Shown: piece after piece, positions 1 through 36,711 of the stretch
How the letters are laid out: each line of letters opens with the position of its first letter
Position numbering within the stretch: the stretch's first letter is position 1
Source of the DNA: Ruminococcus sp. UBA6407
GTDB lineage: Bacteria > Bacillota > Clostridia > Oscillospirales > Ruminococcaceae
Reading direction: 5' to 3'
Assembly (NCBI GenBank): GCA_002438605.1
Contig: DJPR01000042.1
Location: forward strand, 1 to 36,711
DNA: 36,711 nucleotides
Position numbers and translations under genes: made by a program
The notes under the pieces: model-generated
What the model was told of the DNA's origin: nothing
Databases searched by the model: none
What the model saw: only the letters and a program-made list of their open reading frames with translations

Positions 1-18
1 ACGCTTGAAGGCTTATGC

Positions 19-123
19 GGGGCTTTGCCCCACACCCCACCAGAGACGCCGTCTCTGGACTCTGCCAAAGGGTTATAAACCCTTTGGAAACCCAGTTTTT
101 ATTATTCCTTTGGAAATCCGATT
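19..123. repeat. Family A triple-hairpin intergenic repeat, copy 1
   Basis: Three hairpins follow one another: GGGGC/GCCCC (about 19-31), CCAGAGAC/GTCTCTGG (40-58, loop GCC), and CCAAAGGGTT/AACCCTTTGG (65-87, loop ATA). The motif TTTGGAAAYCC-N-TTTT then occurs twice (about 83-98 and 110-125). The same layout is found at 3331-3437, with different bases in the first two arms but pairing kept. The third arm recurs at 36691. It lies just past the stop codon of the minus-strand YitT gene and may act as a 3' hairpin for it. Confidence 0.8.
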
Positions 124-1011
124 TTACAAATTTCCCTGATTTGCAGAGAAAACGTCAGCAACCTCCGTAATTGAAATATACGCATGAGGGTCTTTGTCAT
201 GTACTATTGCCTTGAGTTTTCCTACCTGATACCTGTTCACCACAACGTAAACAAGAGTCTTTTCTGCCTTTGAGTAGTATCCCTGAGCATTGAGCGTTGT
301 AAGTCCGCATTCAAACTCCTTTGAAAGTGCCTTGCAAACCTTTTCAGGTGCAGACGTTATAATTGTTGCCGCTTTTGAACGGTCAAAGCCCTCCACGATA
401 AAGTCAACGGTTTTTAGCGCAGCTCCGTATGTAACTATTGAATAAAGCGGAAGTATCCAGCTGCCAATTACAAATCCGCAAACTATGTAAAGTATAATGT
501 TGTATGCCATCACAAATGTTCCTACGGTAATTCCAAGACGCTTTGCAAAAATAACTGCCATAACCTCAATACCATCCATAGCTCCGCCGAACCTTATCGC
601 CAGACCGCTTCCTATGCCTGAGATAAGACCTCCGAACAAGGCACAAAGCAGTAAGTCCGAACCTGCAAGAGGTGAGGCAACGCTTACGTCAATCGGGAGA
701 GTGTCGGTAATCAGCCATGCCCCTATGGAGTAAATTGCTACTGCATAAATGGCGTAAATGGTGAAAATCGGACCTTGTCTTTTAAGTCCGTACAGAAAAA
801 GGGGGATGTTCAGGATTAGCAAAAATACGGAAAGTGTCATAAAGTCAGGAGTAATTTGCGAGAGAAGTATGGATGTACCTGAAATTCCGCTGTCATACAG
901 GTTTACGGGTGCAAGAAAAACTGTAACGCCGAATGCGTTTATTATTCCTGCAATTGTCAGCAGAAGAAAGTTCTGCATTTTCAGTTTTTTCAGTGTTCTT
1001 TTCAGCTTCAT
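124..1011 (-). CDS. YitT family membrane protein (DUF161/DUF2179)
   Basis: A 295-residue integral membrane protein of the YitT family, found widely in Firmicutes and of unknown biochemical role. The N-terminal two thirds hold five or so hydrophobic segments with Gly-rich loops (GGLISGIGSGLAIRFGGA). The C-terminal ~80 residues form the soluble DUF2179 domain, recognisable by the stretch around KAATIITSAPEKVCKAL and the end PHAYISITEVADVF. The start was placed at the ATG at 1011 because AAAGGAG lies 7 nt upstream; the open frame continues 45 codons further upstream but runs through the promoter. It is transcribed away from tRNA-Leu. Family assignment is firm, function is not known. Confidence 0.9.
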   Translation of the reverse strand: MKLKRTLKKLKMQNFLLLTIAGIINAFGVTVFLAPVNLYDSGISGTSILLSQITPDFMTLSVFLLILNIPLFLYGLKRQGPIFTIYAIYAVAIYSIGAWLITDTLPIDVSVASPLAGSDLLLCALFGGLISGIGSGLAIRFGGAMDGIEVMAVIFAKRLGITVGTFVMAYNIILYIVCGFVIGSWILPLYSIVTYGAALKTVDFIVEGFDRSKAATIITSAPEKVCKALSKEFECGLTTLNAQGYYSKAEKTLVYVVVNRYQVGKLKAIVHDKDPHAYISITEVADVFSANQGNL

Positions 1012-1072
1012 ATCAATCTCCTTTCGAGGTTGGCGGATGTGCATATATGGGGTGATACCCCCTACATACAAT

Positions 1073-1101
1073 AGTATAACATATATGGCAGATACTGTCA
1101 A
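1073..1101 (-). promoter_or_regulatory. Promoter of the YitT gene
   Basis: On the minus strand TTGACA (1096-1101) and TATACT (1073-1078) are 17 bp apart. A short inverted repeat GGGGT-GAT-ACCCC (1049-1061) lies about 12 bp downstream of the -10 box, near the expected transcript start, and could be an operator or a 5' hairpin. Confidence 0.7.
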
Positions 1102-1131
1102 AGCCGCATAAGCATATCTTAACTGTTTCTT

Positions 1132-1157
1132 AAGGCAGCACCGCACAAAGATTGTAC
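1132..1157. repeat. Family B repeat arm (partial)
   Basis: AAGGCAGCACCGCACAAAG matches one arm of the family B inverted repeat seen complete at 20915 and 28985. No partner arm follows. The sequence after it (ATTGTAC...GAACTGTCTA) is shared with 24575-24602, so a longer unit than the arm alone was copied. Confidence 0.55.
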
Positions 1158-1188
1158 AGGGTTGATCTTGAACTGTCTAAAATCATGG

Positions 1189-1217
1189 TTGACATATGAT
1201 AATTATTATGGTATAAT
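1189..1217 (+). promoter_or_regulatory. Consensus promoter of tRNA-Leu
   Basis: TTGACA (1189-1194) and TATAAT (1212-1217) with exactly 17 bp between them: a perfect sigma-A consensus. The tRNA starts 19 nt after the -10 box. It is also the nearest promoter seen for the aquaporin gene. Confidence 0.9.
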
Positions 1218-1236
1218 TACGTTAAAGAAATTATAT

Positions 1237-1321
1237 GCGGGTGTGGTGAAACTGGCAGACACGTTAGATTTAGGTTCTAATGCCGAAAGGTGTGCAGGTT
1301 CAAGTCCTGTCACCCGTACCA
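1237..1321 (+). tRNA. tRNA-Leu (anticodon TAG)
   Basis: An 85-nt class II tRNA with encoded CCA. The acceptor GCGGGTG (1237-1243) pairs with CACCCGT (1311-1317). The anticodon arm TTAGA-TTTAGGT-TCTAA places TAG at positions 34-36, reading CUN leucine codons. A long variable arm (TGCCGAAAGGTGTGCA region) precedes the T arm with GGTTCAAGTCC, as expected for leucine tRNAs. Confidence 0.96.
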
Positions 1322-1326
1322 GAAAA

Positions 1327-1356
1327 ACCGGCAGCAACGTTGCCGGTCATTTTTTT
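1327..1356 (+). terminator. Rho-independent terminator after tRNA-Leu
   Basis: ACCGGCA (1327-1333) and TGCCGGT (1341-1347) form a 7-bp GC-rich stem followed, after CA, by seven T (1350-1356). Only 15 nt separate the T run from the aquaporin Shine-Dalgarno site. Confidence 0.85.
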
Positions 1357-1387
1357 AGAACTTGTTCTTATAAGGAGGTGAATTCAG

Positions 1388-2056
1388 GTGGACTCAATCA
1401 GAAAGTATGTTGCGGAGTTTATAGGAGCGTTTGTTCTTGTATTCTTTGCGTGCGGTACGGCAGCTGTAGTTGGCTGCTCTGCTGAAAACGGCACAGGATA
1501 TCTGCTGACTGCTCTTGCGTTCGGACTTGTTATTGTTGCTATGGCATATTCTATTGGCAACATTTCGGGCTGTCACATAAATCCTGCTGTTTCAATCGCC
1601 ATGCTCATAAGTGGCAAAATGACTGCTGCTGACTTTATCGGTTATGTTATTGCACAGTTTGCAGGTTCAACCATAGGTGCTGCTGCTTTAATGGCATTTG
1701 TCGGAAAAGACAGCGGACTTGGTGCAAATGCACTTTATGATGACGATATTCTGCTTTCAATTTTAATTGAAGTTATTCTGACATTTGTATTTGTAATTGC
1801 AGTTTTAGGAGTTACTTCAAAGGAAAGCAACAGTGCAGTTGCAGGTATTGTAATCGGTCTCTCACTTACCCTTGTGCATATCCTCGGAATTTCCTTTACA
1901 GGTACTTCTGTAAATCCTGCAAGAAGCTTTGGACCTGCATTGTTTGTCGGTGGTGACGCTCTTTCAAATGTGTGGGTATTCATTATTGCTCCGCTTGCAG
2001 GCGGTGCTCTCGCAGCTCTGGTTTACAAATTCCTTTCTGCCAAGGAAAGCAAGTGA
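1388..2056 (+). CDS. Aquaporin (AqpZ-like MIP channel)
   Basis: A 222-residue major intrinsic protein with six membrane segments and two half-helix NPA loops (GCHINPAVSIA and TGTSVNPARSF). Aligned by eye with E. coli AqpZ, the four residues of the aromatic/Arg filter are all kept: Phe in ALAFGL, His in TLVHILG, Thr in FTGTSV, and Arg after the second NPA. That is the water-selective pattern rather than the glycerol-facilitator one. The start is a GTG 7 nt after AAGGAGGTG. No promoter is seen between the tRNA-Leu terminator and this gene, so expression may depend on read-through from the tRNA promoter. Water transport is inferred from family residues. Confidence 0.93.
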   Translation: MDSIRKYVAEFIGAFVLVFFACGTAAVVGCSAENGTGYLLTALAFGLVIVAMAYSIGNISGCHINPAVSIAMLISGKMTAADFIGYVIAQFAGSTIGAAALMAFVGKDSGLGANALYDDDILLSILIEVILTFVFVIAVLGVTSKESNSAVAGIVIGLSLTLVHILGISFTGTSVNPARSFGPALFVGGDALSNVWVFIIAPLAGGALAALVYKFLSAKESK

Positions 2057-2062
2057 TTTCAA

Positions 2063-2100
2063 AATGCCGATGGATTTGCTCTGTCGGCATTATTTTTATT
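2063..2100 (+). terminator. Terminator after the aquaporin gene
   Basis: AATGCCGA and TCGGCATT form an 8-bp stem (2063-2092) with a short loop, followed by a T-rich tail (ATTTTTATT). Confidence 0.85.
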
Positions 2101-2117
2101 TAAGGAGAGGTGATTTT

Positions 2118-2282
2118 ATGAACGGTTTTGTTCCAGATGCATTAAAAGTATCATCAAAGTGTAAAAAATGTCCATATAAGCGTGATAACGTCAACTTTAA
2201 GGAGTCCCCCTGCATTCAGTGCTTATTAAATAACGAAAAGCCACATTCTTTCCCAAATCCCACGATTAAAAGAAATAAATAA
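2118..2282 (+). CDS. Small Cys-rich protein, possible zinc-binding
   Basis: A 54-residue protein starting at ATG 2118, 7 nt after a good AAGGAGAGG site. It has two Cys pairs, CKKC and CIQC, 15 residues apart, a spacing that could bind one zinc ion, and a basic tail (IKRNK). I do not recognise the family. A 17-codon reading frame and the remnant of a zeta-toxin-like ATPase follow without a gap, so it may have belonged to the same operon. Confidence 0.6.
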   Translation: MNGFVPDALKVSSKCKKCPYKRDNVNFKESPCIQCLLNNEKPHSFPNPTIKRNK

Positions 2283-2335
2283 TGATTTACAGACTATATG
2301 GTGACATAATGGAGTATGAGGAGATGCAGGAATGA
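2282..2335 (+). CDS. 17-residue reading frame, probably a remnant
   Basis: ATG at 2282 touches the stop codon of the preceding gene, and the TGA at 2333-2335 overlaps the ATG at 2332 of the ATPase remnant (ATGA). The peptide is MIYRLYGDIMEYEEMQE. Its stop-start coupling with both neighbours suggests it is the shortened trace of a gene that once linked them. It could equally be non-coding. Confidence 0.3.
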   Translation: MIYRLYGDIMEYEEMQE

Positions 2336-2600
2336 AAATATATACAATAATAGGCGGCGTATAAAAAAACGTGTGGCAAAAGGCGGCCATGATATTTCGG
2401 CGAAAGATGTTCGGCGGCGTTACAGTAAACGCTTTGAGGATTTGGCAAAGATTATTCCTTACTGCAATGAAATGCGGTTCTTTGATAATGAGAATGGCGT
2501 CATTGAAAAAGCAGAATACAGGAATGGCTCACTTATCACCAAAGGCAGCAATATTCCCGAGTGGATTAAAGAATTTGCTGAATATCTCAATAACCGCTAA
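2332..2600 (+). pseudogene. Zeta-toxin-like ATPase (COG4185 type), internally deleted
   Basis: The first codons from ATG 2332 read MKIYTIIGG, the usual start of these P-loop ATPases just before the Walker A motif, then hit a stop (2362-2364). From about 2358, in another frame, the sequence reads RIKKRVAKGGHDIS and continues to 2600 with the family C-terminus (RRRYSKRFEDLAKIIPYCNE, then a FFDN motif). The central ~100 residues, including most of the P-loop, are gone, so the product cannot be a kinase or toxin. The break is a deletion with frame change, not a point mutation. Confidence 0.75.
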
Positions 2601-2883
2601 GGCAAAAAAGAACAGGTAGAGGGAGATGAAAAAATGTTTTTCCAAATGAAATGGAAACCACTTGGGAAGAAAAGTTTTCACAAAACTGTAAGGCAACACC
2701 ACATAAGCTTTATGCAGTATTGCCGTAAGTAGAATTTTCATGCTGACAACCTGATCTTAATTGCTGTGCAGTTTGTGCATTTTTAATGTAAACTTTTTTT
2801 AGAACGCTCTTATAGTACTTTATATAAAAATGTATATTTTACACATTTGGCTATACTACGTTATTTCTTTTGTTTGAATCTGT
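2601..2883. other. Non-coding stretch with a family B repeat
   Basis: No convincing gene. A 32-codon frame starting at 2634 has no homologue that I recognise and runs into the family B hairpin at 2690-2726. The rest is AT-rich sequence with no clear promoter. Confidence 0.5.
2690..2726. repeat. Family B repeat, short hairpin form
   Basis: AAGGCAACACCACATAA and TTATGCAGTATTGCC face each other around GCT. The arms match at 12 of 15 positions. It is a diverged copy of the inverted repeat seen at 7566, 20915 and 28985. Confidence 0.6.
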
Positions 2884-3186
2884 TCAAATTAAAGTTGAAT
2901 AAAGTCCATGATTATTAGCACAGTAATGAGTTCCGTAATCATCAGAAATATTAGGAATATGAATATCAGAACCGTCCACAGCGTAAAGTCTGTAGCCATG
3001 AAAGAAATTTGTCTGAGAGAATGCCTCATTGAATTTATGGAACAGATACTGAAAAGCTGATGGCAGAATCCTTGCTATGTGCTGAACAACAGCCGAAACT
3101 GATACTGCTTTTTGCTCAAGACCATGGAACTCCATAAGTTCTTTATCAAGTGTCTGACTACCCATACCAAGAATGAATTTCTCCAA
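2884..3186 (-). pseudogene. IS4-type transposase fragment
   Basis: A 100-residue open stretch resembling the N-terminal part of a DDE transposase of the IS4 superfamily: helical region, then YRLYAVDGSDIHIPN, in which the Asp of DGSD would be the first catalytic acidic residue. The remaining catalytic Asp and Glu regions are missing because the frame ends shortly after. A TGA lies in frame immediately upstream of the TTG at 3186, so the N-terminus is also lost. No terminal inverted repeats or target duplication could be identified. It is an inactive relic. Confidence 0.7.
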
Positions 3187-3330
3187 TCAGATGTGTATAT
3201 CTGATTAGCTGTGCCGTACATTTTCGGCTTTTTGTCAATACCTTTTTGCGAAAATTTACAATATACTCATAAAAAGTTGTAAGAGCTTTTCTCTCTTACT
3301 TCATTTTCTTAGCTTAATGACATTACGTTA

Positions 3331-3437
3331 TGTGGGACACTGTCCCACACCCTGCAAGGGCTGAAAGCCCTTGACCTGACCAAAGGGTTATCAACCCTTT
3401 GGAAACCCAGTTTTATTATTTGGTTTGAAACCCGATT
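3331..3437. repeat. Family A triple-hairpin intergenic repeat, copy 2
   Basis: Hairpins TGTGGGACA/TGTCCCACA (3331-3349), CAAGGGCT/AGCCCTTG (3355-3373, loop GAA) and CCAAAGGGTT/AACCCTTTGG (3380-3402, loop ATC) are followed by GGAAACCCAGTTTT and a second GAAACCC-GATTTT motif. Order and spacing match copy 1 at 19-123. It lies at the 3' end of the minus-strand gene ending at 3444. Confidence 0.8.
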
Positions 3438-3443
3438 TTTCAG

Positions 3444-3836
3444 CTATTTACTGTAAATTATCTTATAAACTTTCTGCTCCTGACATATTCCAACGTTCAG
3501 AAGCTCATCACCATAATACAATCCTCTGCCGTTATGCTCATTTATATACAATGATGACTGTACCTCTGTTCCAACCTCTGAAAGATGCATAAGTACAGGA
3601 TAACCGTCATTTATGCTTTCCCCCAAACACCTGAAAAGTACTGTCGGATATTGCGGCAATAAAACTATTCTTGACAAAAAATTCAGCCGCTGAAGCTTCG
3701 GATATGCCCCCTTTCCGCTTAAAATAAAAAGCTCACTCGGATACGGACTGCTTTTTACAGGTTCAAAGTAAATGTCCTTTAACTCTGCATGATACGGATA
3801 ACCGTTATTTTTGTCACTTTCAATAATCCAGTCCAA
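3444..3836 (-). CDS. Hypothetical protein, last gene of a phage-tail-like cassette
   Basis: A 130-residue protein beginning LDWIIESDKNNGYPYHAE if a TTG start at 3836 is used; this start sits 8 nt after GGAGG, which lies inside the end of the upstream gene. A GTG at 3845 is in the same frame but overlaps that ribosome site. The opening resembles the W-x-I-...-NNGYPY motif seen where phage tail-fibre or beta-helix proteins end. No signal peptide, no membrane segment, no catalytic motif recognised. It overlaps or abuts its upstream neighbour and is probably co-translated with it. Confidence 0.65.
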   Translation of the reverse strand: MDWIIESDKNNGYPYHAELKDIYFEPVKSSPYPSELFILSGKGAYPKLQRLNFLSRIVLLPQYPTVLFRCLGESINDGYPVLMHLSEVGTEVQSSLYINEHNGRGLYYGDELLNVGICQEQKVYKIIYSK

Positions 3837-3837
3837 A

Positions 3838-4731
3838 TTAAACACCTCCGCAGATAAAGCCGATTGACGTCAGATAATCTGCGTCCTTGCACTCCTCTGT
3901 AGTAAGACTTTTCAGAAATGAGCTGCCTGAACCTGCTATTGATACCGTTAATCCCAGCACGTCATGGTCATAAAAGCAGACAGATGTACAGTTCTTAATG
4001 GTCATGGAAGTAATGCCTGTACCTTTAATAACAAAATAGCTGTTATTAAGATAATCAGCCAAGACAAATCTTACACTGCTGCTCGCTCCCGTATAATTTA
4101 TTGTTCCTGTAATCATTGTATTGTTTGCACTGCCTTTAACAGCGGTATATGATGAACTACTGTCAAAAAAGGTTAAGTCAAGCCTGATATGACAGTTAAA
4201 GCAGTTTCCATTTATGAAATTATAGTTGTAATCCGCTATAATTCTTGTATTTAACGTACTGTCATTAATCTGAACTGCAATATTTCCGCTTATAACACTG
4301 AAAGTGCTTGGTGATGATACTTTTTCGGTTCTGAGTTCAGCAGTAATGTTTACATTCGATAAAAATAACTTTATCTCCGTAAAGGACGGCGTTCCTTGTG
4401 CCGTTGAACCGTAAAAAAGCGATGCCTGACCATTTGACATTATTACTGCATTTTCAATGTTCAGATTGCTGATATGCAGCTCCGATGAATCTCTTATAAA
4501 TGCATAGCTTTTTGATACGCTGTTTATAAAAATGTTCCTTATGCAGTGACCGTCGCCGTCCAGAGAATAGCAGTTGAGGTGAACCGCCTCCCACCCCTCT
4601 GCATATGGAGTATCATTTGCATCAATGTTTACTCCAAGCTTATAATAGGAATTTTCCCCTCCGCTTATATTAAGGAAGTCCTCAAAGCTTTCGATTATAT
4701 ACGGATCTGTTTGTGTTCCTGTTCCTGTCAT
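3838..4731 (-). CDS. Beta-rich, GLUG-like protein, phage-tail-like cassette
   Basis: A 297-residue protein starting MTGTGTQTDPYIIESFEDFL, a typical opening of phage- and surface-associated beta-helix proteins. Short repeating strands rich in Asn, Ser and Thr follow (for example LDGDGHCIRNIFI and ISNLNIENAVI). No signal peptide is present, unlike the secreted GLUG protein at 25950. The ATG at 4731 is 8 nt after CAGGAG, and the TGA of the upstream gene lies between them. The frame is open 52 codons further upstream, but that stretch overlaps the neighbour. Probably a structural or host-recognition protein; function inferred from context. Confidence 0.65.
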   Translation of the reverse strand: MTGTGTQTDPYIIESFEDFLNISGGENSYYKLGVNIDANDTPYAEGWEAVHLNCYSLDGDGHCIRNIFINSVSKSYAFIRDSSELHISNLNIENAVIMSNGQASLFYGSTAQGTPSFTEIKLFLSNVNITAELRTEKVSSPSTFSVISGNIAVQINDSTLNTRIIADYNYNFINGNCFNCHIRLDLTFFDSSSSYTAVKGSANNTMITGTINYTGASSSVRFVLADYLNNSYFVIKGTGITSMTIKNCTSVCFYDHDVLGLTVSIAGSGSSFLKSLTTEECKDADYLTSIGFICGGV

Positions 4732-4735
4732 ATTA

Positions 4736-5359
4736 TCACTCCTGTACAATAACATATAAAACGTTGGGTTCGTGAGCCTTTCGGTTGTACTGCTGCTGAG
4801 TAAGCGGTTCAACCTTAGGACGTGCAGTAAGCTCTGCAAGCTGAGCCTCCATATTGTCAAGACGGGCTTCAACCTCGGAAATATCAAAGCTGTCTATAAG
4901 CTGCTGAATTTGATTAAGCCCGTCTGAAACTGCCATATCAATTTCGTTCAGCACCTGTTCCCTCACGTCAGGCATTGGCGTATTGTTTCCCAATGGCGAT
5001 TCTTTTATGAAAATCGGAGCCATATTGTATTTTAATATGAGCCTTTGCCCCGTTCCGCTGTTATCAGCAAGCAGAGCCTTGATTTCAAGCTGAAGCCGAC
5101 CTGCCGTAACAGTAAAATTATCTGAGATGTTCCAGAATAAAGCGACGCTTTTTTCAAAGACATAAACTGTAAGAACCTGCTCTGCCTCCTCGTTCTTTTC
5201 TGTAACGCCTCGTATCAGAAAAGAGCATTTACCGAGGTCTGTTTCATTGTGAAATCTGTCCACCAGAAAAACTATTGTTTCCGAGAACTTTTCTCCTTGA
5301 ATAAGGAGATTTTTAAATGGATAAGTGTTAATGTTTTTCCCATTTGCTGTAATTTGCAT
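4736..5359 (-). CDS. Phage baseplate-upper-protein (BppU-like) protein
   Basis: A 207-residue protein. The first ~125 residues are a beta-sandwich-like stretch with the pattern of BppU N-terminal domains in Gram-positive phages (TYPFKNLLIQGEKFSETIVF near the start, and APIFIKESPLG near the end of the domain). A helical, coiled-coil-like part follows (about 130-180, with LDNMEAQLAELTA), ending NVLYVIVQE. The ATG at 5359 follows CGGAGG by 7 nt. It heads a three-gene minus-strand operon. No capsid, terminase, portal, tail-tube or lysis gene is nearby, so this is either a prophage relic or a free-standing module. Confidence 0.65.
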   Translation of the reverse strand: MQITANGKNINTYPFKNLLIQGEKFSETIVFLVDRFHNETDLGKCSFLIRGVTEKNEEAEQVLTVYVFEKSVALFWNISDNFTVTAGRLQLEIKALLADNSGTGQRLILKYNMAPIFIKESPLGNNTPMPDVREQVLNEIDMAVSDGLNQIQQLIDSFDISEVEARLDNMEAQLAELTARPKVEPLTQQQYNRKAHEPNVLYVIVQE

Positions 5360-5569
5360 AACTACCTCCGACTATTAGTATTGAGAGCCCGCAGATACCC
5401 TCTATAAATAGTCTGAAAAAGCTGTTTTTTTAAATGAAAGCGTTTAAATAAGAAAAAATGTTTACAGAAATTTAACAATATTAAACGAGGAAAATTGACT
5501 TTTTTAAAATTATTTCTTTACGAAATAATTTGTTAATTGTATATTAAATATATTATAACATATTGCACA

Positions 5570-5598
5570 TTGACAAATTATGTGAAATTTGCTAAAAT
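5570..5598 (+). promoter_or_regulatory. Promoter of the xylanase gene
   Basis: TTGACA (5570-5575) and TAAAAT (5593-5598) with 17 bp between. The predicted start of transcription falls in the palindrome at 5605-5627. Confidence 0.8.
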
Positions 5599-5604
5599 AT
5601 TGTT

Positions 5605-5627
5605 ATAATGCACATATAGTGCATTAT
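5605..5627. promoter_or_regulatory. Palindromic operator candidate for the xylanase gene
   Basis: ATAATGCAC and GTGCATTAT form a perfect 9-bp inverted repeat around ATATA, right at the expected +1. The position suits a repressor site; as RNA it would be a 9-bp hairpin at the extreme 5' end. The regulator is unknown. Confidence 0.55.
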
Positions 5628-5656
5628 TAGAGCAATATTCTAGGGAGGAAAAAATT

Positions 5657-7555
5657 ATGAAGAATTTGTTTGCAAAAAAAGCAGCTGCAAGCCTGTTAAG
5701 TGCTGCAATGCTTCGCACATCAGTACCTGTAACTTTTTTAAATCAGACTGTTACAGCTGCTGACCCTGCTGTTATTTTTTCAGCAGATTTTGAGGACGGC
5801 GAAAACGCTTTTACAAGAAGAGGTGAGGATGAAACTCTTGAAATCACTGACTCACAGGCTCACGGCGGTACATATTCACTTTGCGTAAGCACAAGAGCTA
5901 AAAGCTGGAATGGTCCGCAGATTGCTCTTGATGACCTTATCAATGCAGGTGAGGAATATGTTGTTACAGCTTATGCTAAAACAACATGGTACAGCACACT
6001 TACTTTAAGTATGCAGTATGATGACTCTGAGGGAGTTACTCATTACGGCAACATTCTTTCAGGAAACAATGACGGAAGCAGCTGGTCTGCATATGAAAAT
6101 GTAAAGTTCAGTTTCCCGGCAGACGCAACAAATATGTACCTCTATTTTGAGGCAGGTGATACAGGCGTTGATATTTATGTTGACGATTTTGTAATTACTG
6201 AAGCTCCTATGATTGAACCTGAAGATATTCCGGGAATTATTGATGTTTACAAGGGTTACTTCAACATTGGTACAGCAATGACTCCAAGCGGACTTTCATC
6301 AAAGTCACTTATGGCTCTTATCGACAAGCATTTTGACGGCTGCTTTACAGTCGGCAATGAATTAAAGCCTGACTATGTTCTGAATAAGAATGCAAGCCTT
6401 GCAATGTATGAAGAATCAGGCGATGATACAAACCCACAGGTTACACTTGCAAGCGTAAGACCTCTTCTTGATTACTGTCAGAAAAACAATATCCCTGTAA
6501 GGGGACATTGTCTTGTATGGCACAGCCAGACTCCTGACTGGTTCTTCAAGGAAGGATATTCTGATGACGGCGATTGGGTTTCCAAGGACAAGATGATTGA
6601 ACGTATGGAAAATTACATCAAGAATGTAATGGAAATCATTGCTGAGGAATATCCTGACCTTAATGTTTATGCATGGGACGTTGTAAACGAAGCATGGACT
6701 GACGACGGCAAGCCTCGTACAGCAGGCTCTAACAATGTTACAAACGGCAATTCAGCATGGGTACAGGTATTCGGTGACAACTCATTCATTGAATATGCTT
6801 TCAAGTTTGCAAGAAAGTATGCTCCTGAAGGCTGTAAGCTTTACTACAACGACTATAATGAATACATGGGTAAGATGAATGCTATTTATGATATGGCTAT
6901 GGACCTCAAGGAAAAAGGTCTTATTGACGGTATCGGAATGCAGTCACACCTTGACGTAAGCTTCCCATCTGCAAGCATGTATGAAAAGGCTCTTGAAAAG
7001 TATGCTTCAACAGGTCTTGATATTCAGGTAACAGAGCTTGATGTTACTACATCAGATACATCAGAAGAAGGCTTTAAAAAGCAGGCTCAGTATTACAGCG
7101 ATATCATGGACGCTATCGTTAAGTATAAGGATTCAGTTTCAGCTGTAATTTTCTGGGGTGTAACAGACGATTCAAGCTGGAGAGCTGCTAAGTGCCCGCT
7201 TCTCTTTGACGCTGATTATAAGGCTAAGCCTGCATACTATTCAATCACTGACGGCATAACACCTGTTGAGCCGACATCAACAGCTACTACACAACCTAAA
7301 ACAACTACTACTGTTTCTGAAACTACAACATCTTCAGTTACTGCTAAGACTCTCGGAGATGCAAACTGTGACGGTTCAGTAGATATTTCTGACGCTGTTC
7401 TCATTAAGTGCTACCTCATTGACAACAACAAGTATCCTATGTCTGAACAGGGTGTAGCAAATTCTGATGTTCAGGGCAGCGGAAACGGAGTTAACGCTCA
7501 GGACGCTGTTGCAGTTCAGAAGTATGTAATCGGTATAATCAAGAATTTTGATTAA
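5657..7555 (+). CDS. Secreted GH10 endo-beta-1,4-xylanase with CBM22-like and dockerin domains
   Basis: A 632-residue cellulosomal enzyme that hydrolyses internal xylan linkages. Domain order: signal peptide (1 to about 34, cut near TVTA-ADP), a CBM22-like xylan-binding domain (about 38-182), GH10 TIM barrel (about 195-532), a Thr/Ser linker (about 537-565), and a type I dockerin (566-631). In GH10 the acid/base Glu is E345 (DVVNEAW) and the nucleophile is E460 (QVTELDV). The barrel also has the family motifs RGHCLVWHSQ and YYNDYNE. Dockerin calcium loop 1 is well kept (DANCDGSVDISD); loop 2 is weaker (D604 to D616). GGGAGG lies 9 nt before the ATG. Its own promoter and 3' hairpin show it is monocistronic. 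Confidence 0.96.
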   Translation: MKNLFAKKAAASLLSAAMLRTSVPVTFLNQTVTAADPAVIFSADFEDGENAFTRRGEDETLEITDSQAHGGTYSLCVSTRAKSWNGPQIALDDLINAGEEYVVTAYAKTTWYSTLTLSMQYDDSEGVTHYGNILSGNNDGSSWSAYENVKFSFPADATNMYLYFEAGDTGVDIYVDDFVITEAPMIEPEDIPGIIDVYKGYFNIGTAMTPSGLSSKSLMALIDKHFDGCFTVGNELKPDYVLNKNASLAMYEESGDDTNPQVTLASVRPLLDYCQKNNIPVRGHCLVWHSQTPDWFFKEGYSDDGDWVSKDKMIERMENYIKNVMEIIAEEYPDLNVYAWDVVNEAWTDDGKPRTAGSNNVTNGNSAWVQVFGDNSFIEYAFKFARKYAPEGCKLYYNDYNEYMGKMNAIYDMAMDLKEKGLIDGIGMQSHLDVSFPSASMYEKALEKYASTGLDIQVTELDVTTSDTSEEGFKKQAQYYSDIMDAIVKYKDSVSAVIFWGVTDDSSWRAAKCPLLFDADYKAKPAYYSITDGITPVEPTSTATTQPKTTTTVSETTTSSVTAKTLGDANCDGSVDISDAVLIKCYLIDNNKYPMSEQGVANSDVQGSGNGVNAQDAVAVQKYVIGIIKNFD

Positions 7556-7565
7556 TTTACAGCAA

Positions 7566-7601
7566 TACCGCACAAAGCCGTTCAAAGTGCTTTGTGCGGT
7601 A
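7566..7601. repeat. Family B repeat forming a perfect 13-bp hairpin
   Basis: TACCGCACAAAGC (7566-7578) and GCTTTGTGCGGTA (7589-7601) pair perfectly around a 10-nt loop, 10 nt after the xylanase stop codon. The tail CTATTTGTTTT is T-rich, so it can serve as the terminator. Confidence 0.8.
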
Positions 7602-7669
7602 CTATTTGTTTTCCCAACTAACTCATTTTTAGAATATTATTTCATATTAAGTATAATAATCGCAGATAA

Positions 7670-7696
7670 GCTGAATAAAACCTCATTTTTCTGTAT
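7670..7696. repeat. Direct repeat, left copy
   Basis: A 27-nt segment (GCTGAATAAAA, then Y, then CTCATTTTTCTGTAT) is repeated with one difference at 8510-8536, 840 bp away. Weaker similarity continues past it (CTGCAAC, then GACAATTT). The two copies flank the gene at 7900-8502. Confidence 0.7.
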
Positions 7697-7899
7697 TGTT
7701 TCAGGTTGCATAACTATAGCAATACAACAAAATGCTGCAACTAATCTGACAATTTAAACCGCATATTACTGAGTTGTCCTCCTCACCATATGATAGTATG
7801 CTTTTGTTGTCCGCCTTGTATTATGCGATTTGCTTTTGTCATCTTATGTTACTTTTTTGCATTTCTATAAACAAATTGAAGTTTGGAGGATAATTATTA

Positions 7900-8502
7900 A
7901 TGAAGTATTCTTTTAGTACACGAATGTTGACTTGTTTTTATCACAGTGCTGTTAAAAGCGAATTAAAAAAACGTAAATTTCCAAAATGCACAGCACAAAA
8001 AATTTTAAAGGAACATAAAGCAATTGTTTCCCGTGCCAAAAGTATAGGAAAGTCAAAATTACTAAGTGCTTACATAATGGGAATTTATTTTATAGCCTTG
8101 AATCGCAGTACCGGGAAATCTGCTGAAGAAAACTACGAAATATTCAGGGACGGATTATGTTCTTCAAGATTGTTTCACAAAATAATCGGAGATGCAGATA
8201 GTTATCTTAACCCAAAGAAAATGACGGAACGACTGAAATGGTCGCAAGAGAGTCATAAGCGTAAGTATGAAAATGACTGGGTTGTTGATATTCTGCAGAG
8301 CAATGGCGAATATGAGCTTGGCTATGATTATCATGAATGTGGTGTATGCAAACTGTGTAAAGATGAGGGCTGCCCCGAACTTGCACCTTTTTTATGCCGA
8401 ATGGATTATGTTCTTGCCGACATTATGAATATGAAATTGGTGAGAACCAAAACAATTGCAGAGGGTTCAGAACTTTGTGATTTCAGATACAGCAGGAAGT
8501 AA
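7900..8502 (+). CDS. L-2-amino-thiazoline-4-carboxylic acid hydrolase family protein
   Basis: A 200-residue soluble protein. The C-terminal half carries the conserved block of this family (PF14196): YDYHECGVCKLCKDEGC, then a CRMDYVLAD segment, and KLVRTKTIAEGSELCDFRY near the end. The named founding activity hydrolyses L-ATC on the way to cysteine, but most members are uncharacterised and the several conserved Cys residues could also bind metal. The N-terminal ~90 residues are helical and basic. The ATG follows TTGGAGG by 10 nt. It stands alone between diverged direct repeats, which suggests it arrived or was duplicated as a cassette. Family match is strong, substrate unknown. Confidence 0.85.
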   Translation: MKYSFSTRMLTCFYHSAVKSELKKRKFPKCTAQKILKEHKAIVSRAKSIGKSKLLSAYIMGIYFIALNRSTGKSAEENYEIFRDGLCSSRLFHKIIGDADSYLNPKKMTERLKWSQESHKRKYENDWVVDILQSNGEYELGYDYHECGVCKLCKDEGCPELAPFLCRMDYVLADIMNMKLVRTKTIAEGSELCDFRYSRK

Positions 8503-8509
8503 TGGCAAT

Positions 8510-8536
8510 GCTGAATAAAATCTCATTTTTCTGTAT
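8510..8536. repeat. Direct repeat, right copy
   Basis: Matches 7670-7696 at 26 of 27 positions. Similarity resumes at CTGCAAC (8545-8551) and GACAATTT (8560-8567). In this copy the last block carries the TTGACA box of the next promoter; in the left copy the equivalent is CTGACA with no -10 box after it. Confidence 0.7.
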
Positions 8537-8557
8537 GAAAACCACTGCAACACCGTA

Positions 8558-8586
8558 TTGACAATTTCTGGGAGTTATGATATAAT
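8558..8586 (+). promoter_or_regulatory. Consensus promoter of the biosynthetic operon
   Basis: TTGACA (8558-8563) and TATAAT (8581-8586) with 17 bp between: perfect sigma-A consensus. It is the only strong promoter found between the 7900 gene and the 9114 operon. Confidence 0.75.
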
Positions 8587-8617
8587 TCTCATGTAAATAA
8601 TGTTAGGTCATTGTTGC

Positions 8618-8832
8618 TGCAGCATTATGCTTTTGCATGATGCTGTATTTTAAGCCAATAAGTTAGCTTATACTAACTAGATGCAAAAATATATTTATGA
8701 CGGGAAATCAGCAGTTTTATGAAGTACAGATTTTTTGACATATTTTGTGCGGCATGCCTTAACCTGTCATAACAAGCGTTATGCAAATGCATGACGCTAT
8801 ATCAAAGCAGGCAAGTTAGCTACAACTAACTT
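8618..8832 (+). ncRNA. Tandem duplicated two-hairpin RNA element in the leader
   Basis: Copy 1: a 13-bp stem, 8618-8630 with 8635-8647 (core GCATTATGC-TTTT-GCATGATGC, two G-U pairs), then AGTTAG-CTTATA-CTAACT (8661-8678). Copy 2: GCGTTATGC-AAAT-GCATGACGC (8776-8797), then AAGTTAG-CTACAA-CTAACTT (8813-8832). Between copies an A-U pair becomes G-C, the internal G-U pair is kept and the loops vary, which supports selection on RNA pairing. In copy 2, GCAGG (8807-8811) can pair with CCTGC (8847-8851) to enclose the second hairpin. I do not recognise a known riboswitch class. Confidence 0.5.
8697..8761. repeat. 65-bp repeat, copy 1 (family B right half)
   Basis: The segment from ATGACGGGAAATCAGCAG to the GTGCGGCATGCCTTA end is repeated at 8965-9031 with about ten differences. 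Its end is a family B arm in inverse orientation. Confidence 0.65.
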
Positions 8833-8857
8833 ATTAGCCGTACTCCCCTGCATTTCA

Positions 8858-9036
8858 GGCAACACTGCATAAAGCTTGTGCGGCAGAAACGTAGATATAT
8901 TTTTGTCAGATTGCATAGAACTTTTGAAAGCATACTGTCATATGGCGAGAAGGTTATGTGTAATATGACTGGAAATCAGCAGCTTTATGAAGTACAAAGT
9001 CTTTTGACGTGTTTTTTGTGGTATTGCTTTAAGGAT
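8858..9036. repeat. Long family B element, MITE-like
   Basis: A left arm CAGGCAACACTGCATAAAGC (8858-8877) and a right arm ending TTTTTTGTGGTATTGCTTT (about 9012-9030) are inverted copies of the family B terminus, about 175 bp apart. No transposase frame lies inside. This is the layout of a miniature inverted-repeat element; no clear target-site duplication was found. Confidence 0.5.
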
Positions 9037-9113
9037 ATGCAGTAATCGGGGATATGAAAGGACAGCACCTTACATGGCTTGTTGGGTGAACTATTGAATG
9101 AAAGGAAAGTTAC

Positions 9114-10136
9114 ATGGTGAAGTATGGATTAAAAATTGTCGGTGCAGGTTATTCTGTTCCGAAAAGAAAGGTATCGACCGAAGAACTTGAAACTATGATG
9201 GAGTTTGAAAAGTTCGGGATAAGAAAAGGAATGTCAAAGCTTTTAAGCGGGGTTAGTGAAAGAGGATTTGCAGAGGATAATGAGGATTCATCGGATTATG
9301 CCGTAAGAGCAAGCAAAATGGCTCTTGAATCCGCCAATCTCAAACCCGAAGATATAGACCTGCTTATTTTCTGCTCTATTACATCTGATTTTCTTGAGCC
9401 TGCAACTGCAATGAAAATTCGTGAGGACCTTGGGTGCAGCAACGCAAACTGCTACGACATCAAAAATGCCTGCAATGCTTTTCTGACGGGTATGGAAATC
9501 GCAAATATGTATATTGAAACAGGAAGAGCCAAGAACGTGCTGCTTTGTTCAGGTGAAATTCTTAGCCGTTATCTTAAACTGCACTATGATACTCCTGAAG
9601 AAATTGCAAATGCAAATGCAACGTTTTCTCTTGGTGACGCAGGCGGAGCACTCATTGTTTCAGCAAAGGAAATCGTTGATGAAAAGGATAAAATGAAAAG
9701 CATATTCCAAACATCATCTGAATTCTGGAATGACGGTATTCTCTGGGGCGGCGGAACTCACTATGCTCATAATCCTGAAATGGCTTACTTCCAGAACGAA
9801 ACAAGACAAATGATTAAAACCAACTTTGCTAAGGCATCTGCATTTTATGCAAAGGCTTTAAAGGACTTTGATATTAAGATTGATGATGTCGCTTTATTCA
9901 TTCCGCACCAGATAACAAAGTATCTTACACTGAAAACCTGCGAAATACTCGGACTCCCTGTTGAACGTACTGTTGACCTTATCGGAAATCATGGAAATAT
10001 CGGCTGTTCATCAATCCCCCTTGCTATTGCACAAAACCTTGAAAACGGAAAACTGAAGCTTGGAAGCGGTCAGCAGCTGGTAATATTCGGATTCGGCAAC
10101 GGAGTAAGTATGGCACTTATCTCACTGTATCTTTAA
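9114..10136 (+). CDS. Beta-ketoacyl-ACP synthase III (FabH-like), biosynthetic
   Basis: A 340-residue thiolase-fold condensing enzyme. The KAS III catalytic set is complete: Cys120 in DIKNACNAF, His265 in FIPHQ and Asn295 in GNHGNIGCSS. The closing FGFGNGVSMALI motif is also present. KAS III enzymes take an acyl group from CoA or ACP onto the Cys and condense it with a malonyl-type or other carrier-bound extender. Being the first gene of an operon with carrier proteins and ligases, it is more likely a pathway-specific synthase than the housekeeping FabH, as no other fab gene is near. GAAAGGAAAG lies 7 nt before the ATG. Substrates are unknown. Confidence 0.9.
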   Translation: MVKYGLKIVGAGYSVPKRKVSTEELETMMEFEKFGIRKGMSKLLSGVSERGFAEDNEDSSDYAVRASKMALESANLKPEDIDLLIFCSITSDFLEPATAMKIREDLGCSNANCYDIKNACNAFLTGMEIANMYIETGRAKNVLLCSGEILSRYLKLHYDTPEEIANANATFSLGDAGGALIVSAKEIVDEKDKMKSIFQTSSEFWNDGILWGGGTHYAHNPEMAYFQNETRQMIKTNFAKASAFYAKALKDFDIKIDDVALFIPHQITKYLTLKTCEILGLPVERTVDLIGNHGNIGCSSIPLAIAQNLENGKLKLGSGQQLVIFGFGNGVSMALISLYL

Positions 10137-10149
10137 TTAGGAGGTATGT

Positions 10150-11961
10150 ATGATAAAGTTAGTTACGGAAAATGATATTATTAAACTGATAAAGGGAATG
10201 TTCCCCGATATTGAAGAAGTACCCGCAACTATTTCATTTACACAAAGCGGCTTGCTTACTTCATTTGACCTTGTAAATCTCATTTTTGAGCTTGAATCAG
10301 AATTCGGTTTGGAATTTGACCTTGAGGAGCTTGACCTCAAGCTTTTTGACTCTCCGATTATGATTGCAGATACCATTAATAACATGAATGGCATAAATAA
10401 GATGACATTAAGAAAGCTTTTTGATGATATTTGCTCTCGTGATATGTCAAAGGACGCTCTTACATTTGATGATACAACATATACATACAAGGAAATTTCA
10501 GACAAGGTAAAAGGTCTTGCGGCAGGCTTTATTGAAAAAGGAATAAATAAAGGTACTCATACAGTTATTATACTGGATAACTGCATTGAATACATTCTTT
10601 CATACTTTGCACTGTTTTATATAGGTGCTGTACCAATTCCTATAAATACAAGATGGAATCCGTCAGAAGCTGTAACTGTTATTAAAGACAGTGAAGCTGA
10701 ATATTTTATTGCCCGTGAACGCTCAGGAAAGCTTAAATTCTCTGACATAAAAGAAAAATTATCAGCTGATGGCTACAGTATAAAAAAAGTGATTTATTGT
10801 GATGCGAATGATGAGGGCATCTCTGAATTTGATTCCTTATGCTCAACCGAATTTCAGGAACTTCCCGACAATATTGCTCCCGAAGATGTTGCAATGATTT
10901 CTTATACATCAGGCACGACAGGAACACCAAAGGGCGTAATGCTCCGCCATGTTGATATAGCCAAAATTTCTCTCTATACTCAGCAGGTATGGACAGATTC
11001 AGATGACGAATCGTTCTCAATTGCCCCTCTTTATTCAGCACAGGGATTTCTCAGTCTGCTTATCAATTTTTCTATCGGTTCACGCTTTAAGATGATATCA
11101 AGCTTTAATACAAATGATATTCTTAAAGAAATCTCAAAGAAAAATGAAACCATTTTCCACACTCAGCCAACTATGTGGACTATGCTGCTTAACAGCAGAA
11201 TCATTAACTTTGCGGATTTCAGCGGACTTAAAAAGATTGTAGTTTCAGGCTCACTTTGCAGTCCTGAGCTTGCACGCAGAATTGAGGAAAGAATACACTG
11301 CCATTTGCTTAATGCGTACGGACTTATAGAAGGCACAAGTGTTGTTACAATGACACGCTATGACGACCCCGAAGATGTGCGTCTTAATACTGTAGGACGT
11401 CCGATTCCCGGTGTGGAGATAAAAATTGTGGACGAAGAAAGAAATCCTGTTGCTCATGGTGAAATCGGCGAGCTTGCAATCAGAGGCTATGTAATGGCAG
11501 GCTATTACAAGAATGAAGAAAAAACAAATGAAATAATGGATAAGGACGGCTGGCTTTATACGGGCGACCTCGCTAAATATTACGATAAGGAAAATATAAG
11601 CATAGTCGGACGCTGCAAGGATATGGTAATAAGAGGCGGATACAACGTATATCCGAGTGATATTGAGGAAATAATCTTACGCATTCCGGAGGTTCAGACA
11701 GCAGCAGTTGTCGGCAGACCTCATGACGTGCTTGGTGAGGAGCTTGTTGCATTCGTTGTACTGAGAGCCGGTGAGGAAATTAAGAAAAGTGACATAAACC
11801 GCTACATTTTCCAAAATCTTGCGAACTACAAGCTGCCAGACCAGATATATCTTATCAGCGATATGCCTGCAATTCTGGCAGGAAAGATTGATAAAAAGGT
11901 TTTAAGGGACTGGGCAGTCAACGGAATCCCTCAAGACAAGCAAATGATGTTTTCTGAATAA
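10150..11961 (+). CDS. Carrier-domain / adenylate-forming acyl ligase fusion
   Basis: A 603-residue didomain protein. Residues about 1-80 are an acyl-carrier-like domain with Ser38 in GLLTSFDLV as the probable phosphopantetheine site; the usual Asp before Ser is Thr. Residues about 85-590 are an AMP-forming ligase: P-loop YTSGTTGTPKG (252-262), NAYGLIEGT (388-396), TGD (471-473), Arg488, and C-terminal Lys579 in LAGKIDKK. Such ligases activate a carboxylic acid as adenylate and pass it to CoA or a carrier. The fused carrier may be the acceptor. The ATG follows TTAGGAGG by 6 nt, and the gene starts 13 nt after its upstream neighbour. The acid activated cannot be told from the sequence. Confidence 0.9.
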   Translation: MIKLVTENDIIKLIKGMFPDIEEVPATISFTQSGLLTSFDLVNLIFELESEFGLEFDLEELDLKLFDSPIMIADTINNMNGINKMTLRKLFDDICSRDMSKDALTFDDTTYTYKEISDKVKGLAAGFIEKGINKGTHTVIILDNCIEYILSYFALFYIGAVPIPINTRWNPSEAVTVIKDSEAEYFIARERSGKLKFSDIKEKLSADGYSIKKVIYCDANDEGISEFDSLCSTEFQELPDNIAPEDVAMISYTSGTTGTPKGVMLRHVDIAKISLYTQQVWTDSDDESFSIAPLYSAQGFLSLLINFSIGSRFKMISSFNTNDILKEISKKNETIFHTQPTMWTMLLNSRIINFADFSGLKKIVVSGSLCSPELARRIEERIHCHLLNAYGLIEGTSVVTMTRYDDPEDVRLNTVGRPIPGVEIKIVDEERNPVAHGEIGELAIRGYVMAGYYKNEEKTNEIMDKDGWLYTGDLAKYYDKENISIVGRCKDMVIRGGYNVYPSDIEEIILRIPEVQTAAVVGRPHDVLGEELVAFVVLRAGEEIKKSDINRYIFQNLANYKLPDQIYLISDMPAILAGKIDKKVLRDWAVNGIPQDKQMMFSE

Positions 11962-11973
11962 AGGAGATTAAAA

Positions 11974-12201
11974 ATGGATATAAAAGAAACGCTTATAGCT
12001 TTTCTTTCCGAACGCTATGGCTGGTCGGAAAAGGAAATACTGGAGGCAAAGAGCTTTGAAGATCTGGGGCTTGACTCCCTGAGCCTGTACTCGCTTGTTA
12101 CCGACTGTGAAGAAAAATTCAAAATTAAATTTGACACAGATGACATGACTGAAATTGATTCGCCTGAAAAATTTATAAAATATGTTATCGAGAGAGTTTA
12201 A
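11974..12201 (+). CDS. Acyl/aminoacyl carrier protein 1
   Basis: A 75-residue carrier protein with the canonical phosphopantetheine motif LGLDSLSLYSL (Ser35), acidic helix 2 and 3, and normal family length. AAAGGAG sits 9 nt before the ATG. It begins 12 nt after the ligase fusion and ends one base before the next gene. It is one of three carrier domains in the operon. Confidence 0.93.
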   Translation: MDIKETLIAFLSERYGWSEKEILEAKSFEDLGLDSLSLYSLVTDCEEKFKIKFDTDDMTEIDSPEKFIKYVIERV

Positions 12202-12202
12202 T

Positions 12203-13168
12203 ATGATTTTACCTGATGTAAATAAAAAAATTGATGAGCTTTACTTTGACGGTGCACTTGCACAAAGAGCCATTTCTGTTGAAATTGAGCCGATTGATAA
12301 TAAAACAGTTATAACTGCATGGCAGTGCAATATGGCAAGCATGAAAACAACAGATTTAAAGCTGCCGACAGTATTAAGAATGGTTCTTGAGGACGGTACG
12401 GTAACAGAAGCCGATTTAATGGAAAATTTCAAAGGCTCTCAAGGCATACCGTGTTCGCAGAAATATCTTGACAGAATATTGAAAAAACAGCTTATTGATA
12501 TTGACTTTGGTGAGGACGATACCGTTTTGCATAATGAACTTATGTTTCATTGCAGACACATATTTGAACTTGTTGCCGCTTCAATAACATTTTATCGGTT
12601 TTGCGGTTCTGATATCAAAAAGAAAAACACACTTTTTGATTTTACCAAAGCCTTTCAAGCGGAAAACGGACTTATTGTTACCGATGAATACGAAATCAAT
12701 GAAGAAAAAACAGTAACCAGGGAAAGCTTTATATTTGCTCCCGGTGATATATCTATGCAGAAAAACGGAAAAATTGCTGCTGTTAAAAAAATGGCTGTTA
12801 AAGCTGAAACAGTTTTCAGCAATGGTGAAAAGCTTGACTTTTCTGATGAAATACATGATATTGAGGGCAGCAATAATGTAATTATGAGCGTAATGAAGCT
12901 GTTTTCAGGTCTTTGGAAGGGAATTGGGAGAAAAATCGGCATAAGACGAAATTTTTACTTCACAAATCTTCTTCCCTCCTCATTATATGGTGTATTTATA
13001 CAGGCTGTCGCACTTATGGTTTTCAAGCATAACTACAATTATTTTCAGCATTCTCTTGCAGGCTTGCAGAGAAGTGATGAAAGACCGCTGTGTGTCGGTA
13101 TGGTTCTTAATATGGACGAACTTAAAAAGTTTTATCCCGAATTCAGAGAGGATGATCTCCTTGGCTGA
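12203..13168 (+). CDS. Uncharacterised protein of the biosynthetic operon
   Basis: A 321-residue protein that I do not recognise. No signal peptide and no clear membrane segment. Residues about 55-105 (VLEDGTVTEADLMENF to LIDIDF) read like a small winged-helix unit, a fold also used in peptide- or carrier-recognition domains; this is only a pattern impression. Scattered His and Cys (FHCRHIF, 115-121) and a hydrophobic stretch near 275-285 (GVFIQAVALMVF) are the other landmarks. The ATG is one base after the stop of carrier protein 1, and its 3' end overlaps the next gene by 17 nt, so translational coupling on both sides ties it to the pathway. Confidence 0.75.
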   Translation: MILPDVNKKIDELYFDGALAQRAISVEIEPIDNKTVITAWQCNMASMKTTDLKLPTVLRMVLEDGTVTEADLMENFKGSQGIPCSQKYLDRILKKQLIDIDFGEDDTVLHNELMFHCRHIFELVAASITFYRFCGSDIKKKNTLFDFTKAFQAENGLIVTDEYEINEEKTVTRESFIFAPGDISMQKNGKIAAVKKMAVKAETVFSNGEKLDFSDEIHDIEGSNNVIMSVMKLFSGLWKGIGRKIGIRRNFYFTNLLPSSLYGVFIQAVALMVFKHNYNYFQHSLAGLQRSDERPLCVGMVLNMDELKKFYPEFREDDLLG

Positions 13169-14051
13169 TGTTTATCTTAAGGATTTCGGCTATTTTAAAG
13201 GCAAATCCATGAAAATCAGTCAACTTGTATCTGAAAAGCATATACGGAATGATACAGAATACTTATATGCGGAGGGATATGAGGAAGCCGCTGTTGCAGA
13301 TGAACCGCCAATTGAATTTATTGAAAAAAACATTAATATTCCACATGAAAGTGAGTTGCTGATATATAACGTCACATTTCCAAGCAATACAATACACTGC
13401 ACAGAAAAGGGAGATGCAGAAGCAAATCTTTTTTATTCAGGGGAAAAGCTGATTACAGATAAGAAAAGAACTGATATGAGGTATATCGGCATATCTCAGC
13501 AGGGCTGTACAGGGCTTATGTCCGCTGTTGATATTGGTTCTGCAAGAATACTGCTGAAAAGGAACAGAAATGTAATTTGCATCAGCAATGACATTCTCCC
13601 GAAAGGTATTTATCATGATATGAAAAAGCAGAAAATGCTGCTGTCCGATACCGTATCGTATGTCGAGCTTTCAGCTGAACCTGCACCATACCGTCTGCTT
13701 AAAGCTGCTGATAAAAGTGTTGCGGCAGCCGATTTTTTCGGCATTGCCGCTGCAACTGAAGCTCTGATTGCTGAGCTTTGTGACGGATTTACCGTACCAA
13801 ACAAGCTTGAAAACATTATCTTTCCAAATCATTGGCTAAAGGTGTGGAGGTCGTTCCTTTTACGCAGCAAATATAAAAGCAGATTTACTGATTCCTCAAT
13901 AAAAACCTTAGCTCACGGACTTTCCGCAGACGGAATATGCAATCTGCTGCTTGCTGAAGAAAGAGGGTGCATAACATCGGGGGAAAAACAGGCTGTTATA
14001 TCCTATGGATATGGCGGACATCTCAGGGGACTTTTAATTGAAAAACAATAA
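13152..14051 (+). CDS. Degenerate KAS III homologue
   Basis: A 299-residue thiolase-fold protein related to KAS III but shorter. It keeps the active-site Cys119 in ISQQGCTGLMSAVD, a VICISND...LLSDT segment matching the FabH core, His227 in IIFPNHW where FabH has PHQ, and the closing ISYGYGGHLRG. The Asn that completes the triad is missing: AHGLSADG aligns with YGNTSAAS, placing Leu257 there. It may be an acyl-transfer or priming enzyme rather than a condensing one, or a partner of the 9114 enzyme. The start is ambiguous: ATG 13152 abuts GAGAGG, while TTG 13161 has better spacing (9 nt). It overlaps the preceding gene. Confidence 0.75.
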   Translation: MISLADVYLKDFGYFKGKSMKISQLVSEKHIRNDTEYLYAEGYEEAAVADEPPIEFIEKNINIPHESELLIYNVTFPSNTIHCTEKGDAEANLFYSGEKLITDKKRTDMRYIGISQQGCTGLMSAVDIGSARILLKRNRNVICISNDILPKGIYHDMKKQKMLLSDTVSYVELSAEPAPYRLLKAADKSVAAADFFGIAAATEALIAELCDGFTVPNKLENIIFPNHWLKVWRSFLLRSKYKSRFTDSSIKTLAHGLSADGICNLLLAEERGCITSGEKQAVISYGYGGHLRGLLIEKQ

Positions 14052-14093
14052 GGACAACACCGTCAGATACGCTTTGTTCTGTGCTGCCTTGAA
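14050..14093. repeat. Family B repeat inside the operon (decayed)
   Basis: AAGGACAACACCG at the left and TGTGCTGCCTTGAAAC at the right are diverged inverted arms with CTTTGTT between. It lies between the KAS III homologue and the ABC transporter genes and is the only sizeable gap (66 nt) in the operon. Confidence 0.55.
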
Positions 14094-14117
14094 ACATTGA
14101 AACAACAGGAGGAAAAA

Positions 14118-14813
14118 ATGATTGAATTTAAATTAGTCAATAAGATTTATCATATGGGTGATGAAACCATAAAGGCTGTTGACAATATAAGCTTTACAAT
14201 ACCCGATGAAACATTTACAGTTATTCTTGGGCCGTCAGGCTCAGGAAAGTCTACAACACTTAACCTGCTTGGCGGAATGGATACAGCTACATCAGGCAAA
14301 ATTCTGCTTGACGGTGAAGAAATAACAGGCTTGAATGAAAAACAGCTTGAAGAATACCGCCGCAGAAAAATCGGATTTGTATTTCAGTTCTATAATCTGA
14401 TACCTCAGCTTACGGCAAAGGAGAATGTTGCCATTACAGCAAAAATGATTGATAATGCACTTGATGTTGACGAGGTTATAGAGGGAGTCGGCTTGAAAAA
14501 AAGACGAAATCTTTTCCCATCAAATCTTTCAGGCGGCGAGCTTCAGCGTGTGGCAATTGCAAGAGCGTTGGTAAAGCGTCCGAGAATTCTTCTCTGTGAC
14601 GAACCGACAGGTGCTCTTGACAGCGAAACAGGCAAAAGAATACTTAAGCTGCTGAAAGAAACGGCTAAGGAGAATAAAATTTCCCTTATTGTTGTAACTC
14701 ATAATGCCAATCTTGAAAAAATTGCAGATCAGGTCATTCGCCTAAAGGACGGAAAAATTCAGAGCTGTTTAATGAACGAACATCCCATGTCAATTGATGA
14801 GGTGGAATGGTAA
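14118..14813 (+). CDS. ABC transporter ATP-binding protein (MacB/LolD type)
   Basis: A 231-residue ATPase of the family that works with FtsX/MacB permeases. Walker A GPSGSGKST (38-46), Q-loop Gln90 in FVFQFYNL, signature LSGGE (137-141), Walker B ILLCDEP (D161, E162) and switch His195 are all intact. AGGAGG precedes the ATG at 14118 by 6 nt; a longer frame from a TTG at 14097 would include that ribosome site and is rejected. Its stop shares one base with the ATG of the permease, so the two are made together. In this cluster the pair probably exports the product or gives self-protection (inference). Confidence 0.93.
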   Translation: MIEFKLVNKIYHMGDETIKAVDNISFTIPDETFTVILGPSGSGKSTTLNLLGGMDTATSGKILLDGEEITGLNEKQLEEYRRRKIGFVFQFYNLIPQLTAKENVAITAKMIDNALDVDEVIEGVGLKKRRNLFPSNLSGGELQRVAIARALVKRPRILLCDEPTGALDSETGKRILKLLKETAKENKISLIVVTHNANLEKIADQVIRLKDGKIQSCLMNEHPMSIDEVEW

Positions 14814-17089
14814 TGGAGTTTTTATTCAAAAAAATGCTGCGTGATATTCGCAGCAACTGGACACAGTTTTTCTCAGTTTTTCTTATGGCAACCATTTCTG
14901 TGCTTATATTTTCGGGCATGGCTTCTGTCTGGACAGGTCTGAACAGTCAGGTTTCCGCATTTGCCGATGATTCAAATATGGCTGATATATGGGTCAAGGC
15001 AGTAGGCATTACAGATGATGACATTAACAAAATAAATGCTGTAAACGGTGTTGATGAGGCTGTTCGCTGTATGAGCCTTTCGCTTTCAGAATCAAACGGA
15101 AACGGCGAAATTCAGGTGAATACCGTTGACGGCACTGACATCAGCAAGCCTTGCATCATAAGCGGCATAGAATATGATAAGGATTCAGCCGAGGGTATTT
15201 GGCTGGACGCTGAATATGCAAAAGAGCATGATCTTAAAGTCGGTGATAAAATATCTCTTGACGGTCTTATCGGAACCTGCGAATTTGAAATCATGGGTAC
15301 GGTAATGACTCCCGAATATATTTACTATACAGGAAATATTACAGAAACTGTGCCGAATTATAAAAAATACGGCTATGCTTTTGTTGGAAATACGGCAATG
15401 CTTAATCTTACTCCGCAGATAGTGTGGTCACAGGTAAAGCTTATAACCTCCGAGGATATTTCAGACAGCGAATTTGAAAATATATTCGGCGAACGCTTTA
15501 TTTGTGCACAGGATCGTGATACATATACTCAATTTGCCCGTTCCTCACAGGAAAGCAGTCAGATGCAGAAAATGGCAACTCTCTTTTCCGCTGTTTTTAT
15601 CCTGCTTTCACTCATGACCATGTATACATCAATGGTTCGATTGGTAAACCGACAAAAAACGCATATCGGAACACTTAAAGCTCTCGGCGTATCAAGCAGC
15701 TCAATTCGTCTGCACTATGCCTGCTACGGACTTGTCATTCCGATAGTCGGCGGACTTCTCGGACTTGTGATCGGCAGATTTACTGTTGCAAAGGCACTTA
15801 TGAAGGTAAAGCAAACCACTATATACCTGCCCGAATGGAAGCTCATTCATTCCAAAGCCAGCTTTTTGCTTATAGGATTTATTGCATTATGCTGTGTATT
15901 TGCGTCAGTATGGGCTGCACAAAGATGTTTAAAGGGTATGCCTGTTGAAATTATGAGAAGCACAGACAATTCAAATGAGAAAAATTTAAAGGCATCTGAA
16001 AACGGCTCTGAATCCCGAATGTCATATGAATGGAAATGGACCTTCCGTAATATAAAGCAGAACAAAATCAGGTTCATAATGGGCATAGTCGGCGTTATGG
16101 GCGGAATGGTTCTTATGATTGCAGGTCTTGGTGTAAAGGACGCCATTAACGGTTCAAACGATTTTGTATTTGAAAAGCAGTTCAAATATAACACAAAGGT
16201 TCTTCTCAGTACAGCAGGTGAGGTGTTTGATACTGATGATGCAGGTCAATGGTTACAGGAATCAAATATCGAATTAAAGGCGGATAATCAGGAAACAAAG
16301 CAAACTGTCATTACTGTTTGTGATGACGGAGAAATGATGCTTTTCTATGATGACGATGATAATGAAATCAGTCTGCCTCAGGACGGTGCATTAATATCAA
16401 GAAAGCTTGCTGATGACCTTGAAATAAAAAGCGGCGATACTGTAAATATAAGATTATTCGGTTCGCAGGATTGGTTCAGCGTTACAATTAAGGAAACCTC
16501 AAAAACCTTGTCGCCTCAGTCAATATTCATGTCAAAGGAAGCTTATGAATCACTTAATATGACATTTACCCCCACAACTCTGCTTTCTGCTTCTGATAAT
16601 TCCGAGTCATTCCTTGAATCCGACAAGGTTAAGAGCGTTATTTCAAAAGAACAGCAGATTGAAAATACTGAAACAGTTGCAGACAGTGTTATGTCTGTTG
16701 TTAAGCTTCTTATCATGGCGTCTGTTCTTTTAAGCGTTGTTATTTTGTATAATCTCGGCATTCTCAACTATGTGGAAAGAATAAGGGATTATGCCACAAT
16801 GAAGGTTCTTGGATTTTATCATAAAGAAATCCGAAGTCTTGCTATAAGAGAATGCATACTTACTACTGCTATAGGCTGGATAATAGGCTTGCCGCTTGGT
16901 ATGCTGTTCCTGAAACTTTATGTAAAAATCATTTCATTTGACACATTTGAGTGGATAGCGTCAGTCAATGCTTCTACTCTTGCAATTGCATCAGTTGTAA
17001 TAATCGGCGTATCAATCGTTGTAAACCTTATACTCAGCAGCAAGGTGAGAAAAATTGTTATGGTGGAGGCACTTAAATCTGTTGAGTAG
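14813..17089 (+). CDS. ABC transporter permease with two FtsX domains
   Basis: A 758-residue membrane protein. Predicted membrane segments by hydrophobicity: about 18-40, 252-275, 305-330, 350-374, 420-445, 628-652, 683-705 and 722-745. Two large extracytoplasmic parts lie between them (about 41-250 and 446-625), the layout of eight-segment FtsX-like exporters that handle peptides or lipids in Gram-positives. The ATG at 14813 is chosen over ATG 14807 because AGGTGG stands 8 nt before it. It lacks any sign of a fused kinase or peptidase domain. Confidence 0.9.
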   Translation: MEFLFKKMLRDIRSNWTQFFSVFLMATISVLIFSGMASVWTGLNSQVSAFADDSNMADIWVKAVGITDDDINKINAVNGVDEAVRCMSLSLSESNGNGEIQVNTVDGTDISKPCIISGIEYDKDSAEGIWLDAEYAKEHDLKVGDKISLDGLIGTCEFEIMGTVMTPEYIYYTGNITETVPNYKKYGYAFVGNTAMLNLTPQIVWSQVKLITSEDISDSEFENIFGERFICAQDRDTYTQFARSSQESSQMQKMATLFSAVFILLSLMTMYTSMVRLVNRQKTHIGTLKALGVSSSSIRLHYACYGLVIPIVGGLLGLVIGRFTVAKALMKVKQTTIYLPEWKLIHSKASFLLIGFIALCCVFASVWAAQRCLKGMPVEIMRSTDNSNEKNLKASENGSESRMSYEWKWTFRNIKQNKIRFIMGIVGVMGGMVLMIAGLGVKDAINGSNDFVFEKQFKYNTKVLLSTAGEVFDTDDAGQWLQESNIELKADNQETKQTVITVCDDGEMMLFYDDDDNEISLPQDGALISRKLADDLEIKSGDTVNIRLFGSQDWFSVTIKETSKTLSPQSIFMSKEAYESLNMTFTPTTLLSASDNSESFLESDKVKSVISKEQQIENTETVADSVMSVVKLLIMASVLLSVVILYNLGILNYVERIRDYATMKVLGFYHKEIRSLAIRECILTTAIGWIIGLPLGMLFLKLYVKIISFDTFEWIASVNASTLAIASVVIIGVSIVVNLILSSKVRKIVMVEALKSVE

Positions 17090-17112
17090 AAACGAATGGA
17101 GTTGAGTTTAAT

Positions 17113-18558
17113 TTGAAATCCGATGAAAAAAGAACATTTTATAACCTGCTGAAAAGAAATTCAGAACAGTTTGCCGATATAAATGCACTTATATCAGGTG
17201 AATATAAAATCAATTATTCCGAGCTTTTCAAAAAGACCTCGGAGCTTGCCGCAGTTTATCAGAAAAAAGGTTTTTCAGGCAAAAAGATAGACCTTTCTCC
17301 TACAATGTCATGCGAATGGATTATTGTATTTTTTGCATTGGTGATGTCGGGAGCAATCGTTGTTCTCCATGAACCGTTTTTAAATGTTTCCGAATACATT
17401 GACGATATTTATATTAAATCAGACGCAAATGAGCTTTGCTTCAATGAAACTGCAAATGGTCATACACTTGTACCTCAGGACGAAAATGCAGTATCGCTTA
17501 TAATTTTTACTTCCGGTACATCGGGCAGACATAAGGGTGTTATGCTTTCACAAAGAAATATTATAAGCAGTGCAATGATAGGCGTTGAAAAGGTGGGCAA
17601 AGGACTTTTATATCCCTGCGACAGAAGCATACCTGTTCTTCCGCTGTTTCATATGTTTGGAATTACAGCGTCAATAATTGCACCTATGTCGCTGGGAATG
17701 ACACTTTATATTATTGACGAGATGAAATATGTAATAAAATCACTTTCATCCATAAAGCCAAAGATATTATTTGCTGTTCCAATGATTATAAAAACCATGC
17801 TTAACAGAGCGTTGCTGCTCGAAAAGAAAGGTCTTTCACCGCAAAAAATAAAGGATGAATTTTTCGGCGGACTTACTGCTGTCGTAAGCGGAGGTGCTGC
17901 CTTACATCCTGAGCTTATAGAGCAGTATGAAAGGTTTGGAATACAGCTCCTTAACGGATACGGCATAACGGAATGCTCGCCTATTGTTACGGCATCATCT
18001 TACAATGATTTTGAAAAGGGGGCAGTCGGCAGAGTTAACGACCTGTGCTGTGCTGAAGTAAAAATTATAGACGGAACGGTGCATGTAAGCGGTGATATTG
18101 TTATGCAGGGATATTATAATGATAAATCCGAACCGTTTAAATATATTGAGGGGAAAAAGTGGTTTGATACATTGGATAACGGAACTATAGACAGCAATGG
18201 AAACCTTTTTATACAGGGCAGACAATCAAATCTTATTATTCTTGATGACGGAAACAATACTGCTCCTGAGGAGCTTGAGGTAATGTTTGAAAAGTATGAT
18301 ATTATAGGCGATATAATGGTTTACGAAGCTCATGCAGAACTCGGAAATCTTATTGCGGCATCTATATATCCGAATCAGGAATTGGTCTCCGCAATGACTG
18401 AAACGGAAGTTTATGCTGAAATTGAGAAAGCAGTAAATGAAGTAAATAGCAAACTTCCCGTATACAAAAGAATAAAAGCATGGAAGATACGCAAAAGTGA
18501 CTTTCTGCGTACAAGTCTTAAAAAAATTATAAGAACAGGAGTGAACATTGATGAATGA
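17113..18558 (+). CDS. Adenylate-forming acyl ligase 2
   Basis: A 481-residue AMP-forming ligase, slightly short for the family. Motifs: P-loop FTSGTSGRHKG (132-142), NGYGITECSP (281-290), a diverged A7 motif WFDTLDNG with Asp355 in place of the usual T-G-D context, Arg370 in IQGRQSN, and the C-terminal catalytic Lys in FLRTSLKKIIR. It probably loads an acid onto the carrier protein encoded next, whose start overlaps it. The start codon is a TTG 11 nt after GGAG. The shortened C-terminal region and altered A7 motif set it apart from the first ligase, suggesting a different acid. Confidence 0.9.
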   Translation: MKSDEKRTFYNLLKRNSEQFADINALISGEYKINYSELFKKTSELAAVYQKKGFSGKKIDLSPTMSCEWIIVFFALVMSGAIVVLHEPFLNVSEYIDDIYIKSDANELCFNETANGHTLVPQDENAVSLIIFTSGTSGRHKGVMLSQRNIISSAMIGVEKVGKGLLYPCDRSIPVLPLFHMFGITASIIAPMSLGMTLYIIDEMKYVIKSLSSIKPKILFAVPMIIKTMLNRALLLEKKGLSPQKIKDEFFGGLTAVVSGGAALHPELIEQYERFGIQLLNGYGITECSPIVTASSYNDFEKGAVGRVNDLCCAEVKIIDGTVHVSGDIVMQGYYNDKSEPFKYIEGKKWFDTLDNGTIDSNGNLFIQGRQSNLIILDDGNNTAPEELEVMFEKYDIIGDIMVYEAHAELGNLIAASIYPNQELVSAMTETEVYAEIEKAVNEVNSKLPVYKRIKAWKIRKSDFLRTSLKKIIRTGVNIDE

Positions 18559-18766
18559 AATGATTACTTTTATCTCCGATTACCTCGGAGTAGATAAATC
18601 CGAATTAAATGAAAATACTGACCTTCAAAATGATTTGGGTCTTTCGTCATTTGATGTCATGGATTTAAGCTGTGAGCTTGAAGAAGAATTCAACATTAAA
18701 ATAGATACGGAAAAGCTGGCTGAGGTGCATAACATCGGCAGTATGGCAAAGCTTTTGCAGAATTGA
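18551..18766 (+). CDS. Acyl/aminoacyl carrier protein 2
   Basis: A 71-residue carrier protein with Ser33 in DLGLSSFDVMDL as the phosphopantetheine site; Ser replaces the usual Asp before it. ATG 18551 follows AGGAG by 9 nt and overlaps the end of ligase 2 by 8 nt. The downstream ATG of the synthetase-like gene is 9 nt after its stop. Ligase 2, this carrier and the synthetase-like gene thus form one translationally linked set. Confidence 0.9.
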   Translation: MNEMITFISDYLGVDKSELNENTDLQNDLGLSSFDVMDLSCELEEEFNIKIDTEKLAEVHNIGSMAKLLQN

Positions 18767-18774
18767 GGCGGATT

Positions 18775-19953
18775 ATGAAAACAATAGAATATTCAACATC
18801 GGAAATTAATGCATCTGATGTAAACGTATTTACAGATATGCTTGCTTATGTTTCCGAATACATCTTTAAAATAACAAGAGAAAACGGCAGAGTCTTATTG
18901 GATATTGAGGATACAAAAGAGGACGAGGTGCTTGATAAAATCGCACAGCTCAGAAAAACAATGGAGCTTGACGAGGTGAAAAAGGGACGGGAAGTAACAA
19001 CAAAAGTTCTTGTCGATAAACGCAGCAATGTTCCGCTTAATACGGATAATATTTTCAGCAAGCTTGTTGAAAGCGGCAGTGTAGTAAAAATGACTGACGG
19101 TGCTTATGCTTATACGGGACTTTTTCTTCAGGTTTATCGTTATTTCTGCCGAAAGATAGATGAATTCGGCAAAAAGCACTTCAATGGAATTCAGGAATTT
19201 GAGGAGTCTGTTCTTTATCCTGTAAAAGAGTATGAAACAGGCCATTACTTTGAGAGCTTTCCGCATCACATTATGTTTCAGACCACAATGAAAAGTGATG
19301 CAGAGCTTTTAGAACGTTTTTCCAAAAACGGCACAAATGACAGCACGATTTTTTCAAATGACAATATGAAGCGTCCCGAAAATGTAGTGCGTCATGCAGC
19401 TTGCGTACCGATTTACCCTATGCTCAAGGACGCATATATCCCTGCTGATTCACCAAAATATTACCTTATTTCCGGAAAATGCTTTCGCAATGAGGGAGCT
19501 AATGTATATGAGCTTGCACGCCTTAATGAGTTCTACATGAAGGAATTTGTGTGTATCGGTACTCTTGAGCAAACCCTTGATATGATTAAATCTGCGAGAG
19601 CATTATGGGAAGAATGGATTGATACATTTAATCTGAATTGTACCATTGAAACCGCAAATGACTCTTTCTTTGCAAGCAATTACAAGAAGCTTAAAATATT
19701 CCAGATTCTTGGAGATTCCAAACAGGAATTTCGTGTATACATTCCTGACGGTGATTTCTTCTGTGCTGTAAGCTCATCAAATGTACACAGAACGCATTTT
19801 ACCAAAACCTATAATATCCATAATGACAATTCATTCTGTCAAAGCTCCTGCTTTGCATTCGGTGTTGAAAGACTATCCTATGCACTTCTTTCACAAAAGG
19901 GTGTGGATATAGATAAATGGGATGAGGCAACAAGAAAGGAAATTTTCGGATAA
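18775..19953 (+). CDS. Class II aaRS-like amino acid:[carrier protein] ligase candidate
   Basis: A 392-residue protein with a class II aminoacyl-tRNA synthetase core: motif 2 around KCFRNEG (236-241) and motif 3 in FGVERLSYAL (362-371). Overall it follows the atypical seryl-tRNA-synthetase-like family whose studied members charge a carrier protein instead of tRNA. That family binds zinc through two Cys and one Glu; matching residues here are Cys210 (RHAAC), Glu257 (MKEF) and Cys359 (SSCFAFG). The N-terminal ~160 residues lack the long coiled-coil of SerRS and hold a different mixed region. GAGG lies 6 nt before the ATG. The adjacent carrier protein is the natural acceptor. Amino acid choice unknown. 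Confidence 0.85.
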   Translation: MKTIEYSTSEINASDVNVFTDMLAYVSEYIFKITRENGRVLLDIEDTKEDEVLDKIAQLRKTMELDEVKKGREVTTKVLVDKRSNVPLNTDNIFSKLVESGSVVKMTDGAYAYTGLFLQVYRYFCRKIDEFGKKHFNGIQEFEESVLYPVKEYETGHYFESFPHHIMFQTTMKSDAELLERFSKNGTNDSTIFSNDNMKRPENVVRHAACVPIYPMLKDAYIPADSPKYYLISGKCFRNEGANVYELARLNEFYMKEFVCIGTLEQTLDMIKSARALWEEWIDTFNLNCTIETANDSFFASNYKKLKIFQILGDSKQEFRVYIPDGDFFCAVSSSNVHRTHFTKTYNIHNDNSFCQSSCFAFGVERLSYALLSQKGVDIDKWDEATRKEIFG

Positions 19954-19958
19954 CTCAT

Positions 19959-20825
19959 ATGAACTGTAAATATGTTGTAACAGGAACGGGGAGTCTTGCT
20001 GTAAAAATAGCCGAATATCTTTCAGAAAACGGAATAGTTCCATTGGTTTATGAAAAACCGTATACTTCACATTCTACTGTTCAAAGTCTTTGTGAAGCTA
20101 AAAGCATAGCTTATGAAAGGTTTACTTCGCAGGAGCTTACAGAACGTCTGCTAAGTATGCTTAGTGAACAGCCTGTCAAGGTGATAAGTGCTATAAATAC
20201 ATATATTTTTCCAAAGGAAGTTGTTGAAAACCCAAACTTCAGCGGAATTAATTATCATAATGCACTTTTACCGCATCATAGAGGAATGAATGCAGAGGCA
20301 TGGTCGATTTTTTCCATGGACAAAACAACAGGAATAACATGGCACGAAATAGCAGCATCTGTAGATAAAGGCGGAATAATAGCTCAAAGGGAAATACCGC
20401 TTGATGATAAAATAACATCATTCAAACTGCTGAACATTCAGCTTGAAGCTGCTTATAAAGCTTTTACGGAATTTGCTCCCGATTTTATTAACGGCAAACT
20501 CAAAATAACTCCTCAGGATAAGCAACCTTCTGAATTTCACTATATAAAAGATGTACCAAATAACGGCATTATAAATTCAGATTGGAGCATGGATAAAATA
20601 TCAGCATTTTTGCGTGCTATGGATTACGGAATGTTTTATACTCTCGGAAAGCCTGTTTTAGAATATAACGGCAAAAGGTACAGCTGCGGAAGATACAGAA
20701 TTTCCGAAACATCAGATGTAGTTTCAGATGAAGTGATTTTAATGGATAATAACACCGTTACCATAAAGAAGCAAGGCAGTAATATTATTGTAAAGCTCCT
20801 AAACATCAAGGAGATCAGCAAATAA
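19959..20825 (+). CDS. Formyltransferase, Fmt/GART-like, biosynthetic
   Basis: A 288-residue folate-dependent formyltransferase. The catalytic trio is present: Asn98 and His100 in INYHNALLP and Asp136 in ASVDKGGII. The HHRGMNAEAWSI segment is also typical. The C-terminal ~85 residues are a shortened OB-like domain, smaller than in methionyl-tRNA formyltransferase (about 315 residues in all). Placed right after the amino-acid ligase candidate, it may formylate the amino group of an aminoacyl-carrier protein, by analogy with formylation of Met-tRNA and formylation domains in peptide synthetases (inference). Last gene of the operon; its ribosome site is weak, so coupling from the upstream gene 5 nt away is likely. 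Confidence 0.87.
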   Translation: MNCKYVVTGTGSLAVKIAEYLSENGIVPLVYEKPYTSHSTVQSLCEAKSIAYERFTSQELTERLLSMLSEQPVKVISAINTYIFPKEVVENPNFSGINYHNALLPHHRGMNAEAWSIFSMDKTTGITWHEIAASVDKGGIIAQREIPLDDKITSFKLLNIQLEAAYKAFTEFAPDFINGKLKITPQDKQPSEFHYIKDVPNNGIINSDWSMDKISAFLRAMDYGMFYTLGKPVLEYNGKRYSCGRYRISETSDVVSDEVILMDNNTVTIKKQGSNIIVKLLNIKEISK

Positions 20826-20840
20826 TTTAATATCGGTATA

Positions 20841-20877
20841 AAGCCGTTTGCAGAATAAATGCAAACGGCTTGGCTTT
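20841..20877 (+). terminator. Terminator of the biosynthetic operon
   Basis: AAGCCGTTTGC (20841-20851) and GCAAACGGCTT (20861-20871) form a perfect 11-bp stem followed by GGCTTTT. Confidence 0.8.
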
Positions 20878-20914
20878 TGCAGAAAGTAATTCTTCAATGA
20901 AACACAATAAGTAT

Positions 20915-20956
20915 AAACACCGCACAAAGCCGTTTGACATGCTTTGTGCGGTGTTT
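20915..20956. repeat. Family B repeat, perfect 16-bp hairpin
   Basis: AAACACCGCACAAAGC (20915-20930) and GCTTTGTGCGGTGTTT (20941-20956) pair fully around CGTTTGACAT. It lies between the convergent operon end and the folC stop, in a place to act as a bidirectional terminator. Confidence 0.85.
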
Positions 20957-20958
20957 CC

Positions 20959-22242
20959 TTAAATATGTTTTGTGCGGTAATTTTCAAATGATGTTCTGAT
21001 GTCATTATACATATAAAGCGAACCAACGGCTAAAATCGGCAGATGCGTCCTTACTGCATAATCATATGCAGCTTCTGCGGCAGAATTTATGCTGTCATAA
21101 TAAGACGCCTCAACGCCGTATCCACTGAAAACCTCTGCCAGCACTTTACTGCTCAATGCTCTGGGATTATTCGGCGTAACTGTAAACACACGCTGAGAAA
21201 CTCCGCTCAGCTGTCCTGCAAGATTTTTGTAGTCCTTATCAGCCATTACTCCCATAAGAACGATTACCTTGCTGTTGAAGTAACTTTTTATGCTGTTTAC
21301 TGTATATTCCATTCCATGAGGATTGTGTGAACCGTCAAATATAATAAGCGGCTTTCTGCACAATATTTCAAATCTGCCATTCCATACGGCATTGGAAAGT
21401 CCGCTGTAAACGGCTTCATTGCTGATATTCAGACCGTATTTTCGCAGAATGTCAATCGCAGTAAGGACTGCGGCACAATTCTGTGGCTGATAAAGTCCGA
21501 GCAATGAAAGTCTGATATTTTTGTAGCTGCCGAAATCAAGTAATGTACCTTCCAATGAAAAGTCCTTTACTGCAAGCTGACTGTAATCTGCATGAAAAAG
21601 CTCCGAATTCATTTTTTCAGCCTTTTCCATTATGACCTTATCGGCATCTGCGTCCGTTCCTGCAAAAAGCAGAGGACGGTCTTTTTTTATTATGCCTGCT
21701 TTATGAACTGCAATTTCCGCCGTAGTTTTGCCGAGAAATGAGGAATGGTCAACTGCCACATTTGTAATTACCGAAAGCAGAGGAGCTTCAATTACATTGG
21801 TGGAGTCTGCATCTCCGCCCATTCCGCACTCAATTACTGCAATATCACATTTACTGCGATAAAAGTATTCAAATGCGGCGGCAGTAAGAATTTCAAATTC
21901 TGTCGGAGGGTCGTCCATACTTTCAGCAAGCGGATAAATAAAGCCTATTATTTCAGCAAACAGCAGGTCGGGGATTTCCCTGCTGTTTATCTGTATGCTT
22001 TCGTTTATACGGGTAATGTAAGGCGATGCAAAAAGTCCTGTTTTACAGTCCTGAGCCTGCAAAATCGAGGTCAGCATACGGCATACCGAGCCTTTTCCGT
22101 TTGTTCCCGTTACATGAATGACTTTGGTTTTTCTTTGCGGATTATCCATAAGCTCCAGAAGTTCAATAATTCTTGAAAGTCCCAGACGGCTTCCCCTTGA
22201 AAGTGTATTTTTCAGATAATCAACAGCATCTTCATAATTCAT
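20959..22242 (-). CDS. folC: Folylpolyglutamate synthase / dihydrofolate synthase
   Basis: A 427-residue Mur-ligase-type enzyme that joins glutamate to dihydropteroate or tetrahydrofolate with ATP. The P-loop HVTGTNGKGSV is near residue 40, followed by the GMGGDADSTNVIE omega-loop region, the KAGIIKKDRPLLFAG motif (the folylpolyglutamate-type Lys), and FDGSHNPHGMEYT in the C-terminal domain. ATG 22242 is chosen because MNYEDAV is the normal family start; an in-frame ATG at 22254 lies inside folT. The start base is shared with the folT stop codon, so folT and folC form one riboswitch-controlled operon. Confidence 0.95.
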   Translation of the reverse strand: MNYEDAVDYLKNTLSRGSRLGLSRIIELLELMDNPQRKTKVIHVTGTNGKGSVCRMLTSILQAQDCKTGLFASPYITRINESIQINSREIPDLLFAEIIGFIYPLAESMDDPPTEFEILTAAAFEYFYRSKCDIAVIECGMGGDADSTNVIEAPLLSVITNVAVDHSSFLGKTTAEIAVHKAGIIKKDRPLLFAGTDADADKVIMEKAEKMNSELFHADYSQLAVKDFSLEGTLLDFGSYKNIRLSLLGLYQPQNCAAVLTAIDILRKYGLNISNEAVYSGLSNAVWNGRFEILCRKPLIIFDGSHNPHGMEYTVNSIKSYFNSKVIVLMGVMADKDYKNLAGQLSGVSQRVFTVTPNNPRALSSKVLAEVFSGYGVEASYYDSINSAAEAAYDYAVRTHLPILAVGSLYMYNDIRTSFENYRTKHI

Positions 22243-22805
22243 TATCTTCTGCATATTCTGTTATATTGTGCGGCAAAAGCCTTGTTGTTCATAATCAGGC
22301 TTATTATGATAAATTCTATAGTACCTATCGCAAGGTAAAGCGGAACTCTGAGGAGCAGTACCTTCAGCGGCGAACCGTAGTAAACATGAAGTCCGTATGA
22401 CTTTACTATCATTGAGCCTATTATATGTGCGGCCGCAACTGCAAAGGCAATGTTCAGGGTTTTGTTCTTTTTGAAAAGGTACATTGAAAAAAGTCCTGAG
22501 AAAAATCCGACACAGCCTGCACCAAGCGTTATTATCGGACTTATCGTATAGCCGACCATAAGACAGCCGATAATATCTGCCCCGACTCCAACAGCAAGAC
22601 CTATCAGCGGTCCGAACATAATTCCTGCCATAAGAATGGTCAGGTTTTCAAGGCTTATTCTGATTGCCCCTACAGTAAATGACAGATATTTTCCGAGAAC
22701 TATACTTGCCGCAATAAAAAGTGCAGACAGTATAAGAACTCTTGTGTTTCCGAAAAATCGGACACTTCCTATTGCCTGTGATTTGGTTTCCTTGCTTAAT
22801 AACAT
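22242..22805 (-). CDS. folT: ECF transporter folate-specific S component
   Basis: A 187-residue membrane protein with six hydrophobic segments, the substrate-binding subunit of an energy-coupling-factor importer. The first helix has the AxxxA-type motif ALFIAASIVLGKY, used to dock on the shared EcfT. The segment SLENLTILMAGIMFGPLIG and a TLGAG loop fit the FolT group. ATG 22805 follows AAGGAGG by 7 nt. The THF riboswitch upstream and folC downstream confirm folate as substrate. The EcfA/EcfT partners are not in the window. Confidence 0.92.
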   Translation of the reverse strand: MLLSKETKSQAIGSVRFFGNTRVLILSALFIAASIVLGKYLSFTVGAIRISLENLTILMAGIMFGPLIGLAVGVGADIIGCLMVGYTISPIITLGAGCVGFFSGLFSMYLFKKNKTLNIAFAVAAAHIIGSMIVKSYGLHVYYGSPLKVLLLRVPLYLAIGTIEFIIISLIMNNKAFAAQYNRICRR

Positions 22806-22813
22806 AAAAAAAT

Positions 22814-22851
22814 ACCTCCTTTTCCTCACCCATACGGCAAGAAAAGAAGGT
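22814..22851 (-). promoter_or_regulatory. Ribosome-site-sequestering hairpin ahead of folT
   Basis: On the minus strand ACCTTCTTTTC (22841-22851) can pair with GGAAAAGGAGGT (22814-22825), burying the folT Shine-Dalgarno sequence. No T-run terminator follows the aptamer, so control of translation start is the likely output of the riboswitch. Confidence 0.6.
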
Positions 22852-22885
22852 GCGTGGACTGCACTATCTGTATTTGATGCCCTAT

Positions 22886-22985
22886 GAAGCGGGATGCAAA
22901 ACACGAACCGCAAATCCATAGGATTTTTCGTTTGACCGACAACTCCCCGTTCAGCCAACACTTAACGCCCGTATTTTTACTCTTC
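22886..22985 (-). promoter_or_regulatory. Tetrahydrofolate (THF) riboswitch
   Basis: On the minus strand the 100-nt segment begins GAAGAGTA, contains GGGCGTTAAGTGTTGGCTGA and CGGGGAGTTGTCGG, and ends TTTTGCATCCCGCTTC. The order and conserved words match the folT/folE THF aptamer described from clostridia (CGTTAAGTGT near the start, TTGCATCC near the end, closing stem GAAG/CTTC). It sits about 80 nt upstream of folT. Confidence 0.87.
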
Positions 22986-23044
22986 AAACGCTGACTTTTG
23001 ATTTTAAGAAACATTATACAATGTTTTCCTAAGTCAACAGCTAT

Positions 23045-23073
23045 ATTATACACTTAATTTTTATTGATGTCAA
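23045..23073 (-). promoter_or_regulatory. Promoter of folT-folC
   Basis: Minus-strand TTGACA (23068-23073) and TATAAT (23045-23050) are 17 bp apart. The transcript would start about 50 nt before the riboswitch. Confidence 0.8.
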
Positions 23074-23298
23074 TAGAAAATTTTAAGGCAGCAGCATAAT
23101 ATATGATAATAAAGCGTTATCGTTGTGCAATTATACAAAATTATATAAATGCAATGTCAGCTTTATGTTACATATTGATTTTTAATTGCATTAATGTTAA
23201 AATTAAATTTAGAAATTCTATCTATAAGTATTTGTTTCTTAATGCTGAACAGTATTACAATACAAGCTTTTGGTAAGTATAATCAATCGAAAAGTGAT

Positions 23299-23321
23299 AT
23301 AATAAATATATTATTTATTAT
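23299..23321. promoter_or_regulatory. AT-rich inverted repeat ahead of the 23337 gene
   Basis: ATAATAAATA and TATTTATTAT form a perfect 10-bp inverted repeat around TAT, directly before the AGGAGG site (23325-23330). It overlaps TATAAT (23298-23303) and could be an operator or a translation-blocking hairpin. Confidence 0.45.
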
Positions 23322-23336
23322 ATTAGGAGGGTTCAT

Positions 23337-24027
23337 ATGGGAGATAATAATGCTTTGTTAATAAAAGGTTCTGTATTTGTAAGATTTCAAAAAAGCTGTA
23401 TTATAGAAAAAACACAGAAAGGTTCAATTTATATGAATAGTCTGCAACAATTTAGAAAGCTATATAAAGATAGTGGAGATGAAACAATTGGAGATCCTTA
23501 TGAGGGAAAATTGTATATATATATAATGCTGATTGTTTTATACCTGATAAAGGACATAATGAACATTTATCTAATTATGCTTTACAGAAAAAAATGAAAA
23601 TGATTTTGTTTATTGTCTTTTTAACATTAATATTGATAAGTACAATTTTTTTCAATTTGGAAATGAAATAAAAGATAAGTTGCCTAAAGAGTATGATAAA
23701 GCATTAATTATTACAAATCCAGAGGAATTTTTTAAAAGATTAATAAAAAAAGCCAAAGATGATGGAATAGAACTTCATCATGGTTGCGTGAATTATTATG
23801 ATGAAGAAGACGATTTACGGCGGTTATATTCTTTGCTATCTAATGGAACAAAGAATGTTGCTTTTCATAAAAGAAAACAGTATGCATATCAACAAGAATA
23901 TCGTTTTGTTTCTCCAAATCCAGAAAAGCTTGATCATATTGAATTAAAAATAGGTGATATTAGCGGTATAAGCTATGCAATCGAAACGAAAAAATTTTTA
24001 TGTTCAACTTGTTTTCGAGAAAAATAA
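23337..24027 (+). pseudogene. Unrecognised gene with two frameshifts in simple tracts
   Basis: After AGGAGG and ATG 23337 the frame reads normally to GKLYI, then shifts at a TATATATATA tract (about 23515-23524). The next frame reads ADCFIPDKGHNEHLSNYALQ and shifts again at an A7 run (23588-23594), after which a third frame runs to 24027 (YCLFNINIDKYNFF ... YQQEYRFVS ... STCFREK). Joined, the product would be about 229 residues. I do not recognise the family with confidence; the QEYRFVSP stretch recalls DUF2971-type proteins. Both breaks are in slippage-prone tracts, so phase-variable expression is an alternative to decay. Confidence 0.65.
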
Positions 24028-24079
24028 TTGATTTGAACTGAATTTTATTTGTAAATAGTGAAATTCAAATTCTGACAAG

Positions 24080-24229
24080 AACATAGATATTGCGGATGCT
24101 GTATTAATGTACTCGTATATTTCAAGTCATGAAGTAACTGTCGGCTTTGAAGCTGACCTCACCAAAGACGGTATAATTGACACTTTTGATATGGCAGCTA
24201 TAAGGAAAAGGTTAGTTTCTAACAGATAA
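24080..24229 (+). pseudogene. Dockerin type I fragment
   Basis: 49 codons encode the last part of a dockerin: NIDIADAVLMYSYI (end of repeat 1), a spacer, then ADLTKDGIIDTFDMAAIRKRL (repeat 2 with a usable calcium loop), ending VSNR and TAA. A stop lies in frame 21 nt upstream and there is no start codon, signal peptide or catalytic domain. It is the tail of a lost cellulosomal gene. Confidence 0.7.
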
Positions 24230-24363
24230 TACAAAAATTCGTCTACCTATTTTAAAAGTCAACTGTCATTTCAGCATTTCAAACTGCAAAACTAAAAACT
24301 AATTATTCAAGTACAAAAAAGCCTGTACTTCAGCATTTCCACTTAATACAGGCTTTTCATATC
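24230..24363. other. Spacer with terminator between dockerin fragment and tRNA-Trp
   Basis: AT-rich spacer holding the tRNA-Trp terminator (24317-24357). Nothing else seen. Confidence 0.5.
24317..24357 (-). terminator. Terminator after tRNA-Trp
   Basis: AAAAGCCTGTA (24317-24327) and TACAGGCTTTT (24347-24357) form an 11-bp stem. On the minus strand it is followed by more T (plus-strand A run 24315-24320). It could work in both directions. Confidence 0.85.
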
Positions 24364-24439
24364 TGGCAGGGGCAGAAGGACTTGAACCCTCGGCACGCGG
24401 TTTTGGAGACCGCTGCTCTACCAACTGAGCTATACCCCT
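24364..24439 (-). tRNA. tRNA-Trp (anticodon CCA)
   Basis: A 76-nt tRNA including encoded CCA. Acceptor AGGGGTA pairs with TGCCCCT. The anticodon arm GCGGT-CTCCAAA-ACCGC places CCA at 34-36. The D arm (TAGCTCAGTTGGTAGAGCA) and T arm (GGGTTCAAGTCC) are standard. Confidence 0.96.
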
Positions 24440-24479
24440 ACATAAAAATTATTTAAAATTATATCCTAACGACTTATAT

Positions 24480-24508
24480 ATTATATCATTAGAGAAATAA
24501 AAAGTCAA
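24480..24508 (-). promoter_or_regulatory. Promoter of tRNA-Trp
   Basis: Minus-strand TTGACT (24503-24508) and TATAAT (24480-24485), spacing 17 bp, 41 nt before the tRNA. Confidence 0.75.
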
Positions 24509-24562
24509 TACATTTTCTAGATATTTAAAATATAAAATTTATTAAGCCTTGATTAACAATAC

Positions 24563-24602
24563 GAAAATCCAATAACACACAAAGATTGTACGGAACTGTC
24601 TA
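24563..24602. repeat. Family B-related segment (partial)
   Basis: AACACACAAAGATTGTACGG and AACTGTCTA match the stretch at 1137-1179 beside tRNA-Leu, with a short deletion. Only a partial, decayed copy. Confidence 0.4.
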
Positions 24603-24645
24603 CATGGCAACAGCATTTACTTTTAATGGAAAGGAGTGAATCAAT

Positions 24646-25610
24646 ATAGCAACTATTTGTAAAAGAGGCAATGACTCTTATCAAATAAAAATATCTTGTG
24701 GTTATGGTGTTGAAGGTAAATAGCATTCACAGTACAAGACCTGGAAACCTGACGAAAATATGACACAGCGTCAGATTGAAAAGGCACTGTAAAGACAGGC
24801 AGTACTCTTTGAAGAACAGGTAAGTCATGGGTACAAGGCAACTGCTGTGAATTTTAAGGAGTTTGCAGAGGAATGGTTTGAAGAATATGCCAAACTCAAT
24901 CTCTGCAGTATCACCTATAAAAGAATGAAATAGCTGACACACAGAGTATACCCTGCAATCGGTCATCTGCGTATGGATAAAATAACAGCAAGAACAATTC
25001 AGAATTTTATAACAGACCTTACAAGGAACGGAAAAGCTTCAAAACAGGTAAGACAGTTGTTCATCACCTGAGCTTTATTTCCGATGTATTCAACTATGCA
25101 ATCCGTATGGATATGCTGACTGATAATCCATGCAGGGGAGTTATTCCGTCGAAAGAAAATGCTGTTGAAAAGGAGTATTACACGCTTAAAGAAGTTGAAA
25201 AGCTGTTTGAATTGTTGAAAGGTGAACCTTTAAAATATCAGGTTTTCTTCAATCTTGCAATATACAGTGGATTCCGCAGGGGTGAACTTCTTGGTTTGGA
25301 ATGGGAAGATATCTAATGGAAAACAGGTGCAATAAGCGTCAGAAGAACTTCCAACTACAATGCCAAACGAGGTACATACACCGACACTACAAAAACAAAA
25401 CGATCTCAGCGTGTGCTGAAAATTTCACCTTACATCATGGGGATTCTCAAAGAACTAAAAGATGAACAGGACAAGGAGATACTTCGCCTTGGTGACAAGT
25501 GGGTGGAAACAGACAGACTTTTTGTGAAATAGAACAATCTGCCTATGAATCCGCAGACGCCTTACGCTGGCTGAAAGAATTCTGCGAAAAGAATGAGCAC
25601 CTTATAATTA
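24646..25610 (+). pseudogene. Tyrosine recombinase (phage/conjugative-element integrase), decayed
   Basis: The reading frame follows an intact AAGGAG site, but the expected ATG is ATA (24646). Recognisable parts: N-terminal Arm-like domain (ATICKRGNDSYQIKISCG), core-binding domain (RVYPAIGHLRMDKITARTIQ), and the start of the catalytic domain with the first catalytic Arg in YSGFRRGELLGLEWEDI. In-frame stops stand at 24721 (TAG), 24790 (TAA), 24931 (TAG), 25314 (TAA) and 25530 (TAG). Frameshifts fall near 25045 and 25565. The HxxR and Tyr end is not readable. Most stops sit where Gln is expected. Inactive. Confidence 0.85.
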
Positions 25611-25863
25611 TTGTTACAAAATCAATTATGCCATTGCTATAAATGCCTGCATCAGATTCTTTTATTCCACTCACGCAGATTTTTCTGCTTTAGAAAAGCT
25701 AATAGCAAGAAACAAGTGCCTGTCAGACCCGATCGTGTTTCTGAAAGACAAACTCGTTATCATTATGCTATCGGCTTCAATTACAGATTATCATAATTCT
25801 TTCTTGCTTTTGTTAACATTTTCTTTACTCATTCAAAAACCCTGATTTTTAGTCTTAAACTTG
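25611..25863. other. Decayed sequence after the integrase remnant
   Basis: No supported gene. One frame (25597-25845) stays open for 82 codons and reads like protein in part (AINACIRFFYSTHADFSALE), but it has no start codon or ribosome site. It may be another relic. Confidence 0.4.
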
Positions 25864-25892
25864 TTGACAATTATTGTTAAAATTGCTATAAT
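25864..25892 (+). promoter_or_regulatory. Promoter of the GLUG-dockerin gene
   Basis: TTGACA (25864-25869) and TATAAT (25887-25892), exactly 17 bp apart. Confidence 0.85.
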
Positions 25893-25949
25893 ATATTTGT
25901 AGATAACGATAAAATATATTAACTTTTTGTGAATACGGGAGGGAATTGT

Positions 25950-27758
25950 GTGAATAACTTATTAAAAAAATGCACTGGCATTTTTACTGCAGCTATACTG
26001 ACAGCAGGCATTACACCTGTCAATATTAATGCTGCTGACCTATTAAATCAGGATAATACAGCAGTCTGGGACGGTACTGCTGATATATCATGGTACAATG
26101 ACGAGGATACTGTATTTTACATATCAAGCAGTCAGGAGCTTGCAGGATTTGCTCAGCTTGTAAACGAGGGCAACAGCTTTAAGGATAAAACAGTTACATT
26201 AAAAAATGACATAACCTTGAATGCGGAAGATTTAGACGGCTGGAATGAAACTGAAAGTACCGTCCAATTGTGGACTCCAATAGGCTCAGATGAAGAAAAT
26301 TATTTTGCAGGAACTTTTGACGGTGCATTCTTTTCAATTTACGGCTTGTCAGTTAATAAGATTGATAATGCAGGACTTTTCGGATATGCCAAAGGTGCGT
26401 CAATCAAAAACCTTGGAGCAGAAGCTTTGTTTGTAATAGAAGGAGAACAAAATGCCGGTGGAATTTGCGGATATGCTGTTGATACTGAATTTTCTGAATG
26501 TGTGAATTATGCGGTAATAAAATCCTCAGCAACAGCAGGCGGCATTGCCGGTTTTGCCAAGGACTGCAGCTTTGAAAGCTGCTTTAACAGCGGACATATT
26601 CTTGTGCAAAGTCAAGATAAAAAAGTAAATTCGGGCGGAATTGCAGGAATTGCCGAGGGTTCATTTATAAATGACTGCGGAAGCTATTCCAGTATTATTG
26701 GATGCCGTTCAAACGGTGAAAACGTATACAGCGGAGGTATATGCGGTTCGGGAGCTGTAAAAATTACAAATTGCAGCAACAGCTGCAATGTGGTTGCATT
26801 TCCTGCAAGGTCAGAAAAAGCGTATATTGGAGGAATTATAGGCATTGGTTCGTCTGCAGTGTATGATGTGCAAATTGAAAACTGCTCAAATTTTGGTACA
26901 TGCGGCGGAATTTGTTATCAGGAATTACTGCCTGAATCCTCAGAAACAGAAGTGCAGGAAGCGTCTGAAGTTTATGCAGGAGGCATATGCGGATATGGTG
27001 CTGACATTTACAATTGTTATAATATTCATGCAGTAGGTGGAGGCGTATATAAGAAGAATACAGAAGAAAATGAAGAATTTGTTTTTGAGGGAAACAGCAC
27101 AGAAGAAACTGAAAAGTACGAAGAAATTAATATGAATGTTTGTGCCGGAGGAATAGGCGGCTGTAATGTAAATATAACAAACTGCTATAATGTTGGAAGT
27201 GTGCAGATTGATGAGGGAATAGAATCCACTGTTGGCGGATTGATTGGAAGAAATGAAGAAACAAAAATCATAGACAACAGCTATTATCTGGAGCTTACTG
27301 CCGATACAGCAGTAGGAGAAGGTTATTCTGAGGATATGTCAGCTATGATAAAAACAGCATCGGATATAAGCTCGCCTGAATTTGCGGAGCTTATGGGCAA
27401 TGAATTTAAATATGTCTTTGGCAGATCTCCACAGCTCAGTACCGTAAGATTTACTGAAACACTCGTTGTTCCGGGAGATGCAAATGGTGACGGATATACG
27501 GATATTTCAGACGCTGCTGCAATGAAGCTTTATCTGCTCAATTCTCAGCAGTATCCTTTAAATGTATACGAAAAGAAAAATGCAGACATTCATGGCTCAA
27601 ATGGAATAAATGCACAGGACGTTGTAACACTTCAAAAGCATTTGCTTGGAATACCTGTTAAAATGACTTGTCAGGGAACAACGTTTAGCAGAAGCAGTTC
27701 ATCAGGCTCAAATAATATATACAAATATGCTGTGGCAAAAATAACAGATATAGACTAA
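25950..27758 (+). CDS. Secreted GLUG-repeat protein with dockerin
   Basis: A 602-residue extracellular protein. Signal peptide about 1-29 (LLKKCTGIFTAAILTAG, cut near NAA-DLL). Residues about 40-130 resemble the pre-repeat region of GLUG proteins (ELAGFAQLVNEGNSF, then GTFDGAFFSIYGLSV). At least seven GLUG-type turns follow (AGLFGYA, AGGICGYA, AGGIAGFA, SGGIAGIA, GGICGSG, AGGICGYG, VGGLIGRN), alternating with short Cys/Asn strands such as ITNCSNS and ITNCYNV: a beta-helix. A dockerin lies at about 515-577 (GDANGDGYTDISD; second repeat ADIHGSNGINAQD), followed by a 30-residue Ser-rich tail. GTG 25950 follows GGGAGGG by 6 nt. No catalytic residues recognised; an adhesin or scaffold-borne binding protein is likely. 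Confidence 0.85.
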   Translation: MNNLLKKCTGIFTAAILTAGITPVNINAADLLNQDNTAVWDGTADISWYNDEDTVFYISSSQELAGFAQLVNEGNSFKDKTVTLKNDITLNAEDLDGWNETESTVQLWTPIGSDEENYFAGTFDGAFFSIYGLSVNKIDNAGLFGYAKGASIKNLGAEALFVIEGEQNAGGICGYAVDTEFSECVNYAVIKSSATAGGIAGFAKDCSFESCFNSGHILVQSQDKKVNSGGIAGIAEGSFINDCGSYSSIIGCRSNGENVYSGGICGSGAVKITNCSNSCNVVAFPARSEKAYIGGIIGIGSSAVYDVQIENCSNFGTCGGICYQELLPESSETEVQEASEVYAGGICGYGADIYNCYNIHAVGGGVYKKNTEENEEFVFEGNSTEETEKYEEINMNVCAGGIGGCNVNITNCYNVGSVQIDEGIESTVGGLIGRNEETKIIDNSYYLELTADTAVGEGYSEDMSAMIKTASDISSPEFAELMGNEFKYVFGRSPQLSTVRFTETLVVPGDANGDGYTDISDAAAMKLYLLNSQQYPLNVYEKKNADIHGSNGINAQDVVTLQKHLLGIPVKMTCQGTTFSRSSSSGSNNIYKYAVAKITDID

Positions 27759-27915
27759 ATACGGAATAGCAATAAAAGCAAAAAAAGTGTGGTACTTGTG
27801 TCACCTTAAAATATTTGCTTATTTTACCAAAAATGTCGGTAAATTTAATCTTGAAATTATAAAATTTGAATACAATCTAACTTATTGAAGTTTTGTGAAT
27901 ATTTTTATAAAGTAC

Positions 27916-27943
27916 TTGATTTTTTCTGAAAATATGATAAAAT
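27916..27943 (+). promoter_or_regulatory. Promoter of the ferredoxin gene
   Basis: TTGATT (27916-27921) and TAAAAT (27938-27943), spacing 16 bp. Just downstream, GATAAGA-AAATA-TCTTATC (27951-27969) is a perfect 7-bp inverted repeat around the expected start of transcription. Confidence 0.6.
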
Positions 27944-27992
27944 AAATATAGATAAGAAAATATCTTATCAATAAAAATGGAGGTGCTCACAA

Positions 27993-28163
27993 ATGGCATA
28001 TAAAATTTCTGATGATTGCATCAGCTGTGGTGCTTGCGAAAGCGAATGTCCTGTAAATGCTATTTCTGCTGGCGATGGCAAGTATGAAATTGATGCAGAT
28101 ACATGCGTAGAATGCGGTGCTTGTGCAGGTGTATGTCCTGTATCAGCTCCAAGTGCTGAATAA
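27993..28163 (+). CDS. 2[4Fe-4S] ferredoxin, clostridial type
   Basis: A 56-residue electron carrier with two complete cluster motifs: CISCGACESECP and CVECGACAGVCP. Length and symmetry match small clostridial ferredoxins that serve pyruvate:ferredoxin oxidoreductase and hydrogenases. AATGGAGGTG precedes the ATG by 7 nt. It has its own promoter and a strong terminator, so it is monocistronic. Confidence 0.96.
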   Translation: MAYKISDDCISCGACESECPVNAISAGDGKYEIDADTCVECGACAGVCPVSAPSAE

Positions 28164-28176
28164 TTATAATACATAG

Positions 28177-28217
28177 ACAGCTTTTCTGCATATTGCGGAG
28201 AAGCTGTTTATTTTTGT
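28177..28217 (+). terminator. Terminator of the ferredoxin gene
   Basis: ACAGCTTTTCTGCA and TGCGGAGAAGCTGT form a long stem with two wobble positions around TAT, followed by TTATTTTTGTTT. Confidence 0.85.
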
Positions 28218-28282
28218 TTATACTCACCGTTAATGTATTGCTCCTCCAAAAAGTCTTTTGAGAACAAGTTCTTAGATAGCCC

Positions 28283-28311
28283 TTGATTTTTTTTATACAT
28301 TATGATATAAT
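28283..28311 (+). promoter_or_regulatory. Promoter of the lipoprotein gene
   Basis: TTGATT (28283-28288) and TATAAT (28306-28311), spacing 17 bp, 74 nt before the start codon. Confidence 0.7.
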
Positions 28312-28385
28312 AAATACACTTATTAAAGGCATGGTGCAAAAATCTTTTATGGCATTTATACAATTGCTATGGATTGGAGATAATT

Positions 28386-28982
28386 ATGAAAAAATTCAGA
28401 GTTGCTGCACTTTTTTTAGCAGCTGTTTTAATGCTTTCCTCTGTTACGGCATGTAAGGACAAGAAGAAAAAGGAAAGCTCTGTCAATATGATTGAGGTTT
28501 CACAGACTACCCCTGATGAGCTTATCGGTTCAAATAAAATTCCTGCAAAGCTTTATGAATCTGTAAGTGTCGGCGATACTGTTTTTACAGTCAACAATGT
28601 AATTGACGTAAATAATATTACAGAAAACGGCAGGTATATTTATATAGACTATACTATTGAGAACAAGTCTGATAAGGACTTCCCTACTGATGCCGTTAAT
28701 AACTTCTGTATTAATATAAACGGCGAAGAGATTGTTTATGATGTTCGTGCGGACGTTTATGCAAAGAGATTTATAAACGGATATTCTTCAAAGTTTACTG
28801 TTGAACCTAAGTCTACTGTTACCAACTATATCGGATTTGTAATTCCTGAGGATACAAAGTCATTTTCTGTCGGATATTATGCAACAGGTTCGGAAAATGA
28901 CAAGACAAGCATTGTTCTTTGTGATGTATCGTCAAGTGATTTTGTAGCTCCGCCAGCCGGACTTATCAAGGAAAGTGAATGA
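28386..28982 (+). CDS. Surface lipoprotein, DUF4352-like
   Basis: A 198-residue protein with a lipoprotein signal: basic start MKKFR, hydrophobic core, and lipobox SVTAC with Cys23 as the lipid site. A Lys-rich spacer (KDKKKKESS) follows. The mature part is an all-beta, immunoglobulin-like domain of the DUF4352 kind (VFTVNNVIDVN, IYIDYTIENKSDKDF, then NYIGFVIPEDTKSF), common in Firmicute lipoproteins of unknown role. The ATG at 28386 follows GGAGA by 7 nt. Probably anchored to the outer face of the membrane. Confidence 0.83.
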   Translation: MKKFRVAALFLAAVLMLSSVTACKDKKKKESSVNMIEVSQTTPDELIGSNKIPAKLYESVSVGDTVFTVNNVIDVNNITENGRYIYIDYTIENKSDKDFPTDAVNNFCININGEEIVYDVRADVYAKRFINGYSSKFTVEPKSTVTNYIGFVIPEDTKSFSVGYYATGSENDKTSIVLCDVSSSDFVAPPAGLIKESE

Positions 28983-28984
28983 TT

Positions 28985-29030
28985 AAGGCAATACCGCACA
29001 AAGCACGTCAAAAGACTTTGTGCGGTGTCG
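28985..29030. repeat. Family B repeat with full arms
   Basis: AAGGCAATACCGCACAAAG (28985-29003) and CTTTGTGCGGTGTCGCATT (29016-29034) face each other around CACGTCAAAAGA. The inner 11 bp pair perfectly. It follows the lipoprotein stop codon directly and may end its transcript. It is the best short consensus copy. Confidence 0.8.
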
Positions 29031-29050
29031 CATTAAACTTGCTGAAAAAC

Positions 29051-29093
29051 GGGTTTTCAAAGGATTAGCAAATTCTTTGGAAACCCAATTTTA
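29051..29093. repeat. Family A repeat, decayed
   Basis: TCAAAGGATT-AGC-AAATTCTTTGG followed by AAACCCAATTTTA matches the third hairpin and tail of family A with several changes. The first two hairpins are missing. Confidence 0.55.
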
Positions 29094-29183
29094 ATTTAAT
29101 GTACAAAATGTTCGTCAAAGTGTTTAAAAAACATATGTTCTTTATTTGGTTTTAGTGCATGTATACAAAAATGAATAAACCCC

Positions 29184-29212
29184 TTGACATTTGCAGATAA
29201 TAGTGTTAAATT
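29184..29212 (+). promoter_or_regulatory. Promoter of the heat-shock operon
   Basis: TTGACA (29184-29189) with a weaker -10 (TTAAAT/TAAATT at 29206-29212). The CIRCE operator starts 5 bp further on, over the transcript start. Confidence 0.75.
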
Positions 29213-29216
29213 ATAG

Positions 29217-29243
29217 TTAGCACTCAAGAGGTGAGAGTGCTAA
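29217..29243. promoter_or_regulatory. CIRCE operator (HrcA binding site)
   Basis: TTAGCACTC, nine bases, GAGTGCTAA: a perfect match to the CIRCE consensus. It lies between the promoter and hrcA, giving autorepression by HrcA and induction on heat shock. Confidence 0.97.
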
Positions 29244-29266
29244 ACAGATGAAAGGTTGTGTATAGC

Positions 29267-30289
29267 GTGGACGATAGGAAGCTGAAAATCTTAGCTGCTG
29301 TGGTTGACGAGTATATTAAAACCGGTGAACCTGTCGGCTCAAAAGCCATAGCCGCATTAATCGACATCAAGGTTTCTGCTGCCACTATCAGAAATGATAT
29401 GGCTGCTCTTGAACAGCTCGGTTATCTGGAACAGCCGCACACCTCAGCAGGCCGTATTCCTACATTTAAAGGCTACAGACTTTATATTGATGAGTTGATG
29501 ACAGTTCAGTCCCTGCCGGAAGAAGAACGTTCACGTCTTGATAAAATGCTTGAGGAGCAGGATAACCTCACAGAAGACGTTATCATTCAAAGTGCAGTTA
29601 CAACGCTTGCAGAGCTTACTCAGTGTGCTGCGGTTGTTGCAAATTCAGCTCCGAAATTTTCCGTTATCTCTAAGGTCGAGGTTATCCCGACCGGAAAGAA
29701 AATGTATGTTATTCTTTTGATTACTTCAAACGGAAATATTAAAAATAAAGCGTGCAGACTTGAATTTGACCTTAATCACGAACAGCTTGAATTTTTTACA
29801 CATTATATAGAAGAAAATCTTCATGGCGTTTCCGTTGAGGAGCTTTCAGAAGAAATGCTGGATAAAATGGTTGCGGCAATGGGTGCTTATATGGTAACCC
29901 TTTCACCGCTTATCAAAGGCATTTATGAGCTTTCAGAGGGACTCAAGCATGAGGAGATAACAGTAAGCGGTGAAGAAAACTTGTTTTCATGCCATGAGCT
30001 TGATAAAATGGAAATTGTAAGATTTATTGAGCATAAAAATGAAATCACCGATTTGCTTGATGATACTTTCAGCGGCATTCAGGTAAAGTTTGGCACTGAA
30101 AACGATAATCTGGTTATCGGAAATTCAAGTATGATTGTTTCAAATTACCATAAGCATAACAGAACCGCAGGTTCTCTTGGAATTATCGGGCCGATGCGGT
30201 TGGATTACGGAAAAATAATTCCATATGTGGAATATTTTACCCAGAAACTTACCATCCTCATTTCCGATGAGGAAAACGAGGAAGAATAA
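29267..30289 (+). CDS. hrcA: Heat-inducible transcription repressor HrcA
   Basis: A 340-residue repressor that binds CIRCE and is kept active by GroEL. An N-terminal winged helix (DDRKLKILAAVVDEYIKTG, then PVGSKAIAA, SAATIRNDMAALEQLGYLEQP) is followed by a GAF-like inducer domain. The GRIPTFKGYRLYID motif is typical. The GTG at 29267 has AAAGG 11 nt upstream; a GTG at 29258 in the same frame is only 2 nt from that site and would add MYS. The CIRCE element is immediately upstream. It heads the operon hrcA-grpE-dnaK-dnaJ. Confidence 0.96.
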   Translation: MDDRKLKILAAVVDEYIKTGEPVGSKAIAALIDIKVSAATIRNDMAALEQLGYLEQPHTSAGRIPTFKGYRLYIDELMTVQSLPEEERSRLDKMLEEQDNLTEDVIIQSAVTTLAELTQCAAVVANSAPKFSVISKVEVIPTGKKMYVILLITSNGNIKNKACRLEFDLNHEQLEFFTHYIEENLHGVSVEELSEEMLDKMVAAMGAYMVTLSPLIKGIYELSEGLKHEEITVSGEENLFSCHELDKMEIVRFIEHKNEITDLLDDTFSGIQVKFGTENDNLVIGNSSMIVSNYHKHNRTAGSLGIIGPMRLDYGKIIPYVEYFTQKLTILISDEENEEE

Positions 30290-30316
30290 AGACTTTTAGA
30301 AGGGAGTGTACTGCAA

Positions 30317-30898
30317 ATGGAGAAAGAAGAAAAAGATTTGATCTCTGAGGAAACAGCCGAAAATACAGCTGAATGTGAAAACAAGGGCAGTGAAGATACA
30401 GCGGCTGAAAACGAAATGCAGGACGAGCAGGATGCAGTAAGCGAATATAATGATACTGCTGCACAAATAAGCGAAATGGAGAGTGCTCTTGCGGAGGCTT
30501 CCGATAATTATCGCCGACTTTTTGCAGAGTATGATAATTACCGCAAAAGAACTGCTAAGGAAAAGACTGAAACATTCAGTCACGCTACAATGAAATGTGT
30601 TGAGAGTATTCTCCCTGTTCTTGACAGCTTTGAAAGAGCTGTTGAAAGCGAATGTTCAGATGAAAATTACAAAAATGGCATGATGATGATTTTCGGACAG
30701 TTCAAGGATATTCTTGAAAAGCTTGATGTAAAAGAGGTTGACGGTCTTGGTTCTGAATTTGACCCTAAGATTCACAACGCCATAAGTCAGGCGGACAGCG
30801 AAGAATATGCTTCAAACCGAGTTTGTCAGGTGTATCAGAAAGGCTATAAGCTTGGTGATAAGCTCATACGTCCGGCAATGGTAGTAGTGGCAAACTGA
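30317..30898 (+). CDS. grpE: Nucleotide exchange factor GrpE
   Basis: A 193-residue DnaK co-chaperone. The acidic, disordered N-terminus (about 1-55) precedes a long helix (ISEMESALAEASDNYRRLFAEY) and the conserved core with NYRKRTAKEK. The beta domain begins near FDPKIHNAI and ends RPAMVVVAN. GAAGGGAG precedes the ATG by 12 nt. Twenty-seven bases separate it from hrcA. Confidence 0.96.
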   Translation: MEKEEKDLISEETAENTAECENKGSEDTAAENEMQDEQDAVSEYNDTAAQISEMESALAEASDNYRRLFAEYDNYRKRTAKEKTETFSHATMKCVESILPVLDSFERAVESECSDENYKNGMMMIFGQFKDILEKLDVKEVDGLGSEFDPKIHNAISQADSEEYASNRVCQVYQKGYKLGDKLIRPAMVVVAN

Positions 30899-30913
30899 TT
30901 CATTTCATGCAAT

Positions 30914-30936
30914 AAACAGCTTTTGCTGTTTTTTAT
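30914..30936 (+). terminator. Weak hairpin between grpE and dnaK
   Basis: AAACAGC-TTTT-GCTGTTT followed by TTTATA. The 7-bp stem is AT-rich, so it is more likely a partial attenuator or processing site than a full stop. Confidence 0.45.
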
Positions 30937-30981
30937 ATAGATTTAACTAAAATCATTATTGATTATTTGGAGGTAATCACT

Positions 30982-32844
30982 ATGGGAAAGATTATTGGTA
31001 TTGACTTAGGTACAACAAACTCTTGCGTTGCAGTTATGGAGGGCGGTAATGCCGTTGTTATCCCTAACTCAGAGGGTGCAAGAACAACACCTTCAGTCGT
31101 AGCATTTACAAATACAGGTGAAAGACTTGTCGGACAGGTTGCTAAAAGACAGGCTATCACTAACCACGAAAAAACTATTTCTTCAATTAAAAGACATATG
31201 GGTTCTGATTACAAGGTTGAAATCGACGGAAAGAAATATACTCCTCAGGAAATTTCAGCTATGATTCTTCAGAAGCTCAAGGCTGATGCTGAAGCTTATC
31301 TCGGCGAACCTGTTACAGAAGCTGTTATCACAGTTCCTGCTTACTTCACAGACTCACAGCGTCAGGCAACTAAGGACGCAGGTCAAATTGCAGGTCTTAC
31401 AGTAAAGAGAATTATCAACGAGCCTACTGCTGCTGCTCTTTCATACGGTATCGACAAGGAAGAAGACCAGACAGTTATGGTTTATGACCTCGGCGGCGGT
31501 ACATTCGATGTATCTATCATTGAAATGGGTGAGGACATTCAGCAGGTTCTTGCTACAGCAGGCAACAACCGTCTTGGCGGTGATGACTTCGACCAGAAGA
31601 TTATTGACTGGATCGTTGCAGAATTCAAGAAGTCAGACGGCATCGACCTTTCAACAGATAAAATGGCTATGCAGAGATTAAAGGACGCTGCTGAAAAGTC
31701 AAAGATTGAGCTTTCATCAACTACAACTTCAAATATTAACATTCCGTTCATCACAGTTGACGCTTCAGGTCCAAAGCACCTTGACCTTACACTTACACAG
31801 GCTAAGTTCAATGAGCTTACTGCTGATCTGGTTCAGGCTACAATGGGTCCTGTAAAGCAGGCTCTTGAGGACAGCGGACTTAAAGCAAGTGATCTCAGCA
31901 AGGTTCTCATGGTCGGCGGTTCTTCAAGAATTCCGGCTGTTCAGGAAGCTGTTAAGAAGTTTATCGGCAAGGAACCATTCAAGGGCATCAATCCTGATGA
32001 ATGTGTAGCTCTCGGTGCTGCATATCAGGGCGGCGTTCTCGGCGGCGACGTTAAGAACGGACTCCTTCTTCTTGATGTAACTCCTCTTTCACTCGGTATT
32101 GAAACAGCAGGCGGCGTCTGCACAAAGATGATTGAGAGAAATACAACAATTCCTACAAAGAAGTCACAGATTTTCTCAACATATGCTGATAATCAGCCGG
32201 CTGTTGATATTAACGTACTTCAGGGTGAACGTGAGTTTGCAAGAGATAATAAGCAGCTTGGTACATTCCGTCTTGACGGCATTGCACCTGCACCAAGAGG
32301 AATCCCACAGATTGAAGTTACATTTGATATAGATGCCAACGGTATCGTTCATGTTTCTGCTAAGGACTTGGGTACAGGCAAGGAACAGAATATCTCAATC
32401 ACAGCTTCAACAAATATGTCCAAGGACGATATTGACAAGGCTGTTAAGGAAGCCGAGCAGTACGCTGAGGAAGATAAGAAGAAGCGTGAGCAGGTTGACA
32501 CTAAGAATGAGGCTGAAAACCTTGTATTCCAGTGCGAAAAGGCTGTTGCTGATTTCGGCGATAAGGTTTCAGCAGACGAGAAGGCAGCTATTGAAGCTAA
32601 GTGTGCTGACCTGAAGGCTGCAATTTCAGCAGACAACTTTGATGATATAAAGAATAAAAAGGAAGACTTACAAAAAGCATTCTATGACCTTTCAGCAAAG
32701 GTATATCAGCAGGCAAATCCAAACGGAGCAGCAGGAGTTGATCCATCACAGTTCGCTAATATGGGCGGAGCTGCTCAGGATAACAACAATAACGACAACG
32801 GTAATGATGACGGTGTTGTTGACGCTGATTTTACTGAGGTTTAA
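30982..32844 (+). CDS. dnaK: Chaperone DnaK (Hsp70)
   Basis: A 620-residue Hsp70. The ATPase domain begins [17 protein letters not shown] and contains [30 protein letters not shown] and [11 protein letters not shown]. The substrate domain starts near [10 protein letters not shown], and a helical lid with Gly/Asn/Asp-rich tail ends DADFTEV. As in most Firmicutes it lacks the ~24-residue insertion of Gram-negative DnaK in the ATPase domain. TTGGAGG stands 8 nt before the ATG. Codon choice is noticeably biased, as expected for a highly expressed gene. Confidence 0.98.
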
Positions 32845-32862
32845 TAAAATCATATTAACCAA

Positions 32863-32898
32863 AGGGCAGAAAATACTTCTGCCCTAGCGGTGTTTTTA
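32863..32898 (+). terminator. Terminator or attenuator after dnaK
   Basis: AGGGCAG (32863-32869) and CTGCCCT (32879-32885) form a 7-bp GC-rich stem; the T run comes 6-7 nt later (32892-32898), so it may be leaky and let dnaJ be transcribed. Confidence 0.6.
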
Positions 32899-32913
32899 TT
32901 CGGAATTTAGGCT

Positions 32914-32971
32914 ATGCCGCTTTGCCGTAAAAAGCGGTCCGTAAGAAACTACTGTAATGCGGAGGTAGTTT
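32914..32971 (+). other. Two hairpins in the dnaJ leader
   Basis: CCGCTTT-GCCGTAA-AAAGCGG (about 32917-32937) and AAACTAC/GTAGTTT (32946-32952 with 32965-32971). The loop of the second carries GCGGAGG, a ribosome-site look-alike, before the true site AGGAG at 32981. Possibly RNA-stability or translation elements. Confidence 0.35.
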
Positions 32972-32990
32972 GCGGCAAATAGGAGCGTAT

Positions 32991-34142
32991 ATGGCTGATA
33001 AAAGAGATTATTATGAAGTGCTCGGGCTTCAAAAGGGAGCTTCCGAGGACGAAATAAAAAAAGCTTTCAAAAAGAAAGCAAGAGAATTTCACCCTGATTT
33101 ACATCCGAATGACCCTACCTGTGAGGAAAAATTCAAGGAAGTAAACGAGGCTTACGAGGTTCTTTCAAATCCTGATAAACGTGCAAAGTATGACCAGTTC
33201 GGACATGAAGGTGTTGACGGTTCATTTGCCGGTGCAGACGGCTTTGGCGGATTCAGTGATGTAGGCGATATTCTTGAAAATATCTTCGGAGGCTTTGGCG
33301 GAGGCTTCGGCTTCGGTGGCGGAGGCGGCGGACGTTCCAATGCAAATGCTCCAAGACGTGGTCAGGATATAAACCAAAGCGTAATTATAGACTTTATGGA
33401 CGCCTGCAAGGGTAAAAGACAGGATATAAAGATAAACAGAATGGCAGCGTGTGACGCTTGTAACGGTACAGGTGCAAGTTCAGGAACAACAGCAGAGGTT
33501 TGTCCTGATTGTCAGGGACGGGGAAGTATCAAGACTACACAGCGTACTCCGTTTGGAGCAATTTCCTCAACAAAGCCATGTCCTCACTGCGGCGGCAAAG
33601 GTAAAATTATAAAAAATCCATGCAGCAAATGTCGTGGCGTAGGAAGAACGAGAGTCACAAAAACAGTAAGCTTTGATATTCCGGCAGGTATTGCTGACGG
33701 TCAGACAATTCGACTTTCAGGTCAGGGTGACTGCGGTATAAACGGAGGCCCTGCTGGAAATCTCAATGTAACTATTTCGGTAAGACCTCATCCGCTTTTC
33801 ACAAGAGAGGGATATGATATTCATTGTGAGATACCTGTTACATTCACGCAGGCAGTTCTCGGTGATGAAATTACTGTACCTACAATTGACGGAAATGTTA
33901 AGTATAATATAGGTGAGGGTACACAGACAGGTACTGTATTCAGACTTAAAAACAAGGGTGTTCAGAAGCTCAACAGGAGCGACAGAGGACATCAGTATGT
34001 TAAGGTGGTTGTTGAAGTACCGAAAAATCTTACAAAGAAGCAAAAGGAGCTTTTAAAGAGCTTTGAAGCATCTCTTGACGATAAGAATTATGCAAAAAGA
34101 CCGTCATTTTTTGAGAAGCTAAAAGAAAAGTTAAATCCTTGA
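32991..34142 (+). CDS. dnaJ: Chaperone DnaJ (Hsp40)
   Basis: A 383-residue type I Hsp40. J domain 1-70 with the HPD tripeptide in REFHPDLHP; Gly/Phe-rich region about 75-115 (GGFGGGFGFGGGGGG); four zinc-binding repeats CDACNGTG, CPDCQGRG, CPHCGGKG, CSKCRGVG; then the C-terminal substrate-binding domain to residue 383. The ATG at 32991 follows AGGAG by 5 nt; an upstream in-frame TTG at 32970 would read through the leader hairpin. It delivers clients to DnaK and triggers its ATPase. Confidence 0.97.
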   Translation: MADKRDYYEVLGLQKGASEDEIKKAFKKKAREFHPDLHPNDPTCEEKFKEVNEAYEVLSNPDKRAKYDQFGHEGVDGSFAGADGFGGFSDVGDILENIFGGFGGGFGFGGGGGGRSNANAPRRGQDINQSVIIDFMDACKGKRQDIKINRMAACDACNGTGASSGTTAEVCPDCQGRGSIKTTQRTPFGAISSTKPCPHCGGKGKIIKNPCSKCRGVGRTRVTKTVSFDIPAGIADGQTIRLSGQGDCGINGGPAGNLNVTISVRPHPLFTREGYDIHCEIPVTFTQAVLGDEITVPTIDGNVKYNIGEGTQTGTVFRLKNKGVQKLNRSDRGHQYVKVVVEVPKNLTKKQKELLKSFEASLDDKNYAKRPSFFEKLKEKLNP

Positions 34143-34149
34143 AAACGTA

Positions 34150-34192
34150 GCAAATAGGATTCCCAAAAGGGTTATCATATCATTTGGAAACC
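34150..34192. repeat. Family A repeat, decayed
   Basis: GATTCCCAAAAGGGTTATCATATCATTTGGAAACC resembles the third hairpin and tail of family A, with the right arm degraded. It sits between the convergent ends of dnaJ and the 34254 gene. Confidence 0.45.
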
Positions 34193-34198
34193 AATAGA

Positions 34199-34233
34199 AA
34201 AGCGGATTTTGATAAAACATCAAAATCCGCTTT
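34199..34233. terminator. Bidirectional terminator between dnaJ and the HhH gene
   Basis: AAAGCGGATTTTGAT and ATCAAAATCCGCTTT form a perfect 15-bp stem around AAAAC (34214-34218). T-rich sequence on the dnaJ side and A-rich sequence on the other let it serve both convergent genes. Confidence 0.88.
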
Positions 34234-34253
34234 AATTATAATTTTTCAGCTGA

Positions 34254-34529
34254 TTAAACGGTTGCTTCTTCCTTTGTTTCAGTATTATAAAGCTTTGCAA
34301 CTGCGTCCATAATATCATTCAGACGAGCTTCACCTATTCCCTTTACACCTGATATGGCAGTTTTTATGTCATCTATAGAAACAGAACCGGCTGTACTGCC
34401 TGCTTCAGCAGCGTCACTTATACCTGAATTATAAATATTTGTCAGGCATACTTCCATTTGCTTTCTGTCCATAGACTTTATTCTTTTGTAGGTTGTTCTG
34501 TCGAGAACGATAGGATTTTTTTCTTCCAT
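34254..34529 (-). CDS. Small helix-hairpin-helix protein
   Basis: A 91-residue hypothetical protein. The C-terminal half holds a helix-hairpin-helix motif (AISGVKGIGEARLNDIMDAV), usually a non-specific DNA-binding unit. The N-terminal half is basic and helical (DRTTYKRIKSMDRKQ). Similar small proteins occur in clostridial chromosomes and phages. GGAG precedes the ATG by 7 nt and it has its own promoter, so it is a real gene; its role is not known. Confidence 0.75.
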   Translation of the reverse strand: MEEKNPIVLDRTTYKRIKSMDRKQMEVCLTNIYNSGISDAAEAGSTAGSVSIDDIKTAISGVKGIGEARLNDIMDAVAKLYNTETKEEATV

Positions 34530-34612
34530 TGTTAAACTCCATTGCCGCCAAAATAATCAGCGGTTTCGCATTAGCGGCTGCGTTTTTGCCGTATTTTTTC
34601 ATTATTAAATAT

Positions 34613-34641
34613 ATTATAACATACTATTGCAGATTTTTCAA
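34613..34641 (-). promoter_or_regulatory. Promoter of the HhH gene
   Basis: Minus-strand TTGAAA (34636-34641) and TATAAT (34613-34618), spacing 17 bp. Confidence 0.7.
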
Positions 34642-34721
34642 GTGTTTAAATGCTAAAAATCATAATATAATGGTTTATGTCAACAACACATAAAGATTAT
34701 GTGTATTGTTTTAAGGCTTAA

Positions 34722-34750
34722 TTGACTTATTTTGAAAAAAAGCGTATAAT
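34722..34750 (+). promoter_or_regulatory. Promoter of the phosphodiesterase gene
   Basis: TTGACT (34722-34727) and TATAAT (34745-34750), spacing 17 bp. The transcript would carry the family B element in its leader. Confidence 0.75.
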
Positions 34751-34777
34751 AAAATTGTATTAAACGCATAAAATTTC

Positions 34778-34824
34778 AGGCAATGCCGTACAAAATTTTT
34801 TGACGTGTTTTGTGCGGTGCTGCA
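34778..34824. repeat. Family B repeat
   Basis: AGGCAATGCCGTACAAA at the left and TTTTGTGCGGTGCTGC at the right are inverted arms around TTTTTTGACG. It lies in the leader of the phosphodiesterase gene. Confidence 0.7.
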
Positions 34825-34857
34825 TTTATACGGCACAGCCGCAATTCGGTTAAGGAC

Positions 34858-36675
34858 GTGAGTGATATAAAAAAGTATTTTAAATCAATAGGCACTCTTT
34901 TCAGAGCAATGCCCTTAATTATATTGTTTGAACTTATGTATAAGGTCATTCTTTCAGCCGTAATTGCTCCGCTTTTAAAAAATGTATTAAATCTTGCAAT
35001 GAAAATTGCGGGAATCGGATACCTTACAACTGAAAATCTGGCAAAATTCTTTACAAATCCGGCAGTTATATTACTGCTGATACTTGTGCTTTTAGCGGCG
35101 GCATTTTTTACCTTAATGGAAATATCGGCGGTACTTCACTGCCTTGCTTGTTTTTACCTCAAAAAGAGAGTGACAATAGCAGGAATGATGAAAACAGGCA
35201 TTAAAACCTCACTTAAAATATTCAGAGCAAGAAATTTTGTCATTATTTTTCATGCACTTTTTTTGCTTGCATTTACACAGCTGACAACTGCGTCAGGATT
35301 GTTCACATATATAGGTCTGCCTGATGTACAAACGCTTGCAGGCATATCCAGAACACGTATTGCGACATGTATCTATATTGCATTACTTGCAGTTTTCACG
35401 TTTTTTATTATCAACAGGATATACAGTCTGCACCTGTTTACCCTGACTGATATGTCATATAAGCAGTCACTGCAAAAAAGCATGCAGCTCATGAAAGGCA
35501 AACGAAAAAAAGTAGCTTTGTCATTTGTTTTGTGGAATGTTATTCTTTCATTAATATGTGTGCTGATGATTTTTGCAGTCAGCTTTTGCATAATATTTGT
35601 AGCCAAGGGGTTTTCAGATGTAGAAAAATCGGCTGTTTCTGCATTGAGAAGTATAAGTCATGTATTGAAAGCAGTTATGCTTTTATCCACAATTTTTGCA
35701 ATGCCAATATTGTTCTCATTCATTACAGTATGCTTTTTTAACGAGGATTTATCTGATATTGAATTTAAAATTGAAGCATTTTCACCTAAAATAAAGCCTG
35801 CAAAGGTAAGAATTTTTGCAGGAGCAGTAATTGTTATGAGTATTATACTTAATTACTCTTATTTGAAAAACATTTCTCAGGAAAATATTAAGCTTAATAT
35901 GAGCTTTTTGAACAGAACCAAGGTTACTGCACACAGAGGAGCGTCAATGTCAGCTCCTGAAAACACATCATATGCGTTTGAAAAGGCAATGGAGATAGGA
36001 GCTGATTATGTTGAACTTGACGTTCAGGAAACAGCAGACGGTCAGCTTGTGGTGTTCCATGACAAAAATCTGAAGCGTACAACAGGAAACAAGTCTGATT
36101 TAAGCAAACTGACTTATGATGAACTATTGGAGCTTGACTGCGGCAGTTGGTTCGGAGAGGAGTACAGTGATGCGAAAATAATGCTGCTTGTAGAAGCTCT
36201 TGATCTTATGGCTGACAATATAAAATTGAATATTGAAATCAAGAATTTTGGAGATGTAGGAAGAATTGCCGTTGAAACTGCAAGGCTTACCGAGGAGTAT
36301 GGGTGCAGTGATTCCTGCTATATAACGTCGTTTTCATATTCGGCATTAAGGGCTGTAAAAAAAGAGTATCCGCAAATAAAAACAGGGATTATAACAAATA
36401 TTATGTCATATAACAGTTATTCAAAACTTAAATATATAGATGCAATCAGTCTGAATAAGAGCTTTGTTTCACAAAATGTTGTTAATATTGCTCATGCTAA
36501 TGGAAAAAGGGTTTTTATATGGACAGTTAATGACGTATATGAGATGAAGAAATATATAACAATGGGAGTTGACAATATAATTACAGACTGTCCTGATAAA
36601 GCTCTGAAAGAGGTATATTCGGAGGGTACAGAGGGATATATTCTTTCGGTTCTGTCATGGATATTTAATTATTAG
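34858..36675 (+). CDS. Membrane-anchored glycerophosphodiester phosphodiesterase
   Basis: About 605 residues. The N-terminal ~350 residues hold six or more membrane segments (the membrane domain found fused to GDPD enzymes in Firmicutes). The C-terminal ~250 residues are the catalytic barrel: HRGASMSAPENT with the catalytic His and Arg, VELDVQ giving the metal-binding Glu and Asp, and VFHDKNLKRTTG with the second His; later IEIKN and IWTVND are typical. It splits glycerophosphodiesters to sn-glycerol-3-phosphate and an alcohol, probably in lipid or lipoteichoic acid turnover. The start is uncertain: GTG 34858 next to AAGGAC is used here, because the longer frame from TTG 34810 starts inside a repeat. 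Confidence 0.88.
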   Translation: MSDIKKYFKSIGTLFRAMPLIILFELMYKVILSAVIAPLLKNVLNLAMKIAGIGYLTTENLAKFFTNPAVILLLILVLLAAAFFTLMEISAVLHCLACFYLKKRVTIAGMMKTGIKTSLKIFRARNFVIIFHALFLLAFTQLTTASGLFTYIGLPDVQTLAGISRTRIATCIYIALLAVFTFFIINRIYSLHLFTLTDMSYKQSLQKSMQLMKGKRKKVALSFVLWNVILSLICVLMIFAVSFCIIFVAKGFSDVEKSAVSALRSISHVLKAVMLLSTIFAMPILFSFITVCFFNEDLSDIEFKIEAFSPKIKPAKVRIFAGAVIVMSIILNYSYLKNISQENIKLNMSFLNRTKVTAHRGASMSAPENTSYAFEKAMEIGADYVELDVQETADGQLVVFHDKNLKRTTGNKSDLSKLTYDELLELDCGSWFGEEYSDAKIMLLVEALDLMADNIKLNIEIKNFGDVGRIAVETARLTEEYGCSDSCYITSFSYSALRAVKKEYPQIKTGIITNIMSYNSYSKLKYIDAISLNKSFVSQNVVNIAHANGKRVFIWTVNDVYEMKKYITMGVDNIITDCPDKALKEVYSEGTEGYILSVLSWIFNY

Positions 36676-36680
36676 TGCAA

Positions 36681-36711
36681 AAAAGGGATTCCAAAGGGTT
36701 GATAACCCTTT
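36681..36711. repeat. Family A repeat, cut by the window end
   Basis: CCAAAGGGTT-GAT-AACCCTTT (36691-36711) is the conserved third hairpin of family A. It follows the phosphodiesterase stop codon by 15 nt. Confidence 0.7.

Follow-up and report, generated by a model that had tools for sequence, protein, structure and literature searches.

In the synthesis of linear gramicidin, a formyltransferase domain acts on Val-PCP; in translation initiation, Fmt caps the initiator Met-tRNA. Amino acid:[carrier protein] ligases, represented by Bll0957 of Bradyrhizobium and by the structures 3mey and 4h2w, share their core and zinc-ligand positions with a ligase encoded in the locus described here, where carrier genes adjoin the ligase gene. 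Passages of a 2022 review state that the biological role of such carrier loading remains unknown (PMC9437257), and a 2010 paper predicted, from other gene neighbourhoods, that SerRS-like carrier ligases ligate to a cell-surface sugar (PMC2922099). A relative of these ligases that sits in a compact, export-coupled operon kept across distant Firmicutes makes the question of role directly testable.

Organization and conservation of the operon

The window, a 36,711-nucleotide stretch of Ruminococcus sp. UBA6407 (contig DJPR01000042.1), carries eleven intact plus-strand genes between positions 9114 and 20825, each with one terminal stop. Intergenic gaps are, in gene order, 13, 12, -20, -17, 45, -7, 23, -11, -4 and 5 nt; since nine of the ten are overlaps or at most 25 nt, the genes form a tight operon, as the original prediction of eleven mostly overlapping or closely spaced same-strand genes had it. 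The families that it had listed were likewise recovered by Pfam (KAS III, two AMP-binding ligases, carriers, an ABC ATPase, PF00587 and Formyl_trans_N) in a scan of ten operon proteins, the permease being searched against NCBIfam only. The features of the region are as follows.

8558-8586, plus strand: sigma-70 promoter match, TTGACA-17-TATAAT with TG before the -10 (12/12)
8661-8678, unstranded: palindrome AGTTAG-N6-CTAACT, copy 1, candidate regulator site (genome search)
8814-8831, unstranded: palindrome AGTTAG-N6-CTAACT, copy 2 (genome search)
9114-10136, plus strand: KAS III-like condensing enzyme, C120-H265-N295 (PF08541/PF08545; alignments)
10150-11961, plus strand: N-terminal carrier domain (Ser38) fused to an AMP-forming acyl ligase (AMP-binding, 262.4 bits; motifs)
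11974-12201, plus strand: stand-alone carrier protein 2, DSL, Ser35 (PP-binding, 42.6 bits)
12203-13168, plus strand: core protein of unknown family, 321 aa, with invariant Cys84, Cys117, His119 and Glu122 (alignment with relatives)
13152-14051, plus strand: KAS III-like acyltransferase candidate, C119-H255-D260 as in ChlB3 (alignment, predicted model)
14097-14813, plus strand: ABC transporter ATPase (PF00005, 123.3 bits); an ATG start is possible at 14118
14807-17089, plus strand: FtsX/LolCE-like ABC permease, 760 aa (weak NCBIfam matches to ADOP, LolCE and FtsX)
17113-18558, plus strand: second AMP-forming ligase (AMP-binding, 168.6 bits; motif A3 kept)
18548-18766, plus strand: stand-alone carrier protein 3, Ser34 (PP-binding, 49.6 bits)
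18763-19953, plus strand: class II synthetase-like relative of amino acid:carrier-protein ligases, C214, E244, C363 (PRK07080, 138.2 bits; PDB 4h2w/3mey)
19959-20825, plus strand: formyltransferase, N98-H100-D136 (PF00551, 62.4 bits)

Comparison with other genomes showed that these genes are kept together. A Lachnospiraceae genome (locus L034) has ten of the eleven in identical order at 37-75% identity, and a Faecousia MAG (G286) has ten, likewise in order, divided between the contigs L063 and L002, in which the formyltransferase was not found; in a third genome (G674, locus L021) ten genes are present in rearranged form, the ligase gene having shifted to first position. Shorter versions occur at L004/L038, at L064 with L037 and at L027 with L028. 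The 321-aa protein accompanies the ligase in 7/11 distinct ligase-bearing genomes, and in a draw of 391 genomes from the class it was found in just two genomes, precisely those with a ligase of more than 40% identity. Among 40 relatives and 247 genomes of the family searched, the ligase was present in the window's own genome alone. The system is thus rare across species and jointly inherited, an outcome that the original prediction had proposed to check by co-conservation. In the protein collection, 264 contigs (P0001) nevertheless encode a ligase 100% identical to that of the window, so that the system has been sampled widely despite its rarity among species. The formyltransferase and the ChlB3-like gene each occur in only three of the seven genomes with the gene set (in the other four, the stretches covered showed no copy of the former), and the product must therefore vary. 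As the original prediction had supposed, no characterised pathway with this gene set came to light: literature searches on the pathway and the ligase family, covering mostly openly readable papers, listed no matching cluster. Operon GC content (38.6%) is like that of the sequence beside it (39.0% and 37.9%), and recent foreign origin is thus not supported. The upstream gene at 7900-8502 and the flanking folC were considered as operon members and set aside, neither having a relative in the other loci compared.

Promoter-like sites are about as frequent in the region as in shuffled sequence (41 vs 38.9), the site at 8558-8586 being the only one to score above 10/12. The palindrome AGTTAG-N6-CTAACT has just two copies in the genome, both upstream of the operon; it also stands upstream of the operons of G674 and, twice, of G286, and the promoter-plus-palindrome arrangement is common to the window and L063. 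L034 has it only as a two-mismatch version, and it was not found upstream in L027. Read backwards as a control, the motif occurs 0 times in the window's genome and once in G1147. In other genomes it is found near other genes, some of them beside ABC transporters, and it is therefore not unique to the pathway of this operon. A regulator binding these sites in the long leader probably controls expression. That the leader might be a riboswitch or T-box of a known type was rejected, there being no Rfam match at gathering score and five weak sub-gathering matches that we judged to be chance. Its RNA stability (z -3.5) may come partly from a dispersed repeat: at least 46 matches, itself included, are present in the genome (40 of 166 candidates scored), and the other 45 listed all fall within query positions 258-452, i.e. 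window 8847-9041.

Carriers, ligases and proteins of the operon core

The three carrier domains that had been predicted were recovered, two by PP-binding matches and the third, which lies on the first ligase and has no Pfam match, by alignment with the other carriers and by the serine at residue 38. No NRPS condensation, thioesterase or PPTase match was obtained with Pfam and NCBIfam in the operon proteins and 15 other window proteins scanned (for the condensation domain, Pfam covered ten operon proteins, and the permease was covered by NCBIfam only). Their predicted absence thus holds for the scanned proteins of the window, but a PPTase gene is present elsewhere in the same genome, so that the missing operon PPTase is no gap; in the Faecousia relative, a PPTase is the first gene of the locus.

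The class II catalytic core of the amino-acid ligase is recognised by PF00587 (34.0 bits, cut-off 29.3) and by PDB 4h2w (E 1.9e-19), the match to 4h2w/3mey covering residues 110-391 and leaving the first 109 outside. Cys214, Glu244 and Cys363, which from known structures and the PDB alignment we take to be zinc ligands, are kept in 121/121, 121/121 and 120/120 readable sequences, about 73 of which are near-identical to that of the window. The core and zinc-ligand positions bear out the proposed amino-acid ligase candidate, but its PRK07080 score (138.2 bits) lies far below the equivalog cut-off of 357. By sequence, then, the protein is a distant relative of the amino acid:[carrier protein] ligases and not the PRK07080 equivalog.

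The 321-aa protein, whose better start from the length of relatives is 12203, has 32 relatives. It yielded no Pfam or NCBIfam match at E <= 0.001 and no PDB sequence relative, and its predicted model is confident yet without a convincing fold match, in keeping with the prediction of an operon protein of no recognisable family. This core protein, among the most conserved of the set and with neither family name nor convincing fold match, could represent a novel enzyme.

The second KAS III homologue (better start 13152, again from the length of relatives) has no Pfam or NCBIfam match at E <= 0.001; its relatives (P0159, L021) match KAS III models, mostly below cut-offs. A KAS III (thiolase) fold was assigned from a predicted model (pLDDT 88.9) and matches to 1032 PDB chains at E <= 0.001; of the 12 rows in the alignment used, five were true KAS III. 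As predicted, the KAS III Asn is absent, but the protein is not simply degenerate: its Cys119-His255-Asp260 triad and His-Asp spacing are the same as in ChlB3, and the three residues are invariant in 7/7 aligned members and kept in L063. By triad and predicted fold it thus resembles a ChlB3/CerJ-type acyltransferase, for which it is a candidate.

Of the predicted MacB/FtsX-type ABC pair, the ATPase is clear from PF00005. The permease has weak FtsX, LolCE and ADOP matches, all far below NCBIfam cut-offs, and orthologues in L021, L034 and L063.

Proposed pathway and alternative readings

Because gene order is conserved, upstream sites are shared and the ligase co-occurs with the 321-aa protein, we read the operon as a dedicated pathway, free of NRPS and PKS modules, in which a small molecule destined for export is assembled on stand-alone carrier proteins (probability roughly 0.6). 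In this pathway the PPTase of the genome would activate the carriers, the synthetase-like enzyme would adenylate an amino acid and load it onto a carrier, and in the window organism the formyltransferase would cap the amine of the carrier-bound amino acid. The AMP ligases would load one or two carboxylic acids onto fused or adjacent carriers, KAS III and the 321-aa protein may couple aminoacyl to acyl units, the ChlB3-like enzyme could transfer an acyl group from one carrier to another or to the product itself, and the ABC pair would export that product. Thus, of the exported amino-acid/acyl hybrid originally proposed, the dedicated carrier pathway is supported and a formylated amino-acid/acyl product is plausible but unproved.

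How the units are joined bears on the first KAS III. Its predicted intactness was confirmed (C120, H265 and N295 are all present), and its FabH NCBIfam scores, 176.2 against a cut-off of 249 bits and 155.2 against 292.1, fall short. In 7/11 KAS III sequences from 10 genomes, the window included, Thr or Ser takes the place of the catalytic His (kept in 4/11), while Cys and Asn stay; family-wide decarboxylative condensation is therefore doubtful. This replacement, together with the KAS III-fold acyltransferase in the same operon, gives some weight to the alternative that the enzyme is an acyltransferase that turns carrier-bound units into an amide or an ester without making a carbon-carbon bond. 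We hold this to be a real if lesser possibility, since all four genomes with a second ligase (window, L034, L063 and L021) retain Cys-His-Asn. The substrate of the formyltransferase may be debated in a similar manner. N98, H100 and D136, presumably the catalytic residues of a folate-dependent formyltransferase, are kept in 6/6 aligned sequences. Among solved structures the protein is closest to amino-sugar formyltransferases and Fmt, among NCBIfam models to ArnA, a formyltransferase and Fmt, and in L028 the gene lies apart from the ligase, all of which would suit action on another amine, e.g. that of the finished product. That substrate seems rather unlikely to us, given that in five loci (window, L034, L030, L029 and L026), which represent two cluster types, the gene directly adjoins that of the ligase. 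The catalytic residues and this adjacency are in keeping with the formylated product that had been predicted. From the presence of the gene in only three of seven genomes, however, formylation is an add-on and not core.

Two further readings concern the fate of the product and the nature of the locus. The cell-surface sugar ligation predicted earlier for SerRS-like carrier ligases, and the LolCE match of the permease, would allow the amino acid to end up on a lipid or sugar of the cell surface instead of in a released metabolite, the FtsX/LolCE-like pair moving a lipidated product. We consider this improbable, as the Pfam and NCBIfam matches of the operon proteins pointed to no glycosidase and no lipopolysaccharide gene, and two acid ligases with three carriers would better fit a metabolite. 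That the component enzymes resemble FabH, FadD and ACP might also suggest an ordinary metabolic locus with housekeeping acyl-carrier or fatty-acid functions, a very remote prospect that is contradicted by the confinement of the ligase to one genome among the relatives and family genomes searched.

Comparison with known systems

Within the dedicated exported pathway, the operon could, as a speculation that we put forward tentatively, be a carrier version of translation initiation, in which an amino acid is charged to a carrier and not to tRNA, the formyltransferase caps it as Fmt does, with the formyl group optional, and the new-family protein and KAS III join an acyl chain. If so, it would represent a new class of exported metabolites with an optional formyl cap.

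Its parts are paralleled in several described systems. Compared to ChlB3, CerJ, DpsC and NatS, the second KAS III homologue has 14-17% identity and is about 30-45 residues shorter. The PqsA-D quinolone pathway also has two KAS III-fold proteins beside an AMP ligase, and PqsBC is among the top structural matches, whereas we take that pathway to have no counterpart of the carriers, amino-acid ligase, formyltransferase and exporter. Linear gramicidin initiation likewise combines a carrier-bound amino acid with a formyltransferase, and LgrA is among the matches of the operon formyltransferase (34.9 bits); in contrast, the present operon uses a discrete synthetase-like ligase and not an NRPS adenylation domain, with no condensation domain in the scanned proteins. 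Compared to ligases of the Bll0957 type, finally, the window ligase has a long N-terminal part and sits in an operon with KAS III, acyl ligases and an exporter.

Conservation of the eleven-gene operon

The eleven operon genes of the Ruminococcus sp. UBA6407 window are intact, lie on the + strand and are spaced by -20 to +45 nt, in the order KAS III, carrier-AMP ligase fusion (first ligase), carrier, a 321-aa core protein, a second KAS III homologue, ABC ATPase, ABC permease, AMP ligase (second ligase), carrier, class II synthetase-like ligase (hereafter amino-acid ligase) and formyltransferase. The features of the region are as follows.

7900-8502, + strand: L-2-amino-thiazoline-4-carboxylate hydrolase family gene (PF14196), 5' of the operon promoter; none of the other loci compared has a relative of it
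8558-8586: sigma-70 promoter match
8661 and 8814: palindromes AGTTAG-N6-CTAACT
8847-9041: dispersed intergenic repeat in the leader
9114-20825, + strand: operon
12203, + strand: start of the gene for the 321-aa protein
17113-18558, + strand: second ligase
18763-19953, + strand: amino-acid ligase
20959-22961, - strand: ECF transporter S component, then a Mur-ligase/FolC-like gene, convergent with the formyltransferase gene
22885-22986, - strand: tetrahydrofolate riboswitch (87.1 bits), overlapping the start of the ECF transporter S component

Close relatives of the amino-acid ligase (≥43% identity) were found in 11 distinct genomes, G288 and G691 being counted as one owing to their identical contig. 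Seven of these 11 also encode the 321-aa protein and are, by this definition, referred to as type A. In G1023, from the family of Lachnospiraceae KH1T2, ten operon genes occur in the window's order at 37-75% identity (KAS III, ligase fusion, carrier, 321-aa protein, ATPase, permease, second ligase, carrier, amino-acid ligase and formyltransferase; locus L034), only the second KAS III homologue being missing. Locus L063 of G286, a Faecousia MAG, starts with a phosphopantetheinyl transferase (PPTase) gene and continues with operon genes as far as the second ligase at the contig end; a further locus of this genome, L002, opens with the end of a second ligase, followed by a carrier and by the amino-acid ligase at 72% identity, and no formyltransferase was found in the 10 kb that follow.

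Identity to the window of operon proteins encoded by L063 (G286)
KAS III: 77%
Ligase fusion: 73%
Carrier: 69%
321-aa protein: 58%
Second KAS III homologue: 44%
ATPase: 85%
Permease: 67%
Second ligase: 52%

G674 has ten operon genes with the amino-acid ligase relocated to the front (L021), and no formyltransferase was found in L021 or L022 of this genome. Shorter or altered versions, in which the carrier preceding the first ligase is a separate gene, occur in G691/G288 (L038/L004), G949 (L064, with L037 on another contig) and G291 (L027, L028). Common to all seven type A genomes are KAS III, the carrier with the first ligase, and the following carrier. Since L038, L037/L064 and L063/L002 are partly cut off by contig ends, the remaining counts are lower bounds: the ATPase-permease pair is present in at least six of the seven (G291 carries different ABC exporters), the second ligase in at least four (G949 and G291 having other AMP ligases), and the second KAS III homologue and the formyltransferase in at least three each, the latter in the window, G1023 and G291.

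At E ≤ 0.001, the amino-acid ligase was detected in one of 40 near relatives and one of 247 family genomes, in both cases the window's own, and in six of 391 class genomes, where only the window's genome and G674 exceeded 40% identity and the other four stood at 27-28%. At E ≤ 1e-30 it was present in 3/349 genomes of G674's family and 3/397 of KH1T2's family. The 321-aa protein was found in two of 391 class genomes (the window's and G674), the listed genome handles indicating the same draw as for the ligase. The operon genes are kept together in distant genomes, and the 321-aa protein was met in no genome lacking the amino-acid ligase; this distribution is the opposite of scattered homologues, which would have refuted the original prediction. 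The operon is real, intact, co-inherited and rare, its general class as a biosynthetic operon is likely, and its gene combination is undescribed as far as our searches reach, a literature search having returned no matching pathway.

A second cluster type

Four genomes (G287, G289, G290 and G1147) encode the amino-acid ligase without the 321-aa protein. In their loci L030, L029, L026 and L036 the ligase adjoins a PP-loop protein, that of L030 reaching 143 bits against a cut-off of 203 for the WbuX amidotransferase model, and KAS III relatives lie nearby, the G1147 match being only partial. The formyltransferase is directly beside the ligase in three of the four, and some clusters also include a thioesterase, a PPTase or an EntE-like aryl-AMP ligase. 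The ligase likewise adjoins a WbuX-like PP-loop protein in L037. The WbuX-like neighbor and varied partner enzymes in these five loci suggest a wider family of ligase-based pathways.

The cluster of G289 (L005/L029) lies in a MAG labelled Alistipes senegalensis; either the sequence was misbinned or the cluster has been transferred to a different phylum. More distant ligase relatives (26-29% identity) lie near other biosynthetic genes in L024 (KAS III and an ABC-2 transporter) and L025 (a butirosin BtrH-like protein, ABC proteins and a PPTase-like protein).

Active-site residues and the leader

The window's KAS III has C120-H265-N295. Among 11 KAS III sequences, the window's included and two coming from G949, the His is retained in four (window, L034, L021 and L063), which are the four genomes with the second ligase; it is replaced by Thr in six and Ser in one (L038, L030, L029, L026, L037, L064 and L027), Cys and Asn being retained. 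Judging from these residues, condensation is a likely candidate activity in the window's pathway but doubtful across the family. For the 321-aa protein, 32 relatives were found; Cys84, Cys117, His119 and Glu122 are invariant in all 29 sequences aligned (25 of these relatives, the window and three loci), consistent with a putative catalytic or metal site. A sequence search of the PDB gave no relative up to E 10, and no fold match was convincing.

The promoter match fits sigma-70 at 12/12 positions and would imply a leader of ~520 nt. The palindrome occurs at two sites in the genome, both between the promoter match and the first gene; its backwards control is absent there, and of the seven other genomes one has a single copy. 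G674 has three sites, one of them 117 nt upstream of the operon; for comparison, a site arose in 1/2000 first-order Markov stretches of 700 nt. L063 has promoter-like sequence followed by two such palindromes, L034 has only a two-mismatch version directly after the -10 box, and none was found upstream in L027. Sites in other genomes lie close to unrelated genes. We infer that a repressor may act at these candidate sites. The leader as query gave at least 46 matches in the window's genome including itself; the 45 others recorded all fall over the 8847-9041 repeat.

Predicted chemistry and known relatives

The formyltransferase has Asn98, His100 and Asp136. Among solved structures it comes closest to amino-sugar formyltransferases, and the gramicidin domain ranks lower. 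Its position beside the amino-acid ligase in five loci suggests that it might cap the carrier-bound amino acid. The enzyme requires a folate cofactor. The adjacent folC-like gene and riboswitch are probably a coincidence, since no folC gene turned up next to the operon in any other locus compared.

Carrier activation could draw on the one PF01648 protein (PPTase) of the genome, of 178 aa on contig C32. Residues 110-391 of the amino-acid ligase align with amino acid:[carrier protein] ligases (PDB 4h2w), and the protein scores 138 bits on the corresponding NCBIfam model, below the cut-off of 357. Cys214 and Glu244 are invariant in 121/121 aligned sequences and Cys363 in 120/120 readable ones, the set comprising the window and 120 of 291 matches, ~73 of which are 96-100% identical to the window. 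A rival reading is that this enzyme joins an amino acid to a cell-surface sugar, as PMC2922099 predicted from other neighborhoods of SerRS-like enzymes. For ligation to a carrier protein, the chemistry expected by analogy is that of Bll0957, although the window protein is longer and lies on a separate branch.
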